64,000 bases of DNA from Patiria pectinifera (taxonomy: Eukaryota > Echinodermata > Asteroidea > Valvatida > Asterinidae): NCBI GenBank assembly GCA_029964075.1, contig CM057135.1:3829001-3893000 (forward strand), in the 5' to 3' direction. Under the pieces are notes generated by a model. The model was not told the origin of the DNA. It searched no databases and saw only the letters and a list, made by a program, of their open reading frames with translations. Shown here piece by piece: positions 1 through 64,000 of the stretch. Position 1 is the stretch's first letter. Every line of letters starts with the position of its first letter. The translations under genes and the position numbers were made by a program.

Positions 1-374
1 TTAATCTGGTCGTGCTTTTTCAGCTTGGCGGATAATCGCCTAGACGCGATTCTAAGCAGAATATCTACACCAAAAGCGCCTATAAACGTTCCTTCTAGCA
101 CCAATCCAACGGGGGCTGATGTAACACCCAAGAGAGCGGGAATACTGACAGCCCCTGCTATAGCCCCCATTCCTTCTAATCCTATCTCTACGTAATTAAT
201 AGTGTCGATCATTCTCTTTTTTTTTTTATAAGTGCGCTCTCGGTGGTCTCTCTCTTTCAAGATTAAAGATCGAATCTCTTCAATCTTTTTAAGTCTGTAT
301 ACTTTTGTTTCTTCGTTACTATGTAATCGGAGTACATCTCCAGAAATATCGGGGTATAATACATTATTACTTAT
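1..374 (-). CDS. Polinton conserved membrane protein (copy A), 3' end beyond window
   Basis: Reads leftward and is open to the window edge, so only the N-terminal part (about 124 codons) is seen. The N-terminal third is basic and helical (RLKKIEEIRS near residues 29-38, ending in a Lys-rich stretch), followed by two hydrophobic segments separated by Pro/Gly (AIAGAVSIPALLGV; LVLEGTFIGAFGV) and then the start of a charged helix (KLKKHDQI). This layout matches a protein recurrent in invertebrate Polintons, recalled from family knowledge; its role is unknown, probably virion- or membrane-associated. The frame begins at ATA (372-374) where copy B has ATG, directly after the promoter box; the next in-frame ATG is at 210-212. 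Loss of the first ATG is therefore a likely lesion. Confidence 0.7.
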   Translation of the reverse strand, partial: MSNNVLYPDISGDVLRLHSNEETKVYRLKKIEEIRSLILKERDHRERTYKKKKRMIDTINYVEIGLEGMGAIAGAVSIPALLGVTSAPVGLVLEGTFIGAFGVDILLRIASRRLSAKLKKHDQI

Positions 375-392
375 GTTTTTAATATAAAAAGA
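375..392 (-). promoter_or_regulatory. Polinton promoter box (TTATATTAAAAAC type)
   Basis: On the minus strand, CTTTTTATATTAAAAAC sits immediately before the start of the membrane-protein gene. The same box precedes other genes of this element (1583-1625, 4583-4600, 8090-8108, 15867-15910, 16988-17004, 57603-57616). Inferred to be a TATA-like promoter of the element. Confidence 0.55.
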
Positions 393-400
393 TTTTAAAA

Positions 401-1582
401 TTAAAAGATCTCCAACTCGATAATGATACCCTCACCCTTATTGTTGAACACCTGTCCTTTTTCACCGCTGATAGAAAATGTCAGTTTGTCGATTATACCG
501 TTTTTAAGTTTTTTGAAATCCTCGACTCTATCAGGCTGGGGTTCGCGCGTAGCCACGGGTACGATTTTTAAGATGTCAGAAGGACGACCATTAAAAAAGT
601 TTTCACTCGTACTTAATTGCAGGCAGCGAATAAAGTAAAATTTAAACGGATTAACGTCGTAATACCCCGTATACACCACTTTGGGTACCAGTCTTCCTTT
701 GGGTAAATTGAGTAATCGAGATACTTCTCTGTTCAAGCGCAATTTGAGATTTACGTCGGTTATCACCAACGTCACCTTTTTAGATTCTCTAAATATTCGA
801 AAACTTACCCCGGGTATAGAATTTAAAATGAAATTGAACCAATCGACGTCGTACCACCCCGGCGGTATGATGACCGAACCGGTGACTCCGAGTGGCAACG
901 GCTCTAAATGACTCGGAGGAATAAAATCGAAATCATCACCCGTCACGATAAGACTTCCTCTTATAATCACCCCTGCTTCTCTACTATCTCTCAACTCGCT
1001 CAACTCGCTTGCACCCATATCTCCTTCAATAAACTTTAAAGCCAATTCCTCACCTTCAAAGATTTTTCTTTCTCTAACAAATAATATTCTTACTAAAGAT
1101 TGAAGCGTATTAAGTTCTAATTCAGTTTTTGGTATTTCTGAATTCATGGCGGCTAAAATCAACCCTCGCCGTTCAGCTATAATACCTCTTTTTCTTTTGT
1201 TTGATTCTAAAACGGATTCTAGTCTATCGTCTTCGTACGCTTTTATAAGATCGTTTATAGTTTTTTGTAAAACATTTTCATCGTTAAATAAATAGTGGTA
1301 TGGTATATCGGGTAACAATCGCTCTATAAACTCTCTATCCGGCGTTGCTATGTGTACATCTGAAAGAAACTCCGCGGGTATGAGGGGAGGTTTATCTGTG
1401 GTAAACGCGGGTCTCCCATCTATTTGCGTAAACCAATCAATCTCCGTGGCGCTGGAAATATTAAAATATCCGGCGTTAAACAACACCCTTTTTACGCGTA
1501 TAGATTTTTGACCGTTTAAATTATCTACGACGTCTTCTAATTTAAACGTCTGCTCATTTTGAAACAAGTGAAACGAATGCAT
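401..1582 (-). CDS. Polinton 393-aa beta-rich protein, possible penton/fibre-like (copy A)
   Basis: Intact 393-codon frame from ATG to TAA. The N-terminal ~65 residues (FQNEQTFKLEDV...) and the C-terminal ~190 residues (GSVIIPPGWYDVDWFN; RIFRESKKVTLVI; a Thr/Ser/Pro-rich region; end IIIELEIF) are rich in alternating hydrophobics as in a beta-sandwich. Residues ~70-205 are a charged helical insert. Proteins with this N- and C-terminal pattern recur in Polintons, where a minor capsid (penton-like) or fibre role is plausible, but I cannot prove a jelly roll by eye. Copy B (15911-16979) is a broken homologue; copy C has lost the gene by deletion. It is transcribed divergently from the + gene at 1626. 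One of the few undamaged genes of copy A. Confidence 0.65.
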   Translation of the reverse strand: MHSFHLFQNEQTFKLEDVVDNLNGQKSIRVKRVLFNAGYFNISSATEIDWFTQIDGRPAFTTDKPPLIPAEFLSDVHIATPDREFIERLLPDIPYHYLFNDENVLQKTINDLIKAYEDDRLESVLESNKRKRGIIAERRGLILAAMNSEIPKTELELNTLQSLVRILFVRERKIFEGEELALKFIEGDMGASELSELRDSREAGVIIRGSLIVTGDDFDFIPPSHLEPLPLGVTGSVIIPPGWYDVDWFNFILNSIPGVSFRIFRESKKVTLVITDVNLKLRLNREVSRLLNLPKGRLVPKVVYTGYYDVNPFKFYFIRCLQLSTSENFFNGRPSDILKIVPVATREPQPDRVEDFKKLKNGIIDKLTFSISGEKGQVFNNKGEGIIIELEIF

Positions 1583-1625
1583 TTATTTTAAAAAGTCTTT
1601 TTATATTAAAACTAAAACTAAAATA
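1583..1625. promoter_or_regulatory. Bidirectional Polinton promoter
   Basis: A 43-bp AT-rich gap separates two divergent start codons. It contains TTTTTATATTAAAAC, a nearly symmetrical box readable on both strands. The equivalent gap in copy B (15867-15910) keeps the box in inverted orientation. One box for two genes is inferred. Confidence 0.55.
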
Positions 1626-2975
1626 ATGACTGCTTTTATGTTGTTAAAAAAGCAGATACAATCGATAGCTGATCAGGTAACGAAACAAGTAAATCAAAAT
1701 GTAGCCAAGGCAACCGGGCCAAAGCATCAAGTTGCATCCCAAGCAAACATTTTAAATAGCACTAAACCCAGTGAACTGGAAGTTCTAGTTAATAATACCA
1801 ACGGGTTTTTAACCTTGTTTCCCGACTTAACCTCGGACTATAAATTGCCTCGCATCAAAACGGATGAGGATGTAGATCGTTGGAAATCACACCCCATGTC
1901 GTTTTATCCAAATCAGTTAAATTTTGCGATCTACTGCGCTACTACGGGCTGCGGTGTTGATTTGATCTTTTAAACGCGAGCAACCGTTACGTTTGGGCCA
2001 TTTTAAACTTTCATTTATATTTTACGGTTAGAAAGATCCTGAACGACTTTGCCGCTCCTTTACCGGGAGATGACGCATTTAAAGCTCTAGACAACAATTA
2101 TAATCTTAGAGCTTTTACCGATATCTGTTTGTTGTTTTGCATAGATCAAAACAAGTCTTTTAAACAGACGAGAGACACAAATTCTAACGGTTTAGGTACA
2201 GCTTATTACTGGGACACGTCTTACGTACCCGTACCCGGAAACGATTATGATACAACCGACCTTAATCTCGAGTATAGTCAGTATCGATTACACCGTAGCC
2301 TTTATCGAACAAAATGAATCGGTAAACAAGGCTTGGTTAGATTTTATACCCGACACGAGTTCGTTTACCTCCGTGGGAATCAGAACGATCAACAAATCGA
2401 TCAGATCTTACGTGTAGGCTTTACTAGGTGCGCAGGTTCTAACAAAAACGAGCGTAATATCACCAGGCACCGGATTAGATGCTCAGAGACAATTTAACGT
2501 CATCGTAGAAAACATCATCAACGCGGAAGACAACATGGACACGAGTATCGATCAATTTCAAGACTCTTTGCAGTATGCCAGAACGCCTTTAACTTTTGTC
2601 GTGAAACCGGGGTTGTATTCAATTCCATCGGATATGAATTTGAGGATTGGAACGCACGACGGCTATAACAACAATCTTCAAATCGCTACCCAGAGTATGA
2701 ACACTGGTTTGGTGCCAGATTTAAACTCACAACCTCAGCCGGACGACTCTTTTGATGACACCGATGATGTCGCGCCACCAACAGCCCCAGAGCCTATGAC
2801 GAACGATGTTGTATCACCAACACCAGCACCAGCACCAGCACCAGCACCCTCACCTACAGTTTTAACCCAAGAGCCCACGAAACTACAAACTCACCAAGAC
2901 GAAAAATTATCGTTGACGGTAGGAACGTTGGCTATCGTTAGTATGGGTATTTTGGCTTACGAGGCAACGCGATAA
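1626..2975 (+). pseudogene. Polinton conserved structural-type protein (copy A), frameshifted
   Basis: Homologous frames run 1626-1973, then another frame to about 2317, then back to the first frame to 2975, so at least two frameshifts are present; TAG at 2415-2417 is also in frame where copy C has TAC. Against copy C, about 70 nt are missing near 2295. Recognisable parts: Gln/Lys-rich N-terminus, aromatic-rich middle (RYVWAILNFHLYF), GLGTAYYWDTSYVPVPGNDY, FVVKPGLYSIPSDMNLR, a Pro/Ala-rich linker (residues 85-110 of the last segment), and a hydrophobic C-terminal segment (LTVGTLAIVSMGILAY) that could be a membrane anchor. Recurrent in Polintons; function not established, virion role inferred. 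It ends 28 nt before a strong hairpin that separates it from the convergent gene. Confidence 0.65.
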
Positions 2976-3003
2976 GTCACACTCTAATCTCACAACACAA
3001 AAA

Positions 3004-3034
3004 AAGCCTTACCAACTTTGTGCTGGTAAGGCTT
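3004..3034. terminator. Hairpin between convergent Polinton genes (copy A)
   Basis: An 11-bp perfect stem (AAGCCTTACCA / TGGTAAGGCTT) with 9-nt loop ACTTTGTGC, flanked by A-run upstream and T-run downstream, so it is symmetrical for both strands. It lies between the 3' ends of the + gene (ends 2975) and the - gene. Copy C has the same hairpin with a longer stem (56122-56166). Inferred bidirectional 3'-end signal. Confidence 0.65.
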
Positions 3035-3159
3035 ATTTTTTTTGTTTAAACTTGATTACAACTATTACTACCATCGTTTTTGCAGGTACGCAAACACCAA
3101 GGCTCCCACACCCCAAAACAAAGCCTACACGTGTTCGGCCAACCACGATACGGACTTAC

Positions 3160-4317
3160 TCAGCGCGTAATAATCCAACTGAGTACGCTGCCTATGATAC
3201 CCGGCAGAGCACCCAACGCGCTCACTCCGAGTTTTTTAAGAGCAGATGCAAAATTAGCGAGTTGTTTTGAAATGCACTCTTTGATACCGCCTTTTGGTGT
3301 TGGTGTTGGTGTAGGTGTTGGCGATGGCGCGGTTGGGGCACCCGCACCTCTCACGCTAGCGACAATGCTACTCACTATCGTGCTGATGGCTAAACTCAAA
3401 GCGGCTAAAATACTCACTACGGTCACACCTTGTTCTCTAAACAGAGTTCTGATCTTTTCCGCCAGAGTCGTGTCGTCGCCTAATATTTTATTAATCGTTT
3501 CTTTAATTCTAGCGATCTGACTTTTGAGCCCTCGTTCGTTGGCTTTTGAGGCTTCTAATCTGGTAGATCTTTCAGCGTTTAAGTCGCTAAATTTATCGTT
3601 TAACTCTCGTCGTTCTTCTTCGCTGATCCTATGATCACCTAATTCATGTTCGACATCAAATATCTCTTGGTCTAGTTCTGTGAGACGCGCTAAATTAAGT
3701 TCTAGGTTACCTCTCAACGTCTGAAGAATTTTGTCTAAACCCCGGAGTTCTCTGTAATTCAACCCTTCTGTTTCAGCGGCGGTGTCGCGTTGTAAATCGT
3801 CTATAATTTCGGTTACCTCATCGGTGGCTCTGGGTAGTTCTGTCATGGGGATACTCTCGGGTTGTACTCTTTCGAGTTTATCTTTTAGTTTGGCAAGTAG
3901 TGTTGGTTTATTGTCAGCGATTTTGAGGGTGTCGCGAATAAATGCGGTACCATATTTACTTTGTAAGGTACTTAATTTGTAATATATTCTTTGACCACCT
4001 CGTCTGTAAGATAATGGTTCTCGACCTTTATATGTTTTAACGTATAGATTTCTGTCTTTACCAATTTCAAAATCGTTGGGGTCGATAAACGCGGGGTCTA
4101 TATTATTTTGTTTGTAAAATGAATCAACATCTTCTTTTATTAGTTCTATAGATAAACTGCTTATTGTACCCGTGCCGAGGACGCTTTCGGTGTCTACCGG
4201 TGGAAGTTGGGTATTATCAAAAGTATCGTCCCAATCCAGATTGGTCTCTGCTACATCATCATCATTGTTATCATCTGTTCTTTCATAGTCTGGATCGTAA
4301 AATCCTTCCCCATCCAT
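3160..4317 (-). CDS. Polinton coiled-coil/membrane protein (copy A), C-terminus frameshifted
   Basis: Frame of 385 codons. Acidic N-terminus (residues 1-60), a mixed domain, then a long coiled coil (about 165-290, rich in Leu/Glu/Arg), the conserved stretch DDTTLAEKIRTLFREQGVTV, a hydrophobic segment (SILAALSLAISTIVSSIVAS), a Pro/Thr-Pro repeat, and a second hydrophobic part (LGALPGIIGSVLSW). This order is typical of a large Polinton membrane protein of unknown role. Compared with copy C the frame shifts near 3160, so the last ~35 residues, including a further membrane segment, survive only out of frame down to about 3068. Convergent with the + gene across the hairpin at 3004-3034. Confidence 0.7.
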   Translation of the reverse strand: MDGEGFYDPDYERTDDNNDDDVAETNLDWDDTFDNTQLPPVDTESVLGTGTISSLSIELIKEDVDSFYKQNNIDPAFIDPNDFEIGKDRNLYVKTYKGREPLSYRRGGQRIYYKLSTLQSKYGTAFIRDTLKIADNKPTLLAKLKDKLERVQPESIPMTELPRATDEVTEIIDDLQRDTAAETEGLNYRELRGLDKILQTLRGNLELNLARLTELDQEIFDVEHELGDHRISEEERRELNDKFSDLNAERSTRLEASKANERGLKSQIARIKETINKILGDDTTLAEKIRTLFREQGVTVVSILAALSLAISTIVSSIVASVRGAGAPTAPSPTPTPTPTPKGGIKECISKQLANFASALKKLGVSALGALPGIIGSVLSWIITR

Positions 4318-4339
4318 TTATTTAATAAACCTATTTAAA

Positions 4340-4582
4340 TTATGCCGTTTTCATTATACTGCCCGGTAGTATACCCTGAGTCACCAACCAATTTTGCGTG
4401 GCCAGAGCTCCACTTATAATGCCCGTCAATTTAGCCGCATCTTCTACGCTTAGTTTGTTTAAATCCGGCGCTTTCATTTTGAATAGTTTAGCTCCTACCA
4501 TGGCGTATTCCATCGAAAGACCCGATATGACGGCTCCGTGGTTAATCGTATTAGCTATTCCGTTGGTGTCAAAGTTACTCAT
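4340..4582 (-). CDS. Polinton small protein, 80 aa (copy A)
   Basis: Intact 80-codon frame starting MSNFDTNGIANTINHGAVIS. The central part contains KMKAPDLNKLSVEDAAKL, the C-terminus is GILPGSIMKTA, and hydrophobic stretches of 15-18 residues lie on either side. The pattern (NGIAN..., K-P-LNK...DAAKL, QGILP) is one I associate with a short protein conserved in invertebrate Polintons; biochemical role unknown, a small membrane or virion protein is inferred. A promoter box (GTTATATTAAAAACG on the minus strand) directly precedes the ATG. Copy C at 57363-57602 is frameshifted. Confidence 0.65.
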   Translation of the reverse strand: MSNFDTNGIANTINHGAVISGLSMEYAMVGAKLFKMKAPDLNKLSVEDAAKLTGIISGALATQNWLVTQGILPGSIMKTA

Positions 4583-4600
4583 CGTTTTTAATATAACAAT
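4583..4600 (-). promoter_or_regulatory. Polinton promoter box before the 80-aa gene
   Basis: Minus strand reads TTATATTAAAAACG immediately before ATG; copy C keeps it at 57603-57616. Same box as at 375-392 and 16988-17004. Confidence 0.5.
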
Positions 4601-4614
4601 TTTTAAATTGCTGT

Positions 4615-4998
4615 TTATTCCATGTCTAGCGTTTTGGGGACGCTGGGTGTAGTGGGTTGCGTGACTACCGGCACTGGCAGTACTACCGGCGCAGTTGCCT
4701 TACTTTTTAATACTAGCAACCCCACTCCTATTATAGACGCTATAACCCCCCACATCGCCCAAGAGTTGTAGTCTGGTGAGCTCGTATTATCGACCGATGT
4801 TAAGTCCATTTTTGCTAATTTTAATTTCATCTGTCTATTGTTCTCGGCTAAAGCTTTACCCTGCTGTATTCGTTTAGGATTTTTAGTCTTGGTCACTCTC
4901 GTTACCGTCAGTGATGGCGTTGTTTTTATCGGTTGGGGAGTCTCTGTCTCTGCTGGTTGAGCTGCAGGCGTTGCTGTCGCTGCTTTCTGATCTTCCAT
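4615..4998 (-). CDS. Polinton single-pass membrane protein with basic motif, 127 aa (copy A)
   Basis: Ala/Thr/Pro-rich N-terminus, then a basic motif (KTKNPKRIQQGKALAENNRQ, about residues 37-56), a hydrophobic membrane segment (WAMWGVIASIIGVGLLVL, about 80-97) and a Pro/Val/Thr-rich tail. The KNPKR...GK.LAE.NR motif followed by one membrane span is characteristic of a small Polinton protein; possibly DNA- or core-binding at a membrane (inference). Its first 116 nt overlap, in another frame, the end of the upstream gene at 4883-5461. The overlap has the same length in copy C. Confidence 0.65.
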   Translation of the reverse strand: MEDQKAATATPAAQPAETETPQPIKTTPSLTVTRVTKTKNPKRIQQGKALAENNRQMKLKLAKMDLTSVDNTSSPDYNSWAMWGVIASIIGVGLLVLKSKATAPVVLPVPVVTQPTTPSVPKTLDME

Positions 4999-5461
4999 TT
5001 ATTATATTAGGTTTATTAAATTTCAAATGTTTTGTTGTGATAATCGTAGCAACTAGGGGTGATATTAAAGTTCCGTACTTGTAACAAACGTCGCTCAACA
5101 TACCAGCCATACTCGCGCTTATAATAGGATCAGAACTCAAGTCGTTGGTGAGTTCTTCTTCAGAATCTATAGTGACGTTATATCCTAAAACTTGTACGGG
5201 TGTAACCACAGCTAACACTCTCGAAAATAGACTTAAAGTGTATTTACCAACAGTTTGAACAATTTCATTTCCAAATTTAGTTTCGTACAGATGATACAGC
5301 TTTTCGAGTTCTTTACTGTCGAGAGCTTCGATATGTTTAACGGTGTATTCCTTTCCCAAGTACTTTCTAGAGTTTCCGGCTGCTACGACACCGCACAAAC
5401 GATCTTTATGTTCTGCGTTGTGATCTTGTTCGTTCGTTAAAGTCAATTTTAGGTCCTCCAT
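4883..5461 (-). CDS. Polinton conserved protein, 192 aa (copy A)
   Basis: Intact 192-codon frame. The N-terminal half is charged and helical (KELEKLYHLYETKFGNEIV at about 50-68), followed by a region with hydrophobic stretches (SLFSRVLAVVTPVQVLGYNV; DPIISASMAGMLSDVCYKYG; ISPLVATIITTKHL) and a Ser/Asp-rich tail encoded within the overlap with the next gene. The YxYG..(I/L)xPL.A..TT.KH pattern matches a conserved Polinton protein of unknown function. In copy C the 5' part is removed by a deletion that joins this gene to the ATPase. Confidence 0.6.
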   Translation of the reverse strand: MEDLKLTLTNEQDHNAEHKDRLCGVVAAGNSRKYLGKEYTVKHIEALDSKELEKLYHLYETKFGNEIVQTVGKYTLSLFSRVLAVVTPVQVLGYNVTIDSEEELTNDLSSDPIISASMAGMLSDVCYKYGTLISPLVATIITTKHLKFNKPNIINGRSESSDSNACSSTSRDRDSPTDKNNAITDGNESDQD

Positions 5462-5810
5462 TTAATTAGAAACGAATTTAATTTTGTTGTAGCTTTTGCA
5501 ACTTTGTTACAAAAGCAAAGGTATTCGTAGGTGTAAAACGATAAATTAAGCGAAATGATGATAATAGCCAAAACTGCATATACTCAAATATTGCTATCAT
5601 TTACTAACAGCCAAATGTATTTTGTTGACGTTTGTTGATTAACAAATTGTAATACACGTGTAGTTTGTTGAATAGGTTGCTACTAAGCTAGGTCCTATTA
5701 GTTAAGCAGCTAGGTAATTTAACTTGAGCACGTAGCTTAATTTAGTTAAGCACCTAGATTTATTTAGTTAAGCACCTAGCTTAATTTAGTTAAGCAGTTA
5801 GGTTATTAAC
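5462..5810. other. Largest non-coding gap inside Polinton copy A
   Basis: About 350 bp between the 3' end of the ATPase gene and the 5' end of the 192-aa gene. It is AT-rich, has no convincing frame, and its left edge next to the 192-aa gene should hold that gene's promoter. The right third is a 22-bp tandem repeat described separately. Copy C has lost the whole region. Confidence 0.6.
5701..5810. repeat. Five 22-bp iterons beside the ATPase gene
   Basis: Units begin at 5701, 5723, 5745, 5767 and 5789, an exact 22-bp period, consensus GTTAAGCACCTAGCTTAATTTA. Each unit holds the dyad TTAAGC...GCTTAA or a variant. The last unit runs into the ATPase stop region. Such phased dyads could bind a protein (origin, regulator or packaging signal), but this is inference. 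Confidence 0.75.
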
Positions 5811-6416
5811 CTACTCAAGTAGCTTGTAACTAACTGGAGGTTCGGTGTATACGACCAATTTACTATATTTCACATCTCTCAAACGTCGTTTTATATAATC
5901 TCGTTCTTCAATGGGTACGACGTCATTTTCGTCTAACGCTTGATCAAACGATGTTTTATCTTTGCAGTAAAATAACGCCAACCAAGCCGTGTTTTCTCTA
6001 TAATCTTTTAAACCGCTGTTGTACTTTTGGGTCAGTAACCAACAGCTGTGATTTACGTGTCTTCCGCTAAATGCCATTTTGCTTAAAGCGCACGTCTTTT
6101 TACGATATTTAATCTCTTGATCCGAAGAGCAATCGTCCACGATAAACAACGTGGCAACACCTTCAAATATTTTCCTGTAAAAATCGATCGCTTCGTTGAG
6201 CGTCATCTTGTACAATTCCGGATCGCAGAGGTATACCTCGGGATCTGCTTGAATCCACTTTCTTTCGATGTACGTTTTGTTTTTAAATATGGTAGGACAA
6301 ATGATGACTATCGCTTCAAATGTGTTTTTATAGTCTGACTCTAACAGATCCAAAATCCATTTGGTTTTGCCCGAATTTGTTTTGCCGACGATTAAAGCGC
6401 AATGCGGTTGTGTCAT
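5811..6416 (-). CDS. ATP: FtsK/HerA-type genome-packaging ATPase (copy A)
   Basis: Intact 201-codon frame. Walker A is GKTNSGKT at residues 11-18 and Walker B is TLFIVDD at 89-95, followed by a Gln/Asn-type sensor region (CWLLTQKYN) as in A32-like packaging ATPases of Polintons, adintoviruses and other PRD1-adenovirus-lineage viruses. It would drive DNA into the capsid. It sits just downstream of the capsid gene (32-nt gap), the usual structural cluster. Length is normal for the family. The copy C version has lost most of Walker A. Confidence 0.9.
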   Translation of the reverse strand: MTQPHCALIVGKTNSGKTKWILDLLESDYKNTFEAIVIICPTIFKNKTYIERKWIQADPEVYLCDPELYKMTLNEAIDFYRKIFEGVATLFIVDDCSSDQEIKYRKKTCALSKMAFSGRHVNHSCWLLTQKYNSGLKDYRENTAWLALFYCKDKTSFDQALDENDVVPIEERDYIKRRLRDVKYSKLVVYTEPPVSYKLLE

Positions 6417-6447
6417 TTTAACTTAACAGAGATTTAAAATTCCCGAC

Positions 6448-7626
6448 TTACAAGTTCAATTGAGCATCGATGACTAAAAATACGTACATCGTGAGGTCAC
6501 CTTGACTTTCGGCTTCTCTGTTAAATTGAATGTTGATGCCTCCTCCGTCTCCGAGTTTCCTACCGGATCCGTGAGCGGAATTGTCGTCGTTACTTCTAAA
6601 ATCGAGCCACAGACCGTACTTGTCTTTTAGGTAGTCTCCGAGGTCAAAACCCGTCAAATTTAAGTCTTTAGCTACTTCGCGCCCGCTTTCTCTATCGTAG
6701 AGTTGATTGGGTTTACCTTCTACGGTCACCGATGCTTTGGTTATTTTTGGATTGTAAAATCGCTGCGAATTTTTGACCGCGGGATCTTTAAACAAAAACA
6801 AAATACCCTTGAGACTCCTGATGGGTTGATTGACGCTGACGTTCCAAAGCATGTCCGATTTGTTGACGGATCTAACTTCTAGCGAGTGGATTTTATCAAA
6901 CAGATATTGCATTAACCCCTTGTGTTTATTCCTGATGGTGATAGCTAGGTCTCTGTTGGTCACCACTTCGTATTCGAGAGACAAGTCTGAGATAGAATAC
7001 ATCGCCGCCGTATCTGAACTGCTGACTACTTTATCGTGATCGTTAAACTTTATCTCGTACGTCAGAGGTTGGTTTAAACTGCTGGGGTAAAAAGGGTGAT
7101 GCGAAGTCAGTATGTCAATGTCTAGGGGAATACAATATCTGTTACCATAGGCATCCGCGATAGCTTGATCCTTACCGTTGTTGGCGCCCGCGTTAGCATC
7201 TTCAGCCCCAGTTCTTAGTTTAGACACATTTTGTTTTTCTATGCCCGAGTACGCCATGTTTCGAGTCATCGAGCTGTTGAGCCAATTGTCTTTAAAGTTG
7301 TGATACACGTCGGCGTGACGATAACTTATAATTTCGTGACCTTGAAGCCTGACGCTGATTTCGCTGACTAAATTTCTGGCCAAATTGATAAAAATGGTTC
7401 TATTGTTGTCACTTCCACCGTCGAGTTCTAAATTGAAAGCTAGTTTACAAGTGCCGGGTACGATCACGTCGTCTACACCCAATTGAAGAAACTTGACCCT
7501 CAGCGTTTGCCCTGCCGATATACTACTAGGATTGTGGGTAATGACCACCTCTTTTCTCTCACCCTTGATAGATCTTGGTATTTTTAATAGCCTGCTGGGG
7601 TTGAGCTTTTTTCCATACGCAATCAT
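6448..7626 (-). CDS. MCP: Polinton major capsid protein, double jelly-roll type (copy A)
   Basis: Intact 392-codon frame. Features seen: N-terminal basic segment (KKLNPSRLLKIPRSIKGERK), beta-rich N-terminal domain (VPGTCKLAFNLEL; ISVRLQGHEIISYRHADVY), QPIRSLKGILFLF in the middle, and the C-terminal block LWLDFRSNDDNSAHGSGR followed by LTMYVFLVIDAQLNL. This order and the C-terminal block resemble Polinton and adintovirus hexon-like capsid proteins. Copy C has about 21 more residues after KPNQLY, so copy A has an in-frame deletion there; whether it could still fold is unknown. It lies between the small coiled-coil membrane protein gene and the ATPase. Confidence 0.8.
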   Translation of the reverse strand: MIAYGKKLNPSRLLKIPRSIKGERKEVVITHNPSSISAGQTLRVKFLQLGVDDVIVPGTCKLAFNLELDGGSDNNRTIFINLARNLVSEISVRLQGHEIISYRHADVYHNFKDNWLNSSMTRNMAYSGIEKQNVSKLRTGAEDANAGANNGKDQAIADAYGNRYCIPLDIDILTSHHPFYPSSLNQPLTYEIKFNDHDKVVSSSDTAAMYSISDLSLEYEVVTNRDLAITIRNKHKGLMQYLFDKIHSLEVRSVNKSDMLWNVSVNQPIRSLKGILFLFKDPAVKNSQRFYNPKITKASVTVEGKPNQLYDRESGREVAKDLNLTGFDLGDYLKDKYGLWLDFRSNDDNSAHGSGRKLGDGGGINIQFNREAESQGDLTMYVFLVIDAQLNL

Positions 7627-7648
7627 TTTATTTATACGAGTTTTAAAT

Positions 7649-8077
7649 TTAAAGATATTTGTAAGCCAATAGACCCACCAATAGCGTTCCTCCCGTGATA
7701 AACGCCAGTTCTCTTTCTATTTGTTGGTCACTAGGTTCGTAAAAATCTTCGAGTTTGGGTTCGCGTTGCAGTCCTACGGGTAGTTCGGTAGATTGACCAC
7801 TCACCTCGTTGTAGTAACGCAACGCTCGGTCTACGTTAGAAAATGTTTCTTTAGAGGCATTTTGTTTTCTGATACGTTCGTTTAGAAAATCTAGATATTT
7901 CGTTCGTTCTCGTTGCCACTTATCTTTGGCGGCTGAGAGTTGTTCTATCGCTAAATCGTGTCTCTTACGCTCCTCGTCGGCATCACTCTGTTTCAGACTT
8001 GAAAAGAAAAAGTTTGAACCCGTAAAAGCTAAGGCGTTGACGATCGCGCCTCCTAACATCATAGCAACGCTAGCCAT
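7649..8077 (-). CDS. Polinton small coiled-coil membrane protein, 142 aa (copy A)
   Basis: Intact frame. N-terminal hydrophobic segment (VAMMLGGAIVNALAFTGSNF), central coiled coil (ERKRHDLAIEQLSAAKDKWQ and onward through LDFLNERIRKQN, residues ~37-75), PKLEDFYEPSDQQ near 108-120, and a C-terminal membrane span (LAFITGGTLLVGLLAYKYL). The combination GG..VNALAF.GSN...F + ERKRHDLA.E.L + DFY.PS is a very conserved Polinton signature. Role unknown; a capsid-associated membrane protein is inferred from its place directly upstream of the capsid gene. Transcribed divergently from the integrase across a 34-bp gap. Confidence 0.75.
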   Translation of the reverse strand: MASVAMMLGGAIVNALAFTGSNFFFSSLKQSDADEERKRHDLAIEQLSAAKDKWQRERTKYLDFLNERIRKQNASKETFSNVDRALRYYNEVSGQSTELPVGLQREPKLEDFYEPSDQQIERELAFITGGTLLVGLLAYKYL

Positions 8078-8111
8078 ATTATTATTATAAACGTCTTTTA
8101 TATTAAATAAA
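8078..8111. promoter_or_regulatory. Bidirectional Polinton promoter, structural genes / integrase
   Basis: A 34-bp gap between divergent ATG codons contains CTTTTATATTAAATAAA just before the integrase start. Same box class as 1583-1625. In copy C a 535-bp element has inserted beside this gap. Confidence 0.55.
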
Positions 8112-9037
8112 ATGCAAACATTATCTAAACTGTATTATAGACCGAGTGGTTATTGGAGAGGTGAAAGCGCCGTCGAGCATTTACACGATAAAACCAAAAT
8201 CGATAAAAAGGTAATCAGAGATTGGCTTAAAAAAACCAAGCGATATGGCAAATTTATCTACCGGGTCCTGCGTATGTACCCAGGCCTACGAGTACTTCGC
8301 GAGAGTTTGAAACACCAAACGACTTTCACCAAATGGATGTGCTATACCTACCCTGGGATAAAGTAAAACGCAAGACTTATAAATACGCTTTGACGGTTGT
8401 CGACGTTGCGAATCGATACCACGAAGCAGAACCTTTGGTTTCTAAAACGGCGGATTCCACGCGGGATGCTATCGTCAAGATTTACGCGAGATCGCCTTTG
8501 AGTTACCCTAAAACGTTGAGAGTAGACGCCGGTACCGAATTTAAAGGCGCTTTTAAAAAATGGATGGCCTCAAAAATCGTCGAGATTATCGTCGGCGAAC
8601 CCGGAAACCACCGATCGCAGGGTATCGTAGAAAGATTTAATCGAACGCTAGCCGAGAGACTGTTTGGTCATCACTACGTAACCAAAGCTATAAACGATGA
8701 AACGACGAGATTAATAGCTAAAGCGCCGTCAGAGGCGGTTAAACTAAAACAGGTCCGGCAATCGCCGGCTAACCCCGTTAAAACAAAAGAGCAACAATTA
8801 CCGCAAGACGCCATGGTTAGATATTTATATTACCCGGGCGAGCAAGAGGGTGGAACTGCGAGAAGAGCCACATCTCCTATTTGGAGCGTAGACATCTTCA
8901 ACGTGAAAAAAAGAACGAGTCAATTTAAAATGATTAACGGTAAAAAAGTCACGACGGGTCCTACTCTTTATTACCTGCAAGAGTTTTGTGAGACAAGAGC
9001 TTCAAGTCGTACCCGAGGACACGCAATTACCGCCTAA
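8112..9037 (+). pseudogene. INT: Retroviral-type (rve) integrase of Polinton copy A, frameshifted
   Basis: Two overlapping frames: N-terminal 8112-8366 and the rest from about 8333 to 9037, so a frameshift lies between about 8236 and 8333. Catalytic DDE residues are visible: Asp in the MDVLYLPWD block, Asp in RVDAGTEFKG, and Glu in GIVERFNR 35 residues later. The region before shows a zinc-binding-like N-terminal helix (VEHLHDKTKIDKKVIRDWL). Compared with copy C, about 23 codons are missing in frame after ERLFGH. The C-terminal part keeps IWSVDIFNVKKR and LYYLQEF, a likely DNA-binding SH3/chromo-like tail. It would insert the element with short target duplications. Its TAA (9035-9037) abuts the polymerase stop on the other strand. 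Confidence 0.85.
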
Positions 9038-12000
9038 TTAATAATCTAGATTACGGTGACCATAACCGAGCGTGTGTATTCCATCCGGTAAAATGTACCT
9101 CTTTGTGTCCAACGGACTCAACGATAGTTTATTTTGAGATACGGTGTAAAGGATGTGATTTTCTGATCTAATGTGAGTCATGGTTTCGTAATGAGATTTC
9201 TTGTTTAAGATGCAGTCGTAATAGTGTCGGTGTTTTAATTTCTTAGAGGTGACCGATTTTGTGACACCCTTGGCTTTTTTTCAAGTTGATGTCAGCGGTT
9301 AAAATCGAGTACATTTTAGGTCTTATACAAACGACTTCTTTGATTATTTTACCTCCAAACTCGTCTTTAAATTTACCGATCACTTTCTTATTGGTTGGAT
9401 CGTACAAAGGATGATCCGTCGGAAAATTCGAAAGGTCGTATTGTTGCCCGTTTTGCTGCATATCTTTGTATACGTCGTATGTGTGCACTACGAGTACCAA
9501 ACTGTGTGTATCTGTGTACATCAAGCTGATTTTCTCTTTGTACTTGTCTTTCAAATGGTTGTTAGATCCAAGATACTCACTCCGCAATAGATCGGTTTGT
9601 TTAACACGGTTTTAGTCTTGTACATTTCGACAAATGACAACTCACATTCTTTAAAGATCGATGTCTGTTTGTAGTTTGTTTTTAGACACAATCATTTTGT
9701 ATCTTTTATGCTCATCCTCTCTGAGTAACTTTGCGTCCATTCTATTACTAACGTCTTCCATCGTTTTTCCAAAAACGCTATTATTCATGAGTTTAAAGAA
9801 ATCTTTTTTCAAAGTTAAAAGTCGCTTTAGTTCTGAGTTGAGTGTTTTTATCGATGTACGACTTCATCCAAGGCTTCTGTTTAAACCCCAAGACGCGATG
9901 TACTTTTTTGAGTTTTAATCCGAGCTTGATATAAAGCTGTAAAGTGACGTAGTGCAAAACGTACTTGCGTTTGGGTTTTAGCGTGCCGGTTAATTTGGGT
10001 ACTTTGCTACTAGGTTCGGTATCCAATAACTCGTTTTGATAATCAGACATCCATTCTTGTGGTATGATTATGTTTTCTGGCGCTAGTGGGTAATCGTTGT
10101 ACCAATCGTGAAGAGCAGCTGGATAATCGAGGTCTACCTCTAAGAAATAGCCCGAATCTGACGTTTTATCAATCGACATGATATACTCGGTATTGAATTC
10201 CTTGTTCTTTAACCACTTAAAATCTTTGTACGGCAAGTACTGACTCATAGCCCAACCGTATAGGTTATTAGCGTCTAGATAGGTCACGTAACTCGTTGGT
10301 TTATCCGGATCGTGGTCGGGCAGATATTTATTGTTTGTTTTGTGATATCTCGCGCTACCGACGCTCGACATGCCTCCTCGTTTCGCTCTCTCAAAAATAA
10401 ATGTTTGTCTACGTCTTGCAATAGTTCGAGTTATATCTGAGAGTGTTTTAACAGTGCATCCCACGATAACCCGGGTGCGGTAAAATAATTAGCCGGATGT
10501 AACTTATAATTCTTTTTACACACGCGTCTAAAATTCTCAAACACGCCGGCTAGTAATAACGTGTCGGTAGTCACGTACAAGTCGTGATATTCGCCCAAGT
10601 TTTTTACCTTAAACTCTTTCCACACTCGTCGAGCTCTGTCATAGTCTTCTCGCGATATCCCTTCGTCTTTTTAGACTGCTGTAAAACTTTTCGATTGGTG
10701 GTAGACTGGTCTCTTCAAATTTATCAAACGAGTCCATATATTCGTAAGGGTAAACTCCTTTTTGTAGTAAAAGGTCTAAACTCTCTGGCGAATTTTTAAA
10801 ATGTTTTCTCAGTAAAGTAAACGACTCTTTTGGACAAGCTTTGACTAAGTTGTCAAGCGATGCGCCATAAAATTGAACGAGTCTATAAATCGTAGATTTC
10901 CGATTGAAAACGAAATGTACTTTCCTGAATTTCTAGGGATACACTTTATATTACCTTTGCAAACAGAGATGCCTTGCATGATCAAATGCGCGTCGTAATT
11001 TTGTAAATTGTGTAATATGACCGGTATCGTAGTACAACCGGGTTTAACACGTAGCTTGGTGTTACAGTAGGCGTGCGCGGCACCTCTATATCTACCCGTG
11101 ACGTGGCAGTGATCTCTCACCTTTCTAAATTTGTTGATTTTCTTTTTGCATTCGAGACATTTAGACTCGATAAATCCATTTTTGTTTTCGTACTGATGTT
11201 CTTTTATTTGTTTTTCTGTTTTTGGTTTTTTGGGTTTCTGGCATTGACAGTTGCTCGAGTAATTGGGATAAATTGGTTTCTCGCAAATCCAACACGTGTC
11301 TGCTTTTTCATGATGTTTTTTTTTATCTCGCTCAGTAAATTCCATGGGTATGGGATTAGCAACTATGCAATTAATATCTCGTTGTAATTGTAACATCTGC
11401 TCTACAAACTTAGTTGTGGCGTCTTTGCCCCTGTAAGTTTCTCCATACATATTTTTACCATCACATCTAACGACTACCAACGAATAACCGCTTGCTTTGT
11501 GAATGTTGGTCTTTTGCGTGTTTTCCTTTTTATCGTGCTGAGTTTTTTTCTAGTACCGATTCAAAGTCGGCGTAAATGACAAATGGTGCGTCCTGTGCAA
11601 ATCTGTGGTTTTTAAATTTTAATACGTTGTTCTCAGGGAAAACGATTTTAGACGGAGGTTTGTCTATTCCCTCACAATCTTGTTTGTGTCTGTCTAGTTT
11701 TTCTTGCGTTCCGAAGTTTGACAGACATCTTCATCAAAAATATTTCTTGTGTCGATCAGCCGTTGCAGTATAAAATAATCTAGAAAATTGTTTTATCCAA
11801 CAGTAGTGACTCTTATCACCGTTGGAAAACAACAACAGATCGATAGCCTCAACGGTAGGATCTGTGTTTTTAGATAATGCCAATACATGTATGTTATCTT
11901 GTTCAGTATAACCAAAAACATTTTTTGACAGATAATTTTGTCTTTCTACCCTAGACATTTGATCCACTAGTGTGGGAAAGTCTATATTTTCGAATTTCAA

Positions 12001-13305
12001 TCCATCGTTCGTGTTGTATATCGTAGTTCTCTCTTCATGGACATATTTTGGGTTGTTTTCGATTCGCTGTTTTACTTTGTCCGAATATTTACCAAGAGCG
12101 GCCCTCAAACACCATCTCAAACATTCGTTGTCTTTGTTTTGTACGTTGATAATCGCCCTTTCATTTTTGAGATAGTCGGGTAGCTCTATGTAAGAACTAC
12201 CTCCTGCTTGAGCATAACGGTTTACGTTAATGTAAAACGCGAGTATTTTATCGGCTACCCAACCTGATCCTCGATTTGTATGACTCGCGTGTTTTTCTTT
12301 TACTTGATCGATCGCTTCTTTAAGAATTTGCTTTACCTGACTCTCCCTCAAAATAACCACATTGTTACTGGTAAAGGTACATTCAGCAGTCACCCGTTCT
12401 CCATCAGGTACATTTTTAACGTATCTCACTGTAATCGCAATCTGAACCTTTATGTTAGTGAGTTCTCTCAGTTCTCATACGACTTTGCTTTCGATCTGTC
12501 GCTCGTGAGTGCGAAAAAAACAGTTCAACGTCATTATTAAACTGTCTCGGAATCAGTTCTCAGTTTCGAAAGTTATTTCTAAACCTTCTCGTATCTCTGA
12601 AGTCAGCCTCTTGAAAATCTTCGGGAGATTTAAATCTCTTGATCGCTGAGAATAAATCTTTTTTTCAAAAATCGACCATTAGGCCAAAAAAAAAAAAGTC
12701 TCCGGTTTCTGGTATGCGCGCGCGTCGCCGTAGCCATGCGCGTCGGCAAAATGAAAAAGTTTTTTTTTCAATGAAAGATGATGTCTCAAAACCGCCAAAC
12801 TCACTGGTTTGACTGGAATTCTGCTGCTGCGCAATTTCAACGTGTTTTTAGATGGGGTTATGATCGAGAATAAGCTTTATGTGGCCTCTCTGGACTCCCA
12901 TATATTTGCACTAAGTTTAGTCGGGCACCATTTGCAGTCATCAGCCGACATTTGAAGCACATTTGAAGCAAAAAAGTCGGGTAAAAAAAAAAAAAAAGCC
13001 GCGTCGCCGCACCACTTTTTGGACAAGCTCCATACCAGAAACCGGAGACTTTTTTTTTTGGCCTTATAACCCGTCGGTACGTATTCTGGATTGTGTTCAT
13101 CTACAATCTGTTTGAGCTCACGTAGTGTCTTTTTCCTCAAGTTTTTAAATTTACTCTCTTCAGCCTTTATGGCTTGAATATAGTCTCGACGGGTATAATT
13201 TTCTCGTTCGTCGATCACTATATTATTTTGATCAACGTAACTCTTCAATGCAGCTTTAACCCACCGCGAATAGCCTTTAGGTGATGGCTTTGAGTTGGTC
13301 TCCAT
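9038..13305 (-). pseudogene. pPolB: Protein-primed DNA polymerase B of Polinton copy A, heavily broken
   Basis: Pieces in order from the 5' end at 13305: N-terminal segment, MITE (12682-13063), a frameshifted stretch, then 12429-11734 (GSGWVADKIL; NKDNECLRW), a double TGA at 11731-11736 inside a Cys/His region, exonuclease motif I (YADFE, near 11560-11580), 11480-10845 with a Cys-rich/HNH-like part (VRDHCHVTGRYRGAAHAYCN) and Exo II (NLQNYDAHLIM), Exo III (NLGEYHDLYVTTD, 10625-10431), polymerase motif A (LDANNLYGWAMSQYLP, 10464-9793), and motif C at 9501-9518, which reads YTDTHS rather than the catalytic YTDTDS. The C-terminal end (SPLDTKRYILPDG...LGYGHR) stops at 9038-9040. At least six frame breaks are present. 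Replicates the element by protein priming when intact. Confidence 0.88.
12682..13063. mobile_element. Harbinger-like MITE inserted in the polymerase gene
   Basis: A 382-bp element with ~34-bp terminal inverted repeats (GGCC, A-run, GTCTCCGGTTTCTGGTATG). It is flanked by TTA at 12679-12681 and 13064-13066, a 3-bp TWA-type duplication as made by PIF/Harbinger transposases. No coding capacity of its own. It splits the N-terminal part of polymerase B. Confidence 0.8.
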
Positions 13306-13325
13306 TTAATATATAGATATATTAT
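13306..13325 (-). promoter_or_regulatory. Presumed promoter of polymerase B
   Basis: The minus strand has AATATATCTATATATTAA directly before the ATG, a near-palindromic TATA-rich box like the other Polinton gene starts. Homology to Polinton genes ends here; no terminal inverted repeat is recognisable to the right. Confidence 0.45.
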
Positions 13326-13632
13326 CTCTTCAAATATGGACTAGAAAATAATTTTTTTATTTAATTTTTTTTGAATAAACCAAAATGTTTATCCACTGAC
13401 AACAGAATTAGACTCGGAAATAAACAGGGCCTACAAGTACATGTAGCAAGTGAGTCGACACTATTCGAGAGTGCAGGAGAATGCATATGAATAGATTTTG
13501 AGCGGCCTTGACCGCTCAAAATCTATAATGCTTGAAATGAGAATTTTCTAGCACAAGTACGCACAATTGCACAATTGTGTGTTGTGTAAACCCCAGTTCT
13601 AGTAAACTGTTTGATTAGTTATGATCACCCCA

Positions 13633-13780
13633 GTGACGTAGGATATTTTGGTTGACGGTTTCCTGAAATTTGAGAATATTGCACAATGTACAATTGTGCG
13701 TTGTGTAAACCCCTGTGACGTAGGATATTTTGGTTGACGGTTTCCTGAAATTTGAGAATATTGCACAATGCACACATGCG
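13633..13780. repeat. 82-bp tandem duplication
   Basis: GTGACGTAGGATATTTTGGT starts at 13633 and again at 13715. Each unit carries TGACGT (CRE-like) and near-palindromic GCACAATTGTGC-like sequence; a partial third relative precedes at about 13560. Lies upstream of the TATA box at 13864, so it could be an upstream regulatory array. Confidence 0.7.
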
Positions 13781-13863
13781 CAATGTGTTATAGTCTCCAA
13801 TTGGAATTTTCTAGATGGCACCACTTATAAAACACTATGATCATGAGTAATATTTTTTTTGGC

Positions 13864-15235
13864 TATATAAGTAGACAAATGAACAGCCCTGCCATTCAAC
13901 AGACATTCTACCCAGCAGATAGACGTTCATCAGCCTAGCAGCATCAACAACTGCAGTAAAAAATACAGAGCAGTAATATCTACACTTGTTTTAATCAAGC
14001 AACCCCCACTGAAAAGGTAAACTATAAGCTATGTTTTTTACTAAAATTTTTAATAAAAGTGTGCGAGGGAGCTGTACAGTACGTAACAAAGTTTTAAAGT
14101 GAACTTTTAACTGTTTAAATTATTTTTATTTTTTCAGATCCTAAAAGAGGAATTGATCGAGACACCAGCAATCCAAACAAGTTGCCTGCACCATCAAAAG
14201 GTAAACATAAATATTCACCCTTGACTAGTGTGGTATATTTCCCGTAAATTGTATAAAAGGTACTCGCAATAATCAGAAGAAAACGACAACATTTTGCAGT
14301 AGCGCGTACAAGACTCACGTTCCACACAACAACCTTTTACAATTTCAACCCTGGAAGGCGCTATCACACAAATGCATGTCGACTAGATTTTTGAGGGATA
14401 TGAGCAGTTTTAAAGCACACAACAATTTTTTTGTAAATAACTTTCAACTTTTTAGTATTTGTATTTTTTCCGATACAACAGCAATCATGGCTACTATTTG
14501 TAACAAAAGGTTGTCTGAATACTGCGTCAAAATTACCATTTCATAAAAAGGATGAAAATATATATATGCCACTATATTTATTATTTTTTCGTTCTGTCTT
14601 TTTTAGAAACACTATGGAGATTTCAAGGCAGACCATTGGCATAACTCACGTTGAGGAGGCTAACGAAATCATTAGAACTAGTGATGACATCATGCTTACG
14701 AATTGAATTTGTTTAACAAAGAGAAGGGAAGTGGCAATTCCCTTTTATCAATAGAACTAGTGATGACATCATGCTTATGAATACAATTTGTTTAACAAAG
14801 AAAAGGGAAGCAGTACTTCCCTTTTATCAATAGAACTAGTGATGACATCATGCTTATGAATAAAATTTGTTCAACAAAGAAAAGGGAAGCAGTACTTCCC
14901 TTTTATCAATAGAACTAGTGATGACATCATGCTTATGAATAAAATTTGTTTAACAAAGAAAAGGGAAGCAATACTTCCCTTTTATCAATAGAACTAGTGA
15001 TGAAATCATGCTTATGAATAAAATTTGTTTAACAAAGAAAAGGGAAGCAATACTTCCCTTTTATCAATAGAACTAGTGATGACATCATGCTTATGAATAA
15101 AATTTGTTTAACAAAGAAAAGGGAAGCAGTACTTCCTTTTAGTTCAATATAACTCTGACATCATTTCTGATCTATATTTATTATATTATATGTTGTTAAA
15201 GTTATATGTTTTAATAAAGTAAAAAACCCAGACAT
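13864..15235 (+). other. Candidate spliced transcription unit, probably non-coding or decayed
   Basis: Signals in order: TATATAA at 13864-13870; donor AAAAG|GTAAAC at 14017; pyrimidine-rich acceptor ending AG at 14136-14137; a 63-nt exon; donor AAAAG|GTAAAC at 14201; acceptor TTTTTTAG at 14605-14606; a last exon that runs into six 79-bp repeats; and AATAAA at 15213-15218 followed by GT-rich sequence. Exons 2 and 3 join with an open frame of 36 codons ending at a stop, but I find no upstream ATG in that frame. It may be a non-coding transcript or a gene whose first exon has decayed. All inferred from consensus splice sites only. Confidence 0.35.
14674..15147 (+). repeat. Six 79-bp tandem repeats with internal hairpin
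   Basis: Unit starts at 14674, 14753, 14832, 14911, 14990 and 15069 (exact 79-bp spacing). Each unit holds the dyad AAAGGGAAG...CTTCCCTTT around a short loop and the sequence GATGACATCATGC, itself nearly palindromic. The units lie in the inferred last exon upstream of AATAAA. Confidence 0.85.
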
Positions 15236-15600
15236 GTAAACCTAAGAAAGCGTTGTTTGTCTATTTATTTATAAGTATTGAAAGAGGGCGCCACCAGTTG
15301 CTGTGAGTCTGTGTAAAGATCTCCAAGACGGCAAAAAATATTAGATAGTAAGAGTCTGGTCTGGTGCTTGACAGGGGGAGATATATTTGAAAAAGGGGCG
15401 GGGGCTAAGTGGGGACATCATAGGGGTGGAAAATCATTTGAGAGGGGCAAAGTCTGGTACCCTCCACTCATAATATAACAACTCGGAGAGAGAGATATTT
15501 GGGGGAGGGGGATCTATTTTGGGGGGAGGGAGAGAGGGGACAATTAAGGGGGAGATAATAGGATTTGGAATAGTACCTGCCCCCCTCCCTACTACGGGTA
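15190..15600. repeat. Dispersed module, copy 1 (AATAAA end plus purine-rich tract)
   Basis: About 170 bp from TTTTAATAAAGT through TAAACCTAAG, TTTATTTATAAGT, AGTTGCTGTGAGTCT and CAAGACGGC to TAAGAG is closely similar to 29945-30110. Both copies are followed by a GGGAGA/ATATATT purine-rich tract and end in GGATTTGGAA-AGTACCTG. Both follow a tandem-repeat array. No coding frame. Confidence 0.65.
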
Positions 15601-15605
15601 ATGCT

Positions 15606-15866
15606 CTATCGTATTCGCCAACCGCCCTTATTAAAGATGTACGAGATACCCAAACCGTTAGATTTTGTGTCTCTCGTCTGTTTAAAAGACTTGGTATTAT
15701 TAACTATGACCTCCAGTTCAGTGGGTTTAGTGTTGTTTAAAAACATTGCCTGGGATGCAGCTTGATGCGTTAGTCCGGTTGCCTTGGCTACATTTTGATT
15801 AACTTGTTTCGTTACCTGATCAGCTATACCTAGTATCTGCTTTTTTAACGACTCAAAATCACTCAT
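15606..15866 (-). pseudogene. 5' part of the Polinton structural-type gene (copy B)
   Basis: Homologous to the start of the gene at 1626-2975 but in opposite window orientation. About 60 N-terminal codons (IADQVTKQVNQNVAKATG) are joined, by a deletion of roughly 115 codons at a shared ACCAAG, to the later SFKQTRDTKSNGLG segment. After about 15640 homology to Polinton stops. It defines one broken edge of copy B. Confidence 0.7.
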
Positions 15867-15910
15867 TATTTTAGTTTCAGTTTTAATATAAAAAAAAGAC
15901 TTTTAAATCA
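15867..15910. promoter_or_regulatory. Bidirectional Polinton promoter (copy B)
   Basis: Gap between divergent starts containing GTTTTAATATAAAAA, matching 1583-1625 of copy A in inverted orientation. Confidence 0.5.
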
Positions 15911-16979
15911 ATGCATTTGATTCACTTGTTTCAAAATGAGCAGACTTTTAAATTAGAAGACGTTGTAGATAATTTAAACGGTCAAAAATCTGTACGCGTA
16001 AAAAGGGTGATGTTTAACCCTGGATATTTTAATATTTCCAGCGCCACAGAGATTGATTGGTTTACGCATATAGATGGGAGACCAGCTAAAAAAACGTGAT
16101 GACTCTATAAGACCTAGTAAACTCGACTCAGATGCGTTAATAACAACGGATAGAGATTTGATCGCGCGATTGGTACCCGAGTACCCCTACGACTTTTTAA
16201 TTAACGACGAACATGATTTCAATAGAGTTACAAACGACCTTATAGAAGCGTACGAAGAAGATAGACTAGACTCTGCTTTACAATCGATCCAGGAAAAAAA
16301 CAAATCAAATAAGTGACGCACATGAACTTGTGTACAATAAAAAACGAGAAGCTACCCTAAACAGTGTAGAACGCAATACGCTTATATTTTTATTAAGAAA
16401 TTTATATGAAAGATACCATCAAATCTCTGAAGGTAAAAAGATAGCTCTAGAATATATCGAAGGTAGAATAAGCAAATTAGAGAAGCGGGGATAATCGCCG
16501 GTTCGGTCACCATACCACCGGGGTGGTAGCACGTCGATTGGTTTGATTTCATTTTAAATACTATACCCGGGGTAAGTTTTCGAATATTTAGAGAATCTAA
16601 AAAGGTGACGTTGGTGGTAACCGACGTGAAACTCAAATTGGGTTTAAACAAAGAAGTCTCTCGCTTACTCAATTGATCCAAAGGAAGACTGGTACCCAAA
16701 GTGGTGTATACGGGGTCTTACAACGTTAATCCGTTTAAATTTTTGTTTATTCGCTGCCCGCAATTAAGTACGAGTGAAAATGTCCTCGATGGTCGACCTT
16801 CTGATATCTTGAAAATCGTACCCGTGGGTACGCGCGAACCCGAGCCTGATCCAGTCGAGGGCTTCAAAAAACTTAAAAACGGTATAATCGACAAAATGAC
16901 ATTTTCAATCATAGGTGAAAAAGGACAGATCATCAACAACAAGGGTGTGAGTATAATGATAGAGTTGGAGATCTTTTAA
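15911..16979 (+). pseudogene. Polinton 393-aa-type beta-rich protein (copy B), broken
   Basis: Starts with ATG and matches copy A for ~58 residues, then breaks near 16085. The helical insert survives in other frames (IARLVPEYPYDFLINDE; EEDRLDSALQS). A deletion near 16485 removes the junction to the beta-rich C-terminal half. In-frame stops occur after PPGW (about 16528) and at TGA in the AATTGATCC context (about 16674). The end (IMIELEIF) at 16979 is intact. The acidic/helical insert is more divergent from copy A than the flanks. Confidence 0.75.
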
Positions 16980-16987
16980 TTTTAAAA

Positions 16988-17120
16988 TCGTTTTATATTA
17001 AAAACATGAGTATAGATAGGAAGGTATTATAACCCGATATTTCTGGAGTTGTACTTCGATTAAATAGTAACGAAGAAACAAAAGTGTACAGACTTAAAAA
17101 GATTGAAGAGATTCGATCTA
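16988..17120 (+). pseudogene. 5' part of the Polinton conserved membrane protein (copy B), with promoter box
   Basis: TTTTATATTAAAAAC is followed at once by ATG (start about 17005), confirming where this gene begins. The frame has TAA where copy A has TAC (codon 9), then continues as the basic helix RLKKIEEIRS. At about 17120 homology stops at the insertion of a chimeric retrotransposed segment; it resumes at 21085. Confidence 0.65.
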
Positions 17121-17126
17121 TACAGT

Positions 17127-17228
17127 ACAAAGAAGTCTCTCGATTACTCAATTTACCCAAAGGAAGACTGGTACCCAAAGTGGTGTATACGGGGTCTTAC
17201 AACGTTAATCCGTTTAAATTTTTGTTTA
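17127..17228 (+). repeat. 102-bp duplicate of the Polinton 393-aa-type gene
   Basis: Corresponds to 16648-16749 with no length change, same orientation. It differs at three positions; at those it matches copy A, and it lacks the in-frame TGA of the neighbouring copy. It therefore appears to come from an undamaged copy rather than from local tandem duplication. It lies at the left border of the inserted chimera. Confidence 0.8.
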
Positions 17229-17640
17229 ACGTCTGGGTTGTGGCACTTGTCACCGGCGTGTTGGGTGGACTCGCATTTGATTACAATTATGTCAGGAATT
17301 TGGTTTTCAATCAAGCTTATGTCATTATCCTTCTCCTGATGTGTCTGGCTACGTTTACCACAACTGTTACTGCGTATATTTACATCGTTATTAAGTTATG
17401 CCACAGTGACCGAGAGCGTCAAGCAGGCCAAACCCGTCGAGTTTACCCCGTCGTCCGCATGCTGGTCATCAACACTGCTGTCTTCTTCGTCCTCAATTCA
17501 ATGGACATCGCATTCAGTGTCATCAGCCTTGTACTCCTGTTCTCCACGCACTCTGGAGCAGAAGCTGTCGTCGATTTGTACTGGACCGGTCTCGACGTAG
17601 CGGTCTGCACAGCAATCTTTTGCCTCATCAACATCGGACT
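17229..17640 (+). pseudogene. GPCR-like fragment (four membrane segments, TM4-TM7-like)
   Basis: An open frame of ~137 codons fused in frame to the preceding Polinton patch. Four hydrophobic segments are visible: VWVVALVTGVLGGLAF; AYVIILLLMCLATFTTTVTA followed by YIYIVIKL; MLVINTAVFFVLNSMDIAF and on; and LYWTGLDVAVCTAIFCLINI. The loop between the second and third is short and basic (ERQAGQTRR), as in the third intracellular loop of class A GPCRs. The last segment ends CLINIG, without a clear NPxxY. No introns, no start. Probably a captured host receptor mRNA fragment; the family cannot be named. Confidence 0.5.
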
Positions 17641-17651
17641 AAGTGATCAAA

Positions 17652-20600
17652 ATGGCCGTCAGCACGTCACTCATTCTTGCTCTCCGAACTTTGTTTTGGT
17701 TGTCATCTCTCTACGGTGCCACTGATTTTGTGACAGCCCACAATGATCATGAGGACTTTCTAGATCACAGTGGAGCCACCCTGGTGATATCATATGATGG
17801 ACTTCACCTCAAACTGGCAAACTTTGTTCTCCGTGATGTTCATGGATATGGCTTGCCATTATCAGGTACTGACATCTACCGCTTAATAAGTAAGGAGAAT
17901 TTCAAGCACTTCAACCGGCCTCATGGTCTCATTTACTTACTATTGCATGGGCTGATTGTCTCTGGAGATATTGAACTAAACCCAGGTCCTAACCCCTTAG
18001 GCTTGTCAAGATCACCGATCTCATTTTCGGCCAAAAATGGTAAAAATATAACCAGTCTTTTGTGCAACGCCCGAAGCATTCGGAACAAGGCCAACAGCTT
18101 CTTTCCCATTAACATGCAAATACCCTGCCCGACATCCTATTCTTCACGGAGACATGGTTGTCAAGTCATGACAACGAGAGTATTCTTGGGCTACCAGACG
18201 ATTATGTAATCCTGAGAAAAGACCGTCGCCACGGACGCCGCGGTGGTGGTGTCATAGCAGCTGTCAACGCCTCCCTTGTGCCGCGCAGACTCGACCACCT
18301 TGAACATGAGGACATCGAGTTGATGTGGATATCTGTCAGTCTGTCATCAGAATCCTGGCTGATCGGCATCCTTTATCGTCCACCATCATCGACTGCTCTG
18401 TACTGGCCGAAACTCCATGACGCACTCATATCTGCCAACATGGAGGACTTCGACGGTTGCCTTATTTTGGGCGACTTTAACGTTGATGTCAACCCTCTCT
18501 GTCAGTCTAGCCCAAATCGTACAAGACTATGTGAAATTACCTCGGAATTTTTCCTGGAGCAGCTTGTTACATCAGTGACCCATCCCTCAAGTAGGGAAAA
18601 CCTATCAGTTGGCTCTACAATTGATGTGGTTTTCAGCAATCGTCCTGACAGAATTGCTTCAGTAAGCACTGCCCAGCCGTCCTCCGTTCTTTCCTTCAAT
18701 TCCACCGTGGTGACTTTGACCACTTAGGGATGTTGATCCATCTTCTACCGTGGTCAGCTTTCATGGATCAGGCCGACGTCAACTCTTCTGCAGACATCTT
18801 CACCGACCTGCTGGACGCCGCCATACGGGACTCCATTCCTGCATCGGTCAGACGTAGATCCCGTTTCTCACCATGGATGACGCCTGAACTGAAGAAACTA
18901 ATTAACAAAAAACACCGGTTATTCAGACTTGCTCGCCGATCAGGCTCTCCAAGTGACTGGATATTGTACAAAAGGGTTCGTAATGACGTTAACAATCAAA
19001 CACAGAAAGCTTACTGGCAATTTGTTGATGACATGTTTGCTTCCCAAGACAATAGGCGTAGATTTTGGTCTTTTGTCCGAATTTGGAAACATTTACCTTC
19101 TCCCCCTGCATTTAACCACAATGGTGTCCATCTCACTCAGCCTGCTGCCATTTCTGCTGCATTTAATGATTATTTCTCCTCCGTGTTTAACCCATCAGGT
19201 TTTATTCCTGAAAACCCATCGCCCTGTCCTTTACCCATCCCTGAGTTAACAGATCTTTTTGTGTCGGATGGCCAAATAATATCCATTCTCAAAAACCTAC
19301 CTGTCAATAAATCTCCTGGCCCTGATGGTATCCTACCTAGGATTTTGAATAAGATTGCAGTGCACGTTTCTCATCCATTGTGTTTGCTGTTTAACTCATC
19401 TCTCCGCTATGGTAAAATTCCCGATGCCTGGCGGTGTGCTAACATCACTCCTGTGTTTAAAAAGGTGATAAGTCTATCCTGGCAAATTATAGGCCGGTTG
19501 CTCTCACGTCAGTCTTGTGCAAAGTACTAGAGCGAGTCGTTGCATCGGCCTTAACCGATCACACAGATATGTTAGGCTTACTAAACAGCAATCAACATTA
19601 CAAAACGTCGTAGCTGTGTAACCCAACTTGTTAACGTTTTGCACCAGTGGGCGTCTGCCCTCGACCAACCACGCCTTCCCCGTGTTGACGCTGTTTTCCT
19701 CGACATGTCTAAGGCATTTGACAGGATGCCGCACGGTGTCCTGCTTGAGAAACTGGCCTCACGTTTTAACATCCGGGGCACCGTGTGGCATTGGGTCAGA
19801 TCCTTCTTAACAAACCGTAGACAGCGTGTGATATTACAGGGTAGTGCTTCGTCTTGGGCAGATGTTTCCTCTGGTGTCCCACAAGGGAGTGTTCTAGGTC
19901 CTACTTTGTTCAATTTATTTGTTAATGACATTTCTGACAGTGTTTCTTCTAGATGTGTTATGTTTGCTGATGATGCGCTGCTTTTTCGTGTTATCCAGTC
20001 ACAAGTGGACGAACATCATCTTCAGACTGATCTTAATCACCTTCTTCATTGGTCATTGTGTAATCACATGGCTTTTAATCCTTCCAAAACAAAGGTTATG
20101 TACATTACTCGAAGTAGAAATATTCATGCTCCTACTTATAATCTTGGTAATTCCCCTTTAGCCGCTTCCTCATCCGTTCAGTACCTAGGTATCACTATTA
20201 CCCCCAAACTAAGCTGGAATTCCCATGTTAATGTCATTGTTTCTCCTGCCAATCGCCTCTTAGGTTTTATCCGATCAGTTGCTGGAGGTTCATCCTGTCT
20301 AAATCGCTTGTCCTACCTGTCCTCGAATATGGTATCCCTTGCTGGGGCCCGCACACGCTTATCACAAGAACAACAGATTGAGCGTGTGCAACGTTCAGCA
20401 ACCCGAATTGCCCTAAAACAACGGCGAGGTCAGATGTCATATGAGGACAGGCTTGACCGGCTTAACTGGTTCTCCTTATCATCCAGAAGACAATACTTAC
20501 TATGCTCCTTTGTGTTTAAATGTTTACACGGTTTATGCCAATGTGAGACCATCAGTGACAACATCCTAATCAACCCACGCCACCCAGATGTGGTTACATT

Positions 20601-20763
20601 CCGCCATCTTCATTCACGCACACAAGCTTTGTTTCATTCCCCCACCCGCAGTTTCCCTAGAATATGGAATTCTTTGCCGCCTCATGTCAAAGACTCAGCT
20701 GTTGTCGACTCCCTTCCTCGATTCCTTAGGGCCCTCAAGCAGGCATTCTTATCGATAACTTAA
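17652..20763 (+). pseudogene. Retrotransposon polyprotein (2A, APE endonuclease, reverse transcriptase)
   Basis: ATG at 17652 begins a hydrophobic leader (MAVSTSLILALRTLFWLSSL). The 2A-like site follows after ~105 codons, then the endonuclease start (LLCNARSIRNKANSF). A frameshift near 18125-18160 separates this from the rest of the endonuclease (ETWL region in the alternative frame; GILYRPPSS; ILGDFNVDVNP). A stop or shift near 18727 precedes the RT: SPGPDGILPRIL, then frame disruption at 19470-19640, then FLDMSKAFDRMPH (motif A), SGVPQGSVLGP (motif B), FADDALLF (motif C), and a C-terminal domain ending at 20763. At least three lesions; dead copy. Confidence 0.8.
17964..17990 (+). other. 2A-like ribosome-skipping motif
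   Basis: Encodes GDIELNPGP, matching the D-x-E-x-NPG|P core. It is preceded by a Leu-rich stretch (GLIYLLLHGLIVS) as in active 2A peptides. 2A-like sequences are known from APE-type non-LTR retrotransposons of marine invertebrates. It would release the leader from the endonuclease/RT. Confidence 0.85.
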
Positions 20764-21084
20764 CTCAACCCATTGCTCTCTTTTTTTGGCTGTCATTTTG
20801 ATCACCCCTGCGGGGCCGTTGTTTTCTATGCTTGTAATCTGTATTTTCAACGTTATGTGCGGGGCTGCATAACCGCGGGTAATAGTAGTTCATTTTACTT
20901 TTGCGATCCCTGACCCACATAACTGTCATTTGTCTTGTCATGTATTCGGATATTTGTCCCAGGTCCTCGCTACCGTCTTACTGTACTTGTTGTTTTATGC
21001 TCGTTTTACTCAATTTTGTTTTGTTTTGTTTTTGTGATGGTCGAATAAATAATAATAAATATTAATAATAATAATATAATCTTA

Positions 21085-21552
21085 AAAGAGAGAGACCACC
21101 GAGAGCGCACTTATAAAAAAATAAAGAGAATAATCGACACTATTATTTACGTAGAGCTGGGATTAGAAGGATTGGGTGCTATAGTGGCGACTGTCGGTAT
21201 TCCCGCTCTCTTGGGTGTTATATCAGCCCTGTTGGATTGGTGTTAGAAGGAACGTTTATAGGCGCTTTTGGTGTAGATATTCTGCTTAGAATCGCGTCTA
21301 AGCGATTGTCTGCCAAGCTGAAAAAGCACGACCAGATTAAAATATTAGCGGACTCCAAACTTAACACGATGAAGAATACGTGTCTCAAGCCATCAACGAC
21401 GGAGATATATCGCACGAAGAGTTTGTATTGATTACGAGAGAGCTCGCAAAATTTAACGAGCTTAAAGAAAAAATTGGAACAAAGACCAGCACAAAGCTTC
21501 CAAAAAATAAAAACGATTCAGACTTTGAAAAAGAAGTTAAAAAATTACGTGG
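21085..21552 (+). pseudogene. 3' part of the Polinton conserved membrane protein (copy B)
   Basis: Continues the gene interrupted at 17120, reading RERTYKK and then MIDT-equivalent at 21130 (ATG changed to ATA). The hydrophobic pair follows. One nucleotide is missing in the run at about 21227 and another indel is near 21370, shifting the frame twice. The helical C-terminal part (AINDGDISHEEFVLITREL) is readable to about 21550, where homology to copy C ends, giving the other edge of copy B. Confidence 0.75.
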
Positions 21553-22547
21553 GAAGACTGGCACATGTCAGGGCGCGCTGAGCAAACTTTCGTTAATATG
21601 CGGAAAGTGTGTTGGTTAAACGTACTTCCTCGCATCGCATCACAAAATACAGATTTCTCTCTTTCATATGAATATCATTTCTTCATGATTGGAAGCGAAG
21701 AATTATGTGCACTTTTTCATTTAAAACGGGCAACTCAGTGAAAATTTCGCGTTTCCTATGGAGGTAACGGCACATTTCCCCGATTTTTGAGGGTGCGGGT
21801 TTACTTCTTCGAACAGCACACGTGTGAACCCGGTCGCATACAATTACCTCGCACGGTTTCTGAAAGAGGAAACAATAAGCTTTCCTTTCATGTAACAATC
21901 ATTTTGATTGGTTGAGAAGAACCAGGGGCACTTTTCTTGTCAAATCAGACATCGCTTTTGTTCTGAGGTTCGACCTGCTGTTCATTTATAGTCCGGTCTA
22001 CGGACCTATTGCAACCGCGGCACTTGCGTATCTGGTGTGCAGCGGCCCGGCGACTGGCACCAGACTTGCCCATGACACGCTTCCGCCGTAGATTTTACTT
22101 GTCGAACGAACCATGTGTACTATTCTCGTATTTTTTTGATGCTCTGATCTATTTCAATCGATTTACTCATATTGTTGATGACAAGGATACTTTTCTGTTC
22201 TGTGTAGGTCTTTTTGTAAACCTGCTAGACTTCATTTTGGTACCAATTTAGCCTCTTTTTTTTTAACCGCAAATGCCAACCTGATCGCGTGCATCAGTTC
22301 ATCTCATGTAGAGGGCCGATACGTGTAGTGCCAGCCTGCCAGCGTGGGATGCACACGTGGCATACACATGTACTTGCAGTGCATGAAGAGGTGAGATTTT
22401 TAGCTTTATTTTACATGTGATGTTTACTTAAAAATAGCCATGATAAGTGTACAAACCCCATTACTTTCATTTCTGTTTTCAACAGTGAACTTGGTGAGTG
22501 ATTTATTGATTGTTTCGATGGTTTACATGTATTTCCATACAGATTTC
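21553..22547. other. Unassigned sequence upstream of Tudor-like exon
   Basis: No supported frame. Contains a T-run at 22252-22262 and, at its end, a pyrimidine-poor but plausible splice acceptor (CATACAG at 22536-22542) before the coding exon. The rest gives no recognisable signal. Confidence 0.4.
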
Positions 22548-23150
22548 ATGGCTGATTCTGATGACAGCAATTTGAGAAGCTCGAGGCTCTGGCAAACTGG
22601 ACGAGTGGACTACCGGCTGGTGAACAGTGGACCATCTTTGCCAACGGATCGGGTAGGCCTACCGAAAAAGTCTTGGTCAACAACTAAACTTTACAGTTTG
22701 GTGGTGGTGGACTCTAAATTTGTTCAAGACAAACTTTTTGTAAAGGACCACTACACAGATGAGGAATGGAAATCTGCAGAATACGATGAATGGCGGCCAG
22801 CTGATGCAATAATTGACATTCCCAACTGCTTTGTGGAAAGTACTCCGGAGGGAAGGGCCTTCTTTGTGGAGCAGCTCAAGATTTCCATCAAGGAGTCACT
22901 CCATGGCCAACGCAAAGTTGACAGTATTATGAACATTGAATTGCCAATCGAGAGAGAGTTGTTTGACGAAATTGCGTCGCTTGGGAAACTTACGGAATCC
23001 CATCAATTCCATTTGGAACTTTTGACGGCCTTTAACTCTCTTTTGAGTCGTTTGGAGTCGTTTGGAGTCGTTTGGAGTCGTTTGGAGTCGTTTGGAGTCG
23101 TTTGGAGTCGTTTTGTGAGTCGTTTTGTGAGTCGTTTTGAGTCGTTTTGA
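22548..23150 (+). CDS. Tudor-knot/chromo-barrel-like gene exon running into a minisatellite
   Basis: From ATG at 22548 (just after an AG acceptor-like site) the frame encodes ~200 residues. A Tudor-knot or chromo-barrel-like signature is visible in VKDHYTDEEWKSAEYDEWRP (HY...YDEWRPA). It is followed by a helical region (FFVEQLKISIKESL) and IELPIERELFDEIASLG, a combination I associate with multi-copy invertebrate proteins of unknown function. From about 23041 the frame is made only of the GAGTCGTTT minisatellite and ends at a stop in it, so the normal C-terminus is missing. Likely a host or transposon-borne gene fragment; chromatin binding is only suggested. Confidence 0.45.
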   Translation: MADSDDSNLRSSRLWQTGRVDYRLVNSGPSLPTDRVGLPKKSWSTTKLYSLVVVDSKFVQDKLFVKDHYTDEEWKSAEYDEWRPADAIIDIPNCFVESTPEGRAFFVEQLKISIKESLHGQRKVDSIMNIELPIERELFDEIASLGKLTESHQFHLELLTAFNSLLSRLESFGVVWSRLESFGVVWSRFVSRFVSRFESF

Positions 23151-23742
23151 GTCGTTTTGAGTCGTTTTGAGTCGTTTTGAGTCGTTTTGAGTCGTTTTGA
23201 GTCGTTTTGAGTCGTTTTGAGTCGTTTTGAGTCGTTTTGAGTCGTTTTGAGTCGTTTTGAGTCGTTTTGAGTCGTTTTGAGTCGTTTTGAGTCGTTTTGA
23301 GTCGTTTTGAGTCGTTTTGAGTCGTTTTGAGTCGTTTTGAGTCGTTTTGAGTCGTTTTGAGTCGTTTTGAGTCGTTTTGAGTCGTTTTGAGTCGTTTTGA
23401 GTCGTTTTGAGTCGTTTTGAGTCGTTTTGAGTCGTTTTTTGAGTCGTTTTGAGTCGTTTTGAGTCGTTTGAGTCGTTTTGAGTTGTTTTGTGAGTCGTTT
23501 GAGTCGTTTTGAGTCGTTTTGTGAGTCGTTTTTTGAGTCGTTTTGAGTCGTTTTGAGTCGTTTTGAGTCGTTTTGAGTCGTTTTGAGTCGTTTTGAGTCG
23601 TTTTGAGTCGTTTTGAGTCGTTTTGAGTCGTTTTGAGTCGTTTTGAGTCGTTTTGAGTCGTTTTGAGTCGTTTTGAGTCGTTTTGAGTCGTTTTGAGTCG
23701 TTTTGAGTCGTTTTGAGTCGTTTTGAGTCGTTTTGAGTCGTA
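23041..23742. repeat. 10-bp GAGTCGTTTT minisatellite
   Basis: About 700 bp and some 70 units of GAGTCGTTTT, with 9-mer, 14-mer and 11-mer variants near 23045-23110, 23435-23475 and 23495-23535. Because 3 units make 30 bp, each strand is open in frame; the minus strand encodes a KRLKTTQNDS decapeptide repeat with no sign of being a real protein. Confidence 0.95.
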
Positions 23743-23761
23743 TGGGTCACGAATGAGTAGT

Positions 23762-23770
23762 TATATAAAA
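23762..23770 (+). promoter_or_regulatory. TATA box of the zinc-finger gene
   Basis: TATATAAAA lies 53 bp upstream of the ATG at 23823 and only 20 bp after the minisatellite. The spacing gives a plausible 5' UTR of about 25 nt. Confidence 0.55.
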
Positions 23771-23822
23771 ACCGAATTCATCCGTTTCTTGTCATTTAGA
23801 GACTTACCTTCAAAGATTCAAC

Positions 23823-24449
23823 ATGAACGTCATTGCAGCAGTCAAAGCCCATGCTTGTCGCCAGTGTGACAAAAGCTTCGGATGGAGATATAACCTACGG
23901 AGACATGTAGAACATACACACATTGAAGAGGAATCTGACGATGATCGTGATAATGAAGTTATTCAATCTGAAAATTCTGACGTAGAGTCCGAACCAGATT
24001 TTAAAAAGCGTAGAATTGAAGATTCCGAATCCGAAACGGAAGTAGACGAAGACGAATCATCGGATGAAGAGGAGTCTAGTTCTGATTTAGAGAACAACGC
24101 CGCCTTTCAAGATTGGCTGGATGAAGCGAAAGATGAAACTGAAAGCTTATGGCGTGAAAAATATGACAAATACATCAGCGATGATGATATTAGTGAACAA
24201 CTGGCCAAGGAGAAAGCCAGCAGAAAGACCCTATGGGCAATCAAACAAATCTTTTTCAACAAATACAAGGATTTTTTGTCAAGTTACCTACATCTAAAAG
24301 ATAACGATGCTCACCAAGATATTTTAGAGGATTTGGAAGAGAAAATAGGTAAAGGCAATGGAGTAAACAAGGCGGTAAATAGAATTTTGACTAAACACAA
24401 CGCCAAATTTGACGGACTGTTTCAATACGTCGACGAAGAAGATAATTAG
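23823..24449 (+). CDS. Intact C2H2 zinc-finger acidic protein, 208 aa
   Basis: Single uninterrupted frame. One C2H2 finger near the N-terminus (CRQCDKSFGWRYNLRRHVEH, C-x2-C-x12-H-x4-H, residues ~13-34), a long Asp/Glu/Ser-rich acidic region (~36-90) with a small basic island (KKRRIED, possible NLS), then a helical domain (~95-205: WREKYDKYISDDD, TLWAIKQIFFNKYKDFL, AVNRILTKHNAKFDGLFQ). TATA box upstream and AATAAA at 24541-24546 downstream. The finger-acid-helix layout occurs in small multi-copy genes of cnidarians and other invertebrates, perhaps of viral or transposon origin; function unknown. Its intactness stands out in this degraded region. Confidence 0.65.
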   Translation: MNVIAAVKAHACRQCDKSFGWRYNLRRHVEHTHIEEESDDDRDNEVIQSENSDVESEPDFKKRRIEDSESETEVDEDESSDEEESSSDLENNAAFQDWLDEAKDETESLWREKYDKYISDDDISEQLAKEKASRKTLWAIKQIFFNKYKDFLSSYLHLKDNDAHQDILEDLEEKIGKGNGVNKAVNRILTKHNAKFDGLFQYVDEEDN

Positions 24450-24540
24450 AAAGCCAATGATAATTCAAAAGGAATAGTTTCAGAAAGACTATTGTTTTGT
24501 TTTGTTTTATATAAACTAAAAGTGTCTTTGATATAACGAA

Positions 24541-24546
24541 AATAAA
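24541..24546 (+). terminator. Polyadenylation signal of the zinc-finger gene
   Basis: AATAAA 92 nt after the stop codon, followed by AATATAAACAG and T/G-rich sequence. Confidence 0.5.
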
Positions 24547-25875
24547 ATATAAACAGTCACCTCTTTGAGTCACTCGTACAGTAATATACTGCGGTTAGTT
24601 TTTATTGTTATTATTACGATACTTCAGGATAATGGACACTAATAGTGCACTGGCCGACTAGACCATACGCCCTCTATTCCCAGTCCAACTGTCGGGGTTA
24701 CCCTAAAATAAACATACACTCCTACACCCCAACACCCGGGCTATTTTATATTATTATGTTACCTGAAGATAACGGATTAACTTTCTAACAATAATTATGT
24801 AGACCGTTAGTTCGCGCCGCCACGTACAGTCTATCGATTGTCAATTGTCGCTTCCACACAGTCCGTTATATGTGTGACTATAGCATTTGAAGTCCATTTT
24901 CCATTTAATACTTTTCAAGGAACTTTACAGTAGACATTTGCCTATTTGTATTTTTTTTCTAGTCTTGTGTGTTTCTTAAAGTTTAACATTCGCGAACGTC
25001 TATAATGTCGGGCAGTGCATGTGTTTGACTGGCTATGTTGATAATCCCTGTCCATATTTACAGTCTGAAAACCCGCATATTTTGCAATAAGACCATCTCT
25101 CTTTCTATTTCTTTGAGTTCAAATGGAAACAGTATTAGTAAGAAGATTACCCCAGCGAGAAGGCTTAACTCTCCTTCGGCTAGTATTGTCCCATTACATC
25201 GTTCAGTCAATATGGGTAGTAGCGTGTTGGTCTAAAGGCTTCCATTGATCACACCTATTGTTATAGGCCCCTACACCGATGACTAGTTGGTCCGTACGCC
25301 CTCTAACGGTCCAGATTAATACGACACAAGCAATCCGCGCGGTGATTTCGACCCCTACAGACCAAAATTATTTTGGTCTCTATATCCTACAGTCCGGCCA
25401 CCCAATTGATATGTAAAATGAGGCCCTTTGTTTTAGGCCCCATGCATAAATTAGGTCGCTAGAGACTATACACACTACTTCCCCCAGGTCACTTGTCTTT
25501 TTCTCTGCACAGGTTCTTCTGTTATTATATATCACTATATAGGATTTTGACATCATATTGTAGTAATGTATTAATAATTTAATTAAAATTGCATGTACAT
25601 GTGCATGTACATGTACGTGTAACTGCACTATAGCAAGCGGTTAATTCCCACACGTTTTAACACAAGGTGTATCAGTGTTTGTTGTCACATGATTTTCACA
25701 TGATTTTCTTTCACATTCTTTTTCTCCAACGACATGGATCTTTTTGGTTCTTTCATAATTTTGCTTTTGGCTAATTGATGTCCATTGTACGTCCTGTTTG
25801 TGGAACTCCTGATGAAACAGACATATATATGCTCGTATTGTTGAGATTGACGTTTCTGACATTTTTCTGTTAAAT
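24547..25875. other. Unassigned AT-rich stretch
   Basis: No convincing frame. A short (ATGTACATGTGC)-like palindromic run lies at 25590-25620. Nothing else recognised. Confidence 0.4.
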
Positions 25876-27970
25876 TTGGTCAGCAGTATTAATGCATGCC
25901 TCACGCACGAAAACATTCAATCCGTGTTTCAACGCATACTGGCAAAACACCATGTGTCCCTTGAAAATTGTAGAGTGAACTCTTTAAAGTTTCTCGAAAG
26001 TAAATTGGGTAGACTCTGGAAAAAAATGAACAAGTGCGAAAGGAACAACTGGACGTGAGAAATTGTTGGAAAGATGGGGAGAATCTGTGTACAAAATGAA
26101 AGTCCAACACAAAACAGGCACAGAAACTAGAAAATGAGCTGGCGAATGAAAGTTGTAAAAGAAGAAAGTTGGAAAATGAGTTGAACGATACAGGGATTGA
26201 GTTGAAAAATGCTAAGGAAGAGAACAAATAATTACAAAGGAAACTGCAGAGATTATCAAATCCAGTAAAACGCCAACAAGGAGAAAGGGGTCGGAGTAAG
26301 GGGAAGGCTTGTTACAGTAAATCACAGAAACGTCGTCATAAAGATCAAAAAATCAAAATGGTTCAAGACGTGTTTGGAAACCTCAGTAACATGGGATGTC
26401 AGGCAATACATGTGAACGCTCAGTTCCAAAATGATGATGGCCAAATTGTTCATGTAGTTTTAAATGAACAAAATGTCCCAGTCCAGAATACAATGAGCAA
26501 AGTGACTCAAAAAGAAATTGATAAAATGATATTCATTATGGACTCCTTTAACATTGCAGATAAAGCATACCATGAAATTGCCCAACGTGTTAGTTCCCTA
26601 CCCAGAATGTGTAATATAAAGAAAAGAAGACACGAACTAAACAGCACGTTTGAAATCAAGACATTGGTTGGAAAGTACAGGGGTGTATTTAAGTCGTTGG
26701 CTGGTCACCTGGTTCAAACCTTAGGTAATCCTTCGAATAAGCATCTTATTCAGGATGGAACAGTGAAAATAAAGCTTAGTGGCGATGGGATACGGGCGGG
26801 AACCAAAAAAATCTCATAAATGTGACTTATACTATCATCGGTGATGAACACTGTCGGTCAGAACGTGGGAATTACCTGCTTGCTATAGTGCAATGCCCAG
26901 AGACAGGAGAATGTATACAAGAAGCTTTGAGGGAATTGATAGATGAGTTTAACAGTTTGGATTCGATTACACATGGGGAAAAGGTGTTAAGCATTGAAAA
27001 GTTTCTGGGCGGCGATCTAAAATTTCTCAATCAAATCACCGGCATAGGGGGTTTTGCGCCTACATTCTCCTGTCTTTGGTGCAAATGTCCAAAACTTGAA
27101 CGGGCAGACATGACTTTAGTTTGATCAATGGCAGATACAAGTAAGATAGCGAGAACGGTCAAAGAAATCATTGAATGCTCCCAGAAGCCGAAGTCCAGTA
27201 AAACCAGATTTAACTGCAATTCTGCGCCGATATTTCCTTCTGTCCCCATTGTTAAAGTCATCCCAGACACGTTACATTTGTTCTTGAGGATCATGGATCA
27301 ACTAGTATATCAAGTGACATTTTACCTCCAGCAGTGTGATAATATTACACGGCTAAATCCAAACCTCAAATTAGAAACTTGCAGCAATCTGATGCGATTT
27401 CAGAATTTCATTAATGACTTAGGAATCACTGACTGGAAATATGCAGTACAAGATTCAAAAATCCAGGCACGGACTTTTACAGGACCAGAACACAGGAGAA
27501 TTTTGGCAAAAATTGATTTAGCTGTAATCATTCCAGACCACCCAAAGTTACAACAAATTCAAACCCTGTGGAATAGTTTCAGATCATTGATAAGTCAGTT
27601 GAACAAAGATTCTGCATCAGCTGAGATTGATGAATTTCAGTCATCAGCTAAGGAATGGGTAATGTTGTACCAGAATGTGTACTTGGCAAAAGATGTAACG
27701 CCCTACATGCACGTCCTTGCAAACCATATACATGAAGTCATGCGCCTATATGGAAATCCATCGTTTTTCTGTCAGCAAGGTCTTGAGAAGCTGAACGACT
27801 TTGTAACCAAGTGGTATTTCCGATCCTCAAACTTTGGGACGGATGCACTCAAACAGGTAATGCAAAAACAAAATAGATTGAGGTACTTGGAAACATATTG
27901 TTAGCATTCTCCCACATGGGAGGTGCAGTGTAGTTCATGTAAACAACATGGTCACAACAGACTGACCTGT
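25876..27970 (+). pseudogene. Transposase-like protein of unassigned superfamily (RAG1/Transib-like layout), zinc knuckle at C-terminus
   Basis: N-terminal coiled-coil and basic region (25876-26350, several stops), then 26358-26819 (KEIDKMIFIMDSFNIADKAY; ending KIKLSGDGI), a frameshift in an A-run at ~26806-26813, 26822-27124 (TIIGDEHCRSERGNYLLAIV; FLGGDLKFL; CLWCKCPK), in-frame TGA 27122-27124, and 27128-27904 (VIPDTLHLFLRIMD; DVTPYMHVLANHI; FCQQGLEKLNDFVTKWYF). TAG at 27902-27904 is followed in frame by CSSCKQHGHNRLTC, a C-x2-C-x4-H-x4-C zinc knuckle (27929-27970). Asp of GDG, Asp of PDxLHL and Glu of GLEKLND could form a DDE triad, with the CxxC pair between as in RAG1-type enzymes; this assignment is inference. 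Multi-copy relatives in marine invertebrates are recalled, not checked. Confidence 0.55.
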
Positions 27971-29566
27971 TCCATGCATTTAATTAATGTGCAAAGTGAA
28001 ACATATCAAATGTTGTCTTATGTTGGAATCTCCAAAGAATCAACATTACAAATGGTATGAAAGGAGATTTTTGTACATGTACTGCAATTTATATTTCACG
28101 ATTACATGCAAGTACGTGTTACATTTATGGCAGGTGCATAAAGTATCATGTAGTCTCATTGTTTCCGATGAAATGTTACTAATATTAGGGCTACTTTTTG
28201 ATGTATTTCATTGCTATTTTTATGTAATTTGTCAGTCAGTCACAGAGAAGGACATAAAGCTGAAGCTCTGCTTATTTGTCACTAATGCCACGTTTGTGCA
28301 CTTTGTGTTTTCTAAAACTGATTTTTGTGTCTTTCTTGTTAGCTTTTGTATGTGTTTAGCCATTTAGAATAGAGTGTAGCTTTATACATGTATTTATATC
28401 TTCACACTGTATTTTTTTTATAAAAGAAATATGTAACCTAAGGCTTCCTTTGCATACAGAACATTCAGGATTCAATATGAAATAAGAATTTAGATTCACA
28501 ACATCAATCCAGTGTTAAATTTTGCAAAAGGAATACGCTAATGGTACCGCTATAACTATTAGTGTTAATAATTTTGATATGAGTTTCCAATCTGTGCATT
28601 CAAGTTTCAACTCTACTATTTGCCACATTATGCCACGATTTAATTAAACAATGCCATTTTCATGCCTACTTAACAGGTTTTCCCGAGAACTTGTATGATG
28701 CCATATAACTATTTTTCATAACAAATACTACATTCTACCTCAAAAGTATATATTTAAATGTGCAGCTTCTATTTTGTTAATTTAGCATTTGTTATTCATT
28801 ATTTGATGGTTAATAATGGCATGCGAATTGAAGCCATTACAAGCTGATACAAAGATTTTACGTTGATTTATTCAAGGCAGTATTAAAAATAAAAGTGACA
28901 TTAAAGTTTTCCAACGAACGTACTGTTTCCAGATTTTTTTTTTATTCACACCATGTTGATGTACATTTTGTACATGTACATTGCATACCCGCATTGAAGT
29001 TCTTTGTTTGCACTTAATGTTTCCCCTTAATTCGCGAAATGGAATGGTCCTCCTTCTGTGCTGACCCAGAGTGGGGCTGTGAAGGTCGCGGGGTCAATTC
29101 ACCCTGCTGTGTGTGACCGCAGAGCAGGGCTGTGATTTTCTGCACATATGAGTGGCAAAATTCTCCATATGAAAGGTAAATTGTTTTTAACATTAAAGCC
29201 TGGTGATCATGTCGGTTTTCATGTTGGTTTTGTTCTCTATAAAACCTACACGATCACTAAAAGTCTAGCCACCCATTAGTTTATGTGATGTTTGTGACAA
29301 AAACGTTGAGTGTAAATGCTTATTTTACCTCTAATTTTTCAGATGATGACTACCCATCGCAACTTGTGAAAAAGAGGCTAGGTGGCTTTATAACTTTGCG
29401 TTGGGCTTATCGCACAAGCTAGATTTTTCAAAGTACCGCTAATACCATTTTTTAAGTGTAAAAACCTCGATATATTTTTTAAAAGTAACTTAAAAGTGTA
29501 CCATTTTGTTGTATCTATGATAATATAGAAATTGGCAAAAACGCTTACTCACTAAATAAAATTATA
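27971..29566. other. AT-rich stretch without genes
   Basis: Mostly low-complexity AT-rich sequence. A TTTTTCAG acceptor-like site occurs at about 29334-29341 but no exon can be supported. Nothing else recognised. Confidence 0.4.
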
Positions 29567-29922
29567 ATGTCATAAAGGAAATCGAGAGTTCTCCTCGTCT
29601 AAATACGGTCATTATGTCATAAGGGTATCGAGAGTTCTCCTCGTCTAAATGCAGTCATTATGTCATACGGGTATCGAGAGTTCTCATCCTCTTAAAATAA
29701 CGATAGTGTCATAAGGGTATCGAGAGTTCTCCTCCTCTTAATATAACGATGATGTTGTAAGGGTACTAATATTTCTCCTCGTCTGAATAAAATTACGATG
29801 TCATACGGGTATCGGACGTTCTCTTCGTCTTAATATATTCATGATGTCATAAGGTATCGAAAGTTCTCCTCCTCTTAATACAACAATGATGTCTAAAGGG
29901 TATCGAAAGTTCTCGTCTAAAT
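29567..29922. repeat. ~46-bp tandem repeat, about eight units
   Basis: Core GTCATAAGGGTATCGAGAGT followed by TCTCCTCGTCT recurs at about 29567, 29614, 29660, 29706, 29753, 29800, 29845 and 29890 with drift. Like the 79-bp array at 14674, it directly precedes a copy of the shared AATAAA module. Confidence 0.8.
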
Positions 29923-29930
29923 CTCTGTTT

Positions 29931-30305
29931 ATAGATTATATTTTGTTGAAGTAACATGTTTTTAATAAAGTTAAAACTTTGATTTGTAAACCTAAGAAAA
30001 AACGTTGTTTGTTTATTTATTTATAAGTGACTGTATACTCGCGCATCAGTTGCTGTGAGTCTAGGTAGAGATATCCAAGACGGCGACTGATATTAGAGAG
30101 TAAGAGCTTGGTTTTTGGCGCCGGCCGAGTCCCTATAAAGTCTAGAACCCCCAACAACTCGGAGACAGAAAGATATATTGGGAGAGAGATATATTTGGAG
30201 AGAGGGAGATATATTGGGAGAGATATATTGGGAGAGGGGAGAGATATATTGGGAGAGAGGGAGATATATTTGTGGATTTGGAAGAGTACCTGTCCATCTC
30301 CCTAC
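29931..30305. repeat. Dispersed module, copy 2 (AATAAA end plus purine-rich tract)
   Basis: Similar to 15190-15600: TTTTTAATAAAGTT, TAAACCTAAG, TTTATTTATAAGT, AGTTGCTGTGAGTCT, CAAGACGGC. It then runs into ATATATTGGGAGAG repeats and TGGATTTGGAAGAGTACCTG, after which the retrotransposon fragment begins. Confidence 0.65.
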
Positions 30306-31154
30306 TGACGACACAACTCTTACAGTTAATGGCAAGACAACTGCGGATGTCGAACACAAATTATCTGTTGCCTTGATGCAGATCTCTAGCTGGCTGAATA
30401 CAAATCGTCTTGTTTTAAATTATGATAAAACCAATGAGATGATCATAGGATCTAGCGCACAACTTAAAGACGTTGTCGATTTCAGAGTGGAGGTAAATAA
30501 CATTATTCTTAAAAGAGTCCATAAAACCAAATGTCTAGGTGTGATTACCGATGATGAGATGTAATGGACTGATCAGATAGACAAGGTTGTGAGTACTGTA
30601 CAAGCGAAATTGGGTATTATTCGCCGGGTTAAACCATATATTCCGGCTGACTCTGTCTAATTACTTTATTATGCGTTTATCTTACCCCATTTTGATTACT
30701 GTTCGCAAATCTGGTCAGAAAGATTCAACACAGACAAGCTGTATAAACCCCAAAAACGTGCTTCCAGATTAATTCTAGGTAAAGGATATGATACTCCTTC
30801 AAGTGCACTATTTAATACACTACAGGCTGTATGCCGTTACCGAAACGGTTTTGCTACCTGCGAGCAGTACTCATGTACAAATGTACCAACAATCTTGCCC
30901 CTACCAACCTCACAGAAGATTTCATAAAAATATCTGACATGCACAATCACTCCACCAGACAAGCAACTGAGGACACCCTGTTCAGTTCTAAATATAAATC
31001 GGACTGCTTAAAGCATAGTCCTTTTGTTGCTGGGGCTACTGTCTGGAATAGTTTAAATAAAGAAACACGATCAGCAGCCTCAATTGGGTCTTTTAAGTCA
31101 ACAATGAAACTTAACTTTTTAACCGTTTCAGTTGCTCCTAAATTATTGTTTTAA
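30303..31154 (+). pseudogene. Reverse transcriptase C-terminal remnant
   Basis: Frame from 30303 to TAA at 30562, then same-family sequence in other frames (thumb region near 30660-30780; C-terminal domain 30831-31154 with TRQATEDTLFSSKYKSD). Distinct in sequence from the 2A-containing element at 17641, so a different family within the L2/CR1/Rex-like assemblage. Confidence 0.7.
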
Positions 31155-31675
31155 TTGTACGTTTTCTTAGCGTATGAAGTGTACATGTACTAATTTTTAT
31201 TGTCTTTGTCACTTACAATTGCTTGGGGGGGGGGGGGTCGGGTGTTTGGGCTGTTTGTTGGGGTGTTTATTGGGATGTTTGTTCGTTTGTTGGGCTGTTT
31301 GTTTCTTTCTTTGTTGGGCTGTTTGTTTGTTGCTTGCTTGCTTGCTTGTTTTTTTGAGTTTTTTTAGCATGTTAAGGTACATGTACTCATTTTTACTGTT
31401 TTTTAAATATTTTTTTCCTGTTTTTTTTTATTTACAATAGTTTTTTTAACTTCGTTTTTCGTTTATATTTGCATGTAGGACTTATTGTCTTTTGTCGTTT
31501 TCAGATACACATTTATATTGTTTATGTTGTAAACCCGTTCATGTCTCTTTTATTTAATAATTATAAGTTAACGGTTATAATTTTGTATGATCTTATTTCC
31601 TATCTGTTTTGATAATTTTACACACTTTTAATCCTTTTAATTGTTCATTTTTGTTTTATTAATTTATAATTATAT

Positions 31676-31742
31676 GTTAAGGGCCCTGTGCGGCCCTTCT
31701 GGGGCAAAACCATGTATCTTGAAATGTTTACATATTAAATAA
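31676..31742 (+). other. 3'-terminal hairpin of the non-LTR element
   Basis: AAGGGCC...GGCCCTT stem around CTGTGC, followed by CTGGGGCAAAACCATGTATC and an A-rich end. Such 3' stem-loops are recognised by the element's RT in several non-LTR families. Confidence 0.55.
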
Positions 31743-32740
31743 CCTTGCTAGAGAATATGGAGGTGCTGTTTTCATTAAGCAAAATTTCAAAGTCGCACAA
31801 TATTTATTTTCCGGGTTAACTTGTCATTTTTTGCATTTTTTCGACATTTTCGAAATATTCTACGGTAGAGCAATGTATCTTACCAGAAGTATTGTTTTGT
31901 TCAACAGCACTGTGTATCTACATGTTGCTCTCTTTTTGCTTGAAGTTGTTTTCCCAAAATGCAGTTTTTTTATTTGGTAAAAAAGGTTAAGAGCAAAAGA
32001 ATGTTACTGAATATGCGTTGTTTTAGTTTCATTTTCGATGAAAATTTACAGCACTTCACTATGGCATAACAACGCATCTTATAGATGCTTTGTTTCGCCG
32101 TAGACGATGTATGCATTCAAACCAAGCCAACTGAAGTTGTCTTGTTTTGCCACGAAAACCCTTCTGTCGATTTCAACATTAATCTTGTTTTGCATTGTTG
32201 TACTGAAAAAAAAATGCTGACGTGAGAATGAATTTTTGTCAAAAAATTCGTGACGGTCGGAACAAAATCCTTTTCCCATGTAATATTTTGACAACAGCGG
32301 GCGCTATACAATTTCGGCCGCCCTTCAAATAAAGATGCATTGTTTTGCCGTGGAATGTATCACAGAGTTGACAGTTTTGCTGCCTCCCAACCAAAGATAC
32401 ATTGTTTTGCCGTAGAATTTCTGAAAAAGTGCTCTTGTCAAAACAAGATGCATTGTTTTGCCTTGGAATGTGTAAACCACATATGACAAATAACGTCTTT
32501 AAAACCGAGCTTTTAACAGTCTGGAAATTTCAGAATTTTAAGAAAATATAACTGGCACAAATATGTGAAAAAAAAACAACACAATGGTATTTAAAGCATA
32601 AAAATGGCAAAAGATGGAACTTCAAAGTCGTTTTTTTCTCAAAATGATCATTTTCGAGTTGCATTGTTTTGCCTTGGAAGGGCCGCGTGGAAGACCACAT
32701 TATATGTGAACGGGCTACCCTGATAAAAGATCAGAAAATA
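31743..32740. other. Gene-free stretch with recurring motif
   Basis: No supported frame. The motif ATGCATTGTTTTGCC(G/T)T(A/G)GAA recurs at about 32336, 32397, 32450 and 32661 with irregular spacing, a degenerate local repeat. Confidence 0.45.
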
Positions 32741-32938
32741 TTAAACTCCACCCGTGACGTCACCCTATTGTTCCAGCGCTCCATTGTTTTGCACGAATGG
32801 AGCGTTGGAGGCGATACCTCTCCATTCTTTGGGAGGGTACTAATGCCTCCATCACTCCATTCCTACAAAATAATGGAGCGGGAAATAAAGAAACACCAAA
32901 AATGACACAGTTATATCTTTGCACAGTTGCAACTTTAC

Positions 32939-33360
32939 TACACCGTTTCTCAATGATAATTTTATGCATGTTCTTATATATTTCGTACAATGCTTAATAC
33001 GTAAGTCAACAACCATTTTTGTTCGCACAGAATTTACCCTTTAGTCCTACACCGTTTCTCAAGTGGAATTGTATGCATCATTCGTACGATTACGTGAAAT
33101 TTAGGAACCATTTATGTTTTTTATATAGCATGCTACACCGTTTCTCAAATGGAATTTTAGGCATCATTCGTACCTGTACGTGAAAGTCAAAAAACATTTT
33201 TTGTTTCTTATACAGCATGCTTCACCGTTTCTCAAATAGAATCTTATGCATTTTCTTATACAATTTCTTACAGTGTTAAGGCAAAAGTCATGTACCATTT
33301 TTTTCTTGTACAGAATGTTCGTATATAGCCATGTTACATGCAACAATATTAACTTTTCAA
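32939..33360. repeat. Four diverged ~95-bp repeats within the TTAA element
   Basis: CTACACCGTTTCTCAA recurs at about 32939, 33049, 33131 and 33220, each followed by ATTTTATGCAT-like and TCGTAC sequence. Confidence 0.65.
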
Positions 33361-34590
33361 CGATATAAATGTTTCACAGTTAAAGGGAATATACATCATT
33401 TGCTTTTGCTGTAATTTTCAGAAATGGATGGAATTGGGGGGTTGGAAATACATAGCAAATATAGTTACACTGACTTTTTTGAGGTTTTGGGTTCGAAAAT
33501 GCCAAGAAAAACAATCATTTTCCTGTAGTCTGGTTCCCTAAATCCATTGAAGAAGCAACAGAGCAGTTTACATACATTGGGGAATTGTAAGGTCAGGGAA
33601 CCAGTCTAGCTGGCTCGTACCAGTTCATAGGTTTGTAATCGATTGCAAACAAGTGCGATGGTCAATTGGGGCCAGTATTTGAAAAAAGCCAGTTTTTTTC
33701 CAACGCTGATCAGCCAATCAGCGTTGGAAATTGATACAAAAATACCACTTTTCTTGAAAATGACAATATACCAGGTGCCATGATTTTACAGGATGCTTTA
33801 CACTGTCATTCACTAACAGTCCAGCAAGATATTTCAAAATGATTTGGTAGTTTTATTTTTTGATGTTTGCAAATGTTGTATTTTCCCTTTAAAGCAAATG
33901 TTTTGACAAGGTTTGCAGTACAGTTTATATCTCGATCTTGTTCCTGGGTTTCAATGCCTAGCAGTCCTGGAAATTCTTGATCGGCAAGAACTTATCATCC
34001 TGAAAAAAAATGTGAGGTCTTTTTCATGATGTCCAAGAACAGTTGAAGGAAAATCACAAGTTCGTGCAATGTTAACCCGGAAGACTTGTAGCCGTTTTGC
34101 TTTAAAAATGCACCAAAATCTTAATCTTGCAATTTGAGTGGTTTAGCTCGTCCTTCCTTGTCCAATGATGAGTGGTTATAGTTGCGTTGTTTACGAAGTA
34201 GTCCGACTGGAGATTGCCCGCTAGTATGGACCCTCTTCGTGACACTATCCACAGTCTGTAAAGCCAGAATTAGAAGAAAACAAAATCAGAAAAGTAGTTT
34301 GTGGGGTCAAACAATTAGACGGAAGCATAAGGTCACATTCCTGTAAATCCACTTAAGTCTTACAAAGCCGTAAAAGTCACAGGGTAGCTTAGACGATTGC
34401 AAAATGACGACACAGAGAGCTTCGAATTAGAACAGTCTTAGTGCTAGCCCCATAAATGTGGCCTATTTACTAGACTGCCTCCGTAAACATAGGCCACACA
34501 TCCATATGTACAAAAACGTGTCGACTTTGCCAAATTTTGATTTTCACATTTAGGCTTAGTTTGTAGTTTATTTTTAGCTTTAGAAGCATA

Positions 34591-34766
34591 CTCACCCTCT
34601 TTATAGGCTAATCAGAAAGTGCTGCCTTTTTCAGATGTATATTTTTCGTGAAATTTCTAGATTCATTTTTACACGTTTGCGTATCAAAATTTTCAACATG
34701 AAATTTCACAAAAATTAGACATGTGAAAAAGGCAGCACTTTCTGATTAGCCTATAAAGAGGGTGAG
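34591..34766. mobile_element. Nested 176-bp MITE with TA duplication
   Basis: Inverted repeats of 48-49 bp (CTCACCCTCTTTATAGGCTA at the end) with one mismatch, flanked by TA on both sides (34589-34590, 34767-34768). Compatible with Tc1/mariner-type mobilisation. Lies inside the TTAA element, so it is younger. Confidence 0.75.
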
Positions 34767-35314
34767 TAAGTTTTTGATTTTATTAGCTTATTTTTACTTC
34801 ACAAAAAGGGTAACTTGTTACCTTTATACTCATACATGCAATCTTCATATTCATTTGGAGTGTCGAAATGAACTTTTATATGTCCCAGGCAAAGTTTGAA
34901 GCGGCCAGTAAATTATCATCCGATATATCCACGGAGCTAGTTTCAGCAACTATCAAAGACGGTTTCCTGGCCCGCTATGATTTCACTGTATCCCACTACG
35001 GCATTATTTCCTCAACGTCTTGAGACTTAACACTGCGTGTCATCAGCACACTATTCAAGAACGAATGCATGGTGCCTGGGCGGGGTTTAGCATTTTATAC
35101 CAAGCGCGCCTAGAATCCAGCATTGTATTGGTTACGTAAGAACATATTCTTATTGGCAGTACAATTCTGTAGGCTACAGTTCCATTTATACTAATGCAGT
35201 TTACAGTTATGCAATAAGACAAAGCTTGTGTCTTTTTATGAAACAAAGTCGCTCCATTCGTGCAAAATAATGTAGCGCTAGAAACAATAGGGGGACGTCA
35301 CAGGTGGAGTTTAA

Positions 35315-36258
35315 GTCGGATAATGCCGCTCGGTTCTTACCCATGAATGTCGCGTACCTCGGGCATTATCCTTTACGTAAATAAATAAATAAAAAACGCA
35401 GTTGCATTTATATTCATTTGTTACGTGTAGCTTTACACGCAGATTTTTCCCGTTAATTTTGATAAACCAAATACAGTTTTGAGTCCACAACATCAATACC
35501 TCGTATTACACACTTAAAAAGCTCAGGAAAATACACAAGGGGTACTCGCCTTTTAAACTCAGTGGTCTGATTCTTCATAATTCAATCAAAATACCCTGCT
35601 CAAACCTGTTCCTCGGTACCGCTAGATTCTCAGGCTCAGCATCGATACACAGCGCGCTGCATATTTAAATCCAACGTTCCTCTTACCAATGCGGCCATAA
35701 ACAACCATATATACGGGGAGATTTTAAAAACGCAGCGGACAATGCACATGATGTTTGTCATCATTCGATGAGTCAGCATTATGACGTAACTGGATACCCC
35801 CATTCGAGTACATGGGCTATAATGATAGAGTGGAAACAGACACGGGTATAATGTGCGGCTTGGGAAATCCCTTCAATTCAGATGTAAAGGGCCCCCCCCT
35901 TTTTTTTTTACTACTGTACTACGTAAATGTATGGGTTTTTTTTAAGTATATTGTTTTCATTGCTGCTATACGTCTATTAAATTAAATACCATAACAATGG
36001 TAGCCTACGCGCCTTTGTTATTTACATTTACGCAAACCCCTCACACTCGTGACACCCCCATGATCAATGGTAGATTCCCGTTGCTCATTTTATGCTAATG
36101 AGGGTCATGTAGGGCCAAATCCGGCCTTCTGGTTGGTCGAGAGCCCGTCCAAAATGGGGAAAATATCCTGATTAGACGGGCTTCACTACTGTCCTGTATT
36201 TCTTTTTGTTTATTAAACAAAAAGAAATACATGTAGCAAAAGCGATCAGAGGTTTTAT
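35315..36258. other. Gene-free stretch
   Basis: No supported frame. C/T homopolymer runs at 35890-35910; inverted TTTCTTTTTGTTTA/TAAACAAAAAGAAA at about 36200-36226. Nothing else recognised. Confidence 0.4.
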
Positions 36259-36262
36259 TTAA

Positions 36263-36548
36263 AGCTTCAGTCCATCATTTGCAGCTATCAAAAAAGTAAC
36301 TGAACTATATATTGTTGGAAAAAACACTTGGTTGAACGATTGTCAGGGGACTCAACTCCCTGTGAAATCGAGAAAATTGAAAACGATTTGAAATCGAGAT
36401 CCCAAAATGCTGTTTTTCTCAAAATATACCGCTAAAGCTGAGCTGAAACTTAACCAGGTAAGTTGTTCAGCACCCTTCTTTAGATTTTGAGCACGTGCGT
36501 TGCTTCAAACGAACAAAATGCACATATTACAAATGATGGACTGTACCT
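36263..36548. mobile_element. 286-bp TTAA MITE
   Basis: Ends AGCTTCAGTCCATCATTTG and its near inverted copy, flanked by TTAA (36259-36262, 36549-36552). Its right half (TTTAGATTTTGAGCACGTGC, GTTGCTTCAAAC) recurs in diverged form at about 53220-53330, so the family has more than one copy here. Confidence 0.65.
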
Positions 36549-36552
36549 TTAA

Positions 36553-38461
36553 TGTGCCCAAAGGTAGACTTGGCCCAAGTGTGGGTTGCGCTAGGTCTGA
36601 GCCTATAATAAATTTAGGCATAGCGCATATGTACGGCCGTACCATAGATATAGATAGAATAAAAGACTAGATGGGCAGCGCGTGCATACGCGTGGCCTTT
36701 CATGGAGGGGCAAGTTCTGAAGAACAGATACAAATCGCGCACCCAACGTGTCGAAAACAATGCCGTTTACGCGAATAATACGTGTGTGGCACTCAGGAAT
36801 GAGGCCGAAATAAAGGGGCGGAGGAGAACGGCACTTGAATTTCCTGTCAATTTCCTGGAATGAAGTATGAGTGTGTGTGACTATTTACAATAAAGTATAA
36901 CATTAACAAGAATTAAATTAATTAAGACATGTTGAAAACAAGATTACAAAATGGCGAACAAAGGTCTGACAAAAGCAAATAATCTGAAACGTAATTTACA
37001 AGTTACTTAAATGACATCCTCAAGCAATCGATAGGTTAATAAGGACATTATTGTCAAGGAAAGCAATTAATGGATGCTTTACATGAAAATTGTGCAATAA
37101 TGGATCATTTAAAGGAAACATAGTTTGGCGCCAAAACCTTACGTGACGGCCGCCATCTTGCGGACGCATCAAAATTTAGAAAAAGTACATCTAAATCACC
37201 AAATCAATGAATTGAACTTAGTAAATGAAATGAGGAACCCTCTCTAATGCGTTATTAATTAACACATTACTAAAAGTAAAAGTTAAAGTGAGATATTTAC
37301 AAAAGTGAACTCGCTCAGGTTTACTAACGGAAAGGGACAAGGTTTTAGCATAAAAATACAGATTTCATGGCAATCTTGTCATTATAAATAAATACCTAAA
37401 TACTTAAACATGAGAAAGTAACAAAATGTATTGACAGTAAATGATTGAAGTGAAAATAAATCAAAGGTATTTACCTGTAAATTCGGAGAGGAGATGAGAC
37501 ATGTGTGTTAGTGCCTCTGGAATGAAGTATAAGTGTGTGTGACGCCGCTGGTGGCGCCAAACTAGGTGATTGAGTAATACAGAAGTGGGTGGATGGATAA
37601 TGTGCTGAAGAAATAGTCCCTTACTTAAAGAAACTAAATATACAAGAAATACAACAAAGTAAAGGGGGGTCATTTTTTTCGCACCTGTCACACGTGTTTA
37701 TTAATGCTACGTGAGACCTTCAATGCATATAAATATACACAAGAAAATAATAAACAAGATAACAACATACTCATTATGTTGAAACCCAAGTCTACTCTTG
37801 TTGTTTATTTCAATCAAACATGGATGACAATGATTACGACTAGGGCTTCTAGGCAAAAGTAGTTGTCTTAAGTAAGTTTATAAGTTTGCGCAAAATAAAC
37901 ATATGTTTTATACCCTAATCGAAATGAAAAGCGGAACGCCAACGTGTGAGCAAACGTAAGCGCAGCGCGTAAATACGTGGTGCGCATTTCAAGCTCCACG
38001 CGCGAGAGTAATTATTAGCACCCAGACTCCAAGCGGTCTTAAACAGAGTGATCAATACCGACCAAGCACATATTCATTTTCAAATATTCATATATTCAAA
38101 TTTTTCAGTTAAAAAACCCGATTTTGTTTAACAAGTTCAGTTCATGTTTTTTTAAACACCCCTCTAGCTAAATAATGGAGTGTCCGGATCGCGAGTAAAA
38201 TGTAAACAAATCCTTTTTTTTGAGATTGGCGTGCGCATCGCGCGTACTGCGCGATGTCGCCAAGAATGCACCTGGGGCGTTGTGTTGTGAATTTAGGACT
38301 ATATAATACTGACTCACTGGTAGTATTGCGCATGTCTACGTGAGGATTGTGAACGTTCAACCAATACAACCAATGGGCACTGGATTTTTAGGAGTCCAAT
38401 TTTCATATGACACTGGAAAAGTGTTTAAGACCAGCTAGCCATGTCTTTTTCATCCGTTTAA
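36553..38461. other. Gene-free stretch with YY1-type site
   Basis: No supported frame. At about 37147-37161 the minus strand reads CAAGATGGCGGCC, a YY1 consensus. GGAATGAAGTAT(G/A)AGTGTGTGTGA occurs at about 36858 and again near 37518. Otherwise nothing recognised. Confidence 0.35.
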
Positions 38462-38470
38462 GACCGGGAC

Positions 38471-38855
38471 GCGTAATTCGTATTCCTAGGAGGGTTAGGG
38501 GGAATGTCATGAATAATTCATGTTTATCCATGAGAACGGACAATGACATGAACAGTACTGTTGTTAGTACTTAACTAGTTACAATACATTAAAGCATTTT
38601 AAAAAACGGTTGTCGTCGAGCTACCACACAGTAGCCTAGTGGATAGCGAGATGAGCTTATTGATACAAAGATCCCTGGTTCGAATCCACCTCGTCGCTGC
38701 TCATTTTCATCAGCTATTTTTCTTCTCCAAATGTATCACTGATATTTTTAAATTAAGGGGAAAATAGAACGAGAACCTAAGTCTTGCAATGATTCAAAGG
38801 AAAAACTGAATTATTCATGACATTGCCCCTAACCCTCCTAGGAAAAAAATTACGC
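38471..38855. mobile_element. MITE carrying a tRNA-like (Pol III) segment, copy 1
   Basis: Ends are inverted (GCGTAATT...CCTAGGAGGGTTAGGGG, then AATGTCATGAATAATTCA). The interior has a tRNA-like segment with A-box-like TAGCCTAGTGGATAGCG and perfect B box GGTTCGAATCC (38677-38687). Flanks GACCGGGAC / GACCGGCCG match at 6 of 9 positions. See copy 2 for a perfect duplication. Confidence 0.75.
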
Positions 38856-38864
38856 GACCGGCCG

Positions 38865-39754
38865 CGTGACGGGATCTCGACCAATAGGAATGGGTAAACT
38901 GTCTTAGGTGTTTATGAATTCACGCTAATTTATGGCTCGTCCACGAAAGACAACACAAATTACGGAGATTTATTGCGCAGTGAATGGAGGCGCGTGTGGA
39001 CGCGATGCCGATCTAGTCTTTTTATGCTATGTATATAATCAGTGCAGTATAACACGCGCTCTCATGCGTCAAATCCGGACCATCATGTGAAAAACGTACA
39101 CGTTTCTGTTATTTTCAAATGATGCAGCAACCCAGACGTGGTCAATCCGCCAAGCGTAAGCGCTCGTTTGTACCACGTTTGTACAAAGTCTTTGGAGAAG
39201 TTATATTAAAATATAAATCTATAATTAATTTTTGCTGGGATTGGTTCCTAACCATTTGGGTAGGAGCATCTCAACACAGTAATTCATGTCATGAGCGTTT
39301 TTATTCCTAAAAATGCGAGCAGCTCCGAGTACCCACAACACGTGGCGCTATCAATGGATCTCGACATCTTTTACAGGTTAACCACAACAAAATCTTTTTG
39401 CTTTGAATTACATTTGTATATTCGTGTTCTTTTTAATTTTAATCCAAGAACATCTCATTTTAGGATTATCACCCGAAAATATTCGTTCAGATTAACAAAT
39501 TAAGATTACGCTTTTTAAACTCTCGCAGATTGTTATCCAGCCTGTCATACCTGATAAAAATAATGAACGATCCTTCACAAATTGGCTACTTTAATTGGTC
39601 AAGCGATGTTGCTGAATATGCATAGTGATGATGTTGCATATATGCATTGATGAATACATGCGCGTACACGCAAGGGGGTTGCTGATGGCAGATTGATCAA
39701 GTCAGAATAAATAACTTTTGCGCCACATGTATGCATAATGCTCTATACAGACCA
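38865..39754. other. Gene-free stretch
   Basis: No supported frame, no recognised repeat. Confidence 0.4.
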
Positions 39755-40238
39755 TAGAGCTATATTAAATTACTGGAGCACTGACTGATTCACAAAGAGA
39801 TGCCTACTGGGCGGATCTATGTAAGTGTCTAAACCTATGGAGAACTCCAAATTTTGTACGTATTGTGTAGTCTATTTGCATATCTGCATCTGTCTTCCAT
39901 ACCGGTGCGTCATCGAAGCCGATACGCCCAAAACCCGAAACGCACGATCAGCAAATAATCGTGTCATTTTACTCTACGCCAATTGTGCAACGTTTGCGCG
40001 TCCCTCCTAAGCTGCAGATGTTTTTCGTCATGACTTTTTTTTTACCATCATGACGCGCATAAGTTGTTTTCGTATCTTTTACTTGCGCGTTGCAGAGAGC
40101 ACTATTAAAATTCAATCCATTTATTTTGATTGTGTTCTACAAACATGCAAATGAATTCAAAATGTCTGCGCGGCTTCAAAGCTTCTCCGCGCGCAAGAAT
40201 GAAGAGCTAGCGCTCTAGTAATTTAATATAGCTATATA
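39755..40238. mobile_element. Twin MITE, first copy
   Basis: Begins AGAGCTATATTAAATTACTG and ends with the inverted CTAGTAATTTAATATAGCT. Interior motifs (CATCGAAGCCGATACGCC, CGAAACGCACGATCAGC, TTCTCCGCGCGCAAGAATGA) are repeated in the neighbouring copy. About 480 bp, no coding frame. Confidence 0.75.
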
Positions 40239-40246
40239 GTCACACA

Positions 40247-40729
40247 TTATAGCTGTATTAAATTACTAGAACGCTAACTAACGTACAAAGTGATGCCTGC
40301 TGGGCGCATCCATGTTTGTACACAAACCTACGGAGAGCTAAAAAGTTTGTACCTATTTTGCATATCTGCGTTTGTATTCCATACCAGTGCGTCATCGAAG
40401 CCGATACGCCAAAAGCCGAAACGCACGATCAGCGAATGAGTGTGTCATTTTGCTCTATGCAAACAGCGCAACGTGTGCGCGTCCCTCCGCTGCAAATGCT
40501 TTTTGCCGTGACGTTCTTTCAACCGTCATGACGCGCTTATTAGTTGTTTGCGGATCTTCTACTTGCGCGTTGCATTTAGAGTACAAGTTTAAAATCCAAT
40601 AAATCTATTTTGATTGTGTTTTACAAACACGCGAATAAATTCAAAATGTCTGCGCCCTGAGCGGCTTCAAAGCTTCTCCGCGCGCAAGAATGAAAAGTTA
40701 GCGCTCTAGTAATTTAATATAGCTATATG
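40247..40729. mobile_element. Twin MITE, second copy
   Basis: Same ends and interior as 39755-40238, same orientation, separated by only about 10 bp (around TCACACATTA). Divergence of the two is modest. Arose by insertion next to a pre-existing copy or by tandem duplication. Confidence 0.75.
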
Positions 40730-41061
40730 GGAGACACACACACTTGACCGGCAAAGACACTTCAGGTAGCGTACCAAATCCGCTTAGGCGCTCTTGTGCA
40801 TTTTTGAATCTGTGTTTTTTGGCAATCCGCGTACGAGAGAATGGGGAGACTTGGAAGTCGTGAGCGTTTCCGCGCACATATAGCGTTTATTGAACGTTGA
40901 CCGTCAAAACGCATGTGACTGAAAAAACCTCTACACACACGCGTGTTGTACAATAAAAGTACAGTGTGCACGCATTGTTATGGCATTGAAGTGCAACGTG
41001 TGCTGGAGTCTACCTTCTCGTGCTTCTGAAAAGATGTAAACTGAAGTGATTTTGTGAATTT

Positions 41062-41640
41062 GTGGTGACCTGGGATGAGCAGGTTGACGTGGGGGTGACT
41101 GGGGAGGAGCAGGTTGACGTGGTGGTGACTAGGGAGGAGCAGGTTGACGTGGTGGCGACTGGGGAGGAGCAGGTTGTCGTGGTGGTGACTGGGGAGGAGC
41201 AGGTTGACGTGGGGGTGACTGGGGAGGAGCAGGTTGACGTGGTGGTGACTAGGGATGAGCAGGTTGACGTGGTGGCGACTGGGGAGGAGCAGGTTGTCGT
41301 GGTGGTGACTGGGGAGGAGCAGGTTGACGTGGGGGTGACTGGGGAGGAGCACGTTGACGTGGTGGTGACTGGGGATGAGCAGGTTGACGTGGTGGTGACT
41401 GGGGAGGAGCAGGTTGTCGTGGTGGTGACTGGGGAGGAGCAGGTTGACGTGGGTGGTTGACTGGGGAGGAGCAGGTTGACGTGGTGGTGACTGGGGATGA
41501 GCAGGTTGACGTGGTGGTGACTGGGGAGGAGCAGGTTGTCGTGGTGGTGACTGGGGAGGAGCAGGTTGATGTGGTGGTGACTGGGAGGAGCAGGTTGACG
41601 TGGTGGTGTCTAGGGATGAGCAGGCTGACGTGGTGGTGAC
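41062..41640. repeat. 30-bp minisatellite with 120-bp higher-order period
   Basis: About 19 units of GACTGGGGAGGAGCAGGTTG + ACGTGGTGGT. Diagnostic variants (GGGGGT, CTAGGG, GGCGACT, GTTGTCGT) recur every four units, giving a 120-bp higher-order repeat. Open in frame because the unit is divisible by 3 (VDVVVTGEEQ), not evidence of a gene. Confidence 0.95.
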
Positions 41641-42877
41641 ACTACAATGTACATTTTACAAAGACGTAGGTTTTAGTTTTCAAGATACTCTAGCCGCGCT
41701 GCGCCCTCCCGGTATGGTCCATATTGTGCTATACGGATACTGTGCTCGGTGCAGGCGCGGACGTATAACCTATACCAACCTTCATTTGTGCCCGTGCAGC
41801 ACGTGACAGTTTCCAGACGAAAGACTCGCTAACGGCGCCAGACTAAAGCTGTCTTTCCATATGATTTTGGGGTCCGTAGCGTATTCGCGCCATATGCAGC
41901 ACGCACGCACGCACACACATACTGAGCGCTATTCAATCATCCGCAGATAGTGCTACTTCTTGTCTGGCTTGTCGATTGCCGAGACTTCTGATTTACCACC
42001 AATCATGTCAGCTCTTTCCCTAGTGATAAAGTACATACCTGTATGTAAATTAAGGAGTATTCTGGCCACAAAACAGGCAAAAAGAAACATTCTGCAATTA
42101 AGCCTTTGACAAGGTTCTCATTGAGCTTTGTTTTCTATTAACAAAAGGGGTCAAACCTTGCTCTATATGTGGTTTAACGAATGAGAGATTATCCAAGTTC
42201 TCAACCACGATGATGTGTAATATTTGTGAATTGTTAGCGTATTGGTGTCGATGAGAACACTCCCCGAGATTCATGAAAGCACTCGAACTCGCACAAACAC
42301 TCGCACGCGGACTCGCACTCCGACTCAAACTCGGATGGGGTTGATCGACTGCAGCACTGCCATCAACAATAGGTCTACATACATATAAAACTATTTTTGT
42401 AGTTATCGTATGCCTACATGCATTGCCATGTACATGTATGTATTTAATTGTAATGCTATCAATGTAATCTTTAACAAGGCTTTTCCCACGTATTGTTACA
42501 AATTTCAGTTCTTAAGGTATCACAGTGTCACATTAAAGGGGCACTTCAACAGGGCCTATACCGGTATATCTATAGAACTATCGGTTCGATTTGGTTGTAA
42601 TTTATATGTATGTATACAGGAATATGTTATCTATGAAATTTGAGGTCACGTTGTCATGTCTTCAACACACGCCACAGAGTCACTTCATTCAGACGAAACA
42701 GCTTGTGTTTGTGCACAAACACTCTCTAGCTCATTTTTGGATTTTGACAAGGAGGACGTCAGTTTAAACAGTGTCTTTGAATACGGGCGATTTCATAAAC
42801 GGGGCCCCCACCAAGATGTTGCAGCGGAGAGTTCATTTTTACCAGTGCATTGTGGAAGACGGTCGACAAATTCGCAG
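41641..42877. other. Gene-free stretch
   Basis: Short CACGCACGCACACACA run at 41900-41920; (CTCGCAC)-like run at 42285-42330. No supported gene. Confidence 0.4.
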
Positions 42878-42886
42878 CGGCGGGAC

Positions 42887-43273
42887 GCGTAATTTTTATT
42901 CCTAGGAGGGTTAGGGGCAATGTCATGAATAATTCATGTTTATCCATGAGAACGGACAATGACATGAACAGCATTGTTGTTAGTTACTTAACTAGTTACA
43001 ATACATTAAAGCATTTTAAAGAACGGTTGTCGTCGAGCTACCGCGCAGTAGCCTAGTGGATGGCGAGATGAGCTATGGATACAAAGATCCCTGGTTCGAA
43101 TCCACCTCGTCGCTGCTCATTTTCATCAGCTATTTTGCTTGTCCAAATTTATTACTGAGATAATTTTAAATTAAGGGGAAAATAGAACGAGAACCTAAGT
43201 CTTGCAATGATTCAAAGGAAAAACTGAATTATTCATGACATTGCCCCTAACCCCCTAGGAAAAAAAATTACGC
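42887..43273. mobile_element. MITE carrying a tRNA-like (Pol III) segment, copy 2
   Basis: 387 bp, same ends and interior as 38471-38855. A perfect 9-bp duplication CGGCGGGAC flanks it (42878-42886 and 43274-43282), as made by Mutator-like transposases. B box GGTTCGAATCC at 43093-43103. Confidence 0.85.
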
Positions 43274-43282
43274 CGGCGGGAC

Positions 43283-45661
43283 ATTTGAAATTGTCAGTTT
43301 GTCTGGTCATACAGTAGATATGTTATTGTATGAATCAAGTATCTTATTTTTCTTTTATTCAATTTATCAAGATCGCGGCAAGTCGGCCATATTTTCGTCG
43401 ACCGTATGCGTCACTTCACGTGCATGACCTTAAAAAATGGACTATCCGTGGCGGTGTCTTGGTGGCGCTCTGTATATGGAATCGCCCGTATTGATAGTAT
43501 CTCTATTTTGATGCATGAAACCTTTATACTGCTGGCCAAAACCCAAATAGGTAAGAGGATATTTATCTGCCATTCAAATGTTGTAGCGTTTTTGCTTTGA
43601 CCTAGTATAAGGCCATAGAAAACCTTGGCCCTCCACACGGTGGCAAGTTATAAAAAAAAAATTGACATTTTTGTGAAAAGTTGAATGAAGTTGAGTGTGC
43701 ATGTTTGTCACACAAGCATTTCTTAACATGTATTTTTTTTTATCTTTATTGTCACCCTTTCCTTTACTGTATATCTTACTATTCTTCAGGAAAGGGTAAA
43801 AACATAACCAACAAAATTTTAATTTTTATGATTTATTTGGTTGGAAAGTTGCTTTAGAGACGAAATGTTCACACTCTACACTTAATATTACATGTAACAA
43901 ATTTGTCAAACGAATAAATCTTGTAAAAAAATGTGTTGGTATTTTATTTTTATACCCTTTCCTTTACTGGACGTTGAAAAACACAGGGTATGCTGTAAAA
44001 ATGGTGTAAAAGACAACATTTGAAACTAATTTTAAGAAATGCATGTTTGAAGTTTGCGGAATAGATGAAATTTATACATGTACACTTAAAACTTTCACGT
44101 ACAAGTATACCCAATTGCAACTTTTTCACTATCATTTGTTAACACATTATCATTGTTTTGGACTAAATAAAGAGTATGGCTGGATTGCTCAGGAATTTCT
44201 GTCGATTAGTCATTATTTAAGAAGTGTCCAGTATTTTTTCAGTCAAATAAAAAAGTATTAGGAGGAACTTACTTCTTTTGTTTAGTGTATATTGAAGACT
44301 TTCTTTTATCTTTATTTTAATAGAGAATTTCACTACCTTTCATACGCAAATTATCTGCAACTGCATTGTTGTGGTCAGATGGTTCTTTTCAAGACATTGG
44401 GTGTGCAACTACAATCATGCAGTTAATATTGGTAGGTGCTCACTTTGGAGAGAATGTAAAATTAAACTGAAATTAATCTGAGGTTTACCTTCAGATTTGA
44501 TTACCTTTAACCACTTATTTTTGGTGAAATTTCGAAATTTTGAAAATATGAAATTGTTCAGCCTACCTCTCATATTCAGCCAAACGCCACAAACACTGAT
44601 TCATAAGAGTGATTTCAACAGTACATGTATTTGTATAATATTTTTGCCTAACACTCTTTTAACAACTCTTTAACATTCACATTATCGCTCCAACAGAGCG
44701 ATAATTGCTACCACACAGGCCGTGCCCAGCAGTCAAGTTTAGAACACGGTCCGCTGCACTGACTTCTTATGGGTGTGTACAAAAGACACAAGGGATTAGG
44801 GTGTTGAGATGTCACCCAGGGTGAGTCAAGGCAATATTGACAACTTAACCCGTCAGCTGTGCCCGTGTATAAAAACACTATCCCATAATTTGTATTAAGT
44901 TGTAAACCTTGCATACAAAACTAATTGCTTCCTGTTGCTGTTGACATAAGATACTAAAATGAATGGTCTGAGGTCTTGAAGGACAATTCAAAACCAAACT
45001 CTTAAATTTCTTCCAGTAGCAAACAATATACAGCAAGATTTTGTGTGCAACTCACTGGTACGTAGTACTCGTGGGACTGAAAACGAACCGTAATTACCTG
45101 CAGAATGTGCGCATGCGCACTGGTTTCCCCCATTTTTCGAGGGAGAGGGGAGATTTGAGGAGATTCCCTAGATATTGTTTTCGACAGGATCATAGGCGAT
45201 TATACTCTCGCGGTGGTGGGTTATCGCGTATGAAACATTTAACATATACACCCTAGACTACAAACTGCTCCAATGAGTTGGAGATCTTTGATGGGTTAAA
45301 ATATGCATTAATTCCTGCCCGTACCACATGTGGATTGAGTTTTCAATACCTACCTGAATCTGTGGGTTCCCCTCAATATTCTTTTTGGCTTTATATTTCT
45401 CCTACCTACAGGGTTTTTCAGGATTTCGAGCTACAGACACTTTAAGAATCCAAGTTTTTATTACCAGAAACAAAAAAACATTTACAAAAAGTAAATACAA
45501 ATAAATGGGGCCTTGGGGCATAAATTAATTTGTTGTTTATAGTAGGAATGCCCTCATGCAAATTTTGTAATCTCAACAGTATTGTGATTTCTTTTGATAG
45601 TAACAATATTTGAAACTCCTTGATCAAATCAAAAACTCACCGAGATGTGCCCTTGATCGAA
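43283..45661. other. Gene-free stretch
   Basis: No supported gene. An NRF1-type palindrome TGCGCATGCGCA is at about 45107-45118; a dyad ACCCTTTCCTTTACTG / CAGGAAAGGGT at 43753-43797. Confidence 0.4.
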
Positions 45662-46002
45662 GTAGAATCCCCAAATTAAACGAGAGAAGTGAAGTTTGAT
45701 TAGGATTCTACCGATCCTTTACAGTAATGAGGAATCGCGTGAGATTGTATTGTTTGGTATTTAAGCTATGCCACTCTTCAAAGAAAAGCATGCTATCTGC
45801 GTGCATATAAGGGGCACCATGCCCATTCAACCGTCAGTGTTTAAGGTACACATTACACTGGTGTCAGTGACCAGGGTGGGGGAGCGCCATGTCCTTTAAA
45901 ATGGAGATAGTAGGGTGGGTGTCACGTGATTCCTCATTACGGTAAAGGATCGGTAGAATCCTAATCTAACTTCACTTCTCTCGTTTAATTTGGGTATTCT
46001 AC
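45662..46002. mobile_element. 341-bp MITE with ~80-bp inverted repeats
   Basis: GTAGAATCCCCAAATTAAAC to ATGAGGAATCGCGTGA at the left is repeated inverted at the right (45925-46002) with few mismatches. No coding capacity. Confidence 0.75.
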
Positions 46003-46155
46003 CTCACCATTACCTCCATTCAGAATCACGAGAGACTTAAAAGCTAAAGGACAGTGTAAGGTATCCAAAAACAAACATAAAACACAGCAGTGTGTTCAAC
46101 ATGTGATTTAATTGTATTCACTTCAAATTAACTCATTTTCATTGCTTCCTAAAAC

Positions 46156-46763
46156 TTAATTAGCAAATATTTTCTGTGGGGTTTCTTCCCCAATATTCCT
46201 TTTATAGAATTTTGCAAACGTGGCTGCGTTTGTCCATCCTGCTGTTTGTAAAATAACGTCAACAGGGATTCCCCTACTATTGGCTGCTGAAGTTGAAGCT
46301 GATCTGAAACTGTGGGCTTTGAAAACAAATACATCAATTCCACTTTGAACTAAAACCTGGGCCAGCCACCTGCTAAGGGTGACTGCTCTATGTTCCGACA
46401 CCCCTGTGTTCCGACAATCTATATTGTGTTACTCCCGGTTAGGGTTAGGAATAGGAATATGTGCAGTCGGAACATAGGGGTGTCGGAACATAGAGGTGTA
46501 ACCGAAACGGTCGCTGTACTTATCGCATTGTGTGGGGGTGCATAACTCAAAAAAAGCTTAAGATTACCTTTGCGTAAATATTTTGTACGCTTTATATACT
46601 CTAGTAATGTACGGACGACACACACATTTTTATCCGGCCGGTACATTGAAAAATTCACAATTGGTTGTGGCTTGCCTAACTTTGACGTTTTAGTTGAATC
46701 TGTAATTGCAAACTTAACGAGTGCGTCTCTAACAGTCATATTGTCTAATCTGAGCAGAGACAA
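46156..46763 (-). pseudogene. Tyrosine recombinase remnant (DIRS/Ngaro or Crypton type)
   Basis: N-terminal side 46763-46507 (LDNMTVRDALVKFAITD; VVRTLLEYIKRTKYLRKG), then a 126-bp MITE, then 46377-46156 (LSRWLAQVLVQSGID; FKAHSFRSASTSAANSRGIP; ILQTAGWTNAATFAKFYK). The H-x-x-R box (HSFR), Gly-Trp, and Tyr of FYK correspond to the C-terminal catalytic residues of tyrosine recombinases as found in DIRS-like retrotransposons and Cryptons. Only the C-terminal half of such a protein is present and no RT or gag was seen nearby, so the class stays open. Confidence 0.7.
46378..46503. mobile_element. 126-bp hairpin MITE in the recombinase remnant
   Basis: 28-bp arms (CTATGTTCCGACACCCCTGT...; 46388-46415 and 46466-46493, one mismatch) around a 50-bp loop containing TTAGGGTTAGG. 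Ends GGTGACTG / GGTGTAACC extend the inverted repeat imperfectly. It splits the recombinase frame. Confidence 0.75.
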
Positions 46764-48049
46764 TGTTTAAGCTCGTTGACCTGATGTTAACGCACTAAGC
46801 GATACAAGTTTGTAACTTAGTTGTTGTAGACTAATTTCACTCAGGGGCTCTAGACTACGGATAGTAGGGAGGGCCAATGTACAGATTTAGGTTCCCGTGG
46901 AAATTTCTTGTTAATTTATGGCAACCGATATAAATGTAATCTTATGAGTCCCGAGAACTAGAAAATCGATGTTGCCATTTTTTCCATTGACCTTTAGTGA
47001 CCTTGACCTGAGGTCAAAGTTCATGGGTTATTTTCACCTAAAATTTGCCTTCCGGAATGGTTTGCGAAGATTTTCGAGGCAAGTGAGCACATATTGTATT
47101 TGGTTGAGAGTTTCTCCATTATACTAAATTTTATTATTCATGTATTTATGGGTTTTGCTGAAGAAAACATGGGAAAATGTCATTTTTACCCGAAAAAGGC
47201 CGGGTTGTCTTGACCAGTTCACACAGATTCCGCCCCCCCCCCCTCAATGACCTCGGCCATCGAGTGACAAAACATAATGAACCTCGGTACATGCATAGAA
47301 CAACTTAACATAAACATACCCAAGAAATGTCATGACTATAGGTCAAAGGGTTTTGGAATTATGGCTAATTAATTATTCATAAGCACTTATGGTAATTCAA
47401 ATGTGTACACACGTATATAGGGAAATTCGGTTTTGACGGTGGGTAGCGCCGAAAATTTTTATGTTTTTTGGTATCACAAGATGAGCAAGACTCGAGGCTA
47501 AAAAGTCAGGACAGCTCGGGCTGAGAAATAAAATTTTTTTTAAGGGTATCGCAGAAAAAAAGAGAGGGGGGGGGGAATCCGCCCCCCTTTTAGGGCTAAT
47601 GTTGATTTTGAGGACCTGTATTTACAGTGTCCTCTGCAGTACCGCACTCACGGGGGTCACTCCCCCAGTCGTCAGTTAAATGGCACAGTGAGCCGCCTTT
47701 TGGTCGCCTGCCTCGCAGCTTGCTGAAGTCTGGTTTGGCCTCGTCTTCGTACTATGGGCTTCCCAGCAGCACCTTGAGGGAGGTGTGTTTTCAGGGCGGA
47801 TCTCCAGGCGCCGAGAAGACTCCGGCCACCCCCTGCAGCCCCTCCTGCCGCCGGTCGCCTGACTCTGTCATGCCATCGGTACCAGCTGTTGGTGGTCAAG
47901 TTGGCTGTGTTGATGACTGCGCACCCTCTCCATCACCCTAATCTCTTCATTGCGCAGGTTCTCCCCCTTTCAACTACTTCCCCCTCCATCCCTCATTACT
48001 CTTTCGCTTTTTATACAAAAGTCCTGCGGCGACGGTTGGGCTCACGTAA
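46764..48049. other. Gene-free stretch with nuclear-receptor half-site cluster
   Basis: At about 46987-47022 TGACCTTGACCTGAGGTCA and then AAGTTCA give direct and inverted AGGTCA half-sites. G and C homopolymer runs at 47229-47245 and 47563-47588. A 104-codon Ser/Pro-rich frame at 47627 has no recognisable features. Confidence 0.4.
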
Positions 48050-48069
48050 TGCATTCCGCGAAATTTAGT

Positions 48070-48227
48070 ATGCGCACGCGCAAAATGGCGGCTGTACGCG
48101 CGCGTACACACGTGCCTCATTATCGGATTATGAATATTCATTTATCAAAACGCGAAGTTACTCACCAATTAAACTACCCTATATCAGTGACGACATCGCC
48201 CCTGGCGGTTTCTATGCACCCCAGTTG
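48070..48227 (+). promoter_or_regulatory. Candidate NRF1/YY1 promoter and first exon
   Basis: GCGCACGCGCA (NRF1-like, ~48073-48082) adjoins AAAATGGCGGC (YY1-like, 48082-48092), a pair typical of TATA-less animal promoters. The ATG inside the YY1 site (48085) opens a 47-codon frame (MAAVRARTHVPHYRIMN...) to a consensus donor G|GTAAGG at 48228. The combination suggests a host first exon, but no continuation can be proven. Confidence 0.3.
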
Positions 48228-48229
48228 GT

Positions 48230-49447
48230 AAGGAGGCTTCATCAACATGATAAATATTTTTTTCATTATGAAAATATCAGCTTGCAAAATTGTTTTATGA
48301 AAGTTTGAATTTTAGTATGATTTTGCACGAAAATCTTACTTTTTTCTGATATTACATCAACTTTTGGTATTTTTATAAAAACCGGATTTTTTAGGGAATT
48401 CTCACTTCTTAAATGTAGTGAACGAGGGTGTACACTTCATTGTTTTCCATACGGGAAAGAAGCTAATATTTTTTTTAATCGTCAAAATTCGTCCTTGAAT
48501 ATCGCATTTTCGGCGACATTTTGACTCAAAAACGCATGTGACTCGCGGTGAGCATCAGGAAATGTACACTGGGAAGTGGCTGAATGAGTACGAAATGCTG
48601 AATCTTTCAGGAAATAGAGGATTTTGTGCCTCTATTATGTCTTGTGGAAGTCAAGAAACCTCGGATCTGCCATTCTAAACCACGTACAACGACATGTCAT
48701 GACTTGCATGCAAACCGATACTCGTGGGAAGAAATTTGACACCGCACGGACCACGCGGTGAAGTCGCCAGGCATCACGGGCACCGTGCAGTCTGCAACAG
48801 CGTGCCGGGAGTTGGAGCTCGCGCCCCCACAACACACATGGCTTTTGACTGGTGGTTATACCGTCGCTTTGGAGTCGAGTTTTGAGAGCTATACGGGTAA
48901 AAGGGGATTTGGGTCTGTTCAGTCAAATACGAAAACTGATTCAATTGCAAGTTGCCTTTGGAAATTGGAGACTAAGAAGTAGAAGTTAACATACAATTCA
49001 TGTAATTCCAACGGCCATGACGGCAACACTACTATTTTTTCCCCTTTTTTATAAATTTAAAGGCCAGAAAAAGGGGGGGGGGGGCTCAATGAATTAAGTT
49101 GTTGTTGTAGAAGTCGTGCCTAGGCCTACACTAGGCCTACACGATTTTTACCCACAACTTTACAGACAAAATATACAACGACATGTTTTAGACCAAGTCG
49201 TTTTTCACTGGGAAAAAAAAAGAATAATATTGAATTTTTTTAAAGGTTATAAAGAATGGAAAGAGACCAAAGCAAATAATTGTAAGTGGTCATACATGAG
49301 GCCCAAAAAATATAGGCTAGGGTTCTTTTCTCCATGCCAAACTTAAATTTGTCAAATTGTTTCTGATATCTATTATTTATTATGTTGCGTTTTGAAATAT
49401 TTTAACATTGCTTATTTTTCCTTGTATGTGTACGTTTTTTTTTTTAG
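48230..49447. other. Gene-free stretch, possibly intronic
   Basis: Lies between the candidate first exon and terminal exon. It ends in a long T-run and AG (49436-49447), a strong acceptor. G-run at 49072-49082. No coding exon supported. Confidence 0.35.
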
Positions 49448-49551
49448 CTGTATGGAGATGCTTTGAGTGTCGTCCGGGGACTGTCGTTCCTTCTGATGAT
49501 GAAGATGCAGACTTCTACAAGGAATCTACAATGCCTGAATCTACAAGATGA
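49448..49551 (+). CDS. Candidate terminal coding exon of an unknown host gene
   Basis: After a 12-T tract and AG the frame VWRCFECRPGTVVPSDDEDA runs 33 codons to TGA at 49549-49551; AATAAA follows at 49668-49673. A CxxC pair and an acidic tail are visible. The preceding exon must end with one nucleotide of a codon; the candidate first exon at 48085-48227 ends with two, so at least one more exon would be needed. Not recognised. Confidence 0.3.
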
Positions 49552-49667
49552 CATGATGAAGGACACTATGAAGAAAAGAACTATGACCAGCCTTTAAAAA
49601 AATTAATTCAAAAATAACCCTTTTATATAATTGAAATATATTTTTAACTTGTTCCTATTGTAATCAT

Positions 49668-49673
49668 AATAAA
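49668..49673 (+). terminator. Polyadenylation signal
   Basis: AATAAA, 117 nt after the stop of the candidate terminal exon. Confidence 0.4.
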
Positions 49674-50689
49674 GACCTTTATAAATTAAAATAAAATGTA
49701 AATTTTAACAAACATCTTGGGTCTAGCCTCTTCAAACGCTGGCATTGGAGTTAATTTAAAGATTGTAGTAAGAGTTTAATATTAAATTCCAGTGATTTAC
49801 TAATAAACAATTGATTTGTTAATTATTTGCGAATTCTGAGGGTAGGAGATTCATGAACTATGCCCAAAAAGGCAAAATACTCAAACAGGAGAGAGTTTGA
49901 AACTGAAAATTGCAATGGTGGACAAAGTTTGGCTTAATGTAAAGAAGGGGAAAATGGCAAATTTTACTTTAAAAATGGTAGCAATTAAAATAAAAAGCTT
50001 ATAATCTAATAATTACTATTTGTACTATTCCATTGGAATGGATTATCTTGTGATTTAAAAGACCCCCAGCTGCAATAAACAAGATTCTCACGGAACTGGT
50101 TAAGCACTCGTCAATCTGCCTATACTTTTGCACGCAGGTAAGTTCCCTATACAATTACACGTAAACATGACATGGAAAGCGTGAAATACGCGAACGAGAT
50201 GAACCTATCTTTCATTGCAAAAAATATTAGCTCGGTTCTCGCAAAATTGGAAAATTACAATAATTCATGGAGTATTATAATAGCCAAGGGAAAATCGCCA
50301 AAAAAATCCGGATTATGAGAGAGAAAGCAGAATTATGGGGCTCGTTTTTGCGCGCTCAAAGTTCATGCGCGTTTTTGCATAGAGACGTCACAAACGCGTG
50401 CGTTATGCGTCTTCTCGCGTGGTTTCGGATTACAATTATAATAATTAATGTGCGCATGCTCAAACTAAGTTTCCGCGGGTGTCATATTTCATTAACGTAC
50501 GTGGGCTGGCGACGGGGGCAGGTCCTGGATGGGACTGGCGGCCCCTAGCCTGCCCGCCGCAAGTATGGCGGCGCAGACGTGATGGTCGTTCGGAAGCTGT
50601 CCGCGCGGCCGAGCCATTGAATTCTACGAAGAAGAGATGGTTCTTGAGTAAAACACCTTGTCAACTGGGTAAGGGTCATGTCTGCCGTC
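49674..50689. other. Gene-free stretch
   Basis: AT-rich to about 50,330, then GC-richer. No recognised gene or repeat. Confidence 0.4.
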
Positions 50690-51066
50690 ATGTCCTGTGG
50701 TCCAATGGTTATGGTGTTTGACTCGTGTGCCGTGGTACACGGGTTCGAATCCTGACCGTGGGAACATGGTGCTTGTGCTCTTGAGCAAGGCACTTTACCA
50801 TCATTGTTTCGTCCTTCGGATGGGACGTAAAGCCGTAGGTCCCGTGTGTTGTGTAATGCACGTTAAAGAACCCAGTAACACTTGTCGCTAAGAGAAGGGG
50901 TTTGCCCCGGTGTTTTTGGCAGTGGCAGCAATTATGCGCCGCAGCACCTAGCAAAAAGGTGCTACATAATGGGTCTCTTAATGTTCATTTACTTCATTTA
51001 CCTGGCTTTGGTTGCATTCTTCCCCAGCGTCTTGTATCCTCTGGCAAAAAGCGCTAAATAAATACA

Positions 51067-51099
<33 letters not shown>
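50690..51099 (+). mobile_element. tRNA-derived SINE
   Basis: The 5' part is tRNA-like: A-box-like TGGTCCAATGGTTATGG at ~50698 and perfect B box GGTTCGAATCC at 50742-50752, with a CGTG/CACG anticodon-stem-like pairing. A central domain follows (CGTCCTTCGGATGGGACGTA, GCACGTTAAAGAACCCA), a sequence widespread in marine-animal SINEs, then GCGCTAAATAAATACAG and a (TTA)n tail at 51067-51099. Nearly complete. Confidence 0.85.
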
Positions 51100-51101
<2 letters not shown>

Positions 51102-51660
51102 CTTCTGAAGGAGTCGGCAATGGTTAACAGTGTCATAAGCAGCTGAAAGATCAACAAAGACAGTACCGGTGATTTTTTTTTCTGATGGAAGCCGTCCTCA
51201 ATGTACTGAGTGAGGTTTAGAAGCTGTCCAGTTGTAGATTTGCCGGGACGGAAGCCTGCCTGCCTGTTCCTGTATCAGTTGTTTCTCAATGAAGAGGCAA
51301 GACGGTTGAGAAGGAAATGTTCCAGCAACATGAATGTGTGACTTGAAAGGGATTTGGGATGATATCTATTGGCCTGCAGTGGGTCTTTCCCAGGTTTTAG
51401 GAGGTTGATGACCTTCGACTCTTGCCACACTTTAGGTATTGTTTGTGTGGCGAGGCAGGTGTCGAAGAGATGGAGTAACCAATTGAGGCGTTTGGTCAAG
51501 ATGTTTCAGTTCTTCGGTGAAAATGTTATCCAGTTTGGTTGCTTTCCTATTCTTTATTTATGCCAGTCGCCATTTCATTAGCAGAGAAGGATTCAATGAA
51601 GCCAATGTCGAGGGCGGCGTCTTTCTGACGGAGCTTTGGTTTCGGTCGTTTAGGAGAATG
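51100..51660 (-). pseudogene. Non-LTR reverse transcriptase fragment
   Basis: Minus-strand frames show KATKLDN-like start (about 51530), IPKVWQESKVINLLKPGKDP (51275-51499), RQAGFRPGKSTTGQLLNLTQ, and, after a frameshift in an A-run at ~51173-51180, FVDLSAAYDTVNH, RT motif A. The fragment ends at the SINE tail. Different family from the elements at 17641 and 30303 (Jockey/CR1-like by motif). Confidence 0.7.
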
Positions 51661-52668
51661 TGGCACTTTACCATTTAATAGCAATTGTTGTGGGCTACAC
51701 ACGTATTTGGTTGGCGGTGATGTAACAATGCTTCACTTGGCTCTGTGCGGTCATTGCTGAGCTTTTTTTATATTTACTCCAGGCTTGGAGGCCATATTGG
51801 CTTCTTGGTCATATTTTGCTGTTACCATTTTAATCGTATCACCATGGAGGAGGGAAGCACCCTATAGATTTGTGTGTTGGGCACACTTCCACTTTGCTGC
51901 AAACATATTCCGTACACTTGTGGGGCTAATGAGATGATCACTTTAATTGCATATAACTATGAAATAGATCTGATCGGTTGTTTTAATATGTCTCCCTGAT
52001 AAGTGCTAAAGATTTGCATGTATCTGTTTTAGATAATCCTGATATTTCTGACCATGTTGGGCCAGCAAATAAAAAAAATTCAAATCAGTTTCTTGGATCA
52101 CCCTTTTGTTACACTTGGGAGAATTGTGTGTCAATATAGAAGTAAATCATTATTTTGTTTAGTTAAACCATATTGAAGACCTGAACTTATACTTTAATAG
52201 ATACAGTGCAGTCTTAAAACGGTGCAGGCCTATGCGAGTATGTTGATTGCAATTAAAGAAATGTTGTTCTTCGTAACGAGCAATTCGTGATGATAAGGGC
52301 GGATCCAGTGGGGCCAAAAGGGACCATGCCCCCCCCCCCCAAAAAAAACCCAAACCATTGCTTTTTATGTGACGTCGTAATAAAGGCAGGCCATGAGTAC
52401 ACCACCATCTTTTCCTAAAAAAAACATTGGTTAAAGTGGTCAGAAATTGCCTCAAATCGCACCACAGAGCATCTCGAATCCCAAAAATGTTCGGGGCCCT
52501 TAAGCGGGCCCCGAAGCCCAAACCGTAATTTTTTGACCCACTTTTTTTAGGGGAGGGACCAAAATTTCTTTGCCTCCCCCCAATTGTGTTCTAGATCCGC
52601 CCTTGCGTGACGATGTGTCACTCATGTGACTATAATTAGTTCTATATCAGTGGTCATTTCATAAAACA
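51661..52668. other. Gene-free stretch
   Basis: C-run/A-run at 52330-52350, otherwise no recognised feature. Confidence 0.4.
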
Positions 52669-52790
52669 TGGCCTTGGCCTTGAGGGTTAAGCCTTGGCCT
52701 TGGCCTCGGGGCTTAAGGGTCAAAGCCTTGGCTTTGGCCTTGGCCTTGAGGGTCAAAGCCTTGGCCTTGGCCTTGAGGGTCAAAACCTTT
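52669..52790. repeat. GGCCTT-rich short tandem repeat
   Basis: Interspersed GCCTTGGCCTTGAGGGTCAAA units of 6-36 bp, imperfect. Confidence 0.75.
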
Positions 52791-53944
52791 GCTCCAACAC
52801 TGGTGGGAGTACCGTCAATTCGAGTATTGGTTTAAAGATGGAGATGCCAATGAACTCCCTTTGAAATTATTCTTTCTGGCATGCTGTCATTTTGAAGAAA
52901 AGAATAAAAGAAGGCCATTTCCTAAGATGTATCAAGTAATGCATTTTTGGAAATTTCCAATAGTAGTTGATTTGTAATTCCACGAATCTGGGAATGAGTG
53001 CGTGCGAGCGTTGACACGACACACACGCGCACGCAGTTGCTATTATTTGTCGGCTCAGTGCGTGACATCGCGTAGCTGCAATCGGCTGAATGAGAACGTG
53101 TCCAGGATGCCAATTTCAGGCGCAATTCAAAATCTGACTCGGCAACTTTTGAATTGAAATCGAGAACGTAGAATATTGATTTCTCTGAATATACAGTATT
53201 CATTGAGCTAAAATTTTATCAAGTTAGTTGTTGAGCAACTTCCTTTAGATTTTTAGCACTTTTGTTGCTTCAAACAGAAAAAAATGCACGAACGACAAAT
53301 GCTCTATCCTACCTTTAAAGTATATGTGTCCTAGAGAGTCACTGCACACAAAAAAAAGCATTGTGCAGAGAAGTTGAGCGTGACCGAATCAGCCTGCTTG
53401 CCCTGAGCTTAAACCACACGAAAGTATTGTGCAGGGATTTGAAGTGCATGTATTATCGATGCTCCACAGAAGATTACCTCAAAGGAATTTGAAGTGTTGG
53501 CGCTCACTCTATGGGAAAACATGTTGAGGCAAAATTCTAAAGGGTTTTTGCAGTGCAAAAGACTAGGAGGGTTTATCCAAACATTTGGATGAACTTGTCA
53601 TTGATTGGCTTACACCCATTGCAGGTCATTCTATAAATTTAAGGCCCAAAGTGTGATATTTGTCCAGTTCCTGTTACCTTGGTACTTTGTAATTTGTCAT
53701 TCAAATATAGGTTTTCTCGGTCAATTTCGGCAAATGAGCAGCCAATTTAACCACAACGCTATTCTATTTAGCGCGAAATCAAATGCTACTGAAAAGGGTC
53801 ATTCGATTTCGTTTTATGACCAGTCAAATGTACTGTTGCGTCATTCAGTAGTAGGAATAGTGGGGGTACCAGATCAAAATGGAAAATCTGTGGCAAGCCT
53901 GAACACGTCGCTCTCGTTTCTCAAAAATCACACGTCGCTCTCGT
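52791..53944. other. Gene-free stretch
   Basis: Contains a diverged relative of the right half of the 36263 MITE at about 53220-53330. No supported gene. Confidence 0.4.
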
Positions 53945-54285
53945 TTTTCAAAATCCCCCGAGGCAAATTTTAAAAAAATCTGACGTCGGGTACCGGATCA
54001 AAATCCCCCGATCCCAATTTTTAAAAAAATCTGACGTCGGGTACCGGATCAAAATCCCCCGCGGCAAATTAAAAAAAAAATCTGATCAAAATCCCCCGAG
54101 GCAAATTTAAAAAAAAAATCTGATCAAAATCCCCCGAGGCAAATTTTAAAAAAATCTGACGTCGGGTACCGGATCAATAATCCCCCGATCCCAATTTTTA
54201 GAAAAAATCTAATCAAAATCCCCCGATCCCAATTTTAAAAAAAATCTAACGTCGGGTATCGGATCAAAATCCCCCGATCCCCCAC
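53945..54285. repeat. ~50-bp tandem repeat beside Polinton copy C
   Basis: About eight units of ATCAAAATCCCCCGA(T/G)(C/G)C + AA-run + TCTGACGTCGGGTACCGG, some lacking the GACGTCGGGTACC half. Ends about 200 bp before the Polinton sequence. Confidence 0.85.
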
Positions 54286-54493
54286 TTATAAACAGCGCCT
54301 CTAAAAAAATTCTTTTGAGAATATTAACCAGCAACCATGGATAAACGCTTTTTAGAGACGGATAGCTATACGTCAATGCTTTGTGTAAGGTTGAGTGATA
54401 AACGTTCAGATGATCGCTACAATAAAGGTGGGGCTGAGGGTGACACTCTAAGATGAAAGGTATAACTCGGTGGATCGCCTTCATAATGTTTAT

Positions 54494-54990
54494 TTATTGA
54501 GAATTCGAACTTGTAAGTTTTTCGATAAGAGATATTTTTTTCTTTGCCAACCGTTCGTCTACCCGTTTTTTAACTTCTTTTTCAACGTCTAAATCGCTTT
54601 TTATTTTTTGAAGCTTTGTGCTTGTCTTTGTTCTATTTTTCTGCTTAAGCTCGTTAAATTTTACGAGCTCTCTCGTAATCAATATAAACTCTTCGTGCGA
54701 TATATCTCTGTCGTTGATGGCTTGAGACACAAATTCTTCGATCGTGTTAAGTTTGGAGTCTGCTAATATTTTAATCTGGTCGTGCTTTTTCAGCTTGGTG
54801 GATAATCGCTTAGACGTGATTCTAAGCAGAATCACCAAAAGCGCCTATAAACGTTCCTTCTAGCACCAATCCAACGGGGGCTGATATAACACCTAAGAAA
54901 GCGGGAATACTGACAGCCCCCGCTATAGCCCCCAATCCTTCTAATCCTATCTCTACGTAATTGATAGTGTCGATCATTCTCTTTATTTTT
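54494..54990 (-). pseudogene. Polinton conserved membrane protein (copy C)
   Basis: Internal ATG equivalent at 54975-54977, hydrophobic pair, then a 5-nt deletion near 54830 that shifts the frame, then the C-terminal helix (LADSKLNTIEEFVSQAIND; ELVKFNELKQKNRTK) to a stop at 54494. This copy shows the C-terminal end missing from copies A and B. Its 5' end is cut at about 54990 by a deletion that removes the 393-aa gene and joins the structural-type gene. Confidence 0.75.
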
Positions 54991-54992
54991 TA

Positions 54993-56090
54993 TAAGTGCC
55001 TCGCATCACAACGGACAAGGATGTAGATCGTTGGAAATCACACCCCATGTCGTTTTATCAAAATCGGTTAAATTTTGCGATCTACTGCGCTACTACGGAC
55101 TGCGGTGTTGGATTCGATCTTTTAAACTCGAGCAACCGTTACGTTTGGGCCATCTTTAACTTTCATTTATATTTTACGGTTAGAAAGATCCTGTACGACT
55201 TTGCCACTCCTTTACCGGGAGATGACGCATTTAACGCTCTAGACAACAGTTATAATCTCAGAGCTTTCACCGATACCTGTTTGTTGTTTGGTATAGATCA
55301 AAACAAGTCTTTTAAACAGACGAGAGACACAAATTCTAACGGTTTAGGTATAGCTTATTACTGGGACACGTCTTACGTACCCGTACCCGGAAACGATTAT
55401 GATACGACCGACCTTAATCTCGAGTATAGTCAGTATCGTAAAAATATGATGGGTGGAACTAAAATGGGGTTTGGTTGAGAAAATCCACCCAAGGGATCGG
55501 GGCGTTACAGCGATTACACCGTAGCCTTTATCGAACAAAATGAATCGGTACAAAAGGCTTGGTTAGATTTTATACCTAACACGAGTTCGTTTAGCCCCGC
55601 GGGAATCATAAAGATCAACGAATCAATCAGATCTTACGTGTACGCTTTACTTGGTGCGCAGGCTCAAACAAAAACGAGCGTATTATCACCGGGCACCGGA
55701 TTAGACGCTCAGAGACAATTTAACGTCATCGTTGAAGATATCATCAATGCAGTAGACGACATGGAAACGAGTATCAATCAATTTCAAGACCTCTTGCAGT
55801 ACGCCAGAACACCTTTAAATTTTGTCGTGAAACCGGGGTTGTATTTAATTCCATCAGATATGAACTTGAGGATGAAAACTGGTTTGGTGTTAGATTTAAA
55901 CTCACAACCTCAACCAGACGACTCTTTTGATGACACCATCGCCAGCATCCAGCACCATCGCCAACACCAGTACCCTCACCTACAGTTTTAACCCGAAAAC
56001 CCACGAAACTACAAACTCACCAAGACGAAAAATTATCGTTGACGGTATGAATGTTAGCTATCGTTGGCATGGGTATTTTGGCTTACGAGG
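54993..56090 (+). pseudogene. Polinton structural-type gene (copy C), 5'-truncated
   Basis: Starts at codon ~75 of the copy A gene. Open from 54996 to TGA at 55476-55478, then open again in the same frame to about 55935; the C-terminal Pro-rich linker and membrane segment continue out of frame (a short deletion near 55870 and another indel near 55935). It retains the GRYSDYTVAFIEQNE region absent from copy A. Confidence 0.75.
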
Positions 56091-56121
56091 CAACGCAATA
56101 AGTCACACTCTAATCTCACAC

Positions 56122-56166
56122 AAAAATAAAGCCTTACCAACTTTGTGCTGGTAAGGCTTTATTTTT
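56122..56166. terminator. Bidirectional AATAAA hairpin (copy C)
   Basis: An 18-bp perfect stem (56122-56139 with 56149-56166) around the loop ACTTTGTGC. The stem contains AATAAA on the plus strand (56125-56130) and, by symmetry, AATAAA on the minus strand (56158-56163). Lies between convergent genes. Confidence 0.8.
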
Positions 56167-56193
56167 TTGGTTTAAACTTGATTACAACTATTA

Positions 56194-57340
56194 CTACCAT
56201 CGTTTTTGCAGGTACGCAAACACCAAGGCTCCCACACCCAAAAACAAAGCCCACACGTGTTCGGCCAACCACGATACGGACTTACTCAGCCCGTTAAATA
56301 TCCAACTGAGTACGCTGCCTATGATACCCGGCAGAGCACCCAACGCGCTCACTCCGAGTTTTTTAAGAGCAGATGCAAAATGAGCGAGTTGTTTTGAATT
56401 CCACTCTTTGATACCGCCTTTTGGTGGATTCGGTGTTGGTGTAGGTGTTGGTGTAGGTGTTGGCGATGGCGCGGTTGGGGCACCCACACCTCTCACGCTA
56501 GCGACGATGCTACTCACTATCGTGCTGATGGCTTAACTAAAAGCGGCTAAAATACTCACTACGGTCACACCTTGTTCTCTAAACAGAGTTCTAATCTTTT
56601 CCGCCAGAGTCGTGTCGTCGCCTAATATTTTATTAATCGTTTCTTTGATTCTAGCGATCTGACTTTTTAGCCCTCGTTCGTTGGCTTTTGCGGCCTCTAA
56701 TCTGGCAGATCTTCGACCCTCTTCGCTGTGAGATTCGTCGAGTTCTTGTCTCGTGGCTGCAATCTCTCGGTCTAGTACTGTGAGACGCGCTAAATTAAGT
56801 TCTTTGTTACCTCTCAACGTCTGAAGAGTTTTGTCTAAACCCTGGTGTTCTCTGTAATTCAATCCTTCTGTTTGAGCGCCGGTGTCTTGTTCTAAATCGT
56901 CTATTATCTCGATTACATCATCGGTGACTCTGGGTAGTTCTGTCATGCGGATACTCTCGGGTTGTATCGATCGCAGTTGTTGACTTGATCGTCACTGAGT
57001 GTCTGACGTTCGTAATGCGTAAAGCCTTATTCCTTTCTAATAAAATCTCTACCGTTTAAACTCATCTTTCTTACATTTAACTCTATAGTCCTCAGAGTCA
57101 AGAATCTGTCTGGTTTTCTTTGATCCGTTAACCTTAGTAAGCCTTTACCAGTGTCATAAAATAAACCGTCTGGTTTGAGAATAAATGTTTCGTATCTAAA
57201 ACGTCATCTATGTCGGTAGTGAGGATTGGTGGTGCAGGAGTATCAAAGTTGTCGTCCAGATTGGTCTCTGCTACATCATCATCGTCTTCATCGTAATCGT
57301 AATCATCAACGGGGTCAAAGTCAAATCCTCCCTCAGTCAT
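56194..57340 (-). pseudogene. Polinton coiled-coil/membrane protein (copy C)
   Basis: Pieces: acidic N-terminus 57340-57134, a rearranged stretch 56950-57130, coiled coil 56946-56533 (LREQGVTVVSILAAFS at its end, then a stop), and the C-terminal membrane part 56517-56194, which keeps the full tail WLAEHVWALFLGVGALVFAY that copy A lost. The coiled coil is shorter than in copy A. Confidence 0.75.
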
Positions 57341-57362
57341 TTATTTAATAAACCTATTTAAA

Positions 57363-57602
57363 TTATGCCGTTTTCATTATACTGCCCGGTAGTATACCCT
57401 ACTACCTACTACTTTGCGTGGCCGGAGCTCCACTTATAATAACCGTCAATTTACCAGCATCTTCTACGCTTAGTTTGTTTAAATCCGGCGCTTTCATTTT
57501 GAGTTGTTTATTTCCTATCATGACGTATCCCATCGAAAGACCCGATATGACGGCTCCGTGATAAATCGTATTAGCTATTCCGTTGGTGTCAAAGTTACTC
57601 AT
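57363..57602 (-). pseudogene. Polinton 80-aa protein (copy C)
   Basis: Intact start (MSNFDTNGIANT) and promoter box, but the frame is disrupted near 57415 (ACTACCTACTACT replaces the copy A sequence), so the GILPG tail is separated. Confidence 0.65.
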
Positions 57603-58017
57603 CGTTTTTAATATAATATTTTAAAAATTGTTGTTTTATTCCATGTCTAGAGTCTTGGGTGCGCTGGGTGTAGTGGGTTGCGTTACTATCGGCACTGGCT
57701 GTACCACCGGCGCAGTTGCCTTGCTTTTTTAATATCAGCAACCCCACTCCTATTATCGACGCTATAGCGCCCCACATAACCCAAGAGTTGTAGTCTGGTG
57801 AGCTCGTAGCTTCGTCTGATGCCACCATTTTTGCTAATTTTAATTTCATCTGTCTATTGTGCTCGGCTAAAGCTTTACCCTGCTGTATTCGTTTAGGATT
57901 TTTAGTCTTGGTCACTCTCGTTACCGTCGGTGATGACGTTGTTTTTATCGGTTGGGGCGTCTCTGTCTCTGCTGGTTGAGCTGCAGGTGTTGCTGTCGCT
58001 GCTTTCTGATCTTCCAT
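57595..58017 (-). CDS. Polinton single-pass membrane protein with basic motif (copy C)
   Basis: Same as 4615-4998 through the KNPKRIQQGKALAEHNR motif and membrane span (ASIIGVGLLIL). One extra T near 57725 shifts the last ~30 codons to a longer, unrelated tail. The 116-nt overlap with the upstream gene (57902-58017) is preserved. Confidence 0.6.
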   Translation of the reverse strand: MEDQKAATATPAAQPAETETPQPIKTTSSPTVTRVTKTKNPKRIQQGKALAEHNRQMKLKLAKMVASDEATSSPDYNSWVMWGAIASIIGVGLLILKKQGNCAGGTASADSNATHYTQRTQDSRHGIKQQFLKYYIKNDE

Positions 58018-58357
58018 TTATTATATTAGGTTTGTTAAATTTCAAATGTTTTGATGTGATAATCGTAGCAACTAGGGGTGATATAAAAGTTCCGTACTTG
58101 TAACAAACGTCGCTCAACATACCAGCCATACTCGCGCTTATAACAGGATCAGAACTCAAGTCGTTGGTGAGTTCTTCTTCGGAATCTATAGTGACGTTAT
58201 ATCCTAAAACTTGTACGGGTGTAACAACAGCTAACACTCTCGAAAATAGACTTAAAGTGTATTTACCAACAGTTTTAACAATTTCATTTCCAAATTTAGT
58301 TTCGTACAGATGATACAGCTTTTCGAGTTCTTTACTGTCAAGAGCTTCGATATGTTT
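57902..58357 (-). pseudogene. Polinton 192-aa protein (copy C), 5'-truncated
   Basis: The 3' ~150 codons match 4883-5461. The 5' end is replaced at about 58357 by ATPase sequence through a deletion of roughly 600 bp that also removed the non-coding iteron region. Confidence 0.7.
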
Positions 58358-58806
58358 ATTTTATCTTTGCAGTAAAATAACGCCAACCAAGCCGTGTTTT
58401 CTCTATAATCTTTTAAAACGCTGTTGTACTTTTGAGTCAATAACCAACAGCTGTGATTTACGTGTCTTCCGCTCAATGCCATCTTGCTTAGCGCGCACGT
58501 CTTTTTACGGTATTTAATCTCTTGATCCGAAGAGCAATCGTCCACGATAAACAACGTGGCAACACCTTCGAATATTTTCCTGTAAAAATCGATCGCTTCG
58601 TTGAGCGTCATCTTGTACAATTCCGGATCGCAGAGATATACCTCAGGATCTGCGTGAATCCACTTTCTTTTGATATACGTTTTGTTTTTAAATATGGTAG
58701 GGCAAATGATGACTATCGCTTCAAATACATTTTTATAGTCTGACTCTAACAGATCCAAAATCTATTTGGTTTTACCCGACGATTGAAGCGCAATGCGGTT
58801 GTGTCA
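58358..58806 (-). pseudogene. ATP: Packaging ATPase (copy C), Walker A destroyed
   Basis: The ATG region survives (58804-58806) but most of the P-loop coding sequence is deleted and the frame shifts to a stop within 12 codons. Walker B (TLFIVDD) and the following region are intact from about 58758 to 58370. The 3' end is fused to the 192-aa gene out of frame. Confidence 0.8.
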
Positions 58807-58838
58807 TTTTAACTTAACAGAGATTTAAAATTCCCGTC

Positions 58839-60133
58839 TTACAAGTTCAATTGAGCATCCATGACCAAAAAGACGTACATCGTGAGGTCACCTTGACTTT
58901 CGGCTGCTCTGGTAAATTGAATGTTGATGCCTTCTCCGTCTCCGAGTTTCCTACCAGATCCGTGAGCGGAATTGTCGTCGTTACTTCTAAAATCGAGCCA
59001 CAAACCGTACTTGTTTTTTAGATAGTCTCCGAGGTCAAGACCCGTCAAATTTAAATCTTTGGATACTCCACGCCCGCTTTCGGTATCGCTGTCTCCAAAG
59101 AACTTGCTAATTTCGTTCCAGTGTTGATATTGAAACATGCCTTGACTGTAGAGTTGATTGGGTTTACCTTCTACAGTCACCGATGTTTTGGTTACTTTTG
59201 GATTATAAAATCGCTGCGGATTTTTCTCAGTGGGAACGTCAGCGTCAATCAACCCATCAGGAGTCTCAAGGGTATTTTGTTTTTGTTTTTGTTTTTAAAC
59301 AAAAACAAAATACCCTTGAGACTCCTGATGGGTTGATTGACGCTGACGTTCCAAAGCGTGTCCGATTTGTTGACGGATCTAACTTCTAGCGAGTGGATTT
59401 TATCAAACAGATATTGCATTAACCCCTTGTGTTTATTCCTGATGGTGATAGCTAGGTCTCTGTTGGGCACCACTTCGTATTCGAGAGACAAGTCTGAGAC
59501 ACTGTACATCGCCGCCGTATCTGAACTGTTGACTACTTTTTCGTGATCGTTAAACTTTATCTCGTACGTCAGAGGTTGTTTTAAACCGCTGGGGTAAAAA
59601 GGGTGATGCGAAGTCAGTATGTCAATGTCTAGGGGAATACAATATCTGTTACCATAGGCATCCGCGATAGCTTGATCCTTACCGTTGTTGGCGCCCGCGT
59701 TAGCATCTTCAGCCCCTGTTCTTAGTTTAGACACGTTTTCTTTTTCTATGCCCGAGTACACCATGTTTTGAGTTGTGGAGCTGTTGAGCCAATTGTCTTT
59801 AAAGTTGTGATACACGTCGGCGTGACGATAACTCACAATTTCGTGACCTTGAAGCCTGACGCTGATTTCGCTGACTAAATTTCTGGCCAAATTTTTAAAA
59901 ATGGTTCTATTGTTGTCGCTTCCACCGTCGAGTTCTAAATTGAAAGCTAGTTTACAAGTGCCGGGTACGATCACGTCGTCTACACCCAATTGAGGGAACT
60001 TGACCCTCAGCGTTTGCCCCGCCGATATACTACTAGGATTGTGGGTAATGACCACCTCTTTTCTCTCACCCTTGATAGATCTGGGTATTTTTAATAGCCT
60101 GCTGGGATTGAGCTTTTTTCCATACGCATTCAT
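58839..60133 (-). pseudogene. MCP: Polinton major capsid protein (copy C), split by a fold-back
   Basis: N-terminal ~285 codons intact from ATG 60131-60133 through QPIRSLKGILFLF, then a fold-back inverted duplication (59233-59352) interrupts, and the C-terminal part resumes at about 59225 to TAA at 58839. It contains YSQGMFQYQHWNEISKFFGD, absent from copy A, which is probably the ancestral form. Confidence 0.8.
59233..59352. repeat. Fold-back inverted duplication within the capsid gene
   Basis: GGAACGTCAGCGTCAATCAA and onward through CTCAAGGGTATTTTG is present in both orientations around a TTTTTAAAC centre; arms of ~56 bp are identical. One arm is gene sequence, the other its inverted copy. 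Confidence 0.85.
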
Positions 60134-60157
60134 TTTATTTATACAATTTATAAAAAA

Positions 60158-60588
60158 TTAAAGATATCTGTAAGCCAAGAAGCCCACCAATAGCGTTCCT
60201 CCCGCGATAAACGCTAGTTCTTTTTCTATTTGTTGGTCGCTAGGCTCGTAAAAATCTTCGAGTTTGGGTTCGCGTTGCAGTCCTACGGGTAGTTCGGTAG
60301 ATTGTCCACTCACCTCGTTGTAGTAACGCAACGCTCGGTCTACGTTAGAAAATGTTTCTTTAGAGGCATTTTGTTTTCTAATACGTTCGTTTAGAAAATC
60401 TAGATTTTCGTTCGTTCTCGTTGCCACTTATCTTTGGCGGCTGAGAGTTGTTCTATCGCTTAATCGTGTCTCTTACGCTCCTCGTCGGCATCACTCTGTT
60501 TCAGACTTGAAAATAAAAAGTTTGAACCCGTAAAAGCTAAGGCGTTTATGATCGCACCTCCAACCATCATTACAGCAGCTGACGCCAT
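60158..60588 (-). pseudogene. Polinton small coiled-coil membrane protein (copy C)
   Basis: ATG at 60586-60588 with the N-terminal membrane segment. An in-frame TAA (near 60461) and a 1-nt deletion near 60405 break it; the remainder (LDFLNERIRKQN to the C-terminal span) is readable to 60158. Confidence 0.75.
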
Positions 60589-60632
60589 CTATTTAATGTA
60601 TAAAGCACTTTTAAATTATTATTATAATAAAT

Positions 60633-61167
60633 AAGTAAGTAAGATTTGAGGCTTTGCATGGTGGAGATACTAAATAATGAAGGGTTTGCGGAACCCTTCC
60701 CACTTAGCATCCTCACAGGATGCAACTTCGCACTTCATTGACTTTTGCTACTTAAGTATCCACTTTCTTAGAGTTTAGGCATTCTCCTGAAGACGGTCAG
60801 AGCATACTGACCGGAACGTCGAGTTTATACCTCTGGTTCTCTTCAGAACCATTCTCTTAGTTGAGAAACCATTCGCACATGGTGTTTCCGCCCTCTCTCT
60901 ACTGACACAGCAACCCTACTGTTCCACCTCAGTGAGCACCAAGCTTGTTCCAGGATCCTGCCCACTTAGCATCCTCACAGGATGCAACTTCGCACTTCAT
61001 TGACTTTTGCTACTTAAGTATCCACTTTCTTAGAGTTTAGGCATTCTCCTGAAGACGGTCAGAGCATACTGACCGGAACGTCGAGTTTATACCTCTGGTT
61101 CTCTTCAGAACCATTCTCTTAGTTGAGAAACCATTCGCACATGGTGTTTCCGCAAACCCTTCATTAT
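60633..61167. mobile_element. 535-bp element with 193-bp tandem core
   Basis: Two identical-looking 193-bp units (60699-60891 and 60961-61153, spacing 262 bp) around a 69-bp spacer. TAAATAATGAAGGGTTTGCG near the left end is repeated inverted at the right end. A 14-bp direct repeat TTATTATAATAAAT flanks the insert (60619-60632, 61168-61181). It lies between the divergent genes at the Polinton promoter gap. Layout recalls pearl or Helentron-associated tandem-core elements; no family assigned. Confidence 0.75.
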
Positions 61168-61182
61168 TTATTATAATAAATG

Positions 61183-62096
61183 ATGGATAAACTTTAAAAA
61201 AACTGTTTTATAGCCCAAGCGGTTATTGGAGAGGTGAAAGTGCCGTCGATCATTTGCACGATAAAACCAAAATCGATAAAAAGGTAATCAGAGATTGGCT
61301 TAAAAAACAAGCGATCTGGCAAATTTATCTACCGGGTCCCGCATATGTACCCAGGCCTACGAGTACTTTGCGAGAGTTTGAAACACCAAACGACTTTTAC
61401 CAAATGGATGTGCTATACCTACCCTGGGATAAAGTAAAACGCAAGACTTATACATACGCTTTGACGGTTGTCGACGTGGCGAGTCGATACCACGAAGCAG
61501 AACCTTTGGTTTCTATAACGGCGGATTCCAACCAAGATGCTATCGTAAAGATTTACGCGAGGTCGCCTTTGAATTACCCTAAAACGTTGAGAGTAGACGC
61601 CGGTACCGAATTTAAGGGCGCTTTTAAAAAATGGATGGCCTCAAAAAACGTCGAGATTATCGTAGGCGAAACAGGAAACCACCGATCGCAGGGTATCGTA
61701 GAAAGATTTAATCGAAGGCTAGCCGAGAGACTGTTTGGTCATCAGTACGCTCAAGAAATGTTAAATCCCGAGAGTAGAAACACGCAATGGGTCGAGCGAT
61801 TACCCAGCGTGATCAGAGCTATAAACGATGAAACGACAAGATTAATAGCTAAAGCGCCGTCAGAGGCGGTTAAACTAGAACAGGTCCGGCAATCGCTGGC
61901 TAACCCCGTTAAAACAAAAGAGCAGAATTTACCGCAAGACACTATGGTTAGATATTTATATTACCCGGGCGAGCAAGAAGGGGGTACTTCGAGTCATGAC
62001 GGGCCCCACGCTGTATTACCTGCAAGACGGCCCAAAAAGGAGTTTTGTGCGACAAGAGCTTCAAGTCGTACCCGAGGACACGCAATTACCACCTAA
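61183..62096 (+). pseudogene. INT: Retroviral-type integrase of Polinton copy C
   Basis: The 5' end near the insertion is frameshifted (TAA within five codons), but from 61254 the frame is open to TAA at 62094-62096. Catalytic Asp (MDVLYLPWD), Asp (RVDAGTEFKG) and Glu (GIVERFNR) are all present, and the segment missing from copy A (AQEMLNPESRNTQWVERLPS) is retained. The C-terminus is shortened and frameshifted after GEQEGGT. The stop overlaps the polymerase stop on the other strand by 2 nt. Confidence 0.85.
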
Positions 62097-63857
62097 TTAA
62101 GATCTAGATTACGGTGACCATAAGCGAGCGTGTGTACTCCATCCGGTAAAATGTACCTCTTGGCATCCAACGGACTCAACGACAATTTATCTAGCGATAT
62201 GGTATAAAGGATGTGTTTTTCCGATCGAATTTGTGTCATCGTTTCTGTTTTAGATTTATTTTAAACATGCAGTCGTAGTAGTTTCGGTGTTTTAATTTTT
62301 TATCAGTGACCGATTTTGTGACCCCTTGGCTTTTTTAAGAGTGATGTTGTTGTCATCTGCTAAAATCGAGTACATCTTGGGTCTCACGCAAACGGCTTCT
62401 TGAATGACCTTACCTCCAAATTCGTCTTTAAATTTACCGATCACGTTCTTATTGGTTGGATCGTATAACTCGTGATCCACATTGTAATTCGAAAAGTCGT
62501 AGTGTTGCCCCTGAGATGGCATGTCTTTGTATATGTCATCCGTGTAAACGACAATCAACAGACTGTCCGTATCCGTATACATCAACCTGATTTTATCTTT
62601 GTACTTGTCTTTCAATCGGTTGTAATAAAAATCGTACATCAGCGTCTTAGCTAGATCTAAGATACTCACTCCGCAGTAAATGGGTTTGTTTAACACGGTT
62701 TTAGTCTTTTACGGTACTTTTCGACAACTGACAGGTCACATTCTGAAAACGGTATTGTTGTTTTATAGCTCGGTTTTTTAATGATTTTTTGGTATTTTGC
62801 TTGATCGCTCTCGTTATTGTCTCTCAGTAGGTAACCGTCTATTCGATTTCTAACGTTTTCCATCGTCTTACCAAACGTGCAACACGTATTTTTGTTGTGG
62901 ATTAAGCGTACACGTTAGTTTTTGTACGTTGCTACTAGGTTCGGTATCCAATAACTCGTTTTGATAATCAGACATCCAATCTTGGGGTATGACCATATTT
63001 TCGGGTGCTAGGGGATAATCATTATGCTTAGCGTGTAGATCGTGCGGGTAGTCTAAATCTACTTCGAAAAAGTAGCCGGTGTTGGACGTTTTCTTAAGCG
63101 TTAATATCCTTTCTTCGGTAAACGGTTTCGAGGGTGTCCATTTAAAATCGCTGTACGGTAGATATTGACTCATAGCCCAACCGTACAGATTGTTGGCATC
63201 CAGATAAGCGATATAACTCGAGGGCTTATTTGAATCGTAGTCATCAAAATATTGATTATTGGCTTTGTGATGTCTCATTCCACCCACGCTAGATATGCCT
63301 CCTCGTTTTGCTTTTTCAAAAAATAAGTGTTTGTCGACGTCTTGTAACAGTTCGAGTTTAGCTTTCGAGTGTTTCAATAGAGCATCCCAGGACAATCCGG
63401 GTGTGGTGTAATAATTGGCTGGATCTAACCCGTAGTTTTCTATGCACGTTCTTCTAAAGTTTTTAAATACACCTGCAAGTAATAACGCATCGGTAGTCAC
63501 GTACAAGTCGTGATATTCTCCTAGATTTTGTATATTAAACTCGTTCCACACGCGTTGAGCTCTGTCGTAGTCTTGTTGCAATATATGTTCGTCTTTTAGT
63601 CTGCTGTAAAACTTGTCGATGGGTGGTATGCTGGTCTCTTGAAACTTATCAAACGAGTGCATATATTCTTAGGGATAAATTCCTTTATGTAATAACAAGT
63701 CAGGATGTTTTTGAGTAGATAAAACGACTCTTTTGGACAAGCTTTCACTAATTTATCCAACGATGATGCCTTAAAACTAAACGAGTCTAAAAATCGTAGA
63801 TTTCCTATCGAAAACGAAATATACTTACCTGAATTTTTAGCGATCACTTGTATTTCC
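62093..63857 (-). pseudogene. pPolB: Protein-primed DNA polymerase B of Polinton copy C, 5' part missing
   Basis: Visible: Exo II-III region (SGKYISFSIGNLRF; NLGEYHDLYVTTDALLLAGV), motif A (YLDANNLYGWAMSQYLP), motif B (FGKTMENVRNR near 62850), motif C with intact YTDTDS (62562-62579), and the C-terminus to TAG at 62093-62095. A deletion of ~60 codons joins KYVLH to the motif B block out of frame near 62875, and further frame breaks lie near 62700 and 63665. At about 63857 homology ends against unrelated AT-rich sequence, so the N-terminal half is gone. Confidence 0.88.
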
Positions 63858-64000
63858 ATCGTATTCTTGTTTGTTTGTTTTATTTCCATTCATACTTCAA
63901 ACATACAATGAATAAAGATTAATGATTAAAACAAAGTGTATCAAAAATAGAAAAAGCAGAACAATACAGCATGAATGGGGGTGGCAGAAGACTGGCCTTC
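63858..64000. other. Unrelated sequence abutting Polinton copy C
   Basis: TTTGTTTGTTTTATTTCCAT then AT-rich sequence with no Polinton similarity. Marks the broken end of copy C. Nature unknown. Confidence 0.4.

What the first reader, a model, noticed from the sequence alone, without database searches (positions are those of the whole stretch)
17121..21075. Tripartite chimeric insertion: Polinton patch + GPCR-like fragment + 2A non-LTR retrotransposon
The Polinton membrane-protein gene is interrupted after GATTCGATCT and resumes at AATCTTAAAAG. Between lie, all in the same sense orientation, a 102-bp piece of the Polinton 393-aa gene, ~410 bp of intronless GPCR-like coding sequence, and a near full-length non-LTR element. 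The 102-bp patch matches the undamaged version (copy A) at all three sites where it differs from the adjacent copy B gene, and lacks that copy's TGA. This is what template switching of the retrotransposon RT from its own RNA to a receptor mRNA and then to a Polinton mRNA would leave. If right, it is a fossil that Polinton genes were transcribed in the germ line and captured with host mRNA.
Basis: partly seen in the sequence, partly recalled or inferred. Interest (0 to 1): 0.8.

Follow-up and report, generated by a model that had tools for sequence, protein, structure and literature searches.

The report
Composite retrotransposon insertion in starfish Polinton
In a starfish genome, one jumping gene landed inside a dead virus-like element carrying a scrap of a receptor gene and, most likely, a short copy of the DNA next to its own landing site; it is a neat fossil of messy copy-and-paste, but not proof that the virus-like genes were active.

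Summary
The structure is real. In a starfish genome (GPCR matches are all Patiria miniata), a relic Polinton copy (B) is split by a 3.96-kb insert: 4-7 unmatched nt, a 102-bp Polinton patch, 1 nt, 404 bp of class A GPCR coding sequence, 9 nt, and a full-length CR1/L2-like non-LTR element with a 2A motif, all in one sense. The GPCR piece is not part of the element: two other copies start at the same base with unrelated flanks. No second compound was found. One event, about 1.2% divergence ago, is the best reading.

'Intronless' says nothing: the GPCR paralogues read are single-exon. And the patch is not best explained by an intact Polinton's mRNA. It matches B against A at six sites, carries a rare B base (2 or 3 of 43 other sequences), and equals B at 13 of 13 variable sites (0 of 43 others do). 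Its three differences from B are B-only. The likeliest source is B itself, about 370 bp away: a local templated duplication. One distant copy fits equally well by count. GPCR capture by template switching is plausible; RNA origin is unproven. Chimeric LINE insertions are known.

The parts
15691..17119 (+). Polinton copy B, part left of the insert: relic of the 393-aa gene and the start of the next (membrane-protein) gene
   Evidence: two stretches match copy A reversed: 16495-17119 at 89% and 15691-16285 at 83%
16648..16749 (+). most likely source of the 102-bp patch, in copy B's own 393-aa gene relic
   Evidence: 99/102 identical to the patch; shares the rare base at 16651 and 13 of 13 family-variable sites
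17120..17126 (+). 7 nt ATACAGT at the left junction; the first 3 may be target sequence (copy L028 reads GATCTATAATCTT here)
17127..17228 (+). 102-bp Polinton patch, direct orientation, second copy of 16648-16749
17229..17229 (+). 1 unmatched nt (A) between patch and GPCR piece
   Evidence: alignment to GPCR paralogues and to copy B
17230..17633 (+). class A GPCR gene fragment, TM4 region to just before the end of TM7 (helix names are from general knowledge); open reading frame, no stop
17634..17642 (+). 9 unmatched nt TCGGACTAA between GPCR piece and element
17643..21076 (+). full-length but decayed CR1/L2-like non-LTR retrotransposon ending in an AAT-rich repeat tail
   Evidence: 5' end shared with copies on C20 and C12; 3' end shared with three fetched copies
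17964..17990 (+). 2A (StopGo) motif GDIELNPGP after a hydrophobic N-terminal leader
   Evidence: sequence; motif -D(V/I)ExNPGP- as given in PMC4981915 (passages)
18113..18727 (+). APE-type endonuclease domain (below Pfam cut-off)
   Evidence: PF14529 E=1e-5, 25.8 bits, cut-off 27.4
19585..20763 (+). reverse transcriptase domain
   Evidence: PF00078 E=2.7e-25
21077..21544 (+). Polinton copy B, part right of the insert
   Evidence: 21077-21340 is 92% to copy A 1-265 reversed; 21103-21544 is 90% to copy C 54566-55002 reversed
631..732 (-). the same 102-bp stretch in Polinton copy A (6 differences from the patch)

Best explanation
One retrotransposition event by a CR1/L2-like 2A element left a compound insert in an already resident Polinton copy B. 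Target-primed reverse transcription started at the right-hand flank (AAT-rich tail against TAATCTT) and ran to the very 5' end of the element RNA. The growing cDNA then gained a 404-nt GPCR segment with 9 unmatched nt at the joint. The 5' end was finally joined to the left flank through a 102-nt copy of copy B's own sequence from about 370 bp upstream, with 1 and 4-7 unmatched nt. Shown: the anatomy, the common 5' end of the element, no second place with the compound in the searches made, the B-type haplotype of the patch, and an insert younger than copy B. Inferred: a single event, copying of the patch from the copy B locus, and template switching for the GPCR piece. Whether the GPCR template was RNA or DNA cannot be told, and neither can whether the RT or a repair polymerase made the patch. 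The odds given for rivals overlap with this statement (local RNA as template; 5' transduction plus local patch).
For: Element: its first 500 nt match four places; of the three others, the two that keep a 5' end start at the same base (17643) with unrelated flanks, the third is 5'-truncated. Uniqueness: the 422-bp GPCR probe matches 29 places and the next best after the window's own is 85%; the three other places with this element's 5' part (C20, C12, C4) are on none of the contigs with GPCR matches (C8, C22, C738). Single event: the insert's right end meets the Polinton site with at most about one base lost, and 25 of 29 other copies show that site uninterrupted. An element landing exactly at the edge of an earlier insert would be a coincidence. 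Patch source: patch vs B 3/102, vs A 6/102. Base A at 16651 is in patch and B and in 2 of 43 other distinct sequences (a third, L029, has it in the gapped alignments). Patch equals B at 13 of 13 other variable sites; 0 of 43 others match at all 13, the best eight at 12. B's three differences are unique to B. Timing: window-private changes in the element 35/2999 (1.2%); B-private changes 41/1589 (2.6%). About 1 post-insertion change each in patch and source is expected; 0 and 3 are seen.
Against: By raw count three other places are nearer to the patch than B is (2 differences: C7:9229735, C7:2020924, C7:494588); none of these has the 16651 base. One other copy, L077 (C7:3213138), fits as well as B does: it has the same base and 3 differences. 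It is no special relative of B (shares 2 of 34 B-rare states). The key base is only the 4th of the patch, near the filler. Only 43 distinct sequences, from at least 489 candidate places, were read; three loci were dropped for gaps. A genome-wide count of the base was asked for but did not complete. The three changes in B against none in the patch are somewhat lopsided. At 102 nt the patch is long for an end-joining templated insertion (generally <25 bp; PMC12426944, passages). The GPCR parent was not found. There is no clear target-site duplication; the two other full-length copies show none either.
Confidence: 0.6

Rival explanations
1. One reading: the reverse transcriptase jumped from its own RNA to a GPCR mRNA and then to an mRNA of an intact, germ-line-transcribed Polinton.
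For: All three pieces share one sense; the element is complete at its 5' end; tripartite LINE chimeras by double template switch are reported (PMC2104539, abstract and section 8).
Against: Patch haplotype is that of copy B next door, not A; the GPCR paralogues read are single-exon so lack of introns is uninformative; the GPCR piece is internal to its gene. Of 43 other sequences only one (L077) carries the rare base and differs from the patch by no more than B does.
Confidence: 0.15
2. The patch is a copy of RNA transcribed from the target locus itself (copy B), captured during target-primed reverse transcription.
For: Same sense as the element, B haplotype, close to the break.
Against: No transcript evidence could be examined; DNA of the same locus is an equally good template.
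Confidence: 0.1
3. 5' transduction: a source element sat in or behind a GPCR gene, was transcribed with upstream GPCR sequence, and the read-through RNA was retrotransposed here; only the patch arose locally.
For: GPCR piece in sense orientation at the element's 5' end; LINE-1/mRNA 5' chimeras are reported as fusion transcripts (PMC13174262, section 13).
Against: The three other places with this element's 5' part are on contigs without GPCR matches; 9 unmatched nt lie at the joint; the source locus would have to be lost or unassembled.
Confidence: 0.15
4. Stepwise: a break in copy B was patched with local and GPCR DNA first; the element inserted later exactly at the right edge.
For: Patchwork repair with local templates is well described (PMC12426944, passages).
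Against: Needs the element, complete at its 5' end, to land exactly at the boundary with Polinton sequence; no intermediate was seen.
Confidence: 0.08
5. Assembly error joining unrelated sequences.
For: The compound was found once; reads could not be examined.
Against: Four different junctions with no long shared sequence, in a 44.9-Mb contig; the flanks continue the same Polinton copy.
Confidence: 0.03

Closest known systems
Tripartite LINE chimeras made by double template switching (WEIRD/Mg-SINE/MGL in Magnaporthe grisea; B2/U6/L1 in mouse) - PMC2104539
   Same: Three pieces with the LINE at the 3' end, one integration
   Different: Those join three RNA-derived pieces and carry direct repeats of 14-16 bp; here the outer piece is most likely a local duplicate of the target's surroundings and no clear duplication is seen
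LINE-1 / mRNA 5' chimeras - PMC13174262
   Same: Gene sequence fused in sense to the 5' end of a near full-length LINE
   Different: 15 of the 17 human cases map to the beginning of the transcript and six end at splice donors; here the GPCR piece is internal, its paralogues are single-exon where read, and it meets the element after 9 unmatched nt
Templated insertions at break repair (polymerase theta end joining) - PMC12426944
   Same: Short copies of flanking sequence plus a few unmatched nt at a joint
   Different: Generally <25 bp; here 102 bp, at the 5' junction of a retrotransposon
2A-bearing non-LTR elements / 2A-like signal sequences of echinoderms - PMC4981915
   Same: N-terminal hydrophobic leader ending in D(V/I)ExNPGP
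   Different: The assays in the passages seen are on sea urchin NLR sequences; recoding was not tested here

Membership tests
CR1/L2-like APE-type non-LTR retrotransposon | reverse transcriptase domain | tested here: met
   PF00078 E=2.7e-25, 89.7 bits
CR1/L2-like APE-type non-LTR retrotransposon | APE-type endonuclease domain | tested here: inconclusive
   PF14529 E=1e-5 and PF03372 E=7e-5, both just under the curated cut-off in this decayed copy
CR1/L2-like APE-type non-LTR retrotransposon | short-repeat 3' tail, no poly(A) | tested here: met
   AAT-rich tails in window and in L015, L016, L017
CR1/L2-like APE-type non-LTR retrotransposon | phylogenetic place of the RT in CR1/L2 | not tested
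   clade name is recalled from tail and layout; no tree was made
2A-bearing element | D(V/I)ExNPGP near the N-terminus | tested here: met
   GDIELNPGP at 17964-17990
LINE chimera by template switching | 5' piece absent from other copies of the element | tested here: met
   2 of 2 other copies with a 5' end lack it
LINE chimera by template switching | all pieces in the sense of the element | tested here: met
LINE chimera by template switching | 5' piece shows RNA origin (spliced, or ends at transcript end) | tested here: inconclusive
   GPCR paralogues read are single-exon; piece is internal
LINE chimera by template switching | one target-site duplication around the whole compound | tested here: inconclusive
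   none, or up to about 3 nt; the two other full-length copies also lack a clear one
Locally templated insertion | inserted copy matches the flank better than other genomic copies | tested here: inconclusive
   by haplotype met: B at 13 of 13 variable sites plus a rare base, 0 of 43 others at all 13; by raw count not: three places have fewer differences and L077 ties
Processed pseudogene of a Polinton or GPCR gene | poly(A) tail or lost introns | tested here: not met
   no tail between pieces; no introns to lose in the GPCR paralogues read

The most novel reading that the evidence does not exclude
The element's reverse transcriptase, having run off its own RNA, switched to a GPCR transcript and then to a nascent transcript (or the displaced strand) of its own target locus. 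It would thus have written local target sequence into its 5' junction as a routine way of closing the insertion; such self-locus duplicates would be a general signature of CR1-type integration.
Probability: 0.15. Interest if true: 0.55.

Novelty: new member of a known kind. Interest (0 to 1): 0.33.

Why it matters
It is a well-preserved, datable example of how a non-LTR element can bring a host gene piece and, most likely, a local duplicate into one locus of an animal genome. It also corrects a tempting inference: with a local source available, a Polinton fragment beside a retrotransposon is not evidence of Polinton transcription.

Tried and rejected
Patch from copy A: rejected as best reading because of the six A differences and the B haplotype. 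GPCR as part of the element: rejected. 'Not a GPCR': Pfam gave only sub-threshold hits such as claudin and Jagunal, but the protein search gave 11 of 11 Patiria GPCRs. Old decayed GPCR relic: not favoured; the fragment has 11 private changes in 396 shared columns, within the 7-16 of five paralogues (the near-identical L004 and L006 were left out), and dN/dS against five paralogues of 0.73-1.17, like theirs to each other (0.61-1.29). Templates for the fillers: none convincing; a 9-mer across the left filler also occurs reversed in the GPCR piece, which is not clearly beyond chance by my rough estimate. Search of the element's 188-aa leader frame for protein relatives: 114 candidates, nothing at E <= 1 (whole element proteins are outside its length range). 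PDB sequence search of the GPCR piece: nothing up to E=10. The 393-aa Polinton protein gave two unnamed proteins at 40% and 35% identity (7999 best candidates scored), not used. Rfam and tRNA scans of the window: nothing. Paper searches for Polinton with non-LTR and template switching (one unrelated paper), with echinoderm, germline and transcription (one unrelated), with sea star (none) found nothing on this case; some searches were seen as listings except for the papers named in the report; PMC2837659 was seen in passages only and is not relied on.
Full report
What the window is. The window lies at C7:3829001-3893000 of a 613.5-Mb assembly in 1020 contigs. The tool names no species, but all 11 protein matches of the receptor piece are Patiria miniata, so a bat star or close relative is likely. 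The window holds three related Polinton copies: A (about 1-12500, minus strand), B (a fragment, 15691-17119 and 21077-~21544, plus strand) and C (54566-63853). The finding concerns the insert in B.

Anatomy. Copy B reads on to ...GATTCGATCT at 17119 and resumes with TAATCTTAAAAG at 21077. The same site is uninterrupted in copy A and in 25 of 29 other Polinton loci. In 22 of these 25 one base lies between the two flanks, in two (L025, L047) three bases, in one (L042) none. Of the other four, L020 and L044 have the left flank but diverge on the right, and L039 and L045 gave no flank match at the threshold. The insert is: ATACAGT (17120-17126), a 102-bp Polinton patch (17127-17228), one A, 404 bp of GPCR sequence (17230-17633), TCGGACTAA (17634-17642), and a retrotransposon from 17643 to an AAT-rich tail ending at about 21076. 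L028 reads GATCTATAATCTTAAAAG at the empty site, so up to three of the first seven nt may be target.

The retrotransposon. Its first 500 nt match four places (five rows). Copies on C20 and C12 begin at exactly the base 17643, with flanks unrelated to each other and to the window, except that both have a G just before it; a copy on C4 is 5'-truncated. So the element is complete at its 5' end and the GPCR piece does not belong to it. Its last 441 nt match 41 rows from 61 candidates (40 scored), many of them short. It has an RT domain (PF00078, E=2.7e-25), an endonuclease match just under the cut-off, and GDIELNPGP after a hydrophobic leader; the motif D(V/I)ExNPGP is described in PMC4981915 (passages). 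Reading frames are broken in several places. Among four aligned copies, 35 of 2999 shared columns are changed in the window copy only (1.2%). That it is CR1/L2-like is recalled from its layout and tail; no tree was made.

The receptor piece. It aligns to class A GPCRs from the TM4 region to just before the end of TM7 (helix names recalled). In the genome it matches 28 other places on C8, C22 and C738, best 85%. In the seven fetched paralogues the genes are uninterrupted reading frames: 344-393 aa in six, and 287 aa from the first in-frame ATG in L008. The lack of introns in the piece is therefore no sign of an mRNA. The piece has no stop and looks like an intact paralogue: 11 private changes in 396 columns against 7-16 in five others. 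With an insert age near 1.2% the true parent should be about 97-99% identical (my estimate); none was found. It may be lost, polymorphic or unassembled. This is unexplained.

The patch. Copy B differs from the patch at 3 of 102 sites, copy A at 6. I compared the patch with the same stretch in the other loci: 57 loci, of which three with gaps (L032, L036, L042) were dropped and those identical over 300 bp upstream plus the patch were merged, leaving 42, plus copy A, 43 in all. Base A at 16651 is in the patch, in B, and in 2 of 43 (L030, L077); in gapped alignments L029 has it too. At 13 other variable sites the patch equals B at 13; 0 of 43 others match at all, the best eight at 12. The three differences from B are at sites where B differs from all 43. 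Hence the patch has the B haplotype before B's three own changes. Against this: three places have only two differences from the patch, all lacking the 16651 base; and L077 has that base and three differences of its own, so it fits as well as B by count. L077 is not a close relative of B: 2 of 34 covered B-rare states are shared, against 4 of 38 for L028. Distance decides: B's stretch ends about 370 bp left of the break, on the same strand. The 43 come from at least 489 candidate places and were chosen for likeness to B or to the patch.

Dates. At sites where at least 90% of the other copies agree, B carries 41 own changes in 1589 (2.6%), more than the 1.2% of the element. The insert thus came after B had settled. 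About 45% of B's own changes should then postdate the insert; of its four in the 102-bp stretch, three do, which is unremarkable (my estimate).

How it probably happened. Reverse transcription primed at the right flank, ran to the end of the element's RNA, and the cDNA gained the GPCR stretch, then a stretch of the local Polinton, before the left joint was made. Double template switches are reported for LINEs (PMC2104539, outline, abstract and section 8), and LINE-1 chimeras with mRNAs, 15 of 17 in sense orientation, for human (PMC13174262, outline, abstract and section 13). Small copies of flanking sequence are a mark of polymerase-theta end joining, generally under 25 bp (PMC12426944, passages), so 102 bp points rather to the RT or to longer repair synthesis. 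Which enzyme made it, and whether the GPCR template was RNA, cannot be told from sequence.

Verdict. A real compound insertion, found once, best read as a known kind of event with a locally templated patch. The claim that it shows germ-line Polinton mRNA does not stand on this evidence, though it is not excluded.

Noticed in passing
G000 contig C7 (the window's contig): The Polinton family is very large (489-516 candidate places) and the best-scoring copies cluster on C7, chiefly its first 14 Mb: 30 of 41 rows and 27 of 40 (each count includes copy B and the patch), though C7 is about 7% of the assembly. Rows were ranked by likeness to this copy, so part of this may be kinship; a recombination-poor or sex-linked region is worth testing.
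   Followed up: partly
C8, C22 and C738 of G000: A clustered, expanded family of class A GPCR genes, single-exon where read; names given by the source range from somatostatin to opioid receptor-like.
   Followed up: partly
window 54991-55002: Polinton copy C lacks the stretch holding the 393-aa gene: its match to copy A jumps from A 239 to A 1839.
   Followed up: no
window 22896-23777: A 10-bp tandem array with three minus-strand frames open (NDSKRLKTTQ repeats), near copy B.
   Followed up: no
window 40995-41664: A 30-bp tandem array, G-rich on the plus strand.
   Followed up: no
window 14589-15219: A 79-bp tandem array between Polinton copies A and B.
   Followed up: no
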